NCBI RefSeq assembly: GCF_030540875.1
Contig: NZ_JAUOEM010000003.1
Coordinates: 496,001-560,000 of the forward strand
DNA: 64,000 bases
Direction of reading: 5' to 3'
Source: Flavivirga amylovorans
Lineage (GTDB): Bacteria; Bacteroidota; Bacteroidia; Flavobacteriales; Flavobacteriaceae
Shown in pieces: positions 1-64,000 of this stretch. The position numbers were made by a program, and so were the translations under genes. How positions within the stretch are numbered: the stretch's first letter is position 1; the number at the start of each line of letters is the position of its first letter. The notes beneath the pieces were generated by a model. That model was not told the origin of the DNA and did no database searches. It saw only the letters and a list, made by a program, of their open reading frames with translations.

Positions 1-29
1 CCATTACTAATTTAAAAATAGATTAGATA

Positions 30-626
30 ATGATCCTTAAACGTAGTTTTGATGTTGTTTTTTCTATATTAGGATTATTAATCCTCTCCCCTTTTTTAAT
101 ACTAATAGCTCTTTTAATTAAATTAGATTCAAAAGGTTCTGTTCTTTTTGTTCAAGGGCGTGTTGGCAAAAATAATATAGATTTCAATATTTTTAAGTTT
201 CGTACTATGCACGTGCAATCTCAAAATAAAGGATTGCTTACTTTAGGAAATAATGATTCCAGAATAACCAAAGTAGGCTATTTTTTAAGACGCTATAAAA
301 TTGATGAATTTCCTCAGCTTATAAATATTTTAAAAGGAGATATGAGTTTTGTAGGGCCTAGACCAGAATTAAGGTATTATGTGAATTTTTATAATGAAGA
401 TGATATGCGGATTTTTTCTGTCAGACCAGGTATTACAGGGTTAGCTTCGCTAAAATACAGGAATGAGGTAGAGCTTTTAAAAGCAGCAGAAGACCCTGAA
501 GATTTCTTCATTAATACCATTATTCCAGATAAATTAAAATACAATAAAGAATATATTAGAAAACAAACCTTCTTTTTTGATTTGAAACTTATATGTATTA
601 CCATTATTAAGGTTATTACTAAATAG
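30..626 (+). CDS. Polyprenyl-phosphate sugar phosphotransferase (bacterial sugar transferase family)
   Basis: Transfers a sugar-1-phosphate from a UDP-sugar to undecaprenyl phosphate at the inner face of the cytoplasmic membrane, starting a repeat unit. The protein is 198 aa, the size of minimal PglC-type enzymes. A single N-terminal hydrophobic hairpin (about residues 5-30) follows the family pattern KRxFD. Core motifs are present: KFRTM (56-60), the catalytic Asp-Glu pair in DEFPQL (92-97), FVGPRPE (107-113) and RPGITG (132-137). It is followed after about 105 bp by a CapD-like dehydratase, so it may initiate with the sugar made there. It is probably the right-hand end of a locus lying outside the window. 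Family certain; sugar specificity unknown. Confidence 0.93.
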   Translation: MILKRSFDVVFSILGLLILSPFLILIALLIKLDSKGSVLFVQGRVGKNNIDFNIFKFRTMHVQSQNKGLLTLGNNDSRITKVGYFLRRYKIDEFPQLINILKGDMSFVGPRPELRYYVNFYNEDDMRIFSVRPGITGLASLKYRNEVELLKAAEDPEDFFINTIIPDKLKYNKEYIRKQTFFFDLKLICITIIKVITK

Positions 627-654
627 TTGAATGAGATCTGCTTTTTTCAATGTA

Positions 655-685
655 TTTGGCATAAAACTTTATTATTCATACTTTG
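655..685 (+). promoter_or_regulatory. Candidate Bacteroidota-type promoter for the short CapD-like gene
   Basis: A TTTG box (655-658) lies 20 bp upstream of TACTTTG (679-685), close to the Bacteroidota sigma consensus TTTG / TAnnTTTG with the usual spacing. The -7 box has one base fewer between TA and TTTG. Transcription would start near 692, about 40 bp before the ATG at 732. Prediction from sequence only. Confidence 0.4.
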
Positions 686-731
686 CAAGTATAACCTAAA
701 AACACACACATTTAAGTGAAGTTAAAGCCAA

Positions 732-1793
732 ATGAATAAATCTACCTCTAATTATATAGATCAATTATTAATTGAATCAGGTTTATTTCCTACTAAAAAA
801 GCACCACAAAGGCCTTTAAATAATTTTGACTTTTCTAATGAAACTATTTTAATTACTGGAGCCGCAGGTTCTGTAGGGAGTGAACTCTCAAAACAATTAT
901 TAGCATGCGACTATAAAAAACTTATTCTTGTTGATGTTGCAGAATCACCGCTTTATGATCTTATAAATGACTTAAAACTTGAAAACATTACCACGGTTGA
1001 TTTCTTCCTTCTAAATATTACAGACGAAGAAACATTAAGACACCTTTTTGAAACTTATAAACCTACACTTATTTTCCATACTGCAGCTTATAAGCATGTG
1101 CCTTTAATGGAAAAAATCCCTTATGAAGCAGTCAAACTTAATGTTTTTGGAACAAAAATACTAGCCGATTTATCTATGGAATATAATGTTAAAAAATTCA
1201 TCTTTATTTCTACAGATAAAGCGGTGAATCCTATAGGTATTATGGGAATGTCTAAACGTGTTGCTGAAAGTTATTTATCAACTAAATCAACGACCAGATT
1301 TATTATTACTCGATTCGGTAATATATTAGGATCTAACGGATCCGTTTTACTCCTTTTTAAAAAGCAAATAGAATTAGGTGTCCCCCTTACAGTAACAGAC
1401 AACGATATTTCTCGTTATTTTATTAATAAAAGAAAAGCTTGTAGCCTAATATTGGAAGTTGCTACATTAAATAGTAAAGAAAGTAATATTTACACTTTTA
1501 ATATGGGGCAACCCATCAAAATAATAGATTTAGCAGAAAGACTGGCTTCTTTTTACAATAGTATTCAAACAAAAATTGAAATAAAAATTACTGAATTACG
1601 TCCAGGAGAAAAACTTCATGAGCATCTTATTTCAAAAAATGAAATATTAATACCAACTAAAAATAAAGATATTTTATTAGTGCAATCAAAAAATAATTTT
1701 AAAACTAAAAGGAGTGACTTTTCAGAATTAACAAGTGTCAATCCAAGTATGTCAAATTCTGAAATCAAATCTATTTTAGAAAAATATATCTGA
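732..1793 (+). CDS. Short CapD-like nucleotide-sugar 4,6-dehydratase/epimerase (soluble form)
   Basis: Extended short-chain dehydrogenase of the CapD/FlaA1/WbpM group, expected to act on a UDP-HexNAc. It corresponds to the C-terminal catalytic half of the 646-aa membrane CapD protein encoded at 8146-10086 but lacks the four membrane helices and the first Rossmann domain. The NAD(P) motif TGAAGSVGSE is at 42-51 and STDKAVNP at 160-167. The catalytic-lysine motif is MGMSKR (171-176) instead of the MGATKR of the longer paralogue, and the family motif YFMTIPEA has become YFINKRKA (229-236). The core fold is intact, so it may be active with altered substrate choice or be decaying. Its stop lies 1 bp from the stop of the convergent proline dehydrogenase gene. 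Confidence 0.85.
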   Translation: MNKSTSNYIDQLLIESGLFPTKKAPQRPLNNFDFSNETILITGAAGSVGSELSKQLLACDYKKLILVDVAESPLYDLINDLKLENITTVDFFLLNITDEETLRHLFETYKPTLIFHTAAYKHVPLMEKIPYEAVKLNVFGTKILADLSMEYNVKKFIFISTDKAVNPIGIMGMSKRVAESYLSTKSTTRFIITRFGNILGSNGSVLLLFKKQIELGVPLTVTDNDISRYFINKRKACSLILEVATLNSKESNIYTFNMGQPIKIIDLAERLASFYNSIQTKIEIKITELRPGEKLHEHLISKNEILIPTKNKDILLVQSKNNFKTKRSDFSELTSVNPSMSNSEIKSILEKYI

Positions 1794-1794
1794 A

Positions 1795-2970
1795 TTATAA
1801 TGTTTTCCGACGCTTCTTTTCTTTAGTTAAAAGTGACAATTCTCTGCCTGTTTGACCAGCAACAGATGTATTCTCTTCTGCTCTTCTAATTAAATAAGGC
1901 ATAACATCTTTTACAGGTCCAAACGGAATATATTTAGCAACATTATAGCCTTTGTCTGCTAAATTAAAACTGATATGATCACTCATACCATATAATTGAC
2001 CAAACCAAATACGACTATCATTGTTTTTTAAATTGTTACTTGCCATTAATTGCATTAACAAATATGAACTGTTTTCATTATGAGTTCCAGCAAATAAAGA
2101 CATACAATCTAAGTTTTCAATCATATAAAGTAATGCCTTGTCAAAATTCTCATCTGTAGCTTCTTTATTTATGCAAATAGGCGATTTGTATCCTTTTTCG
2201 TCAGCCCTATCGTTCTCTTTTTCCATGTAAGCACCGCGAACCAATTTATAGCCAAGAAAATAATTGCCTTTCTTTGCTTTTTGATGCTCATTCTCTAAAA
2301 AGGTCAATCTATCGTGTCTATACATCTGCAATGTGTTGTATACTATAGGTTTTTCTGTATTGTACTTTTGCATCATTTTTGTGACTAATTCATCCGCCGC
2401 ACCTTGCATCCAACTTTCTTCAGCATCAATTAATACAGCAACATCATTGTCCTTAGCTTTTTTACAAACAACATCAAATCTATTAACAACATTAGCCCAT
2501 TCTTCCTGTTCCTTTTTAGTTAAGGCTTCTCGACTACCAATTTTCTCATATAAATCCAACCTACCAAAGCCTGTTGGTTTAAATACAGCAATAGGAATTG
2601 CATCAATATCTTTAGCGAAATCAATGATTTTAAGTATTGTATTCGTAGCTGAGTCAAATTCCTTCTCGCTTTCTTTACCCTCTACGGAATAATCTAAAAC
2701 TGAACTTACTCCTTTTAAATACATCTTATCGATTACTGGTAAGCAATCTTCTTCATTTACACCACCGCAAAAATGATCAAATACTGTAGAACGAATTAAG
2801 CCTTCAATTGGTAAATTAGCCTTAATAGCAAAATTCGTTGCGGCTGTTCCTATCCTGACTAAAGGTTGAATAGATATCATTTTAAATAAAAAATAAGCGC
2901 GTTCTAATTCAGAATCATTCTTTAGTGAGAATGCAATTTCTGTGTTGTCAAATATTCGATCTGTACTCAT
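1795..2970 (-). CDS. Proline dehydrogenase (monofunctional, FAD-dependent)
   Basis: Oxidises L-proline to delta-1-pyrroline-5-carboxylate with FAD and passes electrons to the quinone pool. At 391 aa this is the stand-alone PRODH barrel, without the P5C dehydrogenase part of bifunctional PutA. Family motifs are clear: LDYSVEG (92-98), KLVRGAY (242-248), FAGTHN (293-298), FGQLYGMSD (323-331) and the substrate-binding YLIRRAEEN (359-367). The C-terminus ends in a basic tail (KEKKRRK). It is transcribed divergently from aroB across a 134-bp gap. This is a metabolic gene unrelated to the polysaccharide genes around it. Confidence 0.96.
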   Translation of the reverse strand: MSTDRIFDNTEIAFSLKNDSELERAYFLFKMISIQPLVRIGTAATNFAIKANLPIEGLIRSTVFDHFCGGVNEEDCLPVIDKMYLKGVSSVLDYSVEGKESEKEFDSATNTILKIIDFAKDIDAIPIAVFKPTGFGRLDLYEKIGSREALTKKEQEEWANVVNRFDVVCKKAKDNDVAVLIDAEESWMQGAADELVTKMMQKYNTEKPIVYNTLQMYRHDRLTFLENEHQKAKKGNYFLGYKLVRGAYMEKENDRADEKGYKSPICINKEATDENFDKALLYMIENLDCMSLFAGTHNENSSYLLMQLMASNNLKNNDSRIWFGQLYGMSDHISFNLADKGYNVAKYIPFGPVKDVMPYLIRRAEENTSVAGQTGRELSLLTKEKKRRKTL

Positions 2971-3018
2971 GCAAAAAATTTGTGTAAATATAATTATATC
3001 CCCACTTCCTTTTATATA

Positions 3019-3057
3019 AAATACTATTATTTTATATGTGAAATACTATCATTTTAT
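3019..3057. repeat. Two tandem 17-bp direct repeats between divergent genes
   Basis: AAATACTATTATTTTAT (3019-3035) is repeated with one mismatch at 3041-3057, giving a 22-bp period, about two helical turns. It lies in the 134-bp gap between the divergent proline dehydrogenase and aroB genes. Such spacing would suit a dimeric regulator binding one face of the DNA, but AT-rich chance repetition cannot be excluded. Confidence 0.5.
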
Positions 3058-3104
3058 GTAAAATCTCCTTAATTTCACCAACTTTAAAACACAATAATTA
3101 TTTC

Positions 3105-4172
3105 ATGGATTCAATTATCACAAATGAGTGTACAATTCATTTTAATGGCGCTTGTTATGAGCCTTTAAATAAGCATATTAAAGACAATAATTTTTCTAAG
3201 GTATTTATTTTAGTTGATGAAAATACGCATCAATATTGTTTGCCTTACTTTTTAGAAAGATTAGAAACGGATATTGTTATTGAAATTATTGAAATTGAAT
3301 CTGGAGAGGTCAATAAAACAATAGATACTTGTGTAGGTGTTTGGAATACACTTTCAGAATTGGATGCAGATAGAAAAAGTTTACTTATAAATATTGGAGG
3401 AGGTGTTATTACAGATTTAGGTGGTTTTGTTGCTTGTACTTTTAAAAGAGGTATCTCATATATTAACATACCTACTACCCTACTATCCATGGTTGATGCA
3501 TCTGTTGGAGGGAAAACTGGAGTTGATTTAGGACATCTTAAAAACCAAATTGGTGTTATTAGTAATGCCGATTTAGTACTAATTGATACTAAATTTTTGA
3601 ACACTTTACCTCAAAACCAAATGCGTTCTGGCTTAGCCGAAATGCTAAAACACGGTTTAATTAGTGATGAAGCTTATTGGGATAAATTTAAGGATTTATC
3701 AAAATTAAATTTAGACGACCTAGATGTTTTAATTTACGAATCTGTATTAATTAAAAAAAACGTTGTTGAAAATGATCCTTTTGAAGACAACCAACGTAAA
3801 ACTCTAAACTTTGGCCATACTCTTGGTCATGCTATAGAATCTTATTTTTTAAGTAATCCAAACAAAGCAGCGTTGTTACATGGAGAGGCTATTATTATAG
3901 GTATGATTTTAGCATGCTATATTTCTACCAAACTAGCAGGTTTTCCAAAGCAAACAACAATAGACATTAAAAATTTATTTATTAGTTATTATGGTAAAGT
4001 AAAAATTGATGAAAACGAATATCCTGCTATAATAGAATTGCTTAAATATGATAAGAAAAACAATCATGGGAATATCAATTTTGTACTTTTAGAATCTATT
4101 GGTACGCCCAAAATTGATTGTTTGGTTGATGACAAAATAATAGTAGATGCTTTTCATTTTTATGACAACTAA
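3105..4172 (+). CDS. aroB: 3-dehydroquinate synthase
   Basis: Converts DAHP to 3-dehydroquinate in the shikimate pathway, using NAD and a divalent metal. It is 355 aa, normal for AroB. The nucleotide-binding stretch GGGVITDLGGFVA (98-110), PTTLLSMVDASVGGKTG (123-139), the metal-ligand region GLAEMLKHG (176-184), GHTLGHAIES (237-246) and HGE (259-261) are all present. The first ATG of the frame gives the expected N-terminus. The enzyme is a housekeeping one; the gene lies only about 30 bp upstream of the PHP phosphatase gene and may be cotranscribed with it. Confidence 0.97.
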   Translation: MDSIITNECTIHFNGACYEPLNKHIKDNNFSKVFILVDENTHQYCLPYFLERLETDIVIEIIEIESGEVNKTIDTCVGVWNTLSELDADRKSLLINIGGGVITDLGGFVACTFKRGISYINIPTTLLSMVDASVGGKTGVDLGHLKNQIGVISNADLVLIDTKFLNTLPQNQMRSGLAEMLKHGLISDEAYWDKFKDLSKLNLDDLDVLIYESVLIKKNVVENDPFEDNQRKTLNFGHTLGHAIESYFLSNPNKAALLHGEAIIIGMILACYISTKLAGFPKQTTIDIKNLFISYYGKVKIDENEYPAIIELLKYDKKNNHGNINFVLLESIGTPKIDCLVDDKIIVDAFHFYDN

Positions 4173-4203
4173 AAATTAATTTAATATAATTTGCAACGTA
4201 TAA

Positions 4204-4950
4204 ATGTTTCATTTTTTTTCTAAGAAACTATTTTTAAAAGATTTATTAGAAGATTTTGTAGATATCCATAATCACATTCTTCCTGGGATTGATGATGGAG
4301 CAAAGACTATTGAGGACTCTTTACTTTTATTGAAAAAAATGAAAGCATTGGGAATAAAACAATTTATTCCTACACCCCATATCATGCAGGGTTTTTATCC
4401 TAATACAGATGAAACTATTGGAAGTGCTTATCAAATACTATTAGGAGCCTTAACGTCTAAATTACTTGATGATATTACGGTAAATCCGGCTGCAGAATAT
4501 ATGCTCGACAGTAATTTTGAAAGTTTATTAGAAAACAGAAACTTATTTACTTTAAAAAGAGACTACGTACTTATCGAAATGTCATATTTTCAAGCACCTC
4601 TAAATTTAGAAGACACTATTTTTAAAATTAAAACACAAGGATATATTCCTGTTTTAGCACACCCTGAGCGCTATTCGTTTTATCATAACAATTTAGAATA
4701 CTACAAAAAATTAAAACAATTAGGATGTTTTTTTCAGCTTAACTTGTTGTCACTTAGTAATCATTATGGGAAAAACGTTGAAAAAACGGCTAACTATTTA
4801 ATTGAAGAGCAATTAATTGATTTTGTTGGCACAGATATTCACAACGAAGGTCATATAGATAAATTATCTAATTTAGTATTAAATAAGAAAATCGTTAAAA
4901 GCCTTGATGAAATAATAGAGAATACAAACCGAACATTCTCAGTTATTTAA
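4204..4950 (+). CDS. PHP-type tyrosine-protein phosphatase (CpsB/YwqE family)
   Basis: Metal-dependent protein-tyrosine phosphatase of the polymerase-and-histidinol-phosphatase (PHP) fold, expected to dephosphorylate the tyrosine-rich tail of the Wzc-like kinase encoded opposite it. It is 248 aa. Metal-binding motifs run in the normal order: DIHNHILPGIDDGA (20-33), TPHIMQG (57-63), AHPERY (152-157) and GTDIHN (209-214). No signal peptide is seen, so it acts in the cytoplasm. Its stop codon overlaps the stop of the convergent kinase gene by 4 bp. The pairing with a BY-kinase is the classical arrangement in capsule loci, which makes the assignment strong. Confidence 0.92.
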   Translation: MFHFFSKKLFLKDLLEDFVDIHNHILPGIDDGAKTIEDSLLLLKKMKALGIKQFIPTPHIMQGFYPNTDETIGSAYQILLGALTSKLLDDITVNPAAEYMLDSNFESLLENRNLFTLKRDYVLIEMSYFQAPLNLEDTIFKIKTQGYIPVLAHPERYSFYHNNLEYYKKLKQLGCFFQLNLLSLSNHYGKNVEKTANYLIEEQLIDFVGTDIHNEGHIDKLSNLVLNKKIVKSLDEIIENTNRTFSVI

Positions 4951-7322
4951 GCTTTTCTTCTAAAAAAACCTTTTTTTTCTGGAGCTCCGTAGTAACCGTA
5001 TTTTGCTCCATACCCAAAGTTTGATTGTTTTACATCATTAACAACAAGCATCATTCCATTAAGTTTATTTTCTGCATGCAATTCTTTCGCAAAATTCAAT
5101 ATACGTTTTTCGGTGTAATCTGCTCTTGTTAAATAAATTGTATGACCTGCATATTCACTTATTAATAAAGTGTCTGTAACAAGCATGGATGGAGCTGTAT
5201 CGACTATAACATAATCATATTGATCAGACACAGTATCAAATAAATCTTTTATTCTGTCATTCATTAATAACTCTGCTGGGTTAGGCGGTACTTTTCCTGA
5301 AAGTAAAATATCTATATTTATTCCATTAATGTCATAGGTATTAATAGTTTCTCCAACTATTATAGATTTATCAACTAAGAATTCAGTGAGCCCAATTTTT
5401 GAATGTTTTTTTTCCTTTTTATTATTAATTGCAGAATAAATTTGAGGGTTTCTAATATCTGCACCAAGCAGTAAAACTCTTTTGCCTGTATTTACTAGTG
5501 TAAGAGCCATATTTAAACTGAAGAAAGATTTTCCTTCTCCATTAATAGTTGATGTTACGAAAATGACGTTCTCGTAATCTTTAACTTCTCTACCCCTTTT
5601 TACATAATCAAAGTTCGTTCTTATTATTCTAAATGACTCAGATAAGATAGATCTGTCATTACGTTCTACTAAAGTGTCGCCATTTCTTTTTACTCTTGGA
5701 ACTTCTCCTAATACAGTTATATTTTTAATTTCTCTTTCTAAATCTTCTTTATTATGAATCTTAGTATCTAATAAATATCTTATATATATTAATAAAAAAG
5801 GTATTATAAGTCCCAAAAATAATGCTGCAATGTATGTAATTTGCCTATTTGGGGATATGGGACCTCCGTTACTGTTATATGCTTCATCAATTATTTTTGC
5901 TGTTGGAGAAGTCGCTGTTAAAGATATGGTAGCTTCTTCTCTTTTTTCTAATAAATATAAATATAGTGATTCTTTAATACCTTGCTTTCTTTCAATAGAT
6001 CTTAGTTTACGTTCTTGACCTGGGACAGAGAATATTTTGGAATTTATCCTTTTTGATTGGTTTTCTAAGCTACCTATTTGTATTCTAAGTGATTTACTTG
6101 AATTATTAATACTTTGTTGTAGATTTTGTCTTATGCTTCCTAAAGTTTGGTCTAATTCTACAACAATAGGGTTTTGTTCTCCTGCACTTTTTAAAAGTGT
6201 TTTTCTTCTTTCAAGTAACTCATTATATCTAGATGAAAGTTGGCTAATAGATGCATCCCCCAAGCCTAAATTAGCAGGGATAGCTTCGTACTTATCCTCA
6301 CCTAATGACTCTTTCATATAATTTAATTGATTCAATTGCATTTTGGAGGCATCCAATTGTTGCTCATTTAATACACTTGAATTTAAAAACTGACCAGCTT
6401 CAGAAGCGACATCAGTTATCTTATTTCCTGTTTTAAACTTTACAATACTATCATCAACATTAACTAAGTCTGAGGCTATTAATTCAACACGCTTATTAAT
6501 AAAATCGGCTGTGTTTTTTGATATTTCATTTTTCTTCTGAATAGTGGAAATATTATACTCATCAATCAGAGTATTTACAATATCTTTAGCTTTTTGTATA
6601 ACAGGGTCAGTTATACTAACACTAACAACTTTTGATGATTGACCTGTTGGTAATATAGAAATTCTGTATTTAAGAGATTCTGCTAATGTTTCTAAAGGCG
6701 TTATTTTTACTCTGATGCTGCTCCCTATGTAGCCTTTTATGTTTTTTTCTGTAGGTGTAATTATAAGACCACCAAAAAAAGTAGGAATTGTTTCTCCAAA
6801 AGTATATTTTTTTGGAGGGTCTTCTTCGCTAATTTTAAAATTAAAATGTGTAACAGAAAGAATTTCAGTGTAAAAATTAAAATTAGTCGTATTAATAATT
6901 GAATCCGATTCAATAAAATTTACGACTATTGGAGATGTTTTATAAAGTTCAAATTCGTTAACTCTTCCTTTTGAAAAATAGTTAATGTTTAGATGTAATC
7001 TTTTAACAATATTTCTTAAGAAACTTCTAGATTGAATGACTTGTATTTCATCTTCAACCATCGCATCTTCTTTTTCAGAAAAAATAGATAGATCTTTTAA
7101 AGCCCCTGCAGAAGATGCATCTTTATCATCTAAAAGCATTATTTTGGCAGTTGCACGATATTGTGGCATGGTATATCTTAAATGTAAAAAAGCTAAACCT
7201 AAGCATATAATACAGCTAAATACAAACCATTTCCATTGCTTTAAATATACAAAAAGAGTTTTTTTTAGATTAAAATCTTCGGAAGTATTATCAGATAAGT
7301 TTCTATTGTCAACTAAAGCCAT
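4947..7322 (-). CDS. wzc: Wzc-like polysaccharide copolymerase / tyrosine autokinase
   Basis: Inner-membrane BY-kinase that controls polymer length and export with the Wza-like channel. Architecture over 791 aa: cytoplasmic start, TM1 (about 32-49), long periplasmic Wzz/GNVR-type region with helical segments, TM2 (495-514), then a cytoplasmic P-loop kinase. Walker A is NGEGKS (594-599) and Walker B is VIVDTAPS (705-712). Walker A-prime reads LLGADIRNP, where the more usual form is LLIDADxRxP. A tyrosine cluster (Tyr771, 775, 777, 778) near the C-terminus is the autophosphorylation site and probable phosphatase substrate. It is the last gene of a minus-strand operon with DegT, CapD and wza, only 7 bp after wza. 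Confidence 0.95.
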   Translation of the reverse strand: MALVDNRNLSDNTSEDFNLKKTLFVYLKQWKWFVFSCIICLGLAFLHLRYTMPQYRATAKIMLLDDKDASSAGALKDLSIFSEKEDAMVEDEIQVIQSRSFLRNIVKRLHLNINYFSKGRVNEFELYKTSPIVVNFIESDSIINTTNFNFYTEILSVTHFNFKISEEDPPKKYTFGETIPTFFGGLIITPTEKNIKGYIGSSIRVKITPLETLAESLKYRISILPTGQSSKVVSVSITDPVIQKAKDIVNTLIDEYNISTIQKKNEISKNTADFINKRVELIASDLVNVDDSIVKFKTGNKITDVASEAGQFLNSSVLNEQQLDASKMQLNQLNYMKESLGEDKYEAIPANLGLGDASISQLSSRYNELLERRKTLLKSAGEQNPIVVELDQTLGSIRQNLQQSINNSSKSLRIQIGSLENQSKRINSKIFSVPGQERKLRSIERKQGIKESLYLYLLEKREEATISLTATSPTAKIIDEAYNSNGGPISPNRQITYIAALFLGLIIPFLLIYIRYLLDTKIHNKEDLEREIKNITVLGEVPRVKRNGDTLVERNDRSILSESFRIIRTNFDYVKRGREVKDYENVIFVTSTINGEGKSFFSLNMALTLVNTGKRVLLLGADIRNPQIYSAINNKKEKKHSKIGLTEFLVDKSIIVGETINTYDINGINIDILLSGKVPPNPAELLMNDRIKDLFDTVSDQYDYVIVDTAPSMLVTDTLLISEYAGHTIYLTRADYTEKRILNFAKELHAENKLNGMMLVVNDVKQSNFGYGAKYGYYGAPEKKGFFRRKA

Positions 7323-7329
7323 GTTGATT

Positions 7330-8103
7330 CTAATTTCTAGTAATTAATAAGAGGGTTGTAGTTATAAGAAATGATGCTATTGAAATTAGTGTTCCAATTC
7401 TTGCATCTCCAGAAGCTCCACTTATAGCTGAGTTGTTAGGCTCAACATATACGTAATCATTTTGTGTTAAATAATACACAGGGGAATTAAAAACCTCTTT
7501 ATTAGTCAAATCAATTCTTGTATAGGTTTTTGTACCATTAAAATCTCTAACTATCAATATATTGTCTCTTCTACCTTTTATAGTTAAATCCCCAGCCATA
7601 CCAAGTGCTTCTAAAATAGATATTCTTTCTCCAGTAACAGGGTAAACACCAGGGTTATTAACCTCACCTGCTACAGTTACTCTGAAATTTAGAACACGGA
7701 AAATAATTACAGGATCCTTTAATAGCTTACCTTCTGCAAATTTCTTCTTAAATAAAGCTTTCGCTTCCTCAACAGTAAGACCTAATAATTTTATTTTACC
7801 TAAAACAGGATAATCTATGTTTCCTTCTGCATCAATTAAATAATCTATTAAGTCTCCCCCTGCTCCAGCAGACCTAATTAGGTTGTACGGTTGTGTGACA
7901 GTTGGATCTAAAGTGGACACATAAATACTTACAACATCACCAATTTTAAGCTTGGCTGTAAAGGTATCTGTATCAACAATAGTTTCAAAATTTTTGGCGT
8001 TTTGAAAGTAAACAACATCTTGTTTTGATGCGCATGAAGTTAAAACTATACTAATTACTATACCAACAATAAATAATTTACTTTTTATAAGTGATATGAT
8101 CAT
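7330..8103 (-). CDS. wza: Wza-like polysaccharide export lipoprotein (OPX family)
   Basis: Forms, or contributes to, the outer-membrane export channel for the capsule. A lipoprotein signal peptide ends in LTSC with the lipidated Cys at position 24. The Poly_export domain follows (about 48-130), then a SLBB-type beta-grasp domain (about 140-190, with VAGEVNNPGVYPV). A hydrophobic C-terminal helix (236-254) ends the 257-aa protein, as is common in Bacteroidota members of the family that are shorter than E. coli Wza. It sits directly upstream of the wzc-like gene and is transcribed with it. Family assignment is firm; whether it alone forms the pore is not known. Confidence 0.94.
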   Translation of the reverse strand: MIISLIKSKLFIVGIVISIVLTSCASKQDVVYFQNAKNFETIVDTDTFTAKLKIGDVVSIYVSTLDPTVTQPYNLIRSAGAGGDLIDYLIDAEGNIDYPVLGKIKLLGLTVEEAKALFKKKFAEGKLLKDPVIIFRVLNFRVTVAGEVNNPGVYPVTGERISILEALGMAGDLTIKGRRDNILIVRDFNGTKTYTRIDLTNKEVFNSPVYYLTQNDYVYVEPNNSAISGASGDARIGTLISIASFLITTTLLLITRN

Positions 8104-8145
8104 TTTTAATATTATTTGGGGAAAATAGTGAAATAAAATAGTTAA

Positions 8146-10086
8146 TTATAGGTTTCCATAATTTTTATCGGTTCTGTTCTCCGATATTTCTTTTGCTTTT
8201 TTGTAAATCTGAACTCTTTTATCAAATCGTTCGTAATCAGAATTGTTAGATTTATATTCAGGGATTAGACGCTTCATTTTCATAACAATATTATTATTTT
8301 GAAAACGATTAGTAATACATAATTCCTCTATTTGTGTTCTAATTTTTTCGTAATCTAATTCTCTAGTTTTACTAATCATTATCTTTTTATGATAGGTAGA
8401 CAATGTATTTTCACCATTAGCTAATAATTCTTCATATAATTTTTCTCCAGGTCGTAATCCTGTGATTTTAATATCTATATCTTCTGGAAATCTAAGACCA
8501 GAAAGTTTTATCATATTTTTAGCCAGATCATAAATTTTAACGGACTCACCCATGTCAAATATGAAAATCTCTCCTCCTTTACCCATTGTTCCTGCTTCTA
8601 ATACTAATTGAGAGGCTTCAGGGATAGTCATAAAGTATCTGGTAATGTCTTTATGTGTTAAAGTAAGAGGGCTACCATTTTCAATTTGTTTTTTAAACAA
8701 TGGAATAACAGATCCATTTGATCCTAATACGTTACCAAATCGTGTCGTTATAAATTTTGTTTTGCTTTCTTTTTGAAGGCAACTGATATACATTTCTGCC
8801 ATTCTTTTTGTAGCTCCCATAACGCTTGTTGGGTTAACAGCCTTATCTGTTGAAACAAAAACAAATTTCTTCACATTATAACGAGACGCTGTGTCTGCTA
8901 GAAGTTTAGTTCCATTAACATTAATCTTAATAGCTTCATATGGCGATTCTTCCATTAAAGGCACATGCTTATAAGCTGCAGCGTGAAATACCATGGTAGG
9001 TTTATGGTTTTGAAAAATAGTATCTATTCTTAAACCATCTCGAATATCTGCAACTATAGCAGTAAAATTATGCTTGCCATTTTGTTTTAAATCTTGCTGT
9101 AAATCATAAAGTGCAGATTCAGCTTGGTCAACTAAAATTAACTGCTTAACATCAAAATTAGAAAGTTGTTTAACCAATTCACTCCCTATAGATCCTGCTG
9201 CACCTGTAACAATAACTGTTTCACCAGTAAACTCATTTATTAAATTAGGGTTATTTATTTCAATTGGAGGTCTTCCTAATAAATCTTCTATTTGTACTTG
9301 CTTGATTTGCTTAACATTTAATTCTCCATTAATCCAATTTTCAATAGGTGGAATTTTAGTGATTTTTATATTAAGGTTCACCAAATTAATTAGATTTTCC
9401 TTTTCTATGTTTTTAGAAGCAATAATCAATTCATCTATTTGGTTGGATTCAATATATTTATTGTTGATTTTTTCTTTTGAAAAAATAGAAATACCATTTA
9501 TAGATTTACCTTTCTTTTTTGAATTATCATCAATAAATCCTACTACCTGAAATTTTGTAGTAACATTACTTATTAAGGCGTTATAAGTAACAATTCCTGA
9601 GTCTCCCGCACCATAAATCAATACTCTTTTTGAAGACATTAATTTACACTTTAAGTACTTATAAGACATTTTAAAGAGTAATCTACTTGCACTAAGTACT
9701 ACAAAGCTTAATAAGGCATGCATTACGACTATAGATAATGGTATTGTAAATTCAGGAAGTATCTCAAACATTCTATTTACAGATACAACAGTTATGCATA
9801 TCAACGACATTACGCTAATAGATTTGAATAAATTTACAACGTCAGTAAATCCAGTATGTCTAATAACGCTTTTAAATGATCCTATCAATAAAAAGCTGAA
9901 AGTTGCTACTATAAGCAAAAAAGGTAATTGGATCAAAAACTGCTTTAAATCGAAATTTAATGTAAAATTAAACCTAATTAAATATGCCATGAAAAATGTT
10001 GACAAAACAATTGTCAAATCGATAGCTAAAACAAGCCATTTTGAGGCGTACTTTTGAGAGAAATAGGTAAAATAATTATTTATCAT
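8146..10086 (-). CDS. Membrane CapD/WbpM-like UDP-HexNAc 4,6-dehydratase
   Basis: Makes a UDP-4-keto-6-deoxy-HexNAc from UDP-GlcNAc, the first step towards bacillosamine, QuiNAc, FucNAc and related sugars. The 646-aa protein has the full family architecture: four N-terminal membrane helices (about 15-135), a first Rossmann domain (RVLIYGAGDSG from 154) and a catalytic SDR domain with TGAAGSIGSE (294-303), STDKAVNP (412-419), MGATKR (423-428) and YFMTIPEA (484-491). Its first 4 bp overlap the end of the DegT aminotransferase gene, so the two are translationally coupled. That pairing suggests a UDP-4-amino-4,6-dideoxy-HexNAc product. Compare the short, diverged paralogue at 732-1793. Confidence 0.93.
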   Translation of the reverse strand: MINNYFTYFSQKYASKWLVLAIDLTIVLSTFFMAYLIRFNFTLNFDLKQFLIQLPFLLIVATFSFLLIGSFKSVIRHTGFTDVVNLFKSISVMSLICITVVSVNRMFEILPEFTIPLSIVVMHALLSFVVLSASRLLFKMSYKYLKCKLMSSKRVLIYGAGDSGIVTYNALISNVTTKFQVVGFIDDNSKKKGKSINGISIFSKEKINNKYIESNQIDELIIASKNIEKENLINLVNLNIKITKIPPIENWINGELNVKQIKQVQIEDLLGRPPIEINNPNLINEFTGETVIVTGAAGSIGSELVKQLSNFDVKQLILVDQAESALYDLQQDLKQNGKHNFTAIVADIRDGLRIDTIFQNHKPTMVFHAAAYKHVPLMEESPYEAIKINVNGTKLLADTASRYNVKKFVFVSTDKAVNPTSVMGATKRMAEMYISCLQKESKTKFITTRFGNVLGSNGSVIPLFKKQIENGSPLTLTHKDITRYFMTIPEASQLVLEAGTMGKGGEIFIFDMGESVKIYDLAKNMIKLSGLRFPEDIDIKITGLRPGEKLYEELLANGENTLSTYHKKIMISKTRELDYEKIRTQIEELCITNRFQNNNIVMKMKRLIPEYKSNNSDYERFDKRVQIYKKAKEISENRTDKNYGNL

Positions 10087-11213
10087 AAGTTCGGGGTTTT
10101 TAAAATATTATTAAGGATCCTATCCAAATCATCTTGGCTTAAATTAGATCCACTTGGTAAACAAAGACCTTTATCAAAAAGATCTTCTGAAATACCATTA
10201 GTAAAATGCAAACAATCTTTAAAAATTGGCTGCATATGCATTGGTTTCCATAATGGTCTTGACTCAATATCGTCTTCTGATAGCGTAAGTCTTATTTGTT
10301 CACGAGTCTCAAAAGAGTCTGTCTTAATACAAGTAATCCATCTATTTGAAACGAAACCTTGCGGTTCTTGTAAAAATTCAATAGAATTAAATTGTGATAA
10401 ATTCTTTTTATAAAATTCAAAATTTTGTCTTCTAGCATTGACTCTGTCGTCAATCACTTCCATCTGTCCTCTTCCGATTCCTGCTAAAACATTACTCATT
10501 CTATAATTATAGCCTATAGATGAATGTTCATAATGAGGTGCATTATCTCTTGCCTGAGTTGATAGAAAAACTGCTTTTTCTTTTAAGCTTTGAGTATTAG
10601 TTATTAAAGCTCCTCCCCCAGAAGTAGTTATTATTTTATTACCATTAAATGATAAAATGCCAATATCGGAAAGTGTCGCACAATTTTGATTGAAATAGGT
10701 ACTACCTAATGCTTCTGCGCTATCTTCTATTACAGGTATTTCATATTTTTTAGCAATGGCATTAATTTCATTTGCCTTATATGGCATACCATATAAATGC
10801 ACTGCTATTATAGCTTTTGGTTTTCTATATTTTTCAATTCTGTCTTTAATAGCTATTTCCAATAATTCTGGAGACATATTCCATGTATCTGTTTCACTAT
10901 CAATAAAAACAGGTTTCGCTCCTTGATATATTATTGGGTTTGCTGATGCAGAAAAAGTAAAACTTTGACATAAAACTTCATCTCCGCTAGAAACATTAAG
11001 CAATTGAAGTGCTAAATGTATCGCAGCTGTACCAGAACTTAATGCTACAACATACTTATTATGAGCTAAGTAATTCTTTAAATCATTTTCAAAACCATCA
11101 ACATGAGGGCCTAATGGAGCAATCCAATTAGTATCAAAAGCGTCAGTAACAAATTTTTGTTCTGTTCCTCCCATGTGGGGTGATGATAAATATATTTTAG
11201 TTTTAGTCAACAT
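10083..11213 (-). CDS. DegT/DnrJ/EryC1-family sugar aminotransferase (PglE-like)
   Basis: PLP-dependent aminotransferase expected to aminate the 4-keto sugar nucleotide made by the overlapping CapD gene. The 376-aa protein starts with the IYLSSPHMGGTE motif seen in PglE-type enzymes. SGTAA (60-64) contacts the cofactor phosphate, EDSAEALG (163-170) carries the pyridine-binding Asp, and Lys193 in GNKIITT is the Schiff-base lysine. It is the first gene of the minus-strand operon DegT-CapD-wza-wzc. The acetyltransferase needed to finish an N-acetylated 4-amino sugar is not adjacent; two PglD/NeuD-like proteins are encoded about 43 kb away (54274 and 55606). Substrate is inferred from context. 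Confidence 0.92.
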   Translation of the reverse strand: MLTKTKIYLSSPHMGGTEQKFVTDAFDTNWIAPLGPHVDGFENDLKNYLAHNKYVVALSSGTAAIHLALQLLNVSSGDEVLCQSFTFSASANPIIYQGAKPVFIDSETDTWNMSPELLEIAIKDRIEKYRKPKAIIAVHLYGMPYKANEINAIAKKYEIPVIEDSAEALGSTYFNQNCATLSDIGILSFNGNKIITTSGGGALITNTQSLKEKAVFLSTQARDNAPHYEHSSIGYNYRMSNVLAGIGRGQMEVIDDRVNARRQNFEFYKKNLSQFNSIEFLQEPQGFVSNRWITCIKTDSFETREQIRLTLSEDDIESRPLWKPMHMQPIFKDCLHFTNGISEDLFDKGLCLPSGSNLSQDDLDRILNNILKTPNL

Positions 11214-11891
11214 TTAAAAATTTTATATTTTCAGTTTATTGCATAAAATATCTACACAACTTTATAGTTACGCCTTATTTGCATATATTTTCCTGAATGA
11301 TTTCCCTCTTTATCCATAAAACAAAAATTACTTATTAGCTAAAATTAAATAGTACTAAAAAATATCTTTAAAATATTTGTTGTTAATCTAAAAATTCACT
11401 TCTAAGTAGATTAACACTTGAGAGATTTTGAAAATATTTATATTTTATCCTTTTTAATACAATTAAATCAATAATGCTATTAATCAATTCAATTTGTGTT
11501 TTACGGCGTAAATTTAGTAATTGTTTTAAAGCAACATGGTTAGATTTGACTTAATTCGCTAAAAGAGTGATTAAAATCGGTTAAATACATACATGTTTTT
11601 AATTAAAAGTAAAAGTATGCACATCGTCGATTCTATATTTTAATTTTGGATTAAATAATTAATAAGTAATTGACAACTAATAAAAGAAAACAGTTACGTT
11701 ATAATAATAAACTAAAAAGCCCCTGGAGGTTTAATTATTGATTCTTGCTAAAAAGACACTGTTTGATCGGTAATTTTTACACATATTTGAATTTCATCGG
11801 GAAAAATAGGACCTTGATATAATTAGTTAATCTATTAAGTTTATTTTTTTCATATTTGCCCCAAACTAAAAAATAAACCCAAATCTAAAAA
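11214..11891. other. 678-bp divergent intergenic region between the two capsule operons
   Basis: This is the longest gene-free stretch in the window. It separates the minus-strand DegT-CapD-wza-wzc operon from the long plus-strand operon starting at 11892. It is strongly AT-rich and contains no convincing ORF, RNA gene or repeat array. On the plus strand two CATATTTG boxes (11782-11789 and 11851-11858) resemble the Bacteroidota -7 element. It probably holds the promoters of both operons and a long untranslated leader, but no operator or riboswitch could be recognised. Confidence 0.6.
11762..11789 (+). promoter_or_regulatory. Weak candidate promoter for the long capsule operon
   Basis: TTTG (11762-11765) is followed by CATATTTG (11782-11789), one base off the TAnnTTTG consensus, with a 16-bp gap between the boxes that is slightly short. 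It would give a leader of roughly 95 bases before the ATG at 11892. A second similar -7 box at 11851 lacks a partner -33 box. Confidence 0.28.
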
Positions 11892-12890
11892 ATGACTGGA
11901 CAACAACTAAATGCTTTACAAGGAAAAAGAATCCTCATAACTGGTGGAGCTGGTTTTATTGGCTCTAACTTATGCGAAGTATTATTAGATAATAATATAA
12001 AAGTAGTTTGCTTAGATAATTTCTCTACCGGAAAGCGAATTAATATAGCCCCTTTTTTTAATAATAGCAATTTCGAATTAATTGAAGGAGATATAAGAAA
12101 CCTTGATGATTGTCATAAAGCTTGCGTTGATGTTAACTATGTATTACATCAAGCAGCTTTAGGCTCTGTGCCTAGATCTATTAATGATCCTATTACTACA
12201 AACGATGTTAATGTATCAGGTTTTTTAAATATGCTAGTTGCTTCTAGAGATGCTGGAGTAAAAAGATTTATTTATGCAGCGAGCTCTTCTACTTATGGAG
12301 ATCATGAAGCTTTGCCAAAAGTGGAAGATACTATAGGTAAACCATTGTCTCCTTATGCAATTACAAAATATGTGAATGAATTATATGCAGATATTTTTTA
12401 TAGCACATACAAATTAGATACTATTGGATTACGCTATTTTAACGTTTTTGGAAAAAGGCAAGACCCTAACGGTGCTTATGCAGCCGTAATTCCTAAGTTT
12501 GTTCAACAGTTTGTTGACCATGAGTCACCTATCATTAATGGTGATGGTAGTTATTCCAGAGATTTTACATATATTGACAATGTAGTCCAAATGAATATCA
12601 ATGCTTTAACAATAGATAATTCAAAAGCATTGAATACAGTGTATAATGTCGCTTATGGAGAAAGAACAACTTTAATTGAATTAGCTACTTTATTAAAAAA
12701 GTATTTGTCCAAATTTGATGAAGATATAAAAGATATTGAAATAAAACATAGAGATAATAGAATTGGAGATATCCCTCACTCTTTAGCTTCTATTGATAAA
12801 GCAAAACAATTATTAAATTACAATCCAAAGTACGACATTAGTAGCGGTTTAAAAGAAGCCGTTAATTGGTACTGGGAAAATTTAAAATAA
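11892..12890 (+). CDS. tviC: UDP-N-acetylglucosamine (or HexNAc uronate) 4-epimerase, WbpP/TviC type
   Basis: Extended SDR that interconverts gluco and galacto forms of UDP-HexNAc or UDP-HexNAcA. The NAD motif TGGAGFIGSN is at 17-26. The active-site SSSTYG is at 131-136 and the catalytic Tyr/Lys pair is in SPYAITKY (Tyr155, Lys159). The N-terminal lead before the Rossmann fold, the VPRSINDP stretch and the RQDPNGAYAAVIP stretch are characteristic of WbpP/TviC. The next gene, 24 bp on, is a TviB/WbpO-like 6-dehydrogenase, the same pair that makes UDP-GalNAcA in Vi antigen and Pseudomonas O6 biosynthesis. It is the first gene of the plus-strand operon. Confidence 0.92.
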   Translation: MTGQQLNALQGKRILITGGAGFIGSNLCEVLLDNNIKVVCLDNFSTGKRINIAPFFNNSNFELIEGDIRNLDDCHKACVDVNYVLHQAALGSVPRSINDPITTNDVNVSGFLNMLVASRDAGVKRFIYAASSSTYGDHEALPKVEDTIGKPLSPYAITKYVNELYADIFYSTYKLDTIGLRYFNVFGKRQDPNGAYAAVIPKFVQQFVDHESPIINGDGSYSRDFTYIDNVVQMNINALTIDNSKALNTVYNVAYGERTTLIELATLLKKYLSKFDEDIKDIEIKHRDNRIGDIPHSLASIDKAKQLLNYNPKYDISSGLKEAVNWYWENLK

Positions 12891-12914
12891 AAGTTATATT
12901 ATCAAAATAAAAAA

Positions 12915-14198
12915 ATGAAGGATATTAAAATTGCTGTTATAGGTTTAGGATATGTAGGCCTTCCTTTAGCGAGACTCTTTGCAACAAAATATGATGTTGT
13001 AGGTTTTGACATTAATAAAAAAAGAATCGATGAATTATTGCAGGGCAATGATTCTACTTTAGAAGTTGATACAAAAACATTACAATCAGTTTTAAAAAAG
13101 GATTCTGATAATGATATTGGACTATTCTGTTCTTCAAACATTGAAGACATAAAAGATTGTAACTACTATGTGATTACTGTCCCCACTCCTATCGACAAAA
13201 ATAATCGTCCAGATTTAACACCATTGTATAAGTCTAGTGAAACGGTTGCTCAGATCCTTAAAAAAGGAGATATTGTTATTTATGAGTCTACAGTATATCC
13301 AGGGGTAACTGAGGATGAATGCGTGCCTGTATTAGAAAAAGTAAGTGGTTTAAAGTTTAACGAAGATTTTTATGCTGGTTACTCCCCAGAAAGAATTAAT
13401 CCGGGAGATAAACTTCATACCGTAGATAAAATACTAAAAGTTACAGCTGGTTCAACTCTAGAAATTGGTAAGAAAGTGGACGATTTATATGCCAGTGTTA
13501 TTACTGCTGGAACACACTTAGCACCAACGATTAAAGTCGCTGAAGCAGCAAAAGTCATAGAAAACTCACAACGTGATATAAATATTGCTTTTGTAAATGA
13601 ATTAGCTAAAATTTTCAATTTAATGAATATTGACACGCATTCTGTTTTAGAAGCAGCTGGTACAAAATGGAATTTTTTACCATTTAAACCAGGTCTAGTT
13701 GGAGGACATTGTATTGGCGTCGATCCTTATTATTTGGCACAAAAAGCACAAGAAGTTGGTTATCATCCAGAAATTATATTAGCCGGACGCCGCGTTAATG
13801 ATAGTATGGGACAATATGTGGCCTCTGAAGTTATTAAGTTAATGGTTCAAAATGATATTCGAATAAAAGGTGCTAAAATATTAGCTTTAGGAGTTACATT
13901 TAAAGAAAATTGCCCAGATGTTAGAAACACCAAGGCTGTTGATGTTATTAATCAACTTAAAAGTTATGGAACAGAAGTAACGATATATGACCCATGGGCA
14001 AGCCCTGAAGAAGTAAAACATGAATATGATTTACAGACAGTAAAACAATTACCAGAAGGTACGTTTGATGCTGTTGTTTTAACAGTGGCTCATAGTGAGT
14101 TTTTAGAAGATAATCTTGAGAGTTTATTAAACGAAAACGGTGTCTTATACGATGTGAAAGGTATCTTAAAAAGACATAATGTAAATGGAAGATTATAG
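12915..14198 (+). CDS. tviB: UDP-HexNAc 6-dehydrogenase, TviB/WbpO/WbpA type
   Basis: NAD-dependent dehydrogenase that oxidises C6 of UDP-GlcNAc or UDP-GalNAc in two steps to the uronic acid. At 427 aa it has the three-part UDP-glucose/GDP-mannose dehydrogenase architecture: GLGYVGLP (10-17), the central domain with YESTVYPG (123-130) and YSPERINPG (156-164), and the catalytic cysteine Cys266 in GGHCIGVDPYYL (263-274). The C-terminal UDP-binding domain starts near 325. Together with the upstream epimerase it should supply UDP-HexNAcA, giving the capsule an acidic sugar. Which epimer is used cannot be read from the sequence. Confidence 0.94.
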   Translation: MKDIKIAVIGLGYVGLPLARLFATKYDVVGFDINKKRIDELLQGNDSTLEVDTKTLQSVLKKDSDNDIGLFCSSNIEDIKDCNYYVITVPTPIDKNNRPDLTPLYKSSETVAQILKKGDIVIYESTVYPGVTEDECVPVLEKVSGLKFNEDFYAGYSPERINPGDKLHTVDKILKVTAGSTLEIGKKVDDLYASVITAGTHLAPTIKVAEAAKVIENSQRDINIAFVNELAKIFNLMNIDTHSVLEAAGTKWNFLPFKPGLVGGHCIGVDPYYLAQKAQEVGYHPEIILAGRRVNDSMGQYVASEVIKLMVQNDIRIKGAKILALGVTFKENCPDVRNTKAVDVINQLKSYGTEVTIYDPWASPEEVKHEYDLQTVKQLPEGTFDAVVLTVAHSEFLEDNLESLLNENGVLYDVKGILKRHNVNGRL

Positions 14199-14272
14199 TA
14201 ATAAACCATTACAAGCCTATCATATCTTATAATTGGATTTAGATAAGGCAAAACAGAAAAAAATTAAGATAT

Positions 14273-15322
14273 ATGAAAATTTTAATAACTGGAGGAGCAG
14301 GTTTTATTGGTTCTCATGTCATTAGATTGTTTGCTTTAAAATACCCTGATTATCAAATATACAATTTGGATGCGCTTACATATGCAGGGAATTTAGAGAA
14401 CTTAAAAGATTTAGAACACTTAAATAACTACACTTTTATTAAAGGTGATATTACTGACGAAAATTATATAAATCAAATTTTTGATAAGTATAGATTTGAT
14501 GCCATCATCCATTTGGCTGCAGAATCACATGTTGATAGATCTATTACTGATCCTTTAGCGTTTGCTAAAACAAACATTTTAGGTACTATGATTTTGTTGA
14601 ATGCCTTCAAAAATTTGTGGAAAGATAATTGGAATGGCAAATTATTTTATCATGTTAGTACGGATGAAGTATATGGAACATTAGGTACTCAAGGATTATT
14701 TAAAGAGTCTACACCATATGACCCAAATTCTCCCTATTCTGCTTCAAAAGCAAGTTCAGATCATTTTGTAAGAGCATATGGAGAAACTTATAATTTGCCG
14801 TATGTGATTTCTAATTGTTCAAACAATTATGGACCAAACCAATTCCCTGAAAAACTCATTCCTCTTTTTATAAATAATATTATAAAAAATAAACCCTTGC
14901 CTGTTTATGGAGATGGTAATTATACTAGAGATTGGCTATATGTTAAAGATCATGCTATAGCTATAGACATGGTTTTTCATAAAGGAAAAAATACAGAAAC
15001 ATACAATATAGGAGGATTTAACGAATGGAAAAATTTAGATTTGGTGAAATTACTTTGTGATGTAATGGATGAAAAATTAGGCAAAGAAGTTGGACAGTCT
15101 CAACAATTAATAACATTTATAAAAGATAGACCTGGTCATGATTTAAGATATGCTATCGACGCATCAAAAATCAATAATGACTTGGGTTGGAGTCCTTCTG
15201 TAACCTTTGAACAAGGTTTATTGAAAACCGTAGATTGGTATCTAGAAAACTCAGAATGGTTACAAAATATTACTTCTGGAAACTACCAATCATATTATGA
15301 TAAAATGTATTTACATGATTAG
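14273..15322 (+). CDS. rfbB: dTDP-glucose 4,6-dehydratase
   Basis: Converts dTDP-glucose to dTDP-4-keto-6-deoxyglucose. The 349-aa protein shows GGAGFIGSH (7-15), HLAAESHVDRS (80-90), the STDEVYG motif (129-135) that supplies the dehydration acid/base residues, and the catalytic YSASK (155-159). NYGPNQFPEKLIP is a further RmlB signature. It precedes rfbA by 25 bp. No rfbC or rfbD follows; FdtA/QdtA-like ketoisomerases and DegT aminotransferases do, so the keto sugar is directed to a 3-amino-3,6-dideoxyhexose rather than rhamnose. Confidence 0.97.
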   Translation: MKILITGGAGFIGSHVIRLFALKYPDYQIYNLDALTYAGNLENLKDLEHLNNYTFIKGDITDENYINQIFDKYRFDAIIHLAAESHVDRSITDPLAFAKTNILGTMILLNAFKNLWKDNWNGKLFYHVSTDEVYGTLGTQGLFKESTPYDPNSPYSASKASSDHFVRAYGETYNLPYVISNCSNNYGPNQFPEKLIPLFINNIIKNKPLPVYGDGNYTRDWLYVKDHAIAIDMVFHKGKNTETYNIGGFNEWKNLDLVKLLCDVMDEKLGKEVGQSQQLITFIKDRPGHDLRYAIDASKINNDLGWSPSVTFEQGLLKTVDWYLENSEWLQNITSGNYQSYYDKMYLHD

Positions 15323-15347
15323 TAACAATACTAAAAAATAATAAAAT

Positions 15348-16211
15348 ATGAAAGGAATTATTTTAGCAGGAGGATCAGGAACAAGGTTATATCCTTTAAC
15401 TATATCCGTTAGTAAGCAATTATTGCCTGTTTATGATAAACCGATGATATACTATCCTTTATCAGTATTGATGATTGCTGGTATACAGGATATACTTATT
15501 ATAACTACACCTCATGACCAAGAGATGTTTGTAAAACTTTTAGGTAATGGCTCTCAGGTGGGGTGTAACTTTGAATATGCAGTACAACCTGAACCAAATG
15601 GCCTTGCCGAAGCTTTTATAATTGGAGAAAAGTTTATAGGAAATGATAAAGTTGCTCTAGTTCTTGGTGACAACATTTTTTATGGGAATGGTTTTGGAAA
15701 GTTATTAAGAAGTAAAACCAATATAAATGGGGCTTCAATATTTGCCTATCCTGTAAACGACCCTGAGCGATATGGTGTAGTTGAATTCGATAAAAACGAA
15801 AAAGCCATTAGTATTGAAGAAAAACCGAAACATCCAAAATCATCATATGCTGTTCCTGGTTTATACTTTTATGACAATAGAGTTATCGAATTTGCGAAAA
15901 TGGTTAAACCCTCAGATAGAGGAGAAAAAGAAATCACTTCGTTAAATCAAATGTATCTAGACCTTAATGAATTAGAAGTTGGAATTATGACCAGAGGTAT
16001 GGCATGGTTAGATACTGGGACTGTAGATGCTATGGATAGTGCAACAGAGTTTGTTAGAGTTATGGAAAAAAGAACAGATAAAAAAATTGCCTGTATCGAA
16101 GAAATCGCATATTTGCATGGATATATTAATAAAGAACAAGCTATGGAATCATCAAGAAAATATGGAAAAAGTGGTTATGGGAGCTATATTAAAAAAATAA
16201 TAAATTCATAA
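15348..16211 (+). CDS. rfbA: Glucose-1-phosphate thymidylyltransferase
   Basis: Makes dTDP-glucose from dTTP and glucose-1-phosphate, feeding the rfbB enzyme upstream. It is 287 aa, the standard RmlA length. The nucleotide-binding [11 protein letters not shown] (8-18) and [15 protein letters not shown], the metal-binding LGDNIFYG (106-113) and the sugar-binding EEKP motif are all intact. The stop codon TAA shares its last base with the ATG of the following ketoisomerase gene, indicating tight translational coupling through the amino-sugar block. Confidence 0.97.
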
Positions 16212-16621
16212 TGGATCGAGTAAAACAAATCGATTTACCAAAAATTTTAGATAAACGAGGTAATTTGAGCTTTTTTGAAAGTAGTAATCAAATCCCATTT
16301 GATATAAAAAGAACCTATTGGATATATGATGTACCAGGTGGAGAAATTAGAGGGAGTCATGCTTTTAAGGAATCCACAGAATTTATCATTGCTCTCTCTG
16401 GTAGTTTTGATGTTGTACTCAATGATGGAGTTGAAGAAAAAAAGTTTAGTTTAAACAGATCTTATTATGGACTTTATGTTCCAAACTTATTATGGAGAAG
16501 GCTCGAAAACTTTTCAACTAACTCTCTAGCTCTTATTGTATCTTCTATGGAATATAATGAAAAAGATTATATAAGAGATTTTAAAAATTTTAAAATTATT
16601 AGAGATGAAGCTAAAAAATAA
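16211..16621 (+). CDS. FdtA/QdtA-like sugar 3,4-ketoisomerase paralogue 1 (one active-site His replaced)
   Basis: Small cupin of the WxcM-like/FdtA/QdtA family, which isomerises dTDP-4-keto-6-deoxyglucose to the 3-keto form. It is 136 aa. The family segments are visible: RGNLSFFES (16-24), IKRTYWIYDVP (32-42) and the cupin core RGSHAF (47-52). The normal core is RGxHAH, with both histidines in the active site of characterised members. Here the second is Phe52 while His50 is kept. It overlaps rfbA by 1 bp, and the second paralogue begins inside its last 17 bp. It could be a structural partner of the second copy, an enzyme of different specificity, or a decaying duplicate. Confidence 0.88.
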   Translation: MDRVKQIDLPKILDKRGNLSFFESSNQIPFDIKRTYWIYDVPGGEIRGSHAFKESTEFIIALSGSFDVVLNDGVEEKKFSLNRSYYGLYVPNLLWRRLENFSTNSLALIVSSMEYNEKDYIRDFKNFKIIRDEAKK

Positions 16622-17024
16622 TACAGTTTATGATTGCTCTGTAATCGATGTTTCCAAGATACATAATGATGCAGGAAATATAACAGTAATAGAGAACGGC
16701 CATAATATACCTTTTAATGTTAACCGCGTATATTATTTATATGATGTCCCAAGTGGAGAAGCAAGAGGAGGGCATGCACATTATGAACTGGAACAATTTA
16801 TAGTAGCTGCTAGTGGGAGTTTTGATGTTATTCTAGATGATGGATTAAATAGAAAAAGAGTGTCTCTTAATAGGCCTAATTTAGCACTTCATGTAGTGCC
16901 GGGTTTATGGAGAGAACTAGACAACTTTTCTTCTGGATCTATATGCATGGTATTGGCTTCACACACTTATGATGAAAATGATTATATAAGAGATTACAAT
17001 AAATTTTTAAAATATCGAAATTAA
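16605..17024 (+). CDS. FdtA/QdtA-like dTDP-4-keto-6-deoxyglucose 3,4-ketoisomerase, paralogue 2
   Basis: Cupin-fold ketoisomerase of 139 aa with the complete active-site motif RGGHAH (54-59; His57 and His59) and the dimer-swapped N-terminal strand region DAGNITVIENG (22-32). It should produce dTDP-3-keto-6-deoxy-galactose or -glucose for amination at C3. The ATG lies within the 3-prime end of paralogue 1, overlapping by 17 bp. The two proteins align over their full length, so this is a tandem duplication. Which epimer is made (Fuc3N or Qui3N route) cannot be decided here. Confidence 0.9.
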   Translation: MKLKNNTVYDCSVIDVSKIHNDAGNITVIENGHNIPFNVNRVYYLYDVPSGEARGGHAHYELEQFIVAASGSFDVILDDGLNRKRVSLNRPNLALHVVPGLWRELDNFSSGSICMVLASHTYDENDYIRDYNKFLKYRN

Positions 17025-17026
17025 AA

Positions 17027-17965
17027 ATGATTTATTGGAAAGGTCAAATAATTAATCCAGAAGATTTCAGAGTTCCTTCATACTATATAAGTCCATTTAA
17101 TGTTAAAGAATTATCTAAAATTGATAAGATTAAATCCATTCCTTTAGATCATAATGATATGATTGCCAAACTTAATTCGAAGTTTGGCAATCATAAGTAT
17201 TTAATAAACGGTAAAGAAGCTATATATAAAGCACTATCTTTCTATAACTTAGATAAAGGTGACGAAGTCTATATAGTTACAAGTACAGGTAATAAATATG
17301 TAAGTAGTTGTGTTACAAACGAAATTGAGAAGTATTGCAATTGGTCAAGGAAACGAAGTGATAAAACTAAGTTAATATTTGTTATTCATGAATTTGGAGT
17401 TGTTTATAAGCAGATGAATGAACTAAAAGAAACAAATTTGCCGATTATAGAAGATTTGGCGATGTCTCTTTTTTCTAATGATAGTGATGGTAAAATTGGA
17501 ACCTATGGAGATTTTGCTATCTATAGTTTACCTAAGTTCTTTCCCATACAATTTGGTGGTGTTTTAAGATATAATAATCCCAAATTCAGTGATGATGAGT
17601 TAGGAAAAAACGACTTGCCTTTTCAAATTGATCTAAAACAAACATCCCATTTTTATTTTAAAAAGGAAAAAAAAATCATCAAAAAAAGATTAGCAAATTA
17701 TAATTATTATGCTTTAAAATTAAATGAAATTGGATTAAATACTAGGTTTATTTTAAACTCAAAAGAAACACCTTCAGTTTTCATGTTTACTACTGATTCT
17801 TTGAATTTGAATGAACTTAAAGTTTTTATGCAAAAAAACGGTGTTGAATGTAGTGTTTTCTATGGAGAGAATGCCTTTTATCTTCCTGTACATCAAAACT
17901 TAAAGAGATTTGACTTAGATTTTATTATTAACCTTATTAAATATTTTACAATTGAAAACCAGTAA
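17027..17965 (+). CDS. Divergent, short DegT-family PLP aminotransferase-like protein
   Basis: A 312-aa protein with a reduced DegT/DnrJ/EryC1 fold, about 60 residues shorter than usual. Recognisable are IIEDLAMSLFS (140-150, corresponding to the EDsAxalG cofactor-ring motif), GKIGTYGDFAIYSLPK (155-170) with a possible Schiff-base Lys170, and FGGVL after it. The phosphate-binding SGTxA motif is not obvious. It starts 3 bp after the second ketoisomerase. A canonical DegT enzyme follows at 19390, so this one may act on a second sugar, have lost transamination, or pair with the other. A perfect 16-bp inverted repeat lies inside the gene (17158-17195). Confidence 0.7.
   Translation: MIYWKGQIINPEDFRVPSYYISPFNVKELSKIDKIKSIPLDHNDMIAKLNSKFGNHKYLINGKEAIYKALSFYNLDKGDEVYIVTSTGNKYVSSCVTNEIEKYCNWSRKRSDKTKLIFVIHEFGVVYKQMNELKETNLPIIEDLAMSLFSNDSDGKIGTYGDFAIYSLPKFFPIQFGGVLRYNNPKFSDDELGKNDLPFQIDLKQTSHFYFKKEKKIIKKRLANYNYYALKLNEIGLNTRFILNSKETPSVFMFTTDSLNLNELKVFMQKNGVECSVFYGENAFYLPVHQNLKRFDLDFIINLIKYFTIENQ
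17158..17195. repeat. Perfect 16-bp inverted repeat inside a coding region
   Basis: The arm TATGATTGCCAAACTT (17158-17173) is followed by a 6-base loop (AATTCG, 17174-17179) and its exact reverse complement (17180-17195). It falls within codons about 44-57 of the DegT-like gene. The stem is more GC-rich than its surroundings, and there is no T-run after it, so it is not a standard terminator. Confidence 0.85.
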
Positions 17966-18428
17966 TATTACATTAGGAAAGGATGTTATTGTAGACAGTA
18001 CAACTTCTATCAATAATGTTACGATTCAAGATAATGTAAAAATCGCAAAATATTGCAGTATTTACGGATCAGAATCAAATATTTTAGAAATAGGAAGTGA
18101 AACTTATATTGGAATGTTTTCAATAATTAATGGTTTTTCTGAAAAAGTGATTATTGGAAACAATGTTTCAATAGCGCAAAATGTAAATATAATGAGCGAT
18201 TCTGGCCCTAACGCAAGCTCAGAAATGCAAAAATACTTTCCTTTAATAAAAGGTAAAGTAGTAATTGGAGATCATTGTTGGATTGGAGCTAATGTGGTTA
18301 TTATGCCAAATGTTACACTCTCAGAGTTTTGTGTGGTTGCTGCAAACAGTTTTGTTAATTCTAGTTTCCCCCCCTACTCTGTTATCGGAGGAAACCCTGC
18401 TAAACTAATTAAAACTATAACTAAATAG
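17952..18428 (+). CDS. Hexapeptide-repeat (left-handed beta-helix) acyltransferase
   Basis: A 158-aa protein built of hexapeptide repeats ([LIV]-G-x4) over most of its length, ending with the GGNPAKLIK cap typical of sugar and serine O- or N-acetyltransferases. The frame opens with TTG at 17952, overlapping the previous gene by 14 bp; the first in-frame ATG would delete a third of the helix, so TTG is preferred. In the dTDP-amino-sugar block it is a candidate FdtC/QdtC-like N-acetyltransferase for the 3-amino sugar. A second acyltransferase gene follows directly, so the division of labour is uncertain. Confidence 0.82.
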   Translation: MKTSNITLGKDVIVDSTTSINNVTIQDNVKIAKYCSIYGSESNILEIGSETYIGMFSIINGFSEKVIIGNNVSIAQNVNIMSDSGPNASSEMQKYFPLIKGKVVIGDHCWIGANVVIMPNVTLSEFCVVAANSFVNSSFPPYSVIGGNPAKLIKTITK

Positions 18429-18443
18429 TAAAAAATATAAGAA

Positions 18444-19373
18444 ATGGAAATTAAGAGATACGATAGTACTCAAAAAACAGTTTGGGATGAGTTTATTCCA
18501 AAAAGCAAAAATGGCGTTTTTCTCTTTTATCGAGAATATTTAGATTATCATAAAGATAGGTTCACAGATCATTCTTTAATTATTTTAAAAAAGAATAAAA
18601 TAATAGCACTATTCCCTGCAAATGAAAATAATAATCAAATACTTTCTCATGGCGGCCTGACTTTTGGTTCTTTAATAATGAGTCATGATGTAAGAGCTGC
18701 AGAAGTATTAAATATATTTTTAAAAATTAAAGAATATTATAAAGAATTAAAATTCACAGACATAACATATAAAGCAGTTCCTTCTATTTTCCATAAATAT
18801 CCTTCAGAAGAAGATTTATATGCCTTATTTAGAATGGATGCAAAACTTATCAGAAGGGATATTTCTTCCGTTGTAAAAATAAGTAATAAGATTCGTTTTT
18901 CAGAAAGTAAAAGGCAGGCAGTAACAAAATGCATTAAAAACGAAGTCGTTGTTTCTAAAAACAATGATTTTGGAGAATATTGGAATTTATTAACCAGTGT
19001 TTTGGCAAAATTTGATACAAAACCAGTCCATACACTGGAAGAAATTAATAGTTTAAAAGAATCATTTCCGGATAATATAAATTTATTTGAAGCAAGAAAA
19101 GATAACATCCTATTAGCAGGAATAGTGGTTTATGATTTTGGCAATGTTATCCATACGCAGTATATGGCTAACTCTCAAGACGGCAGAAAAATAGGTGCAT
19201 TAGATTTTATAAATGATAGTTTAATAAATGAAGTTTATAAAGATAGGGACTTTTATAGCTTTGGCATTTCTACAGAGAATCAAGGTAGGGTTCTAAATGA
19301 AGGATTAATTCAGCAGAAAGAGATGATGGGAAGTAGAGGCATTGCTGTAGATTTTTATAATATTAGTTTGTAA
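18444..19373 (+). CDS. Fem/GNAT-like acyltransferase associated with the amino-sugar block
   Basis: A 309-aa protein resembling Acetyltransf_6/FemAB-like GNAT proteins. It has two GNAT-like halves, with ILSHGGLTFGSLI (about 69-81) in the first and LFEARKDNILLAGIVVYDFGNVIHTQY (from about 214) then KIGALDFINDSLI in the second. The repeated hydrophobic strand followed by a G-x-x-L/I-D-F helix is typical. It lies 15 bp after the hexapeptide gene and 16 bp before the canonical DegT aminotransferase gene. This suggests that it acylates the dTDP-3-amino sugar or a related intermediate. It is only distantly like the six tandem paralogues at 39-46 kb. Confidence 0.72.
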   Translation: MEIKRYDSTQKTVWDEFIPKSKNGVFLFYREYLDYHKDRFTDHSLIILKKNKIIALFPANENNNQILSHGGLTFGSLIMSHDVRAAEVLNIFLKIKEYYKELKFTDITYKAVPSIFHKYPSEEDLYALFRMDAKLIRRDISSVVKISNKIRFSESKRQAVTKCIKNEVVVSKNNDFGEYWNLLTSVLAKFDTKPVHTLEEINSLKESFPDNINLFEARKDNILLAGIVVYDFGNVIHTQYMANSQDGRKIGALDFINDSLINEVYKDRDFYSFGISTENQGRVLNEGLIQQKEMMGSRGIAVDFYNISL

Positions 19374-19389
19374 ATAAATTTAATAAAAA

Positions 19390-20499
19390 ATGGTTAAATT
19401 TCTTGATCTTCAGAAAATAAATGCACAATATGAGCAGGAGCTTAAAGAGGCTGCTAGCAGAGTTATTGATTCTGGGTGGTATTTATTAGGAAATGAATTA
19501 GAATCTTTTGAAACTAATTACACTAAATTTTGTCAAACAAAGCATGCTATTGGGGTTGCTAATGGACTTGATGCCCTAAGACTCATTTTTAAAGCTTATA
19601 TAGAATTAGGAATCATGCAGACTGGCGACGAGGTTATTGTTCCTGCCAACACATATATTGCATCTATATTAGCCATTACTGACAATCATTTAGTTCCAGT
19701 TTTTGTTGAACCTAATATGGATACTTATAATTTAGATTCCAATAAAATTGAGCAGGCAGTTACATCTAAAACAAAAGCTGTTTTAACAGTTCATCTTTAT
19801 GGGCAGAACTCTATTGATGATACCATGTTAGATGTTTGTAAAAAATATAACCTTAAGTTAGTTGAAGATAGCGCACAATCGCATGGAGCCTTATGGAAAG
19901 AAAAGGTTATGGGAAGTATTGGAGATGCTGCAGGCCATAGTTTTTATCCTGGTAAAAATCTAGGGGCTTTAGGCGATGCTGGAGCAGTTACTACTAATAA
20001 TGATGAATTAGCTCAAGTCATTCGTACTTTAGCTAATTATGGGTCTTCTAAAAAGTATGAGAATGTATATCGTGGTCTTAATTCAAGATTAGACGAAATA
20101 CAAGCAGCTTTTTTGAATGTGAAATTAAAGTATATCCATACAGATATATTAGGAAGAAGACGTGTTGCTAATTATTATTTGAAACATATTAATAACCCAG
20201 ATATCATATTACCTGAAGTTTTAAATCAGAATAGTCATGTGTGGCATTTATTCGTAATAAGGACTTCAAAAAGAGAAAAACTACAAAAGTATTTAAATGA
20301 ACATGGTGTGCAAACACTAATTCATTATCCTATTCCGCCTCATAAGCAACAAGCTTATATGGAATTTAGTCATTTAAGCTTACCAACAACAGAAAAAATA
20401 CATAAAGAAGTATTGAGTTTACCCATAAGTGCTGTATTGAGTGAATCTGAATTAGAAAAAATAACAAAAACAATTAACCTGTATTCTACTGATAATTAA
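19390..20499 (+). CDS. dTDP-3-amino-3,6-dideoxyhexose aminotransferase (FdtB/QdtB-like, DegT family)
   Basis: PLP-dependent aminotransferase of 369 aa that should aminate the dTDP-3-keto-6-deoxyhexose made by the FdtA/QdtA-like enzymes, using glutamate as donor. The start [31 protein letters not shown] (58-66), EDSAQSHGA (159-167) and the Schiff-base Lys189 in [14 protein letters not shown] are all FdtB/QdtB-like. C-terminal [12 protein letters not shown] matches the family substrate region. It closes the amino-sugar cassette. Its TAA stop overlaps the ATG of a 27-codon ORF of unknown reality before the flippase gene. Confidence 0.93.
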
Positions 20500-20627
20500 T
20501 GAAAAGATTGCTTAACATTATAAAAAGAATAGGATTCGGTCTTCCTTCGTTAACTCTAAATAAATCGATTTGCAATATTTAAATCGTATTAGTTGGTCAA
20601 GGGATATAAACTATTTTAAAATCGAAA

Positions 20628-22106
20628 ATGAACGAAGATAAAAAGTCTTACCGTGATATAATGAAGGCTACTTCTCTATTTGGTGGTGTTCAGGTTTTTA
20701 ATATAATCATCTCCATAATTCGATCTAAAATAATAGCTGTTTTATTAGGACCTGGAGGAATGGGAATAGCTGGGCTATTTGGATCTTCCTTAGGTTTAAT
20801 ATCCTCTTTAACCAATTTTGGATTAAGAACAAGTGCTGTTCGTGATATTGCATCAGCCTATGAAACAGGCGATCAAAATCGTATTAGTAAGGTTACTATT
20901 ATTTTTAAACGTTTAGTTTGGATAACTGGACTCTTTGGTACTCTTGTTGCCTTAATTTTTTCTAAAACATTAAGTAATTTCACTTTTGGAAATACTGAAT
21001 ACACGGTGGCTTTTATGTGGTTATCTTGTACACTTCTGTTTAACCAATTAGCTAATGGCCAAGGTGTATTACTCCAAGGTACCCGAAAGTTAAAGTATTT
21101 AGCTAATGCCAATATGATTGGGTCTGTCGTTGGGTTATTAGTAACTGTTCCTTTATATTATTATTATGGAGTTGATGGTATTGTTCCTGCAATGATAATG
21201 ATTTCCATATTTTCATTAATAGTTACCTGGTATTTTTCAAGAAAAGTTACTATAGAAAAAATTAAAGTGACTCGTAAAGAGACCATTTTCGAAAGTAAAG
21301 GTATGTTGAAAATGGGTTTCATGTTAAGTCTAAGTGGGTTAATAGGCGTGGCAGCTTCTTATATAGTACGCGTTTATATTAGTAATACCGGAGGAATTGA
21401 TGATGTAGGTTTATATAATGCAGGTTTTACCATTATAGGAACTTATGTTGGCCTGATTTTTTCTGCTATGGCTACAGATTATTACCCAAGACTTTCAGGA
21501 GTTGCCGGGGACAATAAAAAAGCAACACTATTAATTAATCAGCAAGCAGAGGTTGGCATATTAATTTTAGCTCCGATTTTAACCGTTTTTCTAATATTTA
21601 TAAATTGGGTGATTATTATTTTATATTCAACAAAATTTATTGAGATTAGTGGTATGATACATTGGGCTGCATTAGGAATGTATTTTAAAGTAGCTAGCTG
21701 GTCAATTGGATTTATACTATTAGCTAAAGGTGCCTCAACTGTGTTTTTTTGGAGTGAACTAATAGCAAATATTTATATTGTGATATTTAATATTCTTGGG
21801 TATAAATACCTCGGATTGAATGGTTTAGGGGTCTCTTTTTTAATAAGTTATATATTCGCATTATTACAAACATATCTAATAGCCAATTATAAATATAGGT
21901 TCACATTTAATTTTGTTTTTTATAAAATATTTAGTTTTCAGTTAATACTGGGAGTCATCAGCTTTTTAATAATCAAATTCATCCCTACGCCTTGGGCATA
22001 TATAGTTGGGTTACCTTTTATTTTTGTTTCTTGTTGGTACTCATTCAAGGAATTAGATAACAGATTGAACCTAAAGGAAATTATTTCAAAATTTAGAAAA
22101 AAGTAA
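20628..22106 (+). CDS. wzx: Wzx-type polysaccharide flippase (O-antigen translocase)
   Basis: Polytopic inner-membrane protein of the MVF/MATE superfamily that flips undecaprenyl-linked repeat units to the periplasm. The 492-aa sequence has about 12-14 hydrophobic helices. It opens with the family pattern SLFGGVQVFNIIISIIRSK and LLGPGGMGIAGLF (41-53), typical of O-antigen translocases near WzxE. Acidic residues are few, and short charged loops separate the helices. It follows the nucleotide-sugar block after a 128-bp gap and precedes the glycosyltransferases. Together with the EpsG-like polymerase (27701) and wza/wzc it completes a Wzx/Wzy pathway. Confidence 0.92.
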   Translation: MNEDKKSYRDIMKATSLFGGVQVFNIIISIIRSKIIAVLLGPGGMGIAGLFGSSLGLISSLTNFGLRTSAVRDIASAYETGDQNRISKVTIIFKRLVWITGLFGTLVALIFSKTLSNFTFGNTEYTVAFMWLSCTLLFNQLANGQGVLLQGTRKLKYLANANMIGSVVGLLVTVPLYYYYGVDGIVPAMIMISIFSLIVTWYFSRKVTIEKIKVTRKETIFESKGMLKMGFMLSLSGLIGVAASYIVRVYISNTGGIDDVGLYNAGFTIIGTYVGLIFSAMATDYYPRLSGVAGDNKKATLLINQQAEVGILILAPILTVFLIFINWVIIILYSTKFIEISGMIHWAALGMYFKVASWSIGFILLAKGASTVFFWSELIANIYIVIFNILGYKYLGLNGLGVSFLISYIFALLQTYLIANYKYRFTFNFVFYKIFSFQLILGVISFLIIKFIPTPWAYIVGLPFIFVSCWYSFKELDNRLNLKEIISKFRKK

Positions 22107-22117
22107 TTCAAAAAAAT

Positions 22118-23065
22118 ATGATAGAAATAGACTCTGAAGATACTACGAATGATTTAAAACCAATAGTATCAATTATTGTTATTACTTATAATTCATCAAA
22201 GTATATTTTAGATACTTTACTAAGTGCAAAAAATCAAAGTTATCATAATATTGAATTAATTATATCCGATGATGGCTCTACAGATGATACTGAAAATATT
22301 TGCAAAGAATGGATTGAGAATAACAAAAATAGATTTGTAAAAACAGAATTAATTACCGTACAAAAAAATACAGGTATTCCAGCTAATTTAAATAGAGGGT
22401 TAAACAAAGCAAAAGGTGAATGGATAAAGTTCATTGCCGGAGATGATATTTTAGACATTAATTGTGTACAATCTTACATGAATTTTGTAAGCAAAAATCA
22501 GCTAAAACCTTCATTTTTATTTAGCAATCTGGTTTTTTTCCAAAACTCTATAGACAATATTGTAAGAGTTGATCAAATTGATAAGTTGATTACAAAAAAA
22601 CAGAAACATCAATTTTTAGACTATTTATGTGACAGGCCTACCATTACGCCATCTGGATTCATTTCTAAAGAAGTGTTGATCTCGCTAGGAGGATACAACG
22701 AAAAATATAGATTGCTTGAAGATGTTCCACTATTTATAAAAGCTTTGAAAAAGGGTATTCCCTTTAATTTATTAAATGAAAATCTGGTTTACTATCGAAT
22801 TTCTGAAGTATCCATTTCAAATGATAGTGAAAACAGTAATTCTGTTTCTAAATTGTTTCTGCAATCGATCCAACAATATTATAATTTTGAAATCTATCCA
22901 GAATTACTAAAAAGGTTTTTAATATTAAATTATTTTAAGGCAAAAGTGAAATTTAGATTTGCTTCTACTGGAAAATATCCTAACAATATTGTAACAAAGA
23001 TTATATATAAATCAATAATAAAACTTGCGTTATTTGAAAAAAAGGTACACCTTTTTTTCAAATAA
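22118..23065 (+). CDS. Family 2 glycosyltransferase
   Basis: Inverting GT-A glycosyltransferase that adds one sugar of the repeat unit at the inner face of the membrane. The 315-aa protein has VSIIVITYNSSKYI (17-30), the nucleotide-binding DDGSTDD (51-57) and an acidic metal motif AGDD (107-110) at the DxD position. SGFISKEVLISLGGYNEKY followed by LEDVPLF gives the acceptor-side GGY/ED signature. The C-terminus is basic and hydrophobic, probably membrane-associating. Donor and linkage are not readable from the sequence. Confidence 0.9.
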   Translation: MIEIDSEDTTNDLKPIVSIIVITYNSSKYILDTLLSAKNQSYHNIELIISDDGSTDDTENICKEWIENNKNRFVKTELITVQKNTGIPANLNRGLNKAKGEWIKFIAGDDILDINCVQSYMNFVSKNQLKPSFLFSNLVFFQNSIDNIVRVDQIDKLITKKQKHQFLDYLCDRPTITPSGFISKEVLISLGGYNEKYRLLEDVPLFIKALKKGIPFNLLNENLVYYRISEVSISNDSENSNSVSKLFLQSIQQYYNFEIYPELLKRFLILNYFKAKVKFRFASTGKYPNNIVTKIIYKSIIKLALFEKKVHLFFK

Positions 23066-23080
23066 AATAATATATAGATT

Positions 23081-24184
23081 ATGAAAATCAAAACAATAAC
23101 CTGCCACGAGGTCTATAATTACGGCGCTAGCTTACAAGAATATGCGCTAATTAAATACCTTGATTTTTTGGGTCATGAAACTGAAGCAATTTATTACAAG
23201 CCAGACTATTTAAGCAATCATCTAAATATATGGCGTATACCCAATGCCTCGCTTAAAACTCCAATAATAAAACATCTATATTTATTAGTAAAATTACCAT
23301 CTAGGATTGGTGAATTAAAAAAGAAAAAAGCTTTTGATGTTTTTTCGGAAAAATATATCAAAACAGGCGATGTTTTATATAAATCAAATGAAGAACTAAA
23401 AGAAAATATGCCATCGGCCGATGCATATATTTGTGGTAGTGATCAAATATGGAATTCGTTTTTTCAAAATGGTAAGGACCCCGCATTTTATTTAGATTTT
23501 GCTCCTGATGGTAAACTAAAGGTTTCCTATGCTGCCAGTTTTGCAATTGATGAAATAGAAGAAGACTTAAAACCTTTTGTGAAAGAAAAAATTAAGCGCT
23601 TAAATTCTGTTTCGGTTAGAGAAACTTCTGGAGTTGATATTTTAAAACAACTTGAAATAAATGCAACACAAGTTTTAGATCCAGTTTTTTTATTCAGCAA
23701 AGAATACTGGAGTGATAGTTTTGTGTTTCCTATAAATGATAAATTTATATTAATTTACGATTTTGACAGCAATTCACTTATACAAAAATTAGCTTTAAAG
23801 CTAGCAAAAGAAAACGGGCTCAAAATTTTTGCAGTCAATAAGAATATAAAATATGCAGACAGTAATTTTTGGCAAAAAGGCCCGGAATACTTTTTATCCT
23901 TAGTAGCAAATGCCGAGCTTATTATTTCTAATTCATTTCATGCTGTTGCTTTTTCTCTAATCTTTAACAAACAATTTTTAGTTGTTAATAGAAAAGAAAA
24001 AATTAATACTAGAATGAGAGATTTGTTAGCTTTATTTGGTATTTCTAATTTATTACTAAATGATGAAAGTGATATAAAAAATCTAACTACAAAGCCAATT
24101 AATTCTTATGACTCTATTAATAATAAAATACATGATGCAATAGATAAGTCTAAACGGTTTTTAAAAGATGCTATAAGTAGCTAA
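23081..24184 (+). CDS. Polysaccharide pyruvyl transferase family protein
   Basis: Expected to transfer pyruvate from phosphoenolpyruvate to a sugar, forming a ketal that adds negative charge to the glycan. The 367-aa protein carries the family landmarks YNYGASLQEYAL (12-23), ICGSDQIWN (117-125), VSVRETSG (from about 188), LDPVFLF and NSFHAVAFSLIF (about 285-296). It lies between glycosyltransferase genes with 15-bp and 3-bp gaps, so it acts in the same repeat-unit pathway. Family members sometimes have other roles, but the motif order fits well. Confidence 0.9.
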   Translation: MKIKTITCHEVYNYGASLQEYALIKYLDFLGHETEAIYYKPDYLSNHLNIWRIPNASLKTPIIKHLYLLVKLPSRIGELKKKKAFDVFSEKYIKTGDVLYKSNEELKENMPSADAYICGSDQIWNSFFQNGKDPAFYLDFAPDGKLKVSYAASFAIDEIEEDLKPFVKEKIKRLNSVSVRETSGVDILKQLEINATQVLDPVFLFSKEYWSDSFVFPINDKFILIYDFDSNSLIQKLALKLAKENGLKIFAVNKNIKYADSNFWQKGPEYFLSLVANAELIISNSFHAVAFSLIFNKQFLVVNRKEKINTRMRDLLALFGISNLLLNDESDIKNLTTKPINSYDSINNKIHDAIDKSKRFLKDAISS

Positions 24185-24187
24185 AAA

Positions 24188-25336
24188 ATGAAAAAGATAG
24201 TTTTTATCATAGAGTCTTTACACCATGGTGGAGCAGAAAAGAGTTTGGTAACTCTCTTAAATTTTATAGACTATAATAACTTTGATGTAAAACTCCTGTT
24301 ATTTAGAAAAGGTGGTGAATTTGAAAAATTTGTTCCGAAAGAAGTTGGTATTACGTACATAAACCCGTTCGATGGAATTAATAAAGTTTACCTTTTATTT
24401 TTAAGAGCTCGTTTTTGGATAAATAAAAAATTGAATAAGAATAAACGATACCATAACGCTCAACTATTTTGGAAAACATTTGGTAATTCTATCCGAGCAA
24501 ATAAAATTACTTACGATACTGCTATCGCTTACAATCAAGGGTTTGCTACATACTACGTTGCAGAAAAAATCTTAGCTAAAAAAAAATACTCATGGTTAAA
24601 TACAGATTATATTAAAGCAGGTTATCAAGCATCATTTGATTATAACAAATATACTCAGTTTAAAAAAATAATTTGTGTTTCCAAAGAAAATGAATCAGCA
24701 TTCATAAAATCTAATAAACTAAATAATAAGGTTTTACCAACAGAAATCATTAAAGATATAACCGATGATTTAGACATTAAAAAGAAATGTTTTGAAAAAA
24801 CTGAATTTGATTCAAAAGTAGATGAATTCAAAATATTAACAGTAGGTCGTTTAGCAAAAGCTAAAGGCTTTGAATTAGCTATTAAAGCTTCTAAAATTCT
24901 GAGAGATAAAGGAATCGAACATAAATGGTATGTAATAGGAGAAGGTTCTGAGCGCGAGAACTTGGAAAGAATTATATTAGAGGAAAACTTAGAAAACACT
25001 TTTATATTATTAGGTTATAAAGAGAACCCTTATCCATACATAAATACTTGTAACATATACGTGCAAACATCATTATTTGAAGGGTTAGGTCTTAGTGTAA
25101 TTGAGGCTGCAATTTTGCAAAAACCAATTGTAACGACTAATTTCCCAACAGCGCCGTCTTTAATAACTCATAATGAAACTGGTCTTATTTGCAAGATGGA
25201 TCCACATGATATTGCTGATAATATTTTGGTATATATTGAAAATAAAGAATTTAAAAATAAAATCATAAATAACTTATCTAAATTGAAAAATGATGATAAA
25301 GAGAAGTCATTAGCAAAATTCAATAAACTAATTTAA
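24188..25336 (+). CDS. Family 4 glycosyltransferase
   Basis: Retaining GT-B glycosyltransferase of 382 aa. The N-terminal domain has ESLHHGGAEKSL (9-20), the glycine-rich acceptor loop typical of GT4. The C-terminal donor domain has TVGRLAKAKGFELAI, WYVIGEGSER and the E-x7-E motif in SLFEGLGLSVIEA. It is one of three consecutive GT4 genes, which differ clearly from each other and so probably add different sugars. The start lies 3 bp after the pyruvyl transferase stop. Confidence 0.93.
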   Translation: MKKIVFIIESLHHGGAEKSLVTLLNFIDYNNFDVKLLLFRKGGEFEKFVPKEVGITYINPFDGINKVYLLFLRARFWINKKLNKNKRYHNAQLFWKTFGNSIRANKITYDTAIAYNQGFATYYVAEKILAKKKYSWLNTDYIKAGYQASFDYNKYTQFKKIICVSKENESAFIKSNKLNNKVLPTEIIKDITDDLDIKKKCFEKTEFDSKVDEFKILTVGRLAKAKGFELAIKASKILRDKGIEHKWYVIGEGSERENLERIILEENLENTFILLGYKENPYPYINTCNIYVQTSLFEGLGLSVIEAAILQKPIVTTNFPTAPSLITHNETGLICKMDPHDIADNILVYIENKEFKNKIINNLSKLKNDDKEKSLAKFNKLI

Positions 25337-25360
25337 ATAAAACCTATTAATATTACTAAA

Positions 25361-26470
25361 ATGAAACTTCTATATATTACAAATGGTGTTGATGGATCTG
25401 GAGGTTTAGAACGTGTTTTATCAATAAAAGCAAGTTATTTAGTAGATGTTTTAGGGTATGACGTAGATATAATTACGCTTAACCAATTAAGTTCGTCTCT
25501 ATTCTATAATTTTAGTGATAAAATAAGCTTTCATAATATAAAAGCTAATGGTAATGTTTTTAAATACATTAAAAGTTATATAAGTGGTATACGAAATAAG
25601 GTAAAAGAAATAAAACCTGATATTATTTTAGTATGTGATGATGGTTTAAAAGGTTTTTTTTTACCACGCTTATTAGGTAAGTCTTCAATTATGATATACG
25701 AAAGACATGCCTCGAAAGATATCATTAAAAAAACCGACACTCCAAATATTTTTCAGAAACTAAAATTTAAAGTGCTGAATTTATTGATGCATAAAGGAGC
25801 TAAAGCATTTAATGCCTTTGTTGTTTTGACAAATGATAATTTAAATGAATGGCCTCTTAAAAATTCACATGTTATCGCTAACCCCCTTTCTTTTTATCCA
25901 GAAGAAAGAGCTCCTTTAGCTAAAAGAAAAGTTATTAGTGTTGGTAATCATGGGTTTCAAAAAGGTTATGACAGGTTATTAGAAAGTTGGAAACTAGTAG
26001 TAAGTAAATACCCGAACTGGAATTTGGAAATATATGGAAAAATAGATGCTCAAAAAAAACATATTAAATTAGCTGATGATTTAGGAATTAAAAAGAATAT
26101 TTCTTTTTTCAATCCAGTTAAAAATATTCAAGATAAATATAGAGAAGCTTCTATATATGCTATGTCTTCTAGATCTGAAGGTTTTGGCATGGTGCTAATT
26201 GAAGCTATGGCTTTTGGACTTCCATGTGTTGCATATGATTGCCCATGTGGACCAAAAGATATTATTACAGAAAACAAAGATGGTTTTTTAATAGAAAATG
26301 GAAATATTAATGAGTTTGCAAATAAATTAATCCTTCTAATAAAAGAACAAGAATTGCGCTCTAAAATGGGATTAAATGCAAGAGAAACTGCCAAGAAGTA
26401 TTTAGCTGAAAATATTATGTTAAAGTGGGAAGAGTTATTTAAAAATTTAAAAAAACAAAATACTTTATGA
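25361..26470 (+). CDS. Family 4 glycosyltransferase
   Basis: GT-B glycosyltransferase of 369 aa with NGVDGSGGLERV (8-19) as acceptor loop. The donor-side motifs are SVGNHGFQKGYDRLLESW, NLEIYGKIDAQ and SSRSEGFGMVLIEAMAFGLP with the conserved Glu pair. The C-terminus is a normal helix ending in lysines. Its TGA stop overlaps the next ATG (ATGA), giving translational coupling with the following GT4 gene. Donor sugar unknown. Confidence 0.93.
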   Translation: MKLLYITNGVDGSGGLERVLSIKASYLVDVLGYDVDIITLNQLSSSLFYNFSDKISFHNIKANGNVFKYIKSYISGIRNKVKEIKPDIILVCDDGLKGFFLPRLLGKSSIMIYERHASKDIIKKTDTPNIFQKLKFKVLNLLMHKGAKAFNAFVVLTNDNLNEWPLKNSHVIANPLSFYPEERAPLAKRKVISVGNHGFQKGYDRLLESWKLVVSKYPNWNLEIYGKIDAQKKHIKLADDLGIKKNISFFNPVKNIQDKYREASIYAMSSRSEGFGMVLIEAMAFGLPCVAYDCPCGPKDIITENKDGFLIENGNINEFANKLILLIKEQELRSKMGLNARETAKKYLAENIMLKWEELFKNLKKQNTL

Positions 26471-27678
26471 AAAATATCCTTTTAATTATGCCTTATGGTA
26501 GTGTTGGTGGTATGGAGAGGTTAGCATTGTCTTTTCATAACCACTATAAAAAAAAAGGGTATAACGTTAAAGCTATAAAGTTTATAAAACTACAATCTGA
26601 TATTATAAATTTTGGAGAAGACGAACTATATTTTAAAGACAAAGATTTTTATCAAATGTCAAAGTCTGAACGTTTTAAATTCTATTCAACCGCTCCTAAG
26701 CTTTTACGTAAAGTTATAAAAGAAGAAAAAATAACCCATTCAATTGCTTTTGGCGATATGGCAAATTTTTTTAGTTCATTAACATTCACAAAAGAATTTA
26801 AAATTGCTAGTATTCATGCTTTAAAAAGTGTTGAGTTTTCGAATAAATCTTTTCTTAATTCTATATTTAGATTAAGCTATAAAACTACTTATTATTTCAT
26901 TAATAAGGTCGTTTGTATAAGTAAAGATATCAAGCAAGATTTAATAAGTAAATGTGGTTTTAAGTTTTCTAATAAGTTAAGTGTTATATATAACCCTCAT
27001 GATTTAGAAGAGATAAATAGGTTGTCAAAATTACAAATAGACGACTCAAAAGAATTAGAACTTTTTTCTGAAACTGAAAATCTGGTTCTCTTTTTAGGCC
27101 GTTTATCAATTCAAAAATCTCCTTGGCATCTTATCAAAGCCTTTTCATTAGTTTTAGCAGAAGACCCAAATTCCAAACTTGTTTTTATAGGAGATGGAGA
27201 TAATGAAGTCCGAGAGCATTTAAATAAATTAATTGACGAGCTTAATATTTCTAAAAATGTCGTGTTTTTAGGTAGAAAAAGTAATCCATATAACTACTTA
27301 TCTAAAGCTAAGTTATTGGCGCTTTCTTCTCATTATGAAGGGACCCCTAATGTTATAGTAGAGTCTATATGTGTTGAAACCCCAATAGTTTCTTCTTTTT
27401 GCACCAAAGGGATCACTGAGCTTATGGGATTTTCTAATATCACAGAAGTAAATGATAACATTGAAACAGAAAGCGGTATTGTAACACCTAATCTTTTTTT
27501 TGGTAAATTGGGCATCCCTACAAGTAATCAATTTATTGAAGAAGAAATAAAGTTATCTAAAGCTATAAAGTCTGTAATTAAGTCTAATAAATATCAAAGT
27601 GTATTGAAAAAAAATAAGGATTCTTTACTTGCCAAATTTGATATAGATATAGTAACAAAAGAATACTTGAAAAGTTAA
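26467..27678 (+). CDS. Family 4 glycosyltransferase
   Basis: GT-B glycosyltransferase of 403 aa, translated from an ATG that overlaps the stop of the previous gene by 4 bp. PYGSVGGMERLA (9-20) is the N-terminal glycine loop. LFLGRLSIQKSPWHLI, LVFIGDGDNE and SSHYEGTPNVIVESI provide the donor-binding domain and the catalytic Glu region. It is slightly longer than the two preceding GT4 proteins because of an insertion before the last helices. It acts in the same assembly line. Confidence 0.93.
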   Translation: MKNILLIMPYGSVGGMERLALSFHNHYKKKGYNVKAIKFIKLQSDIINFGEDELYFKDKDFYQMSKSERFKFYSTAPKLLRKVIKEEKITHSIAFGDMANFFSSLTFTKEFKIASIHALKSVEFSNKSFLNSIFRLSYKTTYYFINKVVCISKDIKQDLISKCGFKFSNKLSVIYNPHDLEEINRLSKLQIDDSKELELFSETENLVLFLGRLSIQKSPWHLIKAFSLVLAEDPNSKLVFIGDGDNEVREHLNKLIDELNISKNVVFLGRKSNPYNYLSKAKLLALSSHYEGTPNVIVESICVETPIVSSFCTKGITELMGFSNITEVNDNIETESGIVTPNLFFGKLGIPTSNQFIEEEIKLSKAIKSVIKSNKYQSVLKKNKDSLLAKFDIDIVTKEYLKS

Positions 27679-27700
27679 AATATATTAATATATAACCAAC

Positions 27701-28795
27701 ATGATAAATTTTATCCCCTTAGAATATTATTATTCTCTTTATATTAATTTAATGTTGTTTTTGGTTTTATTTACAATTTTTCATGCCTTACTTTTAAATT
27801 TAGATGATACAAAAAACGTTAAATATTTAAGCTTTACGGGTAATTTAATTTTTCTGTTTTTAGTTGTATATATTGGTCTAAGACCAATAAGTGGCATGTA
27901 TTTCGTTGATATGGCTACTTATGCGAGGCATTATTATAATTATGCATATGGGGCTCCCATCCTCTCAAGCCATGATTTAGGGTTTCATGCTTTTATGAAG
28001 TTTTGCTCTGGATGGATGCCTATTCATTTATTCTTTCTGGTTTGTGCATTTCTTTATATTTATCCCATGTATTATATTTCGAAACGCTTTTTTGGAAAAT
28101 ATTGGTTTTATTCTTTTCTAATGTTTGTTGTATCATTTTCATTTTGGACATACGGTGTTAACGGAATTAGAAATGGAATTGCTACTTCAATTTTTTTACT
28201 TGCCTTTTCTGTTAAGGATAAAAAAATCTTGATGGCATTGTTAATGCTTTTAGCTTGCTCTTTTCACAAAACACTTATGCTTCCTACATTAGCCTATATC
28301 GCAACTTTTTTTTACAATAATCCAAAAACATATTTAAAAATTTGGCTTATAGCCATTCCTTTATCATTGTTTTTAGGTTTTGTATGGATTTCTCTTTTCA
28401 CAAAACTTGGCTTTGGAGATGACAGATTGGGTGGTTATTTAACTGGAGAAAAAGATGCGAAATTCGAAAATGTAGGATTTAGATGGGACTTCTTAATTTA
28501 TAGCAGTTCCGCTGTTTTTGCAGGATGGTATTTTATATTCAAAAAGAAATTTACTGACCAAAACTATTATAGACTTTTTAATATCTATTTAATTTGTAAT
28601 GCATTCTGGATTTTGGTTATAAGAGCTAATTTTTCGAATAGATTTGCATATATTTCGTGGTTTATGATGTCTATCATTGTTGTTTATCCCTATTTAAAAT
28701 CTCGATTTTTTGAAAAGCAAAACTTAGCTTTAAGTAAAGTTATATTTCTTTATTTTGCTTTTACATACTTAATGTCATATGTATATTATGCTTAA
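27701..28795 (+). CDS. EpsG/Wzy-like O-antigen polymerase
   Basis: Polytopic inner-membrane protein of 364 aa with about ten helices, of the EpsG family that serves as Wzy polymerase in many Bacteroidota loci. GLRPISGMYFVDMATYARHY (60-79) forms the periplasmic arginine-containing loop. FSFWTYGVNGIRNGIATSIF shows the family G-x-N-x-x-R-x-x-(I/L)A pattern, and CSFHKT (about 187-192) has the conserved His in the SxH motif. Its place after the glycosyltransferases and the presence of a flippase gene support the role of joining repeat units in the periplasm. Confidence 0.85.
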   Translation: MINFIPLEYYYSLYINLMLFLVLFTIFHALLLNLDDTKNVKYLSFTGNLIFLFLVVYIGLRPISGMYFVDMATYARHYYNYAYGAPILSSHDLGFHAFMKFCSGWMPIHLFFLVCAFLYIYPMYYISKRFFGKYWFYSFLMFVVSFSFWTYGVNGIRNGIATSIFLLAFSVKDKKILMALLMLLACSFHKTLMLPTLAYIATFFYNNPKTYLKIWLIAIPLSLFLGFVWISLFTKLGFGDDRLGGYLTGEKDAKFENVGFRWDFLIYSSSAVFAGWYFIFKKKFTDQNYYRLFNIYLICNAFWILVIRANFSNRFAYISWFMMSIIVVYPYLKSRFFEKQNLALSKVIFLYFAFTYLMSYVYYA

Positions 28796-28805
28796 AAATT
28801 TTTAA

Positions 28806-29717
28806 ATGAAAAAAATAACTGTTTTTACACCAACTTTCAATAGAGCATATTGTCTGCCTCAATGTTATAAAAGTTTGATAAAACAAACTAACCAGGATTT
28901 TTTATGGTTGATTATTGATGATGGCTCTACAGATAACACTAGAGAGCTTGTTGAAAGTTGGATTAATGAAGAAAAAATATCTATTCAATACCATTACCAA
29001 GAAAATCAAGGCATGCATGGTGCACATAATTCCGCATACAGCTTAATAAACACAGAACTCAACGTCTGTATTGATTCTGATGATTTTATGCCAGACAATG
29101 CCATAGAAAGAATACTCACATTATGGCAGAAACATGGACATGGCAATGAAAAATATGCAGGTATTATAGGTCTAGATATAGATAGACAAGGAAATATTAT
29201 AGGAACTCCATTTCCTGAAAACCTCAAAGAATGCAAATATTATCAATTAAAAAGTAAATATAATGTTGTTGGCGACAAAAAATTTGTCTATCGTACCGAA
29301 GTAATAAAAAAATATCCTGACTATCCTATTTTTAAAGAAGAACGTTTTGTTCCTCTTGGGTATAAATATATGTTAATTGATCAAGATTATTGGTTGTTAT
29401 GCTTTAATGAGGTTTTTTGCGATGTTGAATACATGGAAGATGGTTCAAGTTTAAATATTTTTAACCAATATAAAAAACACCCCAAAGGGTTTGCGCATGA
29501 ACGTAAACAACGTATGAAATATTCATATACCTTAAAAGAAAAATTTAAAAATGCCATTCACTATGTATCAAGTAGTATTATGATTAATAATTGGAAGTTT
29601 ATTAATGATTCTCCAAAAAAAATGCTAACAATTATAGCCATACCTTTTGGAATTATTCTATATTTCTATATTATGAAAACTACGAAAAAAGGCGTTATGA
29701 AAAAAAGTAAAGAATAA
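28806..29717 (+). CDS. Family 2 glycosyltransferase
   Basis: GT-A glycosyltransferase of 303 aa. FTPTFNRAYCLPQCYKSL (8-25), LIIDDGSTDNTREL and DSDD at the DxD position are canonical. NQGMHGAHNSAY and VGDKKFVYRTEVIKKY resemble the group of GT2 enzymes in Bacteroidota capsule loci. A C-terminal hydrophobic segment (about 275-293) followed by lysines may anchor it to the membrane. It is encoded 10 bp after the polymerase gene and 7 bp before an acyltransferase gene. Confidence 0.92.
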   Translation: MKKITVFTPTFNRAYCLPQCYKSLIKQTNQDFLWLIIDDGSTDNTRELVESWINEEKISIQYHYQENQGMHGAHNSAYSLINTELNVCIDSDDFMPDNAIERILTLWQKHGHGNEKYAGIIGLDIDRQGNIIGTPFPENLKECKYYQLKSKYNVVGDKKFVYRTEVIKKYPDYPIFKEERFVPLGYKYMLIDQDYWLLCFNEVFCDVEYMEDGSSLNIFNQYKKHPKGFAHERKQRMKYSYTLKEKFKNAIHYVSSSIMINNWKFINDSPKKMLTIIAIPFGIILYFYIMKTTKKGVMKKSKE

Positions 29718-29724
29718 ATGTACA

Positions 29725-30297
29725 ATGGCTAGCAGCGGTAGAGAAAAATTAAAGAAATTCAATCTTATTATTAAATTCTTAGTGATTCTTAATAAGGTTG
29801 TACCTAGGTTTATAAATAAAAGATTATTTATTTATTCCCGAAATATATCGGGTAGAATTGGTATGTTAATTAGATTTGTGATATTCAAAAACCTATCACT
29901 ATCATGCGGTGATAATGTTTCTATACATGAAGGGGTTTTTTTAAAAGGTTTAAATACTATGGAAATTGGTACTAATGTTAGCATACATTCTATGTGCTAT
30001 ATAGACGGTACTGGCGGTTTAAAGATAGGAGATAACATATCTATAGCTCACTCAAGTACAATTATGACAACTGGTCATACTTATGATGATATATCTATTC
30101 CAATTAAATATAATAATGCCACTATGGATTCTGTATTATTAGAAGATGATATATGGATTGGTGCTGGCTGTAGGATTTTAAGTGGGGTAACTATAGGCAC
30201 CAGAAGTATCGTTGCAGCTGGAGCTGTTGTAAATAAAGTTGTCGAATCGAATAGTATTGTAGGCGGTATACCTGCAAAAATTATTAAAAAAATATAG
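29725..30297 (+). CDS. Hexapeptide-repeat acyltransferase (WbbJ/WcaF-like)
   Basis: A 190-aa left-handed beta-helix acyltransferase of the maltose/galactoside O-acetyltransferase group. Repeats run from about 60, with IGTNVSIHSMCYID, IGDNISIAHSSTIMTTGHTYDD (a variant of the catalytic His loop), IWIGAGCRILSGVTIG and the terminal VGGIPAKIIKKI cap. A basic N-terminal extension of about 55 residues may bind membrane. It is the last gene of the operon, followed 23 bp later by a strong terminator. It probably O-acetylates a repeat-unit sugar. Confidence 0.88.
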   Translation: MASSGREKLKKFNLIIKFLVILNKVVPRFINKRLFIYSRNISGRIGMLIRFVIFKNLSLSCGDNVSIHEGVFLKGLNTMEIGTNVSIHSMCYIDGTGGLKIGDNISIAHSSTIMTTGHTYDDISIPIKYNNATMDSVLLEDDIWIGAGCRILSGVTIGTRSIVAAGAVVNKVVESNSIVGGIPAKIIKKI

Positions 30298-30319
30298 GCT
30301 TATTTAATTAGGTTTTTAT

Positions 30320-30359
30320 AAAAAATACGGGCATATTTAACATATGCCCGTATTTTTTT
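30320..30359. terminator. Bidirectional intrinsic terminator
   Basis: A perfect 17-bp stem (30320-30336 with 30342-30358) has a 5-base loop and a core of TACGGGCATAT, flanked by an A-run on the left and a T-run on the right. It lies between the convergent ends of the acyltransferase gene (30297) and the beta-helix lipoprotein gene (30385), so it can stop transcription from both sides. Confidence 0.92.
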
Positions 30360-30384
30360 GTATTTATAACTGTTATATCGGTTT

Positions 30385-32343
30385 TTAATTACAAGTGTTA
30401 TTTTCCATAACAATAGAGTTAGTATCATTACCAGATCCATCTAATACGTCAATACATTCTACATTTTGCGGAGCACTCATTATATTACCTCTAAGAGCTA
30501 TGTGAGAGTTTTGAGTTCTCAAATATAATGGAGGCTTACTGTTTGATGTAACTGTATTACCAATAATATTTATATTAGAGCAAGTATAAAATTCAAAATT
30601 TTTATTAAAAGAATTTTCAATTAAATCAATATTATTAGAAGTTGTCATAGTTGTTGTATTTCCACCTACAATAGTATTTCCTTTAAACTCAAGTAAGTAG
30701 TTTGCAGACTCAACAGTGTTATTAACATTTTGAAAAACAACACCAAACCTTACTACATCTACATTATTATCTCTAACAATAACATTATTTATTTCTGCTG
30801 CCATTGAAATACCAGCACTTTTATCTGCATTACTTTTAATAGTATTCCCATATACTTCACTGTTTTCAACACCAGCAACACCTTCAACGGCTATGCCTCG
30901 TCCACAATTATTAATAGTATTACCATATACTTTCATATTTGAGTTTGAGACTGAAATACCTGTTGCAAAATCCGTAACAGTATTGTCATATACATCATTG
31001 CTATGTACCGCACTACCTCTATCGGCACGTCCAGTAATGATTCCTGAACCGTTAGATTTCATAATATCCGACTTGGCAATAAGATCATTATTTCTAACTA
31101 CACATTCAGTTGCACTTTGCAAAACAATTGGGTTTTCTAAAGTATTACCTTCAATTGTTACTCTATCTCCAATTGCAACTATAAAAGCTCCTTTTCTACT
31201 TCCTCTCTCTCTATTATTTCTTAAAATAATATTTTCTGCTAATTCATTTGGCTTTAATGCCTCAATATCAAGCCCCCAACCTGGAGCAGTACCTTGAGAC
31301 TTTGAAGTATTAATACTAGCATCAATAAAATCAGAATCTTCAAGAGTCATTCCGTCTACTGCCGTTATTGAAACGTTATTTCTCCTATTCCTAATAAACT
31401 TACATCCAGTTACTAATAAATCTTTAGTTGGTCTATAATCTGGATTAACTGCATGTCCTTCTCCTTGTATATCTAAACCATCACCCATTGCATCCATCAT
31501 TGTTACATTTTTAACTAATACAGAGTTACCTCCTCTAATAGTAAGTAAATGTCCCCAATCATGAACTGGGTATTGAGAATAATCATGTTCATCTCTATCT
31601 CCATGTAGGTTCCCTCCTTCTATGCGAATATTAGAACCTAAATGTACCGACAATAAGGTACTATAAGGGTAATCATTAGGTTGGACTCTTAGGTGCGTAT
31701 TATCGGTCATGATAAAATTAAAGTCCGATGGAATTTTAACAGCCTGAAGTACTGGCATAGCATTGCTAGCGTCTCCTTCTACTTTAAAATACGCGTCAAT
31801 TTCATCAATTTTAAAAGTTGTAACTCCTAAATCTTTCGATTGAATCATTAACTCATTTAATATATCTTTATTCTTTTTAGCAATTTCATCAGACACTTTG
31901 CCTTCAACGATACCCCATCTCTTTGGGTTAAAGCTAAAAACCTCGTCTTTAACCTGAGGGTTAGTTCCTCCAATGGTTAACGTAGAATTTAATATCTCTC
32001 CACCTATAATACTGTTGTCTCCAAAATTAAGTGTTCCATTAATAATATCTCCACCTTCATAATCTAGAGTAACTCCAGCTGGAAGGTTTATAGTTTTACC
32101 TTCTAAATCTAAAAGACAGTCTATGATTATTGTTGAATTTGGCTCTACATTATCTAATGTGAAATCACAAGGTAAAATAGTTTCAGTTTGATCAGGAGTC
32201 TCAGGGTCATCTTCATCTTCATCATTTGTAGTGTCTTCTTTAACAACTTCAACAGGTTCTACAAATAATTCGTCTTTATTACATGATATTAATGATATCG
32301 TTAATAATAAAAATAATAGCATAAGTTTTAAAATCTCTTTCAT
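30385..32343 (-). CDS. Surface lipoprotein with right-handed parallel beta-helix
   Basis: Lipoprotein that probably reads, binds or cleaves a polysaccharide at the cell surface. The frame is open from 32388 (667 aa), but the Met at 32343 gives a normal signal peptide ending in ISLISC with the lipidated Cys at 21, so it is chosen. The residues after Cys (N-K-D-E) resemble the surface-export signal of Bacteroidota lipoproteins. An Asp/Glu/Thr-rich linker follows, then an N-terminal domain and many beta-helix turns ending in Asn (GNTI, GNTL, NNDL). The fold is that of pectate lyases, glycoside hydrolases and mannuronan epimerases. No catalytic set was identified. It is convergent with the capsule operon. 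Confidence 0.82.
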   Translation of the reverse strand: MKEILKLMLLFLLLTISLISCNKDELFVEPVEVVKEDTTNDEDEDDPETPDQTETILPCDFTLDNVEPNSTIIIDCLLDLEGKTINLPAGVTLDYEGGDIINGTLNFGDNSIIGGEILNSTLTIGGTNPQVKDEVFSFNPKRWGIVEGKVSDEIAKKNKDILNELMIQSKDLGVTTFKIDEIDAYFKVEGDASNAMPVLQAVKIPSDFNFIMTDNTHLRVQPNDYPYSTLLSVHLGSNIRIEGGNLHGDRDEHDYSQYPVHDWGHLLTIRGGNSVLVKNVTMMDAMGDGLDIQGEGHAVNPDYRPTKDLLVTGCKFIRNRRNNVSITAVDGMTLEDSDFIDASINTSKSQGTAPGWGLDIEALKPNELAENIILRNNRERGSRKGAFIVAIGDRVTIEGNTLENPIVLQSATECVVRNNDLIAKSDIMKSNGSGIITGRADRGSAVHSNDVYDNTVTDFATGISVSNSNMKVYGNTINNCGRGIAVEGVAGVENSEVYGNTIKSNADKSAGISMAAEINNVIVRDNNVDVVRFGVVFQNVNNTVESANYLLEFKGNTIVGGNTTTMTTSNNIDLIENSFNKNFEFYTCSNINIIGNTVTSNSKPPLYLRTQNSHIALRGNIMSAPQNVECIDVLDGSGNDTNSIVMENNTCN

Positions 32344-32864
32344 AGTAATCATAATTTGGGGATGTATTAGTAATCTTTTCTTCTTCAATAGTAAAAATAA
32401 TTTAAAAAACGCCGTTTAAGTGTCTTATTTTTTCGACAAAATACATTCTTGTTTTTGTATTTTATCGTTAAAATACCGTTTTAAACGATTAAGTGTCTTT
32501 TAAGAATTCTAACTTGCTCTTATATACGCATATGAAAGAAGTTTGGATTCTCCCCACCAAAAATATTAAGTGTAAAATTAGTTTAAAAAAGAATATTTGT
32601 GAAAAATTGTTAACAACTTTAATAAGTTTAACATGTCTTTTTGATCTCATAATCAATCATATAAATGTTATTGCAAGATATTTAAGACAGCTTCAACATT
32701 ATTTTATTTAATAATCTATAAACCTTATAGATTATTCTTTAATTAAAATCTTATTACAACGAATATTTTAGTTTTTTCGTAGAATAAATGGTTAATGTTT
32801 AGAATGAATATTATATGTTAGCTGTATAATTATTGCCCCTCCAATAATAAATTTATATTTCAAA
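32344..32864. other. 521-bp divergent intergenic region
   Basis: This region separates the minus-strand lipoprotein gene from the start of the second large plus-strand cluster. It is very AT-rich. It contains an 11-bp direct repeat TTAAGTGTCTT (32416-32426 and 32489-32499) on the lipoprotein side and a 12-bp inverted repeat near 32710. A 72-codon frame at 32493-32711 has no recognisable features and is not accepted as a gene. Promoters for both sides are expected here, but no clear consensus element was found. Confidence 0.5.
32710..32736. repeat. Perfect 12-bp inverted repeat upstream of the second cluster
   Basis: AATAATCTATAA (32710-32721), a 3-base loop and the exact reverse complement (32725-32736) lie about 130 bp before the adenylation-enzyme gene. 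It has almost no GC and no gene on the plus strand ends before it, so a regulator-binding site or leader hairpin is as likely as a terminator. Confidence 0.6.
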
Positions 32865-34352
32865 ATGAACTTAACTTTAGAAATTCAATCGTCTATTATT
32901 ACTAATTATAAAAACAATGCTTTTTACATTAGTAATACGTATTATACATATGAAGATTTAGCTCAAACTATATCTAATATAAGGCATGCTATAAAGAAAA
33001 ATACTAAGAAGACAGAATGTTTTGTTGGATTAATAACCAATGATGACATTTATACTTACGCTTCAATAATTGCATTATGGATGGAGGGTAAAGCTTATGT
33101 TCCATTAAACCCAGACTTTCCAGAAGACAGGAATTTGGCAGTAATTAAGCAAGCAGATATTGTTACAGTTCTTGATTCTTCATCTAAGAAAGTTTTCAAC
33201 AATTTAAATTCGATAATGACTGAAAATCTTAATGATTCAGATATCGATTTAAACCCTACTGAAATATCTAATGAAGATTTCGCCTATATATTCTTTACTT
33301 CCGGAACAACAGGAACCCCAAAAGGGGTACCAATAACCTTTGGAAATCTCTCAGGTTTTATGGAAGCTCAATGGGCTTTAGATTATATAATTACAGAAAA
33401 TGACAGATGTTTACAAATGTTCGAGTTAACATTTGATTTATCTGTTGTTTCATATCTTGCTCCTATACTTAAAGGTGCCTGTATTTATACTATTCCTAAA
33501 GAAGAAATTAAGTATAGCTATATTTTTGAATTAATGGAAGACCATGAATTAACGTATTCATTAATGGTTCCTTCTATATTACATTATTTAAGACCTTATT
33601 TTGACGAAATTAATTGCCCATCAATGAAATTTAGTTTATTCTGTGGGGAAGCTTTACCTTTAGACGTTACAGAAGAATGGAGTAAATGTATTCCAAATGC
33701 GACAATTGCTAATGTTTATGGCCCTACAGAGTGTACAATTTATTGTATGGATTATACCTATAAAAGGAATGATGAAAATAAAACACATAATGGGGTTTTA
33801 ACAATTGGCAAAGACATGATAAATACATCAACTATTATAGTAGATGATGATGATAATGAAGTTGAAACTGGAAAAGAAGGAGAATTGTGCTTAAGTGGTA
33901 TACAATTAACACCTGGCTATTGGAGAAACGAAGAAAAAAACAAACAAGTATTTTTTAATAAACATTATAAAGGAAAAGAAACAAGGTTTTATAGAACAGG
34001 TGATTTATGTTATGCTGATAAAGATGGTGATGTTTTATATTTAGGAAGAGTTGATTTTCAGGCCAAAATTCAAGGTTTTAGAGTTGAATTATCCGAAATA
34101 GAGTTTCATGTAAAAGCTTCCTTAAATAAGATAAATACTGTAGCAGTAGCCTTCACTAATGATATTCAAAATACTGAAATAGGTTTAGTGATAGAATCAG
34201 AACCAATTGACACTAAAGAATTAATACAAAAATTAAATGAGAAACTACCTAAATATATGATTCCAACTCAAATTAAATTTATTAGTAGTTTTCCATTAAA
34301 TTCTAACGGAAAAACAGATAGAAATAAACTAACAAAACTTTTTACTGAATAA
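32865..34352 (+). CDS. Stand-alone adenylation enzyme (DltA-like amino-acid/acyl-activating), copy 1
   Basis: AMP-forming ligase that should activate an amino or other carboxylic acid and load it on the carrier protein encoded next. The 495-aa protein is a single A domain without condensation or thioesterase domains. ANL-family motifs in order: FTSGTTGTPKGVP (144-156, P-loop), YGPTE (285-289), YRTGDL (376-381), GFRVELSEIE (404-413) and the C-terminal catalytic Lys483 in NGKTDR. The arrangement A domain, carrier, MBOAT and SGNH protein matches dltA-dltC-dltB-dltD of teichoic-acid D-alanylation. Substrate is not decidable. A paralogue is at 52480. Confidence 0.9.
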   Translation: MNLTLEIQSSIITNYKNNAFYISNTYYTYEDLAQTISNIRHAIKKNTKKTECFVGLITNDDIYTYASIIALWMEGKAYVPLNPDFPEDRNLAVIKQADIVTVLDSSSKKVFNNLNSIMTENLNDSDIDLNPTEISNEDFAYIFFTSGTTGTPKGVPITFGNLSGFMEAQWALDYIITENDRCLQMFELTFDLSVVSYLAPILKGACIYTIPKEEIKYSYIFELMEDHELTYSLMVPSILHYLRPYFDEINCPSMKFSLFCGEALPLDVTEEWSKCIPNATIANVYGPTECTIYCMDYTYKRNDENKTHNGVLTIGKDMINTSTIIVDDDDNEVETGKEGELCLSGIQLTPGYWRNEEKNKQVFFNKHYKGKETRFYRTGDLCYADKDGDVLYLGRVDFQAKIQGFRVELSEIEFHVKASLNKINTVAVAFTNDIQNTEIGLVIESEPIDTKELIQKLNEKLPKYMIPTQIKFISSFPLNSNGKTDRNKLTKLFTE

Positions 34353-34363
34353 ATAATAATACC

Positions 34364-34603
34364 ATGGAAACCTTAACTATAAAAGAGACTATAAGTGGCG
34401 TTTTAGAGTCTACTTTAGAACATACTAATTTTGAAATGCATGACGAACTAACAGCTAAAGATGTTGATGGATGGGATTCGTTATCGCACATGATAATAAT
34501 AACAAAAATAGAAAAAGCTTTCAATATTAAATTTAAATTAAGGGATTTAAACAAGCTGAAAAACATGGGATCTTTAGTCTCTGTAATTCAAAGTAAAATC
34601 TAA
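34364..34603 (+). CDS. Acyl/peptidyl carrier protein (DltC-like), copy 1
   Basis: Carrier protein of 79 aa holding the activated acyl group as a thioester on 4-prime-phosphopantetheine. The attachment serine is Ser39 in DGWDSLSH (35-42), within the usual four-helix acidic fold. It starts 11 bp after the adenylation gene and ends 14 bp before the MBOAT gene. It is clearly paralogous to the carrier at 53981; both share the stretch IEKAF followed by IKFKL after the serine helix. Confidence 0.92.
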   Translation: METLTIKETISGVLESTLEHTNFEMHDELTAKDVDGWDSLSHMIIITKIEKAFNIKFKLRDLNKLKNMGSLVSVIQSKI

Positions 34604-34617
34604 ATCACTCATTCGTT

Positions 34618-36066
34618 TTGGTATTTAATTCTATAAAGTTCGTAGTTTTTGTTCTACCCGTACTTTTTCTCTATTGGAGTTTTTTCAAAAAAAGTAAGGT
34701 CGCTCAAAATGTATTATTACTAGCCTCTAGTCTTTTTTTTTATGCCTGGGCAGATTGGCGATTCTTATTTTTACTAATTGCAAGCATCATAATAAACTAT
34801 TACTTGGCATTAAAAATAAGGAAAGAAGTTGATGATGAAGCTAAGCAACGACGATTTTTATATATAGGCTTGGTGTTTAATGTTGGGCTTTTACTGTATT
34901 TTAAGTATTTCAACTTTTTCTATGAAAGCTTTGTGGAGTTAATAAATGTTTTTGGAATAACTTCAAGTTATACGACGCTTTCTATTTTGCTTCCTTTAGG
35001 CATTAGTTTTTTTACTTTTCAAACATTAGGATATTTAATTGATGTTTACAACGAAGAAATAGATCCAAGTCATAATTTCTTAGAATTTTCTCTTTTTGTT
35101 GCTTATTTCCCAAAAATCCTTTCCGGGCCTATTGAAAGAGCGACCAAGATGATGCCTCAAATCCAAGAAAAAAGAGCGTTTTCTTATGAGTTATTTGTTG
35201 ATGGACTTAGACAGATTTTATGGGGTTTATTTGCTAAAATTGTTATTGCGGAGAATTGTGCTACAATAGCTAATCCAATTTTTAATAATTATGAAGATCA
35301 ATCTGGAAGCACACTCATTCTAGGGGCTTTTTTCTATGCGATACAACTATATGCAGATTTTTCTGGGTATTCAAATATGGCGATTGGCTTATCAAAATTA
35401 TTTGGAATTCAGTTAATGCGTAACTTCGCAACTCCTTTCTTTTCAACTAATATTAGTGATTTTTGGAGAAAATGGCATATATCATTAACCACATGGATGA
35501 TGGATTATGTTTTTACGCCGCTTTCGTTTAGCTTAAGAAGTTATCAGAAAAACGGGTTAATTATTTCAATTATTGCAACTTTTGTCTTGGTAGGATTTTG
35601 GCATGGTGCAAATTGGACTTTTGTTTTTTATGGATTACTGCATGGTATTTATTTTATCCCATTAGTCTATTCCGGCAAAATGAATACTTCAGAAATTGTT
35701 GCAAAAGGAAAATTTTTTCCTTCAATTATTGAATTTATTAAAATGTTGTTATTATTCATTTTAATCATGGCAACCGATATCTTTTTCAGAGCTAACAGTA
35801 TTAAAGAAGCCATAAATTACATTATTTCTATTTTTTCTGACGATATTTTTTCAATTCCTCAAGGATTATTTAACTCTAATTATTTGATAACCATATTTTT
35901 AATTTTTATATTCTTTTTTATTGAATGGAACAATCGAGAGAAAAAACATGATTTTGAAATTAACAATTATAATATTTTTTTAAGATGGAGTTCATATGTC
36001 TTTCTATTCTTGTTAATATTATTTTTTGGAAAAAGCTCAGAGACATTTATATACTTTCAATTCTAA
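34618..36066 (+). CDS. MBOAT acyltransferase (DltB/AlgI-like), first of a pair
   Basis: Inner-membrane O-acyltransferase that moves an acyl or aminoacyl group across the membrane to an extracytoplasmic glycan. The 482-aa protein has about 11 helices. Family residues are His287 in FWRKWHIS and the catalytic His329 in GFWHGANWTF; LSGPIERA (168-175) is the family loop. The frame starts at TTG (34618): MVFNS is the usual N-terminus of this family and is encoded with ATG in the homologue at 61126, so TTG is accepted. It lies directly after the carrier gene, implying use of the carrier-bound acyl group, as for DltB. Confidence 0.93.
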   Translation: MVFNSIKFVVFVLPVLFLYWSFFKKSKVAQNVLLLASSLFFYAWADWRFLFLLIASIIINYYLALKIRKEVDDEAKQRRFLYIGLVFNVGLLLYFKYFNFFYESFVELINVFGITSSYTTLSILLPLGISFFTFQTLGYLIDVYNEEIDPSHNFLEFSLFVAYFPKILSGPIERATKMMPQIQEKRAFSYELFVDGLRQILWGLFAKIVIAENCATIANPIFNNYEDQSGSTLILGAFFYAIQLYADFSGYSNMAIGLSKLFGIQLMRNFATPFFSTNISDFWRKWHISLTTWMMDYVFTPLSFSLRSYQKNGLIISIIATFVLVGFWHGANWTFVFYGLLHGIYFIPLVYSGKMNTSEIVAKGKFFPSIIEFIKMLLLFILIMATDIFFRANSIKEAINYIISIFSDDIFSIPQGLFNSNYLITIFLIFIFFFIEWNNREKKHDFEINNYNIFLRWSSYVFLFLLILFFGKSSETFIYFQF

Positions 36067-36072
36067 ATAATT

Positions 36073-36990
36073 ATGAAACTACTTATAATTAAACTAAGCA
36101 TTTTTTTTGTTGTCTGCTTTGGAATAATCACTGTGATTTTGATGAATTATGGAGGTAATGTTGATTATTTTTATCAAAAATTTACCACTCCGAAAGTTAA
36201 ATCAATAATAATTGGGGATTCAAGGAGTTTTCAGGGAATACAACCTAGTGTAATTAATCAATATTTTCATAATAAAAACCAATATGATCTTCCTGTATTA
36301 AATTATAGTTTTACTGGAGCACAAGCTATTTCTGGCCCTTTATACACTGAAAGCATTCTTAAAAAAATAGATAAAACAGCAACTAATGGACTATTTATAA
36401 TATCTATAACACCAGACTTTTTAACTTCAAAGGATGGATTTAGAAATGATTTAGGTGAATTTAGAGAATCAAATCAACCACCTCATAACATGAACCATGT
36501 GGATGTCAATCCAAATTATGAATATTTATTAAAAAACATGTCTTATTTCCATTTCAAGGCTTTATTTAGAAAGAACTCTGAAACACATAAAGATGGATGG
36601 TTAGAGGAATCTAATCTGCCAACAGACACTTTAGTTTTTGATACATGGAGAAAACATCAAATAGATTTATTTCTTGATGAAAGAGAGATGTACAAAATAT
36701 CAGATTTTAGAGTTAACAGTTTCAATACCCTCATTAAAGAGTTAAAAAAGTTTGGCAAAGTTTATTTAATAAGAATGCCTATTAGTAAAGAATTTTTAAA
36801 TCTTGAAAACTCTTATTACCCTGAATTAAATGCTATCGTTGATTCTATAGCAAAAATCAATGAAACACCTTTTTTTGATTTTAATAATTCTGGAGAACTT
36901 CAATATAAAACATATGACGGACATCATATAGACAAACATGGGGGTAAGGAGTTTACAAAAGCACTTTGTGATTCAATAACTCAGAAGTAA
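36073..36990 (+). CDS. Membrane-anchored SGNH-like protein (DltD/AlgX-type partner), copy 1
   Basis: A 305-aa protein with one N-terminal membrane helix (about 4-24) and an extracytoplasmic SGNH/GDSL-like domain. The nucleophile motif IIGDSRS puts Ser50 at the block-I position, and the C-terminal TYDGHHID gives Asp282 and His284/285. Such proteins work with MBOAT enzymes as second-step transferases or esterases (DltD, AlgX/AlgJ, PatB). It lies 7 bp after one MBOAT gene and 8 bp before another. The order MBOAT-SGNH-MBOAT-SGNH shows that the pair has been duplicated. Confidence 0.82.
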   Translation: MKLLIIKLSIFFVVCFGIITVILMNYGGNVDYFYQKFTTPKVKSIIIGDSRSFQGIQPSVINQYFHNKNQYDLPVLNYSFTGAQAISGPLYTESILKKIDKTATNGLFIISITPDFLTSKDGFRNDLGEFRESNQPPHNMNHVDVNPNYEYLLKNMSYFHFKALFRKNSETHKDGWLEESNLPTDTLVFDTWRKHQIDLFLDEREMYKISDFRVNSFNTLIKELKKFGKVYLIRMPISKEFLNLENSYYPELNAIVDSIAKINETPFFDFNNSGELQYKTYDGHHIDKHGGKEFTKALCDSITQK

Positions 36991-36997
36991 TGTAATT

Positions 36998-38446
36998 ATG
37001 TTATTTAATTCTTTTGAATTTCTTCTTTTCTTTCCAATTATGATTATTGGGTTTTATCTACTAAACCATAAATATAGATGGCTATGGCTTTTACTAGGTA
37101 GCTATTATTTTTATATGGCACATGAACCAGAATTGATACTATTATTAATAATATCTACTCTGGTAGATTATTATTGTGGTATAAAGATGTACGAGGCAAA
37201 AAGTAAATCAATAAAAAGACATTATTTGCTTCTAAGTATTATAACTAATGCTGGTATTCTGTTTGCTTTCAAGTATTTACTTTTCTTTACTACGAATATT
37301 CAATGGGTTTTTGATTTTTTTGGTGCAGAAGTATTAAATGATCAAGATGTAAATTCTTATAATTTCAACAATATTCTGCTCCCTATAGGTATTAGCTTTT
37401 ATACTTTTCAAACTATGAGTTATTCTATAGAAATTTATAGAGGTCTAATTATACCTGAACGACATGTTGGTAAATTTGCTTTATACGTGTCTTTTTTTCC
37501 TCAACTTGTGGCTGGACCTGTAGAACGAGCCTCTAGACTATTACCTCAATTAAAATCAGATGTCAAAATTAATATCAACAATATCAAACAGGGTATAATA
37601 ATGATGGCTTGGGGCTTCTTTTTAAAACTTGTGGTAGCAGATAGATTGGGGGTTTATGTAGATGAAGCTTTTAGAAACCCAGACTCACACCATAGTTTAT
37701 CATTAGTTTTAGGGAGTATTTTCTTTTGTTTTCAAATATATTATGATTTTTCAGCTTATACGTCCATAGCAATAGGGGCTGCTAAAACAATGGGGTATGA
37801 TTTAATTCAAAATTTTAATCAACCTATTTTTGCAACCTCTGTCGCAGAATTCTGGAAGCGTTGGCATATTTCTTTTACACAATGGATAAGAGATTTCATA
37901 TACAAACCATTGGTGAAAAAAAATAGAACACCTAGACTCCTAGCAGTTTTTATTGTATTTTTTATTAATGGTTTATGGCATGGTGCTAACTGGACATTTG
38001 TTGTTTGGAGCTTATTGAACGCTTTAATATTAATTATTGAAATTTCTACAAAATCGATTCGCTATTCAATTTTTGATTTGTTACATCTACCAAAAAGAGC
38101 TAGAGAATTAATAGGATGGGGTACAGGTATAAGTTTAATTATTACAACACTAGTTTTCTTCAGATCTCCAAACATATCGCATGCAATGGTTTACGTAAAA
38201 AGCATGTTTACCTTTAATAATAGCTTTCATATTAATATCTTAGATAACTATTTTGAATTATTCTTAAGTGTTATTTTAATTTTTGTAGTACAAGCTATAT
38301 ATTATTATAAAGGTAATAGTAAAGTCTATGAGTTATTTACTGAGCGTACAAAATGGACGAAATATAGTATGAGTTTAGCTTATATATTAATTATTGTTTT
38401 ATTCGCTATTAATAGACAAAATTCTTTTATATATTTTCAATTTTAA
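36998..38446 (+). CDS. MBOAT acyltransferase, second of the pair
   Basis: Second inner-membrane O-acyltransferase, 482 aa, with the full family set: LLPIGISFYTFQTMSY (128-142), VAGPVERA (171-178), His290 in FWKRWHIS and catalytic His328 in GLWHGANWTF. It differs throughout from the first MBOAT and starts MLFNSFEF, so it is an old duplicate that may use another acyl donor or acceptor position. It is followed after 4 bp by its own SGNH-like partner. Confidence 0.93.
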   Translation: MLFNSFEFLLFFPIMIIGFYLLNHKYRWLWLLLGSYYFYMAHEPELILLLIISTLVDYYCGIKMYEAKSKSIKRHYLLLSIITNAGILFAFKYLLFFTTNIQWVFDFFGAEVLNDQDVNSYNFNNILLPIGISFYTFQTMSYSIEIYRGLIIPERHVGKFALYVSFFPQLVAGPVERASRLLPQLKSDVKININNIKQGIIMMAWGFFLKLVVADRLGVYVDEAFRNPDSHHSLSLVLGSIFFCFQIYYDFSAYTSIAIGAAKTMGYDLIQNFNQPIFATSVAEFWKRWHISFTQWIRDFIYKPLVKKNRTPRLLAVFIVFFINGLWHGANWTFVVWSLLNALILIIEISTKSIRYSIFDLLHLPKRARELIGWGTGISLIITTLVFFRSPNISHAMVYVKSMFTFNNSFHINILDNYFELFLSVILIFVVQAIYYYKGNSKVYELFTERTKWTKYSMSLAYILIIVLFAINRQNSFIYFQF

Positions 38447-38449
38447 ACT

Positions 38450-39388
38450 ATGTTAAAAAGCTTCGTAATAAAATTATTCATAATAGCAATAACATTTATT
38501 ACTATTTATATATTCTTTATAGATAAACTTTCTAAAGGTTTTGTCGATACAAATTATAATAAATTCACCCAAGAAGCGAGCGGCTTAATTATTGGGCTGT
38601 CTAGAGCAAATGAAGGTATATCTCCCTCTATTATAGAAGAAGAATTAAAAGAATATAACTTTTTTAATAAGCCTATAGTAAATTTTGCATTTAATGAAGC
38701 TCATTTCGGAGAGGTGTATTATGAAGCTATTAAAAAAAAGATAAAAACTGACAATGGGCTTTTTATTTTATCTATTAGCCCTGGTAATTTTACTTCACCG
38801 TTAGGTTTAGACGATAAAAAAGTTTTTGAATATGATGAAAGACTAACTCTAGGTAAAATAAATAACTTTGTGTCTTCTCCCAATTATAATTATATAATAA
38901 ATGTCTATGGAGCATCTTTATATAATAGCTTACACAATTTAGATCAATGGAATCATAGGGTTTCACATCTTGATGGTTGGAATGAAGTTAAGTTAGCAAG
39001 CAAACTAGATACAATAACAGATAAAGATATAGAATATTGGAAATCGTTAACGCTAAAATTCTATGAACAAAAGATAAAAACCGAGCAAATATCTTCTTAT
39101 CGGCACAATTATTTTATTAAAACTGTTGAGTACCTTAAAACTAAAGGAGAGGTTTTTTTAATAAGAATGCCATCAGATTCAACTATACTAAAAATTGAAA
39201 ATAGTCATTGGAAAAATTTTGATTTTGAAATGGATAGCATAGCTAAATCATTTAACATTCCTTATTTAAATTATTCCAAAAAATCAAATAATTATAAAAC
39301 ATATGATGGTTCACATTTAGAATCCGAAAGTGCTAAAGAGTTTACCGAACTTTTAAGTAAGGATATTAAAAATAATTTAGTAGAGTAA
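38450..39388 (+). CDS. SGNH-like MBOAT partner, copy 2 (Asp of GDS motif replaced)
   Basis: A 312-aa paralogue of the protein at 36073, with an N-terminal membrane helix (about 4-24) and an outside SGNH-like domain. The block-I motif reads IIGLSRAN, keeping Ser51 but replacing the usual Asp with Leu50. The C-terminal TYDGSHLE keeps Asp286 and His289, so the Ser-Asp-His triad can still form. FLIRMPSDS and LYNS regions match the first copy. It lies 4 bp after the second MBOAT gene and is the last gene before the Fem/GNAT array. Confidence 0.75.
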   Translation: MLKSFVIKLFIIAITFITIYIFFIDKLSKGFVDTNYNKFTQEASGLIIGLSRANEGISPSIIEEELKEYNFFNKPIVNFAFNEAHFGEVYYEAIKKKIKTDNGLFILSISPGNFTSPLGLDDKKVFEYDERLTLGKINNFVSSPNYNYIINVYGASLYNSLHNLDQWNHRVSHLDGWNEVKLASKLDTITDKDIEYWKSLTLKFYEQKIKTEQISSYRHNYFIKTVEYLKTKGEVFLIRMPSDSTILKIENSHWKNFDFEMDSIAKSFNIPYLNYSKKSNNYKTYDGSHLESESAKEFTELLSKDIKNNLVE

Positions 39389-39391
39389 AAA

Positions 39392-40411
39392 ATGGGAGAA
39401 ATAACAAGTAACAATCCATATTTATTAGACACATTTAGGTCAGTCTGGTTAAATCACTTTGGTGATGGTGAACAACCTATGGCTTTTAGTTTTGTAAACT
39501 CCCTCACTTTTATAAAGCATAAAAAGTTACCTATATATCATAACACAGGAATGACCAACACAAAAGGTATTAATTATAAGCTATCCAACAGCATTTCTAA
39601 TGATTTTAAAGGTAAAGTTTTTATAATTTGTGATGTGCAAGGATTTATTAATGAAAATAATTTAGAAGACACCAATTTAGGATGTTATAGAGTCAAACAA
39701 TACCCAGGATACATATGTGATCTGAAAGACTATAATTCGCTACAAGACTACATGTTGGGTGTTATTAGTAAAAAAAGTCGTTACAAATTTAATAGCTATA
39801 AGAGAAAACTAGAATCATCGTATAAGATACATTACAGAATGTACATAGATAATATTACACCTGAATTATACGAAAACCTTTTTTCTCATTTTAAACGGCT
39901 TTTAAAAAAAAGGTTTTTTGATAAAAAAACGGTAAATAACAATTTAAACCCAGATGAATGGGCTTTCTATAAGGAAGTTACTTTACCAATGATTTTAAAT
40001 AAGGAAGCAGGGCTTTTTGTTGTGTATGATGACGATAAGCCAATAGCTATTACTTTGTTAAACTTTTCAAAAAACAAAATGGTTGATGTTATGAGGGTTT
40101 TCGATATTGATTATTCAAAATTTAGGCTTGGTACTGTAAGTATCATGAAACAATTAGAATGGTGCATTAAAAATAATTTTGAAGCATTGGATTTTTCTAA
40201 AGGTTACTATGAATACAAAAAAAGATGGGCCAATAAGCCATACTGGTTTGAGCATCATATATATTATGATAAAAGTTCTCTTATTGCAAAAATACTAGCT
40301 ACTTTGCATAAACTTTTTTTTGCTTTTAAATTATTTCTGAGAAAAAAACATATTACAAACTACATACATGAACTGAATTTTTTTCTAAATAAAAAGAAAT
40401 ATGCAGAATAG
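39392..40411 (+). CDS. Fem/GNAT-like acyltransferase, tandem paralogue 1 of 6
   Basis: Cytoplasmic protein of 339 aa with two GNAT-like halves, of the Acetyltransf_6 / FemAB-like type. Landmarks shared by the array are the basic stretch SKKSRYKFNSYKRKLE (126-141), RFFDKK (174-179), LFVVYDDDKPIAITL (208-222), FDIDYSKFRLG (237-247) and FSKGYYEYKKRW (268-279). It begins 3 bp after the SGNH gene, so the array is cotranscribed with the Dlt-like cassette. Fem-like enzymes transfer amino acids or acyl groups to amines. It lacks the C-terminal module of paralogues 3-6. Acceptor and donor unknown. Confidence 0.8.
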   Translation: MGEITSNNPYLLDTFRSVWLNHFGDGEQPMAFSFVNSLTFIKHKKLPIYHNTGMTNTKGINYKLSNSISNDFKGKVFIICDVQGFINENNLEDTNLGCYRVKQYPGYICDLKDYNSLQDYMLGVISKKSRYKFNSYKRKLESSYKIHYRMYIDNITPELYENLFSHFKRLLKKRFFDKKTVNNNLNPDEWAFYKEVTLPMILNKEAGLFVVYDDDKPIAITLLNFSKNKMVDVMRVFDIDYSKFRLGTVSIMKQLEWCIKNNFEALDFSKGYYEYKKRWANKPYWFEHHIYYDKSSLIAKILATLHKLFFAFKLFLRKKHITNYIHELNFFLNKKKYAE

Positions 40412-40486
40412 ATGTTAGTCAATAATTTATGATACTAATAAATTATGAAGTAAATTCAACTTTAAAACAAAGACATAAATTTTTAG

Positions 40487-41443
40487 ATGTTTTACAAACT
40501 TTTTTCTTTTCAAGATAGTAGATTCATTTTTGATTTATTTTTAGAAAATAAAATAAGTTCATTTTACCTCCCTGTTGTTTCAAATAATTTTACTAACAAA
40601 TATATTGAAACAGGAAGTTTTGAAAGCAAAAACAGCTCTAAAAACATACACATAGTTAAAGATGTTCCTAGCTACTTAAATTTTTCATTGCAAAAATTAA
40701 ATTCTAATATTAAATTTAGAAAAGTACAGCAATACAAAGGATATTTAGTAAATATAAACGGTTTTAAAGACGTTACCACCTTTATAAATGATAACTTAAA
40801 TAAACGAAATAGGAAAAATTTAATCTCTAAAAAGAATAAACTTTATAAAAACCACAAAATCTCATCTAAGTTCTTTTTTGGCGAGATTAGTAAAGATAAC
40901 TACCAAAGCCTTTTTAAGGCTTTTTATAGGTTATTAAAAGTCCGCTTTAATGAAAAAAGAACATACAATCGCTATTTGTCAAATTGGGATACTATACAAG
41001 AAGTTACTTATCAGAAAATCTTAGAAAAGGAAGCATCATTACATGTCATTTTTGATAATCACAATCCAATTGGTATAACATTAAACTTTCATAAAGGAGA
41101 CATCGTTTTTAGCCATATACAAACCTACGATATAAACTACTCCAAATACAATATGGGTGACATAAGTATGCTGCACCATATAGAATGGTTAATAACTAAT
41201 AAAATAGCTGTATTTGACCTATCTATGGGGAAAACATATTATAAAGAAAAGTGGTGTAATCATGAATACAATTTTATATATCATATTTTTTATAAAAAAA
41301 ACACCATTCTGTCTAGGGTAAAAATGCAGATAATTGTACAAGAATTAAAGCTTTTACAATTTTTAAGAGATAAGAATATTATAGGAAAATTATTTATGTT
41401 TGATAAATTACTTTATACCTATAAAAACAGGCTAGTAAAATAA
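40487..41443 (+). CDS. Fem/GNAT-like acyltransferase, tandem paralogue 2 of 6
   Basis: 318 aa, the shortest of the array. The N-terminal half has IHIVKDVPSYLNF (54-66) and the basic stretch NKRNRKNLISKKNKLY (105-120). The second half has FFGEISKDNY (130-139), RFNEKR (153-158), YDINYSKYNMG (214-224; Asn where most copies have the second Asp) and LSMGKTYYKEKW (245-256). Like paralogue 1 it has no C-terminal module. The divergence from its neighbours throughout argues for different substrates rather than a recent copy-number increase. Confidence 0.8.
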   Translation: MFYKLFSFQDSRFIFDLFLENKISSFYLPVVSNNFTNKYIETGSFESKNSSKNIHIVKDVPSYLNFSLQKLNSNIKFRKVQQYKGYLVNINGFKDVTTFINDNLNKRNRKNLISKKNKLYKNHKISSKFFFGEISKDNYQSLFKAFYRLLKVRFNEKRTYNRYLSNWDTIQEVTYQKILEKEASLHVIFDNHNPIGITLNFHKGDIVFSHIQTYDINYSKYNMGDISMLHHIEWLITNKIAVFDLSMGKTYYKEKWCNHEYNFIYHIFYKKNTILSRVKMQIIVQELKLLQFLRDKNIIGKLFMFDKLLYTYKNRLVK

Positions 41444-41450
41444 AAGCGTT

Positions 41451-42641
41451 ATGCTGAAAAAAATTACATCAAAAAATTTGGATGTTTTAAGCGCTTTTCT
41501 TGAAAGAAAAAAAGCGTTGCCTATTTATAACGAAATTATAAATAGCATTACTGGCAATACTATTTACAAAAAGATAAATTCATCAAACAAAAGCAACGAC
41601 TACATATATTGTATTTACGATTTTCCAAGTTACTTAAAAGGTCAGATGTCGAATAATGAATGGAAATCAAAAATAATAAACACCTACAAAGGCTCGCTCA
41701 TTCTTTTAAAAAATTACAATAATGCAGACGCATATTTAAAGAATAAATTTAGTACAGGTAGACGTTCAAAATTTAGAACCTATCAAAAGCGTTTAGAAAC
41801 TTGCTTTAACATTGAATATAAAAGCTATTTTGGAGAAATTTCTAAAGATGACTATGAGTATCTTTTTAAAGAATTCCATAAAATGATTCAAAATCGATTT
41901 CTAGAAAAAAAGATTCAGAATTATGATTTATCAAGATGGAACATATATCATGAAATAGCCTACCCTTTAATTAATAGTAAAGAAGCCGCTTTATTTGTTA
42001 TTTTTAGCAATGGAAAACCTATAAGTATATGCCTAAATCTAGTAAGAGATAAAACTATATATGGTTACATAAGAACATACGATATTGATTATTCTAAATT
42101 CTATATAGGATTTACAGACTTTATTAAGCAATTACACTGGTGTTATGAAAATGATATCGAAATTTTCGATTTATTAAAAGGAAATTATACGTATAAAGCA
42201 AGATTGATTGATAGCCAATATGATTTTCAAAAACATGTGGTATATAATTCCAATTCATTACTAACATCAATCTCGGCAAATATTATAATTGCCAGAACTC
42301 GAGCATTTTATTTTTTAGTAAAGATTTTAAAAAAAATAAATATCAATGTAGTATATCACAGATTCTTAAAATATAAGTACAGAAATAGGGAACTGAGTAA
42401 AATTGAAAATACATCTAAAAAAATTATCATTAATAATAATGTCAAGATCGAGTCAGATGATCAATTACTTGAGGTTAACTTAAATGATGAGGCCCTGTCT
42501 TTTTTAAAAAGACCTGTATATGATTTTTTATATTCCAATCAAGAATCATTGCGGAATGTAGAAGTATTTAATTTGCAAAATGAATTAAACACATACGTTA
42601 TAAAAGGAACGGTTAAGATGCAAAAAATAACATTTAAATAG
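41451..42641 (+). CDS. Fem/GNAT-like acyltransferase, tandem paralogue 3 of 6
   Basis: 396 aa. Array motifs: GRRSKFRTYQKRLE (103-116), YFGEISKDDY (126-135), RFLEKK (149-154), YDIDYSKFYIG (210-220) and LLKGNYTYKARL (241-252), where the tryptophan of the usual YKxRW motif is replaced by leucine. It is the first copy with the extra C-terminal module, ending with FLKRPVYDFLYSNQES and a beta-rich tail (about 345-396). It starts 7 bp after paralogue 2. Confidence 0.8.
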   Translation: MLKKITSKNLDVLSAFLERKKALPIYNEIINSITGNTIYKKINSSNKSNDYIYCIYDFPSYLKGQMSNNEWKSKIINTYKGSLILLKNYNNADAYLKNKFSTGRRSKFRTYQKRLETCFNIEYKSYFGEISKDDYEYLFKEFHKMIQNRFLEKKIQNYDLSRWNIYHEIAYPLINSKEAALFVIFSNGKPISICLNLVRDKTIYGYIRTYDIDYSKFYIGFTDFIKQLHWCYENDIEIFDLLKGNYTYKARLIDSQYDFQKHVVYNSNSLLTSISANIIIARTRAFYFLVKILKKININVVYHRFLKYKYRNRELSKIENTSKKIIINNNVKIESDDQLLEVNLNDEALSFLKRPVYDFLYSNQESLRNVEVFNLQNELNTYVIKGTVKMQKITFK

Positions 42642-42657
42642 TTTTGGTGAACACTCT

Positions 42658-43839
42658 ATGACTAAAATTAAAACTATAACATTTTTGAAAGCATTTTTAG
42701 GCGAAAATAGCTTACCCCCTATTTATAGTAAAGTTACTGACGGGAATGGAGTTGATTACAATATAAATGTTAAATCCAATTTTGGACTAAAAGATCAAGT
42801 TCTTATAGTTAAGGATATCCCAGATTATTTGAATATTCATATAAACAAGCAACTAACTAATTTTGTTGTTAACAGAATAACAACCTTAAAAGGGCACTTT
42901 ATTGAGCTCCATTCTTTTAAAAATATAGCAGATTATTTAAAAAGTAATTTTGGCACAAAAAGTAGGTCTAATTTAAGACGTTATCAAAATAGATTAGAAA
43001 CCTGCTTCAACATAAAATATATTGTGTATTATGGTAGCATTGAAAAACAAGAATATAATAGGTTATTTATTACCCTGAAAGACTTGTTAATAAGACGATT
43101 CAAAGAAAAAAAAGAAGCTAATTATGAGCTACAACACCTTGAAGAATTTCAGGATGTTGTTTATGATTTAATCCTAAATAAAAAAGCTAATTTATTTGTT
43201 ATTTACGATGGTAATAAACCTATAAGTATTAGAATAAATATGCATAAAAAAGCACTTTCATTTTATATACTTAGTGGTTTTGATATAGATTACTCTAAAT
43301 TTCATTTAGGTACGTTAGACATGCTAAAAAACATAGAGTGGTGTATAGATAACGATTTTGAAATATACGATCTTTTAAAAGGCTATGATTATTACAAGAA
43401 AAAATGGGCTACTAAAACACATTATTATTACAATCATATTATCTATAATTCTAATTCAATAAATCTTTCTTTAATCGGTAAAAGCAGAACTATTAAAGAG
43501 AATATTAAATACAAATGCTATAATGTGTTTAAAAAGTACTATTTAGACACAAAATACAAAGAGTTTAAAAAGTCTATTTATAGAGTTAAAAATACTTTTA
43601 CTAAAAAAGAAAAATTATTTAAAATATCTGATTTTGATTCAAAAATCTCTAATGAATTAATCAAAATTGATATTGAAAAAGATGGAGCATATGCCTTTCT
43701 AAGAAAACCGGTATATGATTTTCTGTTTATAAACAATGAATCTACAAATAATGTTACAGTTAGCAAGTTTGTAGAAGCCCCTAATCGTTTTCAAATAAAA
43801 TCAAAAACAAAATATAAATTGTTAGAAGTGATTAACTAG
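42658..43839 (+). CDS. Fem/GNAT-like acyltransferase, tandem paralogue 4 of 6
   Basis: 393 aa, with VKDIPDYLNI (51-60), TKSRSNLRRYQNRLE (100-114), RRFKEKK (146-152), FDIDYSKFHLG (208-218) and LLKGYDYYKKKW (239-250) intact. Its C-terminal module FLRKPVYDFLFINNES resembles that of paralogue 3 most closely, suggesting the two are sister genes. No signal peptide or membrane helix is present, so it works in the cytoplasm, where nucleotide sugars and carrier-bound acyl groups would be available. Confidence 0.8.
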   Translation: MTKIKTITFLKAFLGENSLPPIYSKVTDGNGVDYNINVKSNFGLKDQVLIVKDIPDYLNIHINKQLTNFVVNRITTLKGHFIELHSFKNIADYLKSNFGTKSRSNLRRYQNRLETCFNIKYIVYYGSIEKQEYNRLFITLKDLLIRRFKEKKEANYELQHLEEFQDVVYDLILNKKANLFVIYDGNKPISIRINMHKKALSFYILSGFDIDYSKFHLGTLDMLKNIEWCIDNDFEIYDLLKGYDYYKKKWATKTHYYYNHIIYNSNSINLSLIGKSRTIKENIKYKCYNVFKKYYLDTKYKEFKKSIYRVKNTFTKKEKLFKISDFDSKISNELIKIDIEKDGAYAFLRKPVYDFLFINNESTNNVTVSKFVEAPNRFQIKSKTKYKLLEVIN

Positions 43840-43885
43840 AAACTTTAATCATGTAACATCAACACATTTATATACAGTCATTTAA

Positions 43886-45094
43886 ATGAAATTAAATAAT
43901 AAAAATATAGAATTTAGTTTTTTTTTAGACCTTTTCTTTAAAGAAAAGAGCTTCCCTCCTTTTTATAAAAAAATAACGAATACCTTTTCAAAAAAAGTCG
44001 TTTACGAAATACATAATGATACTACATTAGAATTAAATAGTAGTACCTATTCTATCAGTGATGTTCCAAGTTATTTTTTATCTGAATTTACAGAAACAGT
44101 CCATAATTTTAAATTACTCACTACCCCGCTCTATTCGGGGTATTTAATTAACCTTTCTAAATTTAGAGACCTGGAAGACTATCTAGATAATAAATTAGGA
44201 AAGCCAAGAAAATCACAACTAAAAAGATATAGAAAGCGCTTAGATAAATGCCTTTCGCCAGAATATAAAATCTTTCACGGAGATATTTCTAAAGAAACAT
44301 ACCATACACTTTTTAATGAACTGAGAACACTAACAGAAAGACGTTTTGCTCAAAAAGAAGAGTTAAACTTTGAATTGCCTTATCTGGAGCTATATCGAGA
44401 CATGATGTATCCTCTAATAATAAATAAAAAAGCCAGTATATTTGTTATTTACAGTGAAGCAAAACCAATTAATATAACACTAAATTTTATAGATGATGAT
44501 TCTATTTTCCATTGGAATAGTTGTTATGATGTAGATTACCAGATGTTTAATTTAGGCCATATAAACATGGTAAACCATTTAGAATGGGCTTTTAAAAATA
44601 ATTTTAAATTATTTGATATGGGCAGAGGTGATTTTTTACATAAAAGAAAATACATCAATGAAAGTTATATGTATGAAGAACATATTATTTATAAACCAAA
44701 ATCAATATCGGGGTCATTCTTTGCATACTCAAAGCTGTTAAAGTTAAAAGCACGATACATATTAATTCAATTTCTAAAAAAAACTAATATACATTTACGG
44801 TATCGCAACTATGTAAAGTATAAGTATAGAATTGTTAACTCTAAGAATAGTCCTCTTATAAACTTTAAAATTAATATTGACGAAACTAGTTCTGAAACCC
44901 TTAATATAAAGCCACTTACTTTACTTTGCTTAAGTAACAAGGAGTATAACTACCTAATAAAACCTCTAAATTATTTTCTCCATAAAACCCAAGAACATAT
45001 TAAAGACGTTAGTGTTTATAAAGATTTAAACAAAGAACAGACCTTTTATTTTAAAGGAATTAAAAAATATCAAAAAATAATCATTACAAATTAG
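43886..45094 (+). CDS. Fem/GNAT-like acyltransferase, tandem paralogue 5 of 6
   Basis: 402 aa, the longest of the array. It has ISDVPSYF (57-64), GKPRKSQLKRYRKRLD (105-120), FHGDISKETY (130-139), RRFAQKE (152-158), YDVDYQMFNLG (214-224, the most altered form of the DIDYSKF motif) and MGRGDFLHKRKY (245-256). The C-terminal module reads LIKPLNYFLHKTQEH. The changes cluster in the second GNAT half, where the acceptor or donor is expected to bind, so its specificity probably differs from paralogues 3 and 4. Confidence 0.8.
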   Translation: MKLNNKNIEFSFFLDLFFKEKSFPPFYKKITNTFSKKVVYEIHNDTTLELNSSTYSISDVPSYFLSEFTETVHNFKLLTTPLYSGYLINLSKFRDLEDYLDNKLGKPRKSQLKRYRKRLDKCLSPEYKIFHGDISKETYHTLFNELRTLTERRFAQKEELNFELPYLELYRDMMYPLIINKKASIFVIYSEAKPINITLNFIDDDSIFHWNSCYDVDYQMFNLGHINMVNHLEWAFKNNFKLFDMGRGDFLHKRKYINESYMYEEHIIYKPKSISGSFFAYSKLLKLKARYILIQFLKKTNIHLRYRNYVKYKYRIVNSKNSPLINFKINIDETSSETLNIKPLTLLCLSNKEYNYLIKPLNYFLHKTQEHIKDVSVYKDLNKEQTFYFKGIKKYQKIIITN

Positions 45095-45118
45095 CTTGTA
45101 GCCTTAAGTTTATATTGA

Positions 45119-46282
45119 ATGAGTATCAAAAACAAAATAGAAGCCTTCCCTGTTTTATTTAAAAGTAATGAAGTGAAACAGATGTATTCTAGTATAGAAT
45201 ATTTTGATTTAAAAGTTGCAAATAATGTACCTCATGGAGACTTCAAATCAACCCTAAAAGATGCTTACTCTCACAGGTTAATACCTGAATATTTTACGTT
45301 AAACTTGAGAGATTCTTCTCTTAAAAGCAAAGTAATACCTCAATATAATTGGGGATATTCGATTTTATTACATACTTCAGATTCTATTGAAGGGTATATG
45401 AATCGCCAATTTAATTCAAAAAAGAGAAATATCTTTACTAGATATGTAAAACGCTTAGAATCCTGTTTTAACATAAGTTATAAAATGTTTCATGGTGATA
45501 TTTCCAAGATTGATTACGATTCTATAATGGAATCGCTTCGCCATATGATTACTCGTAGGTTTGAAGAAAGAAACGAATTGCATAAAAACTTACATGAATG
45601 GGATTATTTAGTAGAACATACTTATGCAGAAATCATTAATAATAAGGCCTCTTTATTTGTGATATATAACGAGGAAGAACCTATTGAAATATCTTTGAAT
45701 TATCATTTTGATAAAATACTTTTCAGCTATATATCGTCTTATAATATAGATTACTCAAAATTTGGTTTAGGTCATGTGGAAATCTACAAACAAGTTGAAT
45801 GGTGTGCAAACAATGATTATATCCTTTTTGAAATGGGGGTTGGCGGAATGGACTATAAAAGAAGATGGAGTAACAATATTTATAGATACAACCACTATGT
45901 TACTTATAAAAACTTAAGTATTAAATCTAAATACAAGGCAAAATTACTTATAACGAAAATCAAGATTAAAGAATATCTTAAATCTAAAGGAGTAAACGAA
46001 ATTCACTCAAAATATAATAAATACTTTACAAAGAAATCAAACTTACAAAGTAATATTACACTATCTGAAATTAAAGTAACCCATGATTTAAATGTTACTA
46101 ATTTTGAAGAAATACAGCAGCATACAATTAACACATATAGTTTTTTAAAAAAGCATATTTATAATTTTTTGTACACTACAAAAGGACATCTTAATGATGT
46201 GAAAATATACAAACACAATAAAGAGAATTCATTTTTAATCAAAGGCGAAAAAAGTTATCAAAAAGTGATATGTAACACTTAG
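45119..46282 (+). CDS. Fem/GNAT-like acyltransferase, tandem paralogue 6 of 6
   Basis: 387 aa. It has SKKRNIFTRYVKRLE (100-114), MFHGDISKIDY (123-133), RRFEERN (146-152), YNIDYSKFGLG (208-218) and MGVGGMDYKRRW (239-250), and the C-terminal module FLKKHIYNFLYTTKG. The N-terminal 50 residues do not match the other copies well. It closes the array; a 150-bp gap with a promoter-like box separates it from the next gene. Confidence 0.8.
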   Translation: MSIKNKIEAFPVLFKSNEVKQMYSSIEYFDLKVANNVPHGDFKSTLKDAYSHRLIPEYFTLNLRDSSLKSKVIPQYNWGYSILLHTSDSIEGYMNRQFNSKKRNIFTRYVKRLESCFNISYKMFHGDISKIDYDSIMESLRHMITRRFEERNELHKNLHEWDYLVEHTYAEIINNKASLFVIYNEEEPIEISLNYHFDKILFSYISSYNIDYSKFGLGHVEIYKQVEWCANNDYILFEMGVGGMDYKRRWSNNIYRYNHYVTYKNLSIKSKYKAKLLITKIKIKEYLKSKGVNEIHSKYNKYFTKKSNLQSNITLSEIKVTHDLNVTNFEEIQQHTINTYSFLKKHIYNFLYTTKGHLNDVKIYKHNKENSFLIKGEKSYQKVICNT

Positions 46283-46389
46283 TTTTTACTTTTAATCGTA
46301 TCAAAATAAAGTAATTTTCAATTTATAAGCTGTTTATCCTAAAACTCAGTAATAGAAAGAGAAAAACAAATGATAACTAATTACTTTTA

Positions 46390-46397
46390 TATATTTG
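46390..46397 (+). promoter_or_regulatory. Candidate -7 promoter box TATATTTG
   Basis: TATATTTG matches the Bacteroidota TAnnTTTG element exactly and lies 36 bp before the ATG of the GT4 gene at 46433, in the largest gap between the carrier gene and 58.9 kb. No TTTG -33 partner is found at the right distance, so support is partial. Confidence 0.33.
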
Positions 46398-46432
46398 TTA
46401 CCGCACAATTATTAGGTTAATATAACCGATTT

Positions 46433-47590
46433 ATGAAGAATAAAATTATTAGAGTTACTACAGTTCCTTTATCGTTAAGCGGTTTATTACAGGGGCAATT
46501 AAAGTTTATGTCTAACTATTTTGACATTTTAGCTGTGTCGTCAAAAGGAAAAGACAATGCGTTAGCAAGAGTTTCGGAGTATGAAAACGTTCCAACCGTC
46601 GCGGTTGAAATGACAAGAAAAATAACACCTTTTAAAGATCTTCATGCCGTATGGCAATTATATAAATTATTTAAAAAAGAAAAACCTTTTATAGTACATT
46701 CTCATACGCCAAAAGCAGGTACGTTATCTATGCTTGCAGCAAAACTGGCAAGGGTACCGCATAGATTACACACTATAGCAGGTCTACCTTTAGTTGAAGC
46801 CACAGGCTTTAAACGATTCATCCTTAATCTGGTTGAAAAAATAACTTATAAATGTGCTACCAAAATATACCCAAATTCTTATGGATTAGTAGATATTATT
46901 ATAGAGCATAATTTTACAAATAAAGAAAAACTTAAAGTTATAGCAAACGGGAGCTCTAATGGCATCGACACCTCCTATTTTGATCCAACAATCTTTAATG
47001 ATGAAGTTAAAAAACTTGAGCTTAAGGCAAGCTTACATATATCTGAAGATGATTTTGTATTTGTATATACAGGCAGATTAGTTACAGATAAAGGTATAAA
47101 CGAATTAATGGTCGCTTTTGATAAAATAAGCAAAGAACACAAAAAGATAAAACTACTACTGGTAGGAACCTATGAAAATGAATTAGATCCGCTTTTACCA
47201 AAATCAATGAACATCATAGAAAATAATAAAAATGTCGCTTGTACCGGATGGGTAGATGATGTAAGGCCTTATTTTGCAATATCAAATGCCTTAATCTTTC
47301 CTAGTTACCGTGAAGGCTTTCCTAATGTAGTTATGCAATCTGGGGCTATGGAATTACCAAGTGTTGTTACAAACATTAATGGTTGCAATGAAATAATTGA
47401 ACATAAAAAACATGGGTTCATTATTCCTGTAAAAGATGACAAAGCAATCTATGATTCTATGAACTATATATTATCACATCAAGAGGAAGTTGCAAAAATG
47501 GGATTACAATCTAGAGCAAATATAGTTTCAAAATTTGAACGAAAAAGAGTTTGGGAAGCTTTACTTTCTGAATATCAAAATTTAGAATAA
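46433..47590 (+). CDS. Family 4 glycosyltransferase (PglA-like)
   Basis: GT-B glycosyltransferase of 385 aa. HSHTPKAGTLSMLAAKLARV (89-108) and HTIAGLPL are typical of the PglA-like group that often adds the second sugar after a PglC-type initiating transferase. FVYTGRLVTDKGINELM, LLLVGTYENE and FPSYREGFPNVVMQSGAM form the donor domain; in the last, the usual second Glu of the E-x7-E motif is replaced (S-G-A-M). A PglC-like transferase gene lies 2.5 kb downstream, which supports this role. Confidence 0.9.
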   Translation: MKNKIIRVTTVPLSLSGLLQGQLKFMSNYFDILAVSSKGKDNALARVSEYENVPTVAVEMTRKITPFKDLHAVWQLYKLFKKEKPFIVHSHTPKAGTLSMLAAKLARVPHRLHTIAGLPLVEATGFKRFILNLVEKITYKCATKIYPNSYGLVDIIIEHNFTNKEKLKVIANGSSNGIDTSYFDPTIFNDEVKKLELKASLHISEDDFVFVYTGRLVTDKGINELMVAFDKISKEHKKIKLLLVGTYENELDPLLPKSMNIIENNKNVACTGWVDDVRPYFAISNALIFPSYREGFPNVVMQSGAMELPSVVTNINGCNEIIEHKKHGFIIPVKDDKAIYDSMNYILSHQEEVAKMGLQSRANIVSKFERKRVWEALLSEYQNLE

Positions 47591-47628
47591 ATTACAGTCA
47601 GTTATTAGTTAAATATAATAAACTTATT

Positions 47629-48672
47629 ATGGCTTCGAAACTTAAACTCCTAGGGGTCTTTTTTAAAGATAAAAACAAAAAAGGATGGTTAAGAATATTT
47701 AAAGAGTTACTACATTTTGCATGGATAAAAAAAGAAATCCCTATTGACTATATTAGAAAATTTTTATATAGAAAAGAAATTACAGATTATAAAAATTATT
47801 TAAGTCTAAAGGAATATGTTAGTATTATTGAATCACCAAAAATGCTCATTCCAGAAATTGCCTCTATTACAGATAATAAATTAAGTTTTTCGCTTTATTG
47901 CAGAGAAAACAAGTTGCCTAGCCCTAAACTTATAAGCTATAACTTAAGAAATACTTTTTTTTCAAACGATACAATTGTTTTAATAAATACGAAATCAGAA
48001 CTTCATTCTTTTTTCAAAAACGTTTTATTTAAAAGTCATAAAAAGAAATTATTTTTAAAACCCTTAGACAGTTCCGGAGGTAAGGGCTGTATCCTCTTAG
48101 AGGAGGTAAACTTGAAAAACCAAATAGAAGAATTTAGTGAAGCTTTATTAAAAAATAGTTATGTCCATCAAGAAATTGTAATTCAACACCCAGTTATAAG
48201 TAAGATATATTCAAGTTCTGTAAATACATTAAGAATTGACACGTATATAGATCAACAACAAAATATCTATGTATTATCGGCACTCATGCGCTTCGGAATT
48301 GGAGGCAGTTTTATAGACAATGCTAGTTCTGGAGGCCTTTACGTTTCTGTGAATATAGATACAGGAGAGCTTAAAGGAAAAGGTTGGCAAGACATTGCTA
48401 AAGGAGGGCATGAATTTGCTGAGCACCCAGACTCTAAAACTATTTTAAATGGATATGCAATACCTTTTGTGACAGAATCTTGTGATTTGGTAAAAATAGC
48501 ATGTAAAAGCTTGCCAAATAGAATTGTTGGCTGGGATGTTGCTATTACTGTAGATGGGCCAATAATTATTGAATGTAATTACGGACCATCCTTACATATG
48601 ACAGATGTTGCTTATGGGGGGTATTGTAAGCATGAAAAAATTCAAGAAATTTTAAAAGAAATTAAAAACTAA
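47629..48672 (+). CDS. Sugar-transfer-associated ATP-grasp ligase
   Basis: A 347-aa ATP-grasp enzyme of the sugar-transfer-associated subfamily found in polysaccharide loci. ATP-binding motifs are FLKPLDSSGGKG (about 143-154), IVIQHPVISKIY, VNTLRIDTY and the metal/ATP site IIIECNYGPSLHM near the C-terminus. ATP-grasp enzymes join a carboxylate, through an acylphosphate, to an amine or thiol. Here that could mean attaching an amino acid to a sugar acid such as the HexNAcA made in the first operon. That role is inference; the fold assignment is good. It is followed 2 bp later by the CapK-like gene. Confidence 0.85.
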   Translation: MASKLKLLGVFFKDKNKKGWLRIFKELLHFAWIKKEIPIDYIRKFLYRKEITDYKNYLSLKEYVSIIESPKMLIPEIASITDNKLSFSLYCRENKLPSPKLISYNLRNTFFSNDTIVLINTKSELHSFFKNVLFKSHKKKLFLKPLDSSGGKGCILLEEVNLKNQIEEFSEALLKNSYVHQEIVIQHPVISKIYSSSVNTLRIDTYIDQQQNIYVLSALMRFGIGGSFIDNASSGGLYVSVNIDTGELKGKGWQDIAKGGHEFAEHPDSKTILNGYAIPFVTESCDLVKIACKSLPNRIVGWDVAITVDGPIIIECNYGPSLHMTDVAYGGYCKHEKIQEILKEIKN

Positions 48673-48673
48673 A

Positions 48674-49987
48674 ATGAAATTAGTATTATCAATACTTGAG
48701 CATGTAAGATTTGTATTATTCTGGCATTTAGACGTACTAAATGGAGCAAAAATAAGCAGACACTATAGGAACATCTCGTTTATTTTGGAAAATTTCTCAT
48801 CACCTAAATCAAAGGCTCTGAGAGAAAAAAATTTAAAGAATTTATTAAATCATGCAAATAAGCATACTGTATTCTATAAAGATTTTATAAAATTAGAAGA
48901 CTTCCCAGTAATCAATAAGAATATTTTAAGAGCTCGCATTAAAGAATTTAAATCGAGTCGTTTTATAAATAAAAAAACAAGAGTAGTATCAACAAGTGGT
49001 TCAACCGGTAGTGCATTAAAAATCAATCAAAATCAAAGTAAAGTTGCTAGAAATACTGCTGATTCTATTTACTTTGGAAAATTAGCGGGTTTTAAGGTTG
49101 GATATAAGCTTTTATATTTAAGACACTGGGACGATCTCTTAAGAAAGCCTTTATTTACAAAATTCGCACAGAATATTGAAGAGTTGGAAGTTGTTAATCT
49201 TAATGATTCATATATAGAAAGCATCATAAATAAAATTAAGAACGATAAATCCTCAAAAGGTTGGTTAGGATATGCATCTGGGTATGAACTTATATGTAAG
49301 TATCTTGATAAAACAAAATCTAAACCTGTAAACAGTTATGTGAAATCAATTGTAGCAATGTCTGAAGGTCTTAATAAATATACAAAAAGATCTATGCAGA
49401 AATATTTTAATGCAGATGTAGTTTCTAGATACTCAAATACTGAAAACGGGATAATAGCACAGCAAAAAATAAATAGTGATAGTTTCACAATAAATTGGGC
49501 AAGTTTTTATGTAGAGATCTTTAAACTAGATGAGGATGTTCCAGTGACAAATGGTGAAGCAGGAAGAATAATTATTACTGATTTACATAATTATGCGATA
49601 CCTTTAATACGCTATGATACTGGTGATGTAGGAACTATTAACCACGAGGCTACCCCTCCTTTACTAAAAAATATAGAAGGAAGAAAAGCTGATGTTATAT
49701 ATAATACAAAAGGAGACATCGTTTCCTCATTTATAGTTGCTAATGTGGTGGAATATGAAGGTGTCATCCAAGGGCAACTAATTCAAGAAACTCAAAAGGG
49801 CTATTTATTAAAACTTAATATTACTAACAAATTTAAACAAGAAGTCGATATCATTAATGAATTTAAAAGTTATTTAGGTAATGATGCAGAAATAAAAATT
49901 GTTTATGTAGATGAGATACCACTACTCTCTTCGGGAAAAAGAAAAGCTACAGTTAATAATTATTCAAATAATAACTTTAGCGATTAA
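48674..49987 (+). CDS. CapK/PaaK-like adenylate-forming enzyme
   Basis: Adenylate-forming protein of 437 aa related to phenylacetate-CoA ligase and to CapK of capsule loci. STSGSTGSALKI (106-117) is the P-loop, SRYSNTENG (about 254-262) occupies the place of the YGxTE motif, and RYDTGDVG (about 313-320) and SSGKRKATVNNY (C-terminal lysine region) are present. CapK proteins occur widely in polysaccharide clusters with uncertain substrates. Overlapping functions with the ATP-grasp gene 2 bp upstream suggest a two-enzyme acylation step. No carrier gene is adjacent. Confidence 0.85.
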   Translation: MKLVLSILEHVRFVLFWHLDVLNGAKISRHYRNISFILENFSSPKSKALREKNLKNLLNHANKHTVFYKDFIKLEDFPVINKNILRARIKEFKSSRFINKKTRVVSTSGSTGSALKINQNQSKVARNTADSIYFGKLAGFKVGYKLLYLRHWDDLLRKPLFTKFAQNIEELEVVNLNDSYIESIINKIKNDKSSKGWLGYASGYELICKYLDKTKSKPVNSYVKSIVAMSEGLNKYTKRSMQKYFNADVVSRYSNTENGIIAQQKINSDSFTINWASFYVEIFKLDEDVPVTNGEAGRIIITDLHNYAIPLIRYDTGDVGTINHEATPPLLKNIEGRKADVIYNTKGDIVSSFIVANVVEYEGVIQGQLIQETQKGYLLKLNITNKFKQEVDIINEFKSYLGNDAEIKIVYVDEIPLLSSGKRKATVNNYSNNNFSD

Positions 49988-50121
49988 GTAAATTAACACC
50001 TCAACGATAAAAGAATGAAAAAGAACGGAATTAACAATTTCGAAGGTATTAGTTTTATATATAATTATATATTTGGTTCTAAATTAATAGCAACGAATAG
50101 AGTATAATTAAACCATATAGT

Positions 50122-50730
50122 TTGTATAAAATTATCTTTAAAAGATTATTCGACTTTTTTTTTGCCATTTTCGGGATAATTCTATTTTCGCCATTACTAA
50201 TAACGATTACTTTTTTTTTGTTTGTATCTAATAACGGAAGTGTCTTTTTTCTACAAAAAAGACCAGGGAAAAATGAAAAAATTTTCCGTATTATTAAATA
50301 TAAAACCATGAATGATAAAAAAAATGAAAATGGACACCTATTGCCAGATTGTGATAGACTAACCAAATTCGGTAATATTCTAAGAAAAACATCTTTAGAT
50401 GAACTTCCGCAACTCATAAATGTTTTAATAGGCAATATGAGTTTTATTGGCCCTAGACCTTTGTTAATACGCTATTTACCTTATTATACTAAATTTGAAA
50501 AAAAGAGACATAGTGTAAGACCTGGTATTACAGGTTTAGCGCAAATATCAGGCAGAAACTTATTAGATTGGGATAGTAGGCTAAAAAAAGATATAGAATA
50601 TGTTGAAAACTTAAGTTTTTTACTTGACTTAAATATATTTCTTAAAACTATAAAGAAAGTAATAACATCAAAAGATGTTGTCGCCATTCCAAATTCAGTT
50701 ATAGAAGATTTAGATGCAAACAGAAAATAA
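50122..50730 (+). CDS. PglC-like phosphoglycosyl transferase
   Basis: Initiating transferase that places a sugar-1-phosphate on undecaprenyl phosphate. It is 202 aa with the membrane hairpin at about 8-34, IKYKTM (58-63), the catalytic Asp93-Glu94 in DELPQL, IGPRPLL (109-115) and RPGITGLAQISGR. The frame opens with TTG at 50122 (M-Y-K-x-x-F-K-R-x-F-D is the family start), which is preferred because no ATG precedes the reentrant helix. Its end overlaps the formyltransferase gene by 17 bp. It is one of three such enzymes in the window; the others are at 30 and 54975. Confidence 0.92.
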   Translation: MYKIIFKRLFDFFFAIFGIILFSPLLITITFFLFVSNNGSVFFLQKRPGKNEKIFRIIKYKTMNDKKNENGHLLPDCDRLTKFGNILRKTSLDELPQLINVLIGNMSFIGPRPLLIRYLPYYTKFEKKRHSVRPGITGLAQISGRNLLDWDSRLKKDIEYVENLSFLLDLNIFLKTIKKVITSKDVVAIPNSVIEDLDANRK

Positions 50731-51313
50731 TATTAATTGGGCTATTTTAGTTACTGGTTGGGGTAGAAATGCCAGAGATACAATTGAAGCTTTTCATAAA
50801 GGAAAATTAAAAAAATCTTCTATAAAATTAGTTGTTTATGAAGAAGAACCATGCGGTGCAAAAGAGCTAGCTGAAAAATATGGCATTGAAACTCTAAAAC
50901 TAGTAAAGTCAAACTTTTCAAGCTTAATAAGCTACCAAAAAGTACTAATTGAAGAAATGCAGAAAAGGGATATTGACTATATATTCATGTTAAATTACAA
51001 ATACTACATAAAGAAGGAAATGTTATTAGCTTTTCCTAATAGAATTATTAATATTCATCCGTCATTATTCCCTAGTTTTTTAGCAACAAAAACAGCAATA
51101 CAAGATGCGATAGATTATGGTGTAAAAGTAACAGGTATTACAACTCATATAATTGATCATAATATTGATCAAGGAATTATACTTTGCCAAAAAGCTATCA
51201 AAGTTAAAAATAAAGATGTATTTAATTCACTTTACAAAAAATTCGCCAAAGAAGGGATAAAAATAATAAAAAAGACAATACGTAAAATTGAAAAAGAACA
51301 TTTTAAAAATTAA
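50714..51313 (+). CDS. PurN-like formyltransferase
   Basis: Formyltransferase fold of 199 aa, using 10-formyl-tetrahydrofolate to formylate an amine. The catalytic set is intact: Asn113 and His115 in INIHPSLFP (112-120) and Asp152 in HNIDQGIIL. GVKVTGITTHIID is the family middle motif. The N-terminal GWGRNARDTIEAF replaces the phosphate-binding start of true PurN, and the position in the glycan cluster argues against purine synthesis. A formylated amino sugar (as with VioF or QdtF-type enzymes) or formylated amino acid is the likely product. The ATG is inside the upstream transferase gene. Confidence 0.88.
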   Translation: MQTENNINWAILVTGWGRNARDTIEAFHKGKLKKSSIKLVVYEEEPCGAKELAEKYGIETLKLVKSNFSSLISYQKVLIEEMQKRDIDYIFMLNYKYYIKKEMLLAFPNRIINIHPSLFPSFLATKTAIQDAIDYGVKVTGITTHIIDHNIDQGIILCQKAIKVKNKDVFNSLYKKFAKEGIKIIKKTIRKIEKEHFKN

Positions 51314-51358
51314 AAATATAACAGTTTTTAGCGCAACTATTTTTAATATGATAATTTG

Positions 51359-52456
51359 ATGAACAAAAAAATAACGGTCGAAGGTTTAACTAAAAAAATG
51401 CTACAAGTTGCCATCGATCATAATACATATTGGAGGAATGGTCTTGCTCCTTTACCAAAGAGTAAAGCAATTTGGTTATTGAATAATCCACGAATTGAAG
51501 ATAATGATTATTGTTGTTTAATTGCTCAGGAAGGCGAAAAAATTATTTCTTTCATTTACATGATACCTGATTTTTTGAATACAAGAAATAGCTTGCCTAG
51601 AAAAGTCTATTGGATGATTTTATGGTGGGTACACCCAAAGTATGAAAAAACAGTTCTTGGTACTTATGCTTTTTCTGAAGCATTAAAATTAGCTGATAAT
51701 AAAATAATAATAAAATCGTATGCAGAACATGTTTCTGATTTTTATGAAAAACAACCTTTTACTGTAATAGCTTCAAGATTAAGGTATACCATATTTTTAA
51801 GTGTAGACCCTTCTATGCTAGTTGGAAGATTTAAATTTTTAAAGCCGTTTAGATACTTTCTTGATAGATTTGATTACATCGTAGCCACAATTATAAATAA
51901 AATTAATCATAATAAGCTGAAGAAAAACGCTAAAGACCTTATATACGATTATATAAACGAATTAGATGAAGATATATGGGATTTTATTGAGCCTTTATGC
52001 AAAAACGATTTAATTTTCAAATCGAAAGAATATATAAATTGGCAAATAGATAATAAACAGTATACCCAATTTGTTGTACCGGGAAAACAACAATATAAAT
52101 CTTTAGAAACAGGTATTAGTAACAATATATACGGACACAGTTTAAAAATTATTAAAGGCAAAGAAATCATAGGTTTTTTATCTTATATAATAAATTATAA
52201 TGAATTTAATGTAAAATATTTTATAGTTGAAAAAGAAAAAAATTACGATTTATGTATAGATGCATTAATCCATAATTTTATTAAAAAGAAAACTAAATTT
52301 ATATTTACAGATGATGCCAAACTAGCAGAAAATATAAGAAAACGTTTTTTTACCGTTTTTACCCATAAAGCTGTAAAAAAGGGATTAGCACATAATAGTT
52401 TAGAATTAAATCTTGAAAAAATAAATCTTTTAAATAGAGATGGTCATTTTTACTAA
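51359..52456 (+). CDS. GNAT-fold acyltransferase-like protein of unknown function
   Basis: A 365-aa protein whose first half has a GNAT-like pattern: CCLIAQEGEKIISFIYMIP (strand pair), then WWVHPKYEKTVLGTYAFSEA, matching the acetyl-CoA-binding motif (V-x-P-x-x-x-x-x-G). The second half looks like another, degenerate GNAT domain with EIIGFLSYIINYNEF. The frame extends 3 bp upstream to a TTG, but the ATG at 51359 is preferred. It lies between the formyltransferase and the second adenylation gene and may acylate an amino sugar. It is not closely related to the six-gene array. Confidence 0.65.
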   Translation: MNKKITVEGLTKKMLQVAIDHNTYWRNGLAPLPKSKAIWLLNNPRIEDNDYCCLIAQEGEKIISFIYMIPDFLNTRNSLPRKVYWMILWWVHPKYEKTVLGTYAFSEALKLADNKIIIKSYAEHVSDFYEKQPFTVIASRLRYTIFLSVDPSMLVGRFKFLKPFRYFLDRFDYIVATIINKINHNKLKKNAKDLIYDYINELDEDIWDFIEPLCKNDLIFKSKEYINWQIDNKQYTQFVVPGKQQYKSLETGISNNIYGHSLKIIKGKEIIGFLSYIINYNEFNVKYFIVEKEKNYDLCIDALIHNFIKKKTKFIFTDDAKLAENIRKRFFTVFTHKAVKKGLAHNSLELNLEKINLLNRDGHFY

Positions 52457-52479
52457 TGATAATTGTAATGAAATATTAA

Positions 52480-53976
52480 ATGAGATTTATAAAAAACATA
52501 CAAAATTCAATAAAACACAATAGTAGCCGCAATGTGCTTTGTATAAATAATACATATTTCACATATAAAGATTTTGAGATTGAAGTAAAAAAAATCAGAT
52601 ATGCCATTGTTAACACTATTGAAACTTCAGAAAAACTAATTGGTTTAGTAACTAACGATGATATACAAACGTATGCAAGTATAATAGCACTTTGGTTAGA
52701 AGGAAAGGCATATGTTCCAGTAAACCCAGATACTCCTCTAGACAGAAATTATTATATTTTTGAGTTAACAAAAACCAAGTATGTAATTGATTCTACTAAA
52801 GAATCAATTTATAAAGATTATAAAGTCATTAATTCTAGTACATTACAAGATCTTTATCAAGACCTAAATCCAAAAGATTTTTCTGGAGATAATTTAGCTT
52901 ATATTTTATTTACCTCTGGTACAACTGGTGTTCCTAAAGGAGTACCTATCACATTTAATAATGTCGAAGCACTTGTAGATGCTATAGATGCCGAACCAGA
53001 ATTTAATCTAAATAATGAAGACAGATGCCTTCAAATGTTTGAGTTAACGTTTGATTTTTCTATTGTCACCTATTTATTCCCTTTATTGGCAGGTTCCTGT
53101 ATGTACACCATACCTAAGGGAACAATGAAATATTTTTATATTTTCAAACTCATCAAAGAAAAAAAGCTCACAGTGCTTACTATGGTTCCTTCCATAATAA
53201 ACTATTTGCGTCCTTATTTTCCCGAAATTAATGAACCATCTGTAAGATATTGTAGCTTCGGAGGAGGTGCATTGCATAGTGATATAGCAAAAGAATGGAG
53301 TGATTGCCTTCCAAATTGTAAAATATTTAATTATTATGGACCAACAGAGTTCACAGTTTATAGTGGTTTTTACCCATACCAAAAAGAAACACATACAAAG
53401 GCTTATAATGGAATAATTGCAATTGGAACACCTCAAAAACACACATTATATCTTATAGTTAACGAAAATAATGAAGAAGTGCCTATTGGAGAAACTGGAG
53501 AACTTTGTTTAGGCGGTCCACAAATAACACCAGGTTATTGGGAAAATGAAGAAAGAAATAAGCAAAGCTTTTTTATTAGAAACGAGAATGGAAAAAAGAT
53601 AAGGTATTATAAAACGGGAGATTTATGCATAAAAGATAAAGACAATGATTTTCTTTATGTAGGTAGAGCCGATTTCCAAGTAAAAATAAGAGGCTATCGT
53701 GTAGAACTATCAGAAATTGAGTTTCATGCTAAAACCAAATCAGAAAAAAAGATTAACATGGTAGCGCTAGATATATATAATGAACTTGGGAACGCTGAAT
53801 TAGGACTTGCAATCGAATCTGACACTTTTGATACTAGTGACATCTTTGAATATATGAAAACTAAAATGCCAAGTTATATGATTCCGATGCACGTTAGGTT
53901 CATTAAAGAGTTTCCACACAGCATAAATGGCAAAATTGATAGAAAAGAATTAAAAAAACATTTCGATATAAATTAA
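52480..53976 (+). CDS. Stand-alone adenylation enzyme (DltA-like), copy 2
   Basis: 498-aa A domain, paralogous over its whole length to the protein at 32865. FTSGTTGVPKGVP (about 145-157), NYYGPTEFTVY, YYKTGDLC, GYRVELSEIE and the C-terminal catalytic lysine in NGKIDRKEL are intact. Differences at the substrate-pocket positions around ALHSDIAKEW and FGGGALHS (GEALPLD in copy 1) suggest a different acid is activated. It is followed 4 bp later by its own carrier gene but has no adjacent MBOAT gene, so its acyl group may go to a cytoplasmic acyltransferase. Confidence 0.9.
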   Translation: MRFIKNIQNSIKHNSSRNVLCINNTYFTYKDFEIEVKKIRYAIVNTIETSEKLIGLVTNDDIQTYASIIALWLEGKAYVPVNPDTPLDRNYYIFELTKTKYVIDSTKESIYKDYKVINSSTLQDLYQDLNPKDFSGDNLAYILFTSGTTGVPKGVPITFNNVEALVDAIDAEPEFNLNNEDRCLQMFELTFDFSIVTYLFPLLAGSCMYTIPKGTMKYFYIFKLIKEKKLTVLTMVPSIINYLRPYFPEINEPSVRYCSFGGGALHSDIAKEWSDCLPNCKIFNYYGPTEFTVYSGFYPYQKETHTKAYNGIIAIGTPQKHTLYLIVNENNEEVPIGETGELCLGGPQITPGYWENEERNKQSFFIRNENGKKIRYYKTGDLCIKDKDNDFLYVGRADFQVKIRGYRVELSEIEFHAKTKSEKKINMVALDIYNELGNAELGLAIESDTFDTSDIFEYMKTKMPSYMIPMHVRFIKEFPHSINGKIDRKELKKHFDIN

Positions 53977-53980
53977 GATT

Positions 53981-54229
53981 ATGAGTAGAAAAGACATTTT
54001 AACAAAGGTAAATAAGGTATTTTCAAGTGTTTTAGAACATAATAATTTTGAGCTTACGAATACGACAACTGCAGATGATGTTGATGGATGGGAGTCAATA
54101 ACTCACATGATGATTATTACTGAAATTGAAAAAGCATTTAGTATCAAATTCAAATTGATGGATTTAATGAATATGAATAGTGTTGGGGACTTATTAAATA
54201 CCATAGAATCAGAATTGTTAATAAATTAG
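53981..54229 (+). CDS. Acyl/peptidyl carrier protein, copy 2
   Basis: Carrier protein of 82 aa with attachment Ser39 in DGWESITH (35-42). It is clearly paralogous to the carrier at 34364 (shared LEH-x-NFE start, DVDGW, IEKAF, IKFKL), showing that the adenylation-carrier pair was duplicated as a unit. A 44-bp gap separates it from a NeuD-like acyltransferase gene. Confidence 0.92.
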   Translation: MSRKDILTKVNKVFSSVLEHNNFELTNTTTADDVDGWESITHMMIITEIEKAFSIKFKLMDLMNMNSVGDLLNTIESELLIN

Positions 54230-54273
54230 TAACTTCATCATTCTTATAAACACGAATCCCAAATATTATAAAA

Positions 54274-54942
54274 GTGAAAAAGATAGTTATTATTGGTGCC
54301 TCTGGTCATGCAAAAGTTATAATTGACATTATTGAAAAGCGAAATGAATATCAAATAATTGGACTCATTGATTCTTATAAAGAACCTAGTCAAAAAATAA
54401 TGGGCTATCCCATTTTAGGAAAAGAAAGTTTAATTCCAGAATTAATGGAAAAACAGAACGTTATTGGTGGAATTATGGCTATTGGTGATAATTGGTCAAG
54501 AAAGAAAGTTAGGGATGTTATAAAAAATCTGGCACCTAAATTTAAGTTTTTACCAGCAATACATCCAAATGCTATTTTATGTAATAATTTAAAAATAGAA
54601 CCTGGTGTAGTTATAATGGCTGGAGTCATTGTTAACGCAGCGTCTACAATAAAAGAGTTTTGTATTTTAAATACTAATTCATCTTTAGGACACGATAGCG
54701 TCATGCACCATTTTTCTAGTTTAGCTCCTAGCTCAGCTATTGGTGGACATGTTAGTATAGGAGCGTTTTCTGCTGTATCAATGGGAACTACAATCATCCA
54801 AAACATTACGATAGGGATACACACTATTATAGGTGCTGGTTCATTGGTCTTAAAGGATATAGGAAATAATATTATTGCATATGGCGTACCAGTAAAAGAA
54901 ATTAAGAAAAGAGAGATAGGAGAACCATATTTAGCAAAATAG
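54274..54942 (+). CDS. NeuD/PglD-family sugar acetyltransferase, copy 1
   Basis: A 222-aa protein with an N-terminal Rossmann-like UDP-sugar-binding domain (VIIGASGHAKVIIDII, 4-19) and a C-terminal left-handed beta-helix with hexapeptide repeats. The putative catalytic His is in SLGHDS (the H-D pair corresponds to PglD NHD-type loops). It starts with GTG at 54274. Members acetylate the 4-amino group of UDP-4-amino sugars or O-acetylate sialic-acid-type sugars. A phosphoglycosyl transferase gene follows 32 bp later. The 4-amino sugar could come from the CapD/DegT pair at 8-11 kb. Confidence 0.88.
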   Translation: MKKIVIIGASGHAKVIIDIIEKRNEYQIIGLIDSYKEPSQKIMGYPILGKESLIPELMEKQNVIGGIMAIGDNWSRKKVRDVIKNLAPKFKFLPAIHPNAILCNNLKIEPGVVIMAGVIVNAASTIKEFCILNTNSSLGHDSVMHHFSSLAPSSAIGGHVSIGAFSAVSMGTTIIQNITIGIHTIIGAGSLVLKDIGNNIIAYGVPVKEIKKREIGEPYLAK

Positions 54943-54974
54943 TATGTTACTCTAACAAATAACAATAGCATTTA

Positions 54975-55583
54975 ATGTATTCATTATTCTTTAAACATTT
55001 TTTAGATTTTTTAATTTCGGTTATAGGCTTAATAGCTTTATCACCACTGATTTTGATCTTAATAATAATATTGCTTTTTACCAATAAAGGCAAACCTTTT
55101 TTCTTGCAGTCAAGACCAGGTAAACATGGAAAGCTTTTTAAAATTATTAAGTTTAAAACAATGACCGACTTAAACTCGAATGCTAAAAATGAAGTGCATA
55201 GTCTAAATCGTGTTACAAAGGCTGGGGCTTTTATAAGAAAATATTCATTGGATGAAACCTTGCAACTTGTAAACGTTCTAAAAGGAGACATGAGCATAAT
55301 TGGCCCCAGACCTCTATTAGTTGAGTATTTGCCATTGTATAATAATATTCAAAAGACAAGACATAATGTAAGACCAGGTATAACAGGTTGGGCACAAATT
55401 AAAGGTAGAAATACATTAAGCTGGAATCAAAAGTTTGAATATGACGTATGGTATGTGAAAAATTTGAGTTTAAGTTTAGATATAAAAATCTTTTTTCTAA
55501 CTATTTTAAAGGTTATAAAAAAAGATGGGGTTAACACTAACGAAAACATGACTATGCCTACATGGAGAGGTAATAGTATATAA
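54975..55583 (+). CDS. PglC-like phosphoglycosyl transferase
   Basis: 202-aa initiating transferase with the membrane hairpin at about 8-35, IKFKTM (58-63), Asp93-Glu94, IGPRPLL (109-115) and RPGITGWAQIKGRN. After the catalytic Asp-Glu pair the usual LPQL reads TLQL. It is flanked on both sides by NeuD/PglD-like acetyltransferase genes, as in bacillosamine-type pathways, which suggests an N-acetylated diamino sugar as substrate. It is paralogous to the transferase at 50122, with the same start M-Y-x-x-F-F-K. Confidence 0.92.
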   Translation: MYSLFFKHFLDFLISVIGLIALSPLILILIIILLFTNKGKPFFLQSRPGKHGKLFKIIKFKTMTDLNSNAKNEVHSLNRVTKAGAFIRKYSLDETLQLVNVLKGDMSIIGPRPLLVEYLPLYNNIQKTRHNVRPGITGWAQIKGRNTLSWNQKFEYDVWYVKNLSLSLDIKIFFLTILKVIKKDGVNTNENMTMPTWRGNSI

Positions 55584-55605
55584 TAATTTACTAAAAAATT
55601 AAATA

Positions 55606-56229
55606 ATGAATAGCAAAGTAAGAATATACGGTGCTGGTGGCCACTCTCAGGTTATAAAAGAGGTTTTAGAGATTAATAATTATACAGTTACAGAAGTTTT
55701 TGATGATAAACCAGAAGGCGTTCACCACGCTTCTAAAAATGTCGCTATTGGGGCTAGAGAAAATATAAACACTTTCCCTCATGATGGTGACCCGGTAATT
55801 ATCGCTGTTGGAATAAATGCTGAGCGAGCAGAAATTGCAGAATTCTTAAACTGTACCTATGAAAAGGCCATTCATCAATCAGCTATTATTTCTAACACAT
55901 CAAAAATCGGAGATGGCACGGTTGTATTCGCAGGAGCTATTATTCAACCAAATACGACAATTGGAAAACATGTTATTATAAATACAGGAGCAAGTGTTGA
56001 TCATGATAATATCATTGGCGATTTTGCTCATATTTCTCCTAAAGCTGCTTTGTGCGGCCATGTAGAAGTTGGTGAAGGATCACATGTAGGTGTTGGTGCT
56101 GTTGTAATACCAAAAGTAAAAATTGGTAAGTGGTGTACTATTGGAGCTGGAACCGTTGTATTAAAAGATATCCCAGATTACTCAACAGTAGTCGGGAATC
56201 CAGGAAAAATAATAAACACAAAAAAATAG
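55606..56229 (+). CDS. NeuD/PglD-family sugar acetyltransferase, copy 2
   Basis: A 207-aa two-domain acetyltransferase. The N-terminal domain starts VRIYGAGGHSQVIKEVL (5-21). The beta-helix domain has NTGASVDHDNIIGDFAHISP, in which the VDHD histidine matches the catalytic base of PglD, then LCGHVEVGEGSHVGVGAVV and the cap VVGNPGKI. Its match to PglD is closer than that of copy 1, making it the better candidate for acetylating a UDP-2,4-diamino-trideoxy sugar. It directly follows the phosphoglycosyl transferase gene. Confidence 0.9.
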   Translation: MNSKVRIYGAGGHSQVIKEVLEINNYTVTEVFDDKPEGVHHASKNVAIGARENINTFPHDGDPVIIAVGINAERAEIAEFLNCTYEKAIHQSAIISNTSKIGDGTVVFAGAIIQPNTTIGKHVIINTGASVDHDNIIGDFAHISPKAALCGHVEVGEGSHVGVGAVVIPKVKIGKWCTIGAGTVVLKDIPDYSTVVGNPGKIINTKK

Positions 56230-56238
56230 AGTTAGGTT

Positions 56239-58902
56239 TTGGATACGCATAAAAAAACATCGGACATTACATTTATTGGCTCTGGAATTTCGACCTCATT
56301 CAGTATTATAAATTTTTTAGATCAGGTTGATAATGAAGCGGTTATTAATAATAGAATATCAATTAACATAATTGAAAAATATTCCGAATTTAATCTAGGT
56401 ATCCCATATGGTTCTAGATCAGGATTTTCAACCCTTTTAATAACCTCTTTAAGGAATTTTTTAATTGAACCAGAACTTAGCTTGTTTATAAAATGGCTAA
56501 ATAAAAATAAAACTTGGCTTTTAGATGAATTTGAAAAAGAAGGTGGTATTTTATCCAAAGAATGGCTTTTAAATAATGAAGAAGCTATTAGCAACAATAA
56601 CTGGGAAGATCTTTTTATTCCAAGACGTTTTTTTGGATGCTATATTAACTTAAGAGTTAATAATAAAATTGAAGAACTTACAGAAAAAGGGGTTATTGAT
56701 GTTAATTTTATTTCAGGAGAAGTAATAGATATTGAAAAAGGTAAAGACATACATGAAATTTTTCTACAAGATGGCTCTGTAATCAATACTCAAAAAATTG
56801 TTTTATCTGTAGGTTCTTTGCCTATAAATTACCTCTGGCAAAATAAACACCTTATTGAAAAGAAAAATTTAATGTTTGTGAATAACCCGTACAAACCTGA
56901 ACTAGGGGTTGTTCTAGACAAAATAAACAACTTTATTGATAATAGAAACGGACAAACAACAAACATACTTATTGTTGGAGCAAACGCTAGTGCTCTTGAG
57001 TTGATATATAAGCTTAATGATTGTTTAAAAAACAAGCGTGATAATACTAATTTTTCTTTCCTTTCTACACAAGGCACAGTTCCAGATGCTTTGGTTAATG
57101 AAGAAAAACTAAAAGGATTTATTCCCAATCATTTAAATGAATTAAAAGGAGAAAAAAACATAACAGCAAAATTAATTGCTGAAGCGACATTTAAAGATCT
57201 TGATTATGCAGATGAAATTAATTTAGGACCGGCATCTACTGTATATATAATTTCTAAATATTTTGGGGTTTTACTTGAGACCCTTAGTGTTAAAGAACTT
57301 GAAATATTTGCTTGTCAATATGGTAATGAAATTGGCAAAAGACAACGTTGTGCTGGTTTACATTATTCAAATGTTATAACAGAACTCGAAAAACAAAATA
57401 GATTTGAACATATTTCTGGTCGTTTCAATAACTTAGAATCAGATTCTGAGGAAAATTATAATATGGAGTACTTAGATACTTCCACAAAAAAGAAAAAAGT
57501 ACATAATAAACATTTTCATATAGTTATAAACTGTGTTGGCAGCAAAAATTTAAGTCATGATGATATACCAATACTTCACCAAAATTTAATTAAAAAAGGG
57601 TATTGTACCCCTAATGAATCAAAAATCGGATTTCACATAAACAAGTCATTAGAAGCCAGTAAAGACCTTTATATAATGGGACCAATGCTAGCTGGAAATG
57701 TAATTGAAAATAAAGCAGTCTGGCATGTTGAGCATTGTGGAAGAATTATATGGTTATCTAAAGTTTTATCAAAAATCATAGCTGATGATTTATTTCAAAG
57801 CAAAAATTATACACCTAAAGAGTACAAATTAAAAGTTAATAGTTTAAATAACGATTTTGAAATAACTAAGTACAAAAAACTATTAAAAGAAAATTGGGAC
57901 AATAATATTTATTATGCTTACGACCATTTAAAGTATTTTGAAAATGAGACTAATTCTCTGAAATATTTTCTATTTAAAGTTAATGATACCACTCAAATAT
58001 TAATGCCAATTATATTAAGGCAAATTAAGTTAAATGAAGTTGACTTAAAATATTTTGATGCTATTACACCTTACGGGTATAGTGGCCCATTATATAATAA
58101 TGAGATGACTGAATTAGATTTAAAAGAATTTTGGAAGGCAGTAGATAATTGGTACAAAGAAAATAACATTATAACTGAGTTTATTAGGTTTAGCCTAAAT
58201 AAAAATTATTTAGGTTACTCAGGATTATTGATAAATTCTCTTTTAAATGTAAAAGGAGAGCTTCATGATGATTTTGAAAAACAATGGCAATCTTTTTTAC
58301 CTAAGGTTAGAAATAATTATCGCAAAGCGGTTTCTTATAACTTAAGCGTTAAAATTTTTAATACTGAGGATATCAACGAGGAAATCATTAAGATTTTATT
58401 TGAAATTTATACTGAAACAATGATAAGGCATAATGCAAAGACCTTATACTTTTTCTCATTAAATTACTTCAAAAACTTAATATTAAATAATATAAATGAG
58501 TTCGCTATAGCATTAACGTATTTAGACGATATTCCCATTTCAACGGAACTCATTATTAAAAACAACAGTACCATATTTGCATTTCTCGGTGGTACTGATG
58601 CTAACTATTACAAGTACAGACCTAATGATTTTTTAAGAGTAGAAATTATAAAGTGGTCCATAAAAAATAATTATAAACATTATGTTTTAGGTGGTGGATT
58701 GAAAGATAATGACGGTTTATATAAAAGTAAAAAGTCGCTCTTTCCAAAAAACGAAGACGTAACATTTTATACCGGTAGAAAAATAATTAATTATGAAGCA
58801 TATGATAAACTATGTGAAAATCATTTAGAAGATTATAATACGATTCATAAAGAAGAATTAAAAAATTATTTTTTCCCACTTTATAGGTTCCACAATAGGT
58901 AA
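56239..58902 (+). CDS. FAD/NAD(P)-binding oxidoreductase fused to a Fem/GNAT-like acyltransferase
   Basis: An 887-aa two-part protein. The N-terminal part (about 1-545) is a flavoprotein of the NAD_binding_9 type: FAD motif FIGSGISTS (12-20), second nucleotide site IVGANASALE (about 241-250), NCVGS and IMGPMLAGNVIENKAVWHVEH near its end. The C-terminal part (about 560-887) is Fem/GNAT-like and parallels the protein at 59104: DAITPYGYSGPL, FLGGTDANYYKYRPN, VLGGGLKDNDG and a final FFPLYRF. The frame starts with TTG (56239), 9 bp after the NeuD gene. Flavin monooxygenases paired with acyltransferases make hydroxamates in siderophores; whether that applies here is speculative. Confidence 0.82.
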   Translation: MDTHKKTSDITFIGSGISTSFSIINFLDQVDNEAVINNRISINIIEKYSEFNLGIPYGSRSGFSTLLITSLRNFLIEPELSLFIKWLNKNKTWLLDEFEKEGGILSKEWLLNNEEAISNNNWEDLFIPRRFFGCYINLRVNNKIEELTEKGVIDVNFISGEVIDIEKGKDIHEIFLQDGSVINTQKIVLSVGSLPINYLWQNKHLIEKKNLMFVNNPYKPELGVVLDKINNFIDNRNGQTTNILIVGANASALELIYKLNDCLKNKRDNTNFSFLSTQGTVPDALVNEEKLKGFIPNHLNELKGEKNITAKLIAEATFKDLDYADEINLGPASTVYIISKYFGVLLETLSVKELEIFACQYGNEIGKRQRCAGLHYSNVITELEKQNRFEHISGRFNNLESDSEENYNMEYLDTSTKKKKVHNKHFHIVINCVGSKNLSHDDIPILHQNLIKKGYCTPNESKIGFHINKSLEASKDLYIMGPMLAGNVIENKAVWHVEHCGRIIWLSKVLSKIIADDLFQSKNYTPKEYKLKVNSLNNDFEITKYKKLLKENWDNNIYYAYDHLKYFENETNSLKYFLFKVNDTTQILMPIILRQIKLNEVDLKYFDAITPYGYSGPLYNNEMTELDLKEFWKAVDNWYKENNIITEFIRFSLNKNYLGYSGLLINSLLNVKGELHDDFEKQWQSFLPKVRNNYRKAVSYNLSVKIFNTEDINEEIIKILFEIYTETMIRHNAKTLYFFSLNYFKNLILNNINEFAIALTYLDDIPISTELIIKNNSTIFAFLGGTDANYYKYRPNDFLRVEIIKWSIKNNYKHYVLGGGLKDNDGLYKSKKSLFPKNEDVTFYTGRKIINYEAYDKLCENHLEDYNTIHKEELKNYFFPLYRFHNR

Positions 58903-59103
58903 CTTAAATAATAGCCCTATATATAATGACGAAAAGTATTTCCAGTTTTTTTTCAAATATTATGAAAAAACACCATTCCAGATGTTTATTCGGATATGGC
59001 TTATATTAAAAATCAAAAATGCCCTATTTAGTTATAGAAAGTAAGAAAAGCAAAAAGTCATATTTGTAAATTATAAAATAATAAATGACTAAGCATATAG
59101 AGA

Positions 59104-60156
59104 ATGAGTAATAAAAGTAAGCTTAAAAATAATTTTAAAATAATAGTAGATAAAGCTGAATGGCAACAGACATTAAATGATATTGGCCACTTTGATTTTT
59201 ATCATACATACGATTACCATTATTTATCAAAAAAAAATGATGAAAAAGCTGTTTTATTCAAATATACTGAAGAAAACTATGTTATCTGTTTTCCATTCTT
59301 AATAAGAAAAATTAAAAATTCTGCGTTTTTTGATGCAACTTCTGTTTATGGATATGCAGGGCCTTTACAAAAAAACATAGACGCTAATTTCAATAATCAG
59401 CATTTTATAAAGACAATAAATGACTATTTTGTTGAAGAAAATATAATATCTGTATTTTCTAGATTAAATCCATTTATAAAAAATCAAAGTATCGTACTTA
59501 ACAATATTGGGGAAACAAAAAGTTTAGGAAATATTGTTAATATAGATTTAACAAAAAACTTAGAAAAGCAAAAAGAAAACTTTTCAAAAACCACCGTACG
59601 TTATATAAATAAGGGTAAAAAACTATGCGATGTAAGATTAAGTAATTGTCCTTCAGATGTTGATAATTTCATAAACATCTATTATGAAAACATGGAACGG
59701 GTTAAAGCAAAAAAAGATTACTACTTCTCCAAAGAATATTTTTTAAAATTTATAAATAGTACCGATTACCAAACCGATATATTTTTTGCAATATATAAAG
59801 AAACAAAAGAAATTATTTCAGCTGCTTTAGTAGTAAAAACAAATGACGTTGTTCAATATCATCTTTCAGGCACAAAATCTGACTATTTACATTTATCTCC
59901 AATTCGTATGATAATTGATGAAATAAGAATTAGTGCTACGAAAGAAAATAAAACTTTTTTTAACCTTGGAGGAGGATTGGGTAATATGAATGATGGAATC
60001 TTTAGATTTAAATCATCATTTTCTAAAGATTTTAAACCTTTTAAAATTTGGAAACATATAGTAAACCTTAATGCATATAATAGGTTGACAGAAGAGCATG
60101 TTACTCCCGAATGCGATCCTGATTTTTTTCCATTATACAGATGTAATGAATTATAA
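59104..60156 (+). CDS. Fem/GNAT-like acyltransferase, stand-alone relative of the fusion C-terminus
   Basis: A 350-aa protein matching the last third of the fusion protein encoded upstream: DATSVYGYAGPL (about 75-86), a basic NKGKK stretch after the first half, VVQYHLSGTKSDYLHLSP, FNLGGGLGNMNDGIFRFKSSF and the end DPDFFPLYR. It belongs to the FemAB-like GNAT group, which includes aminoacyl-tRNA-dependent ligases and N-acyltransferases of glycan loci. A 201-bp gap precedes it. It differs clearly from the six-gene array, which lacks the YGYxGP and LGGGL motifs. Confidence 0.82.
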   Translation: MSNKSKLKNNFKIIVDKAEWQQTLNDIGHFDFYHTYDYHYLSKKNDEKAVLFKYTEENYVICFPFLIRKIKNSAFFDATSVYGYAGPLQKNIDANFNNQHFIKTINDYFVEENIISVFSRLNPFIKNQSIVLNNIGETKSLGNIVNIDLTKNLEKQKENFSKTTVRYINKGKKLCDVRLSNCPSDVDNFINIYYENMERVKAKKDYYFSKEYFLKFINSTDYQTDIFFAIYKETKEIISAALVVKTNDVVQYHLSGTKSDYLHLSPIRMIIDEIRISATKENKTFFNLGGGLGNMNDGIFRFKSSFSKDFKPFKIWKHIVNLNAYNRLTEEHVTPECDPDFFPLYRCNEL

Positions 60157-60163
60157 AAAACAC

Positions 60164-61120
60164 TTATTCTTCAGAGGCAAGTGTATGATCTGCAATTAAT
60201 TCAGCTATTAAACTTCTTCCATGGTTATTCCAATGTCTATCATAAATTAGTGTTGTTGGAGATTTTGATTTATTTAATGCTTTGTAAGTGTCTAGATATT
60301 TATAATTATTACTTGCCAAATAATCTAAGAAAACCAAGGGCGTTATCTTAGTATCTAAAAGAAATACAAACCGCTCTTTGTCAAAGCCATAATTAGTTAC
60401 GAGGCTTTTAAAATTTTCAATATAAATAAGATGTTTTACTTCAATATCTTCTTCGGAAATAACTTCTTTTAGAGTACTTGTCCGTTGTTTCCCTATAGAC
60501 GATAACCGACCAGCTAATTTCCATAACGATTCTAATACACCTATGTTTTGAGCATAAACTAATAATTTTATATTACGAATTTTTTTATATATGGGAGATT
60601 CTAAATGCATTCTATCTTGTACAACATGATATTCGCTTCTAGTCAAATCATCTTCAAATTTTAATCCAATCACCACATTGTCTATCAAATCAAATTGATC
60701 TTTATAAGCGTAAATCAAATGTAATTGATCTGCTAAATCATAACCTGCATAACCATATTCATAAACTTCTACACCTTCTAGCCTATCCTCTATTTTTTTA
60801 CCAATTGAGTTAAAGTAATTTTGGTGAAAGCCTTCAATAAAAGAATCACCAACTAGCGCAATTTCTTTTTTTTCTTTAGTAGGTATAAACTCTCTATATG
60901 AATTATATCCAGATTTATTTATATGAAATTCAGAAAAGTTTTGTCGTCTATTACCAGTCACAGAATGACCTTCCTGATTTGGCCACCACTTCTCTACTTT
61001 ATGTTTATCGACAAATCGCGTAGGATTATCTTTAGCTAAATGAAAAACACGAACTATGATTTCTAATGATATTAAAATAAGAATAACATATAAAGCAGTT
61101 TTTAGAAATATTTTTTTCAT
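60164..61120 (-). CDS. SGNH-hydrolase-like MBOAT partner, copy 3
   Basis: A 318-aa protein with an N-terminal membrane helix (about 7-26) and an extracytoplasmic SGNH domain. Ser93 lies in LVGDSFIEG (89-97), and the C-terminal YDRHWNNHG gives Asp294 and His296, the layout seen in AlgJ/AlgX-like acetylation proteins. It follows the MBOAT gene by 5 bp on the minus strand and ends 7 bp from the stop of the convergent acyltransferase gene. It is more canonical than copies 1 and 2 at 36 and 38 kb and probably completes O-acetylation. Confidence 0.86.
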   Translation of the reverse strand: MKKIFLKTALYVILILISLEIIVRVFHLAKDNPTRFVDKHKVEKWWPNQEGHSVTGNRRQNFSEFHINKSGYNSYREFIPTKEKKEIALVGDSFIEGFHQNYFNSIGKKIEDRLEGVEVYEYGYAGYDLADQLHLIYAYKDQFDLIDNVVIGLKFEDDLTRSEYHVVQDRMHLESPIYKKIRNIKLLVYAQNIGVLESLWKLAGRLSSIGKQRTSTLKEVISEEDIEVKHLIYIENFKSLVTNYGFDKERFVFLLDTKITPLVFLDYLASNNYKYLDTYKALNKSKSPTTLIYDRHWNNHGRSLIAELIADHTLASEE

Positions 61121-61125
61121 CAGGA

Positions 61126-62577
61126 TTAAAATTGAAAATAAATAAATGATCTATCAATATTGTCATCATAAAACAACAATAATAAAAGTATAACTAAAGT
61201 GTAAATAATAAATCTTATAAATTTTGATCTAAACTTAAATGGCTCTCTCTCATCTTTTCTTATTCTGTATTCGTACAATATGAACAAAACAATTAAGATG
61301 TAATAGTCGATCATTCTATATCCCATAGGATGACCATAAGGCTCGTAATTAAAACTAAATAACATTTTTTTAATAAACTCAAGTGCCTCTAAAATAGAGT
61401 CTGATCTAAAAAAAACCCATGCAAATGTTACTATGCAAAAAGTAAGCAAAACGTCAAAGAGCTCTTTTAAAGTTTTATTTAGGTCGCCATCTCCTATATT
61501 AGTATAGGCATACATTTTATTTCGGCCACTTAAAAAAGATGGAACAAACATTAAGGCATGTATTAGTCCCCAAACTATAAATGTCCAATTGGCTCCATGC
61601 CAAAACCCACTAACTAAGAAAACAATGGTTATGTTTCTAAGAGAGATCCATTTACTTTTATAAGACCCTCCTAATGGTATGTATACATAGTATTTAAACC
61701 ATGTTGATAAAGATATATGCCAACGTCTCCAGAATTCGGCCACGTTTCTTGAAAAATATGGAAACCTAAAGTTAGATATTAACTCAATTCCAAAAAGTTT
61801 CGCTGTACCAATAGCGATATCAGAATACCCGCTAAAATCACCATATACTTGAAAACTAAATAACGTAACGCCTAAAATAAGAGTAGATGCAGGGTACGTA
61901 GTGTAGTTAGCAAAAATATCATCTACTATTGGAGCCAAAGCATCAGCAATAACGACTTTTTTAAATAGCCCCCATAATATTAGTTTTAAGCCGCTTACAG
62001 ATTGATCATAACTAAATACCCTCTTATTAGTGATTTGAGAAAGCAAATTCGAAGCCCTCTCTATAGGGCCAGCGACTAACTGAGGAAAGAAACTAACAAA
62101 AGCAGCAAATGATAAATAATCTTTTGTAGGTTTAAGTTTTTTATAATAGATATCAAAGGAATAGGACATGGTTTGAAACGTATAAAAAGAAATACCTACT
62201 GGAAGAATAACTTTTAACGTCCAAGTACTTTCTATATCATACCCAAACATAGAAAACATATCTACCCATGAGTCTACAAAAAAGTTATAATACTTAAAAA
62301 AACCTAAAAGACCTACATTAAATACAACACTAGTCCAGAGCCATAGTTTTCTTTTAGACTGTTTAGAATTGGAATCTATCAGTATCCCAACAAAATAGTC
62401 TACAGTAGTACTTAAGATTATTAAGGATAAAAACCTCCAATCCCACCACCCATAAAATGCATAGCTAGCTACAAGTAAAAGAATGTTCTGAATTTTAACA
62501 CTCCTCTTAAAAAGAAACCAATAAAGTACAAAAACTGTAAAAAGAAAAATAAAGAACTCTAAAGAATTAAATACCAT
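61126..62577 (-). CDS. MBOAT O-acyltransferase (AlgI-like), copy 3
   Basis: Inner-membrane acyltransferase of 483 aa, opening MVFNSLEFFIF with ATG. It shows SYAFYGWWDWRFL (38-50), VGISFYTFQTMSYS (127-140), VAGPIERA (168-175), His287 in FWRRWHIS, YVYIPLGGS and catalytic His327 in GFWHGANWTF. The PLGGS motif and higher similarity to AlgI suggest O-acetylation of an exported polysaccharide. It forms a two-gene minus-strand operon with the SGNH gene and is divergent from the JmjC-type gene across 271 bp. Confidence 0.94.
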   Translation of the reverse strand: MVFNSLEFFIFLFTVFVLYWFLFKRSVKIQNILLLVASYAFYGWWDWRFLSLIILSTTVDYFVGILIDSNSKQSKRKLWLWTSVVFNVGLLGFFKYYNFFVDSWVDMFSMFGYDIESTWTLKVILPVGISFYTFQTMSYSFDIYYKKLKPTKDYLSFAAFVSFFPQLVAGPIERASNLLSQITNKRVFSYDQSVSGLKLILWGLFKKVVIADALAPIVDDIFANYTTYPASTLILGVTLFSFQVYGDFSGYSDIAIGTAKLFGIELISNFRFPYFSRNVAEFWRRWHISLSTWFKYYVYIPLGGSYKSKWISLRNITIVFLVSGFWHGANWTFIVWGLIHALMFVPSFLSGRNKMYAYTNIGDGDLNKTLKELFDVLLTFCIVTFAWVFFRSDSILEALEFIKKMLFSFNYEPYGHPMGYRMIDYYILIVLFILYEYRIRKDEREPFKFRSKFIRFIIYTLVILLLLLFYDDNIDRSFIYFQF

Positions 62578-62848
62578 GTATTAGCCAATTAAAATATATT
62601 GTATAATAGAAATGTTTATAAATATCATACAACCTATCTTGAACTTCAAAATTATTCTTTGAATTACATGATTAATATGTAAGTAACACAAAAACAAGTT
62701 TCATAAGCCATTAATTAAGTTGGTATACCGAAATAATTGATCAATTAATCTAATAATATGATATAAATAAAATAGCATTAAATATTTTGATACTTTTATC
62801 TAATAGAAATAGTTTTTATAGGCTATTTGAACCCTAAAATTACACAAA

Positions 62849-63691
62849 ATGAATATAGTCTCTAAGATCTTGGATCAAAGTCAACCGATTGAAGAAATAA
62901 CATCTATAGATGCTGCGTCCTTTAAAAAGGAATATTTTAATAAGAAAAAACCCGTTATTATTAGAGGGATAGCCAAAGAATGGGAAGCAGCAAAAAGATG
63001 GAATTTAGATTTTTTTCTGAGCCTTAAAGATGATAAGGATGTATACCTACTATCAGATAATTTTATTCAAGACGATAACAGATATAGAAAGGCTTCGTTT
63101 AAAGAATATATAATGCAATTAAAAGAAGCAGAAGCTAGTAATAAAAACTTCAAAGACTATTTAACAACATTAGACATTTTTGAATACTACCCAGAGCTCA
63201 AAAATGATATTGATTTCTCTTTTTTTGAAGCACACACAAAAGTAAACGATATAACTGCCTGGATCGGCCCCTCAGGTACTATATCTGGTTTTCATGCAGA
63301 TACTGCCAATAATGTATATGCTCAAATAAGAGGAAAAAAAATGTTTATAATTTCTTCAACAAAATTTAATAAAACAATGTACCCAAGCAGTAAGCACATC
63401 TATGGTGCTGTAGCTAGCGATGTAGATATTAATAATTTTGATAAGGATAAATTCCCTAAGTTTTTGAGTAATGACTTTAAAAGTGTTATTCTAGAACCTG
63501 GTGATGTATTATTTGTACCTCAAAATTGGTGGCATTATGTGCAAGCTCTTGATTCTTCAATAAGCATTAGTAATTTTGGTTATACAAAATTTGAAGTGTA
63601 TAGTTTAAAATTCAAAGAACGAATTATACAGTCTTTGCATAAAAGAGGCTATTACAAAGCTAATAATTGCTTTTGCTGTGAAAAAAGTTAA
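62849..63691 (+). CDS. JmjC/cupin-8 Fe(II)/2-oxoglutarate-dependent hydroxylase-like protein
   Basis: A 280-aa protein of the cupin-like/JmjC (FIH-type) family. The iron ligands are His149 and Asp151 in GFHADT and His229 in NWWHYV; Lys164 in RGKKMF is at the usual 2-oxoglutarate position. EPGDVLFVP (216-224) precedes the last ligand. The N-terminal KKPVIIRGIAKEW is a family signature. The C-terminus ends in a short cysteine-rich tail (CFCCEKS). Homologues hydroxylate protein side chains or small molecules. It lies alone between the MBOAT operon and an Lrp-type gene, followed by a terminator; a link to the glycan is possible but unproven. Confidence 0.88.
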   Translation: MNIVSKILDQSQPIEEITSIDAASFKKEYFNKKKPVIIRGIAKEWEAAKRWNLDFFLSLKDDKDVYLLSDNFIQDDNRYRKASFKEYIMQLKEAEASNKNFKDYLTTLDIFEYYPELKNDIDFSFFEAHTKVNDITAWIGPSGTISGFHADTANNVYAQIRGKKMFIISSTKFNKTMYPSSKHIYGAVASDVDINNFDKDKFPKFLSNDFKSVILEPGDVLFVPQNWWHYVQALDSSISISNFGYTKFEVYSLKFKERIIQSLHKRGYYKANNCFCCEKS

Positions 63692-63736
63692 TAACATAAA
63701 AAAGCTCTTTTCTATAAAAGAGCTTTTTTATGTTAT
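63691..63736. terminator. Perfect bidirectional intrinsic terminator
   Basis: A 21-bp perfect stem (63691-63711 with 63716-63736) around a 4-base loop carries the core AAAAAAGCTCTTTT, giving an A-run and T-run on either side. It directly follows the stop of the hydroxylase gene and lies 30 bp from the stop of the convergent Lrp-type gene. Confidence 0.93.
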
Positions 63737-63765
63737 ATTCTCCAAAAATAAAAGAACCAATAATA

Positions 63766-64000
63766 CTACATATTCTTAAATATAGAATGCATTAAACGTT
63801 TTTTATCATTAATGCTTTCCTCTAAAGATATCATAGTCTCTGTTCTGTAAACTCCATCTATATCATCTAATAAGAAAATAACTTCTTTAGCGTGCTCAGT
63901 ACTTTTAGCTCTAATTTTACAGAAAATATTGAATTTTCCAGTAGTTATATGTGCTACAGTAACATAAGGAATTTCATTGATGCGCTCTAAAACAAACTTA
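63766..64000 (-). CDS. Lrp/AsnC-family transcriptional regulator, C-terminal part (cut by window end)
   Basis: The last 77 codons of a gene that starts beyond the right edge. The translation contains INEIPYVTVAHITTGKFNIF, CKIRAKSTEHAKEVIF and DDIDGVYRTETMISLEE, ending KRLMHSIFKNM. This is the RAM (Lrp/AsnC ligand-binding) domain, with the G-x-x-(D/N) loop between the first two strands and the final beta strand. The helix-turn-helix half is outside the window. Lrp-type proteins usually respond to amino acids. It is convergent with the hydroxylase gene and shares its terminator, so it is probably the first gene outside the polysaccharide locus. Confidence 0.85.
   Translation of the reverse strand, partial: KFVLERINEIPYVTVAHITTGKFNIFCKIRAKSTEHAKEVIFLLDDIDGVYRTETMISLEESINDKKRLMHSIFKNM

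Follow-up and report, generated by a model that had tools for sequence, protein, structure and literature searches.

Six adjacent genes, F1-F6, which follow one another in the same orientation (+ strand) at positions 39392-46282 of the window (the whole 64,000-nt stretch of DNA analysed), encode what are probably Fem-like double-GNAT transferases, as judged from annotation and, for F3 alone, a modelled fold. There is in our view an even chance that these are aminoacyltransferases of a capsule or exopolysaccharide locus, which act in order on a lipid-linked glycan and are followed by the products of the two genes upstream, MBOAT2 and SGNH2.

The six proteins and their predicted fold

All six open reading frames are intact, and each product exceeds the Pfam cut-off for Acetyltransf_6 (PF13480; 32.4-51.8 bits against 22; E 1.3e-13 to 1.2e-07). 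The other copies have only 26-32% identity to F1 over the alignment, and BLAST between pairs gives E values of 3e-37 to 1e-71, hence the likeness among the six is not due to chance. All have a pI of 9.3-9.8. Within the array the spacings are 7-75 bases, and 3 bases separate the end of SGNH2 from F1; given these short distances, MBOAT2-SGNH2-F1..F6 looks like a single operon (Table 1).

Table 1. Features of the array and its surroundings (positions in the window)
Feature	Position	Strand	Evidence and remarks
Dlt-like set: adenylation enzyme, carrier, MBOAT1, SGNH1	32865..36990	+	AA-adenyl-dom 1.6e-93, PP-binding, MBOAT
MBOAT2, membrane-bound O-acyltransferase; opening gene of the cassette	36998..38446	+	PF03062 E 3.2e-26
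SGNH2, SGNH/GDSL-like MBOAT2 partner	38450..39388	+	invariant residues, model, weak fold matches
F1	39392..40411	+	339 aa; PF13480 E 1.3e-13; ATE_C E 6.4e-07
F2	40487..41443	+	318 aa, short form; PF13480 E 7.2e-09; clade of 12 genomes, SH-aLRT 100
F3	41451..42641	+	396 aa; PF13480 E 1.7e-10; modelled C-terminal extra domain of ~70 aa
F4	42658..43839	+	393 aa; PF13480 E 2.1e-11; clade SH-aLRT 100
F5	43886..45094	+	402 aa; PF13480 E 5e-10; clade SH-aLRT 100
F6	45119..46282	+	387 aa; PF13480 E 1.2e-07; clade SH-aLRT 100; last gene of the array
Family 4 glycosyltransferase	46433..47590	+	PF00534 E 2.8e-30
GNAT1, second adenylation enzyme, carrier	51356..54229	+	separate conserved trio
FAD/NAD-binding protein fused to FemAB/Acetyltransf_6 domain	56239..58902	+	PF13454 3.2e-09, PF13480 1.2e-07
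FemX-like protein (FemAB)	59104..60156	+	PF02388 E 3.9e-09, over cut-off

The genes are under purifying selection. Across six genomes, with five pairs for each ortholog group, Nei-Gojobori dN/dS was 0.05-0.25 in 26 of 30 comparisons, the other four being saturated. These values are far below 1, the level at which the initial annotation would have regarded the copies as pseudogenes; that explanation is ruled out, and relaxed constraint is not seen. The stops flagged in F1 and F2 of the window are produced by a long profile overrunning the ends of shorter, intact reading frames. A mobile or viral origin is not supported: the array DNA matched no plasmid, and F3 had no relative encoded on a viral contig. 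An Rfam search gave no match, and no tRNA genes lie within the window.

The fold was predicted for F3, the sole member of the six to be modelled, with AlphaFold (pLDDT 92.4, pTM 0.89). The best match in the PDB is FemX in complex with peptidyl-RNA (4ii9; E 4.9e-8, probability 1.00), with TM-scores to FemX of only 0.38-0.44. Aminoacyl-tRNA-dependent enzymes, namely FemX/FemA, Sbb17/Sba18, L-/A-PGS/MprF or ATE1, account for 39 of the best 50 of 61 matches at E <= 0.001, a hand count in which many entries are chains of one protein; the matches listed also include an N-myristoyltransferase and two tandem GNATs, PamZ and VipF, the latter in a structure with acetyl-CoA. This confident model points to F3 being a Fem-type double-GNAT protein, which bears out the Fem-like nature first proposed. 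The initial annotation had named homology to simple O-acetyltransferases as grounds for refutation; instead, most of the nearest solved structures are those of aminoacyl-tRNA-dependent enzymes. A PDB sequence search with the array proteins found no solved relative, and comparison of the array's profile with that of the locus's own FemX-like family gave a probability of 0.1%. As none of F1-F6 matches the FemAB profile PF02388 at E <= 0.5, they are called Fem-like here, rather than members of FemABX.

The sequence motifs described as common to the six copies are present, but they are looser than originally stated. DIDYSKF becomes DINYSKY in F2, DVDYQMF in F5 and NIDYSKF in F6; YKxRW becomes YKEKW (F2), YKARL (F3), YKKKW (F4) and HKRKY (F5); and KG becomes MG (F2), RG (F5) and VG (F6). 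From its G to its YK, the end motif is the final stretch of the Pfam domain match, and this part is thus not special to these proteins. Twelve alignment columns are identical across all six clades, while 16 are conserved within every clade yet different between clades, a pattern in the alignment that suggests divergence of role. K249 of F3 is identical in 80 of 80 aligned rows, and may correspond to the catalytic Lys305 of FemX by a chained BLAST alignment whose register is uncertain by two residues. The canonical CoA loop of CoA-dependent GNATs, [QR]xxGx[GA], has no match in the six proteins, although this pattern is not decisive for the family.

Orthologous groups, order and distribution

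Phylogenetically, F1-F6 are six old orthologous groups: they form six clades, each with an SH-aLRT of 100 and each retained by every one of the 12 array genomes in the tree. Types were assigned on a FastTree phylogeny by the largest clade containing one reference group without the others, and copies of <290 aa or <80 bits were left untyped. The order F1 to F6 is fully kept in 34 of 40 arrays with at least two types; 10 pairs are discordant, whereas shuffling gives a mean of 196 and a minimum of 151. Six differing copies have been retained for a long time in a nearly fixed order, which supports the initial annotation on this point. Copy number ranges from 1 to 8 per genome in the stretches read; in one genome survey at most four candidates were scored per genome, so that its copy numbers are lower bounds. 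F3 is duplicated in several genomes.

The F1 type, a large and weakly supported group (51 in one tree and 11 in the enlarged tree), is found in 95 of 103 genomes, these being related, so that the counts are not independent. Of the 35 genomes with a single copy, 31 have this type; it is the commonest lone type in other genera, and comes first in 36 of the 38 mixed arrays that hold it. Similar values were obtained from the smaller set of 92 genomes (F1 in 87, in 28 of 31 lone copies, and 35 of 39 arrays in order), to which 11 genomes and the second copies of G232, G306, G418 and G463 were added. Loci L088-L097, L102 and L103 repeat genomes already included and were excluded from both trees; G141 (31.8 bits, a partial match from another family of the order) was excluded from the tables of the 40-genome set. 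Eight of the 103 genomes are without the F1 type. Five carriers of F6-type copies without F1 (G007, G268, G301, G306 and G309) are 94-99% complete, hence the absence is not easily blamed on broken assembly. The F6-type group is broad, and type labels are unstable at their edges: one copy in L104 was of F3 type in the first tree and F1 type in the enlarged one.

Genes linked to the array

The gene content of the surroundings agrees with the polysaccharide locus, of a member of the Flavobacteriaceae, that had been proposed; from its two PglD-type proteins, it is predicted to make amino sugars. The genes linked to the array are MBOAT2 and SGNH2, not the adenylation and carrier genes to which the initial annotation had tied it. 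The MBOAT2-SGNH2 pair lies directly upstream in 19 of 20 arrays holding F3 and F4, the twentieth meeting a contig end, and upstream of none of the other mapped arrays. This cassette is constant between genera despite differences in the other adjoining genes. SGNH2 has no Pfam match, and its model (pLDDT 83.9) found no match at E <= 0.001 in a fold search, the weak matches being PatB (E 2.7e-3) and DltD (E 2.9e-2). Residues G49, S51, D286 and H289 are invariant in 16 rows, two being SGNH1, and the N-terminal helix is likely to be a membrane anchor.

The first adenylation-carrier pair, AMPx1-ACP1 (32865-34603), belongs to a set with its own MBOAT1-SGNH1, which adjoins the array in only 3 of 12 array genomes (G000, G001 and G011). 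The second forms the trio GNAT1-AMPx2-ACP2, which stays together in L040, L042, L043, L048 and L049. Both A-domains match amino-acid adenylation models, and each of the 12 searched genomes with a Flavivirga-type array has an A-domain on the contig that holds the array. Three of the 15 genomes searched, those of loci L098, L099 and L104 (of unstated completeness), yielded no A-domain at E <= 1e-40, and all three have the full array; on this ground, and on that of the locus maps, a coupling of the A-domain and carrier genes to F1-F6 was rejected.

The family 4 glycosyltransferase gene follows F6 in loci of the Flavivirga/Wocania/Flaviramulus type, but not in L098, L099 or L104. The FAD fusion protein resembles F5 (BLAST E 5e-07), and matches PF02388 at E 7.9e-4, under the cut-off. 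In other genera, the gene for the FemX-like protein is often directly before an F1-type gene; a PDB sequence search with this protein gave no lead.

Possible function and relation to known systems

In the mechanism proposed, F1 would work on the inner side of the membrane and attach the first aminoacyl group, most likely supplied by aminoacyl-tRNA, to an amino group carried by a lipid-linked sugar (perhaps a 4-amino sugar) or to a residue set by a FemX-like protein. Each transfer would leave a new free amino group, and F2 to F6 would follow one after another, every enzyme using a donor or acceptor of its own, to give a short peptide or several aminoacyl groups; following export, the decorated polymer would be O-acylated by the MBOAT2-SGNH2 pair. 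The donor, acceptor and product are ones that we infer, and gene order could instead result from descent by tandem duplication, not from reaction order. A stricter form, in which F1 to F6, working in the order of their genes and without a template, use aminoacyl-tRNAs to build a defined oligopeptide, some six residues long, on the lipid-linked sugar of an exported polysaccharide, and MBOAT2-SGNH2 acylates the peptide or sugar, seems unlikely, and has become less likely as more genomes have been found with F6-type copies but no F1. Were it true, shorter arrays would make shorter chains, mostly begun by F1.

Alternatively, the six enzymes might be N-acyltransferases working in parallel, each attaching acetyl or another acyl group from CoA or an acyl-carrier to a different amino sugar in the repeat unit, with no chain formed. 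This is possible, if doubtful. The family is named by Pfam for acetyltransferases, VipF (with acetyl-CoA) and PamZ are among the F3-model matches listed, the locus appears to supply amino sugars, F6-type copies occur without F1, and marine O-polysaccharides are described as rich in N-acyl groups in the part of PMC3210612 available. By contrast, the best fold matches are aminoacyl-tRNA enzymes, F1-F6 have no canonical CoA loop, and the constancy of the cassette while its neighbours differ between genera is better fitted by a constant product than by six different sugars.

A route in which the six Fem-like enzymes transfer, without tRNA, amino acids supplied by the adenylation enzyme and its carrier is very improbable. 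The proximity of these genes in the window, their predicted amino-acid specificity and the same-contig A-domains of the Flavivirga-type genomes would all accord with such a route, but full arrays occur in the three genomes with no A-domain detected, and AMPx1-ACP1 travels with MBOAT1-SGNH1, and AMPx2-ACP2 with GNAT1. About as improbable is redundancy, with one activity kept in several copies by dosage or drift and no division of labour: membership of a single family with 12 identical columns and the duplications of F3 could be so explained, but not readily the six fully supported clades present in every array genome of the tree, the low dN/dS in each, or their clade-specific fixed residues. 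On chemical reasoning, a uronic-acid amide was rejected as the product, since the amino acid would there be bound via its amine, opposite to Fem chemistry; such an amide is described for a Vibrio alginolyticus polysaccharide in the part of PMC4663550 available. The portions of the Myxococcus literature consulted, including PMC7484181, held no lead on the array.

The enzymes of peptidoglycan bridges, FemX/FemA/FemB and MurM/MurN, are aminoacyl-tRNA transferases that have in common with the F3 model a double-GNAT fold, and provide its best structural match. FemA/FemB and MurM/MurN are paralogues that carry out different steps and are encoded by neighbouring genes (femAB, murMN). The F array differs in lying in a polysaccharide locus, in having six genes in a row, in the extra C-terminal domain of F3-F6, and in that its sequences do not directly match those of Fem proteins with solved structures. 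Among Fem-like enzymes of the streptothricin class (Orf11, Sbb17/Sba18), of which Sbb17 and Sba18 are among the F3-model matches listed, the products are small-molecule antibiotics, not a polymer as proposed here; to our knowledge, they do not occur as ordered six-gene arrays. Orf11 of the BD-12 pathway transfers Gly from Gly-tRNA onto an amino-sugar intermediate, according to the part of PMC12945691 available. HfsK of Caulobacter, also a FemX-like double GNAT, has a link to a surface polysaccharide, the available part of PMC5362036 giving indirect evidence for modification of the holdfast; it is the product of a single gene and binds c-di-GMP, and its likeness to F1-F6 is one of description. 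The Dlt system (DltA-DltC-DltB-DltD) has the same four gene types as the set at 32865-36990, SGNH1 being assigned by its likeness to SGNH2, although the adenylation enzyme of this set falls below the DltA equivalog cut-off and the set stands apart from the F array.

Bacterial polysaccharides are known to bear amino-acid decorations, for several of which we know of no assigned transferase. If the chain reading is true, the logic of FemX-A-B would extend from peptidoglycan to exopolysaccharide. The variable length of the array amounts to a natural experiment, in which array length can be compared, from one marine bacterium to another, with the amino acids that the polymer carries.

The array and its distribution

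The six adjoining genes F1–F6, all intact open reading frames, form an array that is real, conserved and unusual in both copy number and order. All six products are basic and score above the Pfam cut-off for the Acetyltransf_6 profile, with F1 also matching ATE_C, the arginyl-tRNA-protein transferase domain (6.4e-07). Identity to F1 across the array members is 26–32%, and the motifs that the initial annotation described as shared are present, but looser than stated there. dN/dS lies between 0.05 and 0.25 in 26 of 30 ortholog comparisons, the other four being saturated. No paper on such arrays was found in the open-access literature, as represented by titles and the starts of abstracts, with most subscription papers outside this set; the array is a new arrangement of a known kind of enzyme. 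In other genera most F1-type copies, ~410–420 aa in length, have the C-terminal domain seen in F3–F6.

A genome scan with the F3 alignment gave 17 named loci, in Flavivirga, Wocania, Flaviramulus, Cellulophaga, Flagellimonas, Aquimarina, Algibacter and further Flavobacteriaceae. Matches are present in 40 of 198 relatives (39 from the same family, plus one weak partial match outside it), in 89 of 397 genomes of the family, and in five of 296 sampled across the phylum, all five within the family and including the genome of the window (4.86 Mb). A tree of 145 copies resolves six clades, F1–F6, every one with an SH-aLRT of 100 and 12 genomes; the F3 clade holds 15 rows because of duplications.

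Order and presence were assessed from 318 typed copies in 103 genomes. The F1 type is found in 95; of those without it, three (G026, G061, G393) have short or cut contigs or are 84–88% complete, while five (G007, G268, G301, G306, G309) are 94–99% complete and have F6-type copies only. Among 35 single-copy genomes, 31 have the F1 type and four the F6 type (G007, G061, G268, G309). Where at least two types occur, 34 of 40 arrays are wholly in order, the others being those of G071, G200, G217, G224, G238 and G467, and F1 leads in 36 of the 38 arrays combining it with other types. Gene pairs are in order in 381 cases and discordant in 10, against a mean of 196 discordant pairs (minimum 151) in 2000 within-array shuffles, a comparison that does not amount to a probability, since these genomes share ancestry and support for the F1-type group is weak.

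Candidate partner genes

Linked genes were counted in a typing set of 300 copies from 92 genomes. In 19 of the 20 arrays holding both F3 and F4, MBOAT2 and SGNH2 are the two upstream genes, and the remaining array is on a contig of 3.8 kb; this pair precedes no other array in the 92-genome set. The run from MBOAT2 to F6 also occurs in Cellulophaga sp. 20_2_10 (L098), Flagellimonas sp. 389 (L099) and F. aequoris (L104), where the neighbouring genes differ; F3 is doubled in L098 and L104. SGNH2 retains G49, S51, D286 and H289 in all 16 aligned rows, and its model (pLDDT 83.9) has weak fold matches to PatB and DltD.

The initial annotation had instead joined the array to the adenylation and carrier genes. 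Of 15 array genomes searched at E ≤ 1e-40, the 12 of Flavivirga type have relatives of the adenylation enzyme AMPx1, in each case on one contig with the array. At this threshold none was found in the genomes that carry L098, L099 and L104, three assemblies of unstated completeness with full arrays. On the evidence of these 15 genomes, the adenylation/carrier cassette is rejected as the array's partner, and the two are separate gene sets. The set containing AMPx1 and the carrier ACP1 is predicted to be likely to carry out aminoacyl esterification of a glycan; AMPx2-ACP2, the second adenylation enzyme and carrier pair, travels with GNAT1.

Fold and putative chemistry

The predicted F3 model (pLDDT 92.4) bears out the proposed likeness to Fem enzymes, its best PDB match being Weissella FemX with bound peptidyl-RNA (E 4.9e-8). 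Among the best 50 of the 61 matches passing E 0.001, 39 are aminoacyl-tRNA-dependent (FemX, FemA, Sbb17/Sba18, L-/A-PGS/MprF and ATE1, with many chains per protein) and 11 are 2hqy (two rows), 3frm (three), VipF (four), PamZ and N-myristoyltransferase; TM-scores are modest. The usual CoA loop pattern was found in none of the six F proteins. All 80 aligned rows share lysine 249 (F3 numbering), and a BLAST chain via the FAD fusion protein puts it near the lysine of the FemX-like FK motif, in a register uncertain by two residues. A review describes Lys305 of FemX, and also Orf11, which uses a charged tRNA to add glycine to an amino-sugar intermediate (PMC12945691); HfsK is treated in PMC5362036.

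A division of labour among the six copies, as earlier suggested, is probably correct. Each transfer by Fem chemistry would leave a free amino group, so that an ordered set could grow a chain; we infer such stepwise growth, with its donor and acceptor, for F1–F6. In femAB and murMN the order of reactions matches that of the genes.

The surrounding locus

The window is an exopolysaccharide or capsule locus, as judged from its sugar-polymer gene content: sugar phosphate transferases, glycosyltransferases, amino-sugar enzymes and wzx- and wzy-like genes, mostly named by eye, with two PglD-type proteins, a glycosyltransferase, a pyruvyltransferase and the cupin/JmjC protein confirmed by Pfam.

Features of the window and of relative loci (L numbers)
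Feature	Position	Strand	Remark
Beta-helix protein (PF13229)	30385-32388	minus	
AMPx1-ACP1-MBOAT1-SGNH1	32865-36990		Dlt-like four-gene set beside the array
F1–F6	39392-46282	plus	
F1 and F2	39392-41443	plus	without the C-terminal domain found in F3–F6
ATP-grasp (sugar-transfer type), then PaaK-like adenylating enzyme	47629-49987		
FAD/NAD-binding domain fused to FemAB/Acetyltransf_6 domain	56239-58902		
Cupin_8/JmjC protein (2-oxoglutarate-hydroxylase type)	62849-63691		locus edge
Extra F6-like copy	L040:9569-10714		
Extra F6-like copy	L042:8024-9169		
Extra F6-like copy	L048:6506-7651		
Extra F6-like copy	L049:9058-10200		
Extra F6-like copy	L074:6641-7780		

The ATP-grasp and PaaK-like pair is possibly peptide- or amide-forming. 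The Cupin_8/JmjC protein, which has relatives close to Fem-like copies in 20 genomes, might act by hydroxylating an aminoacyl group. Relatives of the FAD fusion are near such copies in 23 genomes; in five relatives it is directly followed by an extra F6-like copy, which the window does not have. The beta-helix protein lies upstream of the cassette in Flavivirga-type loci.
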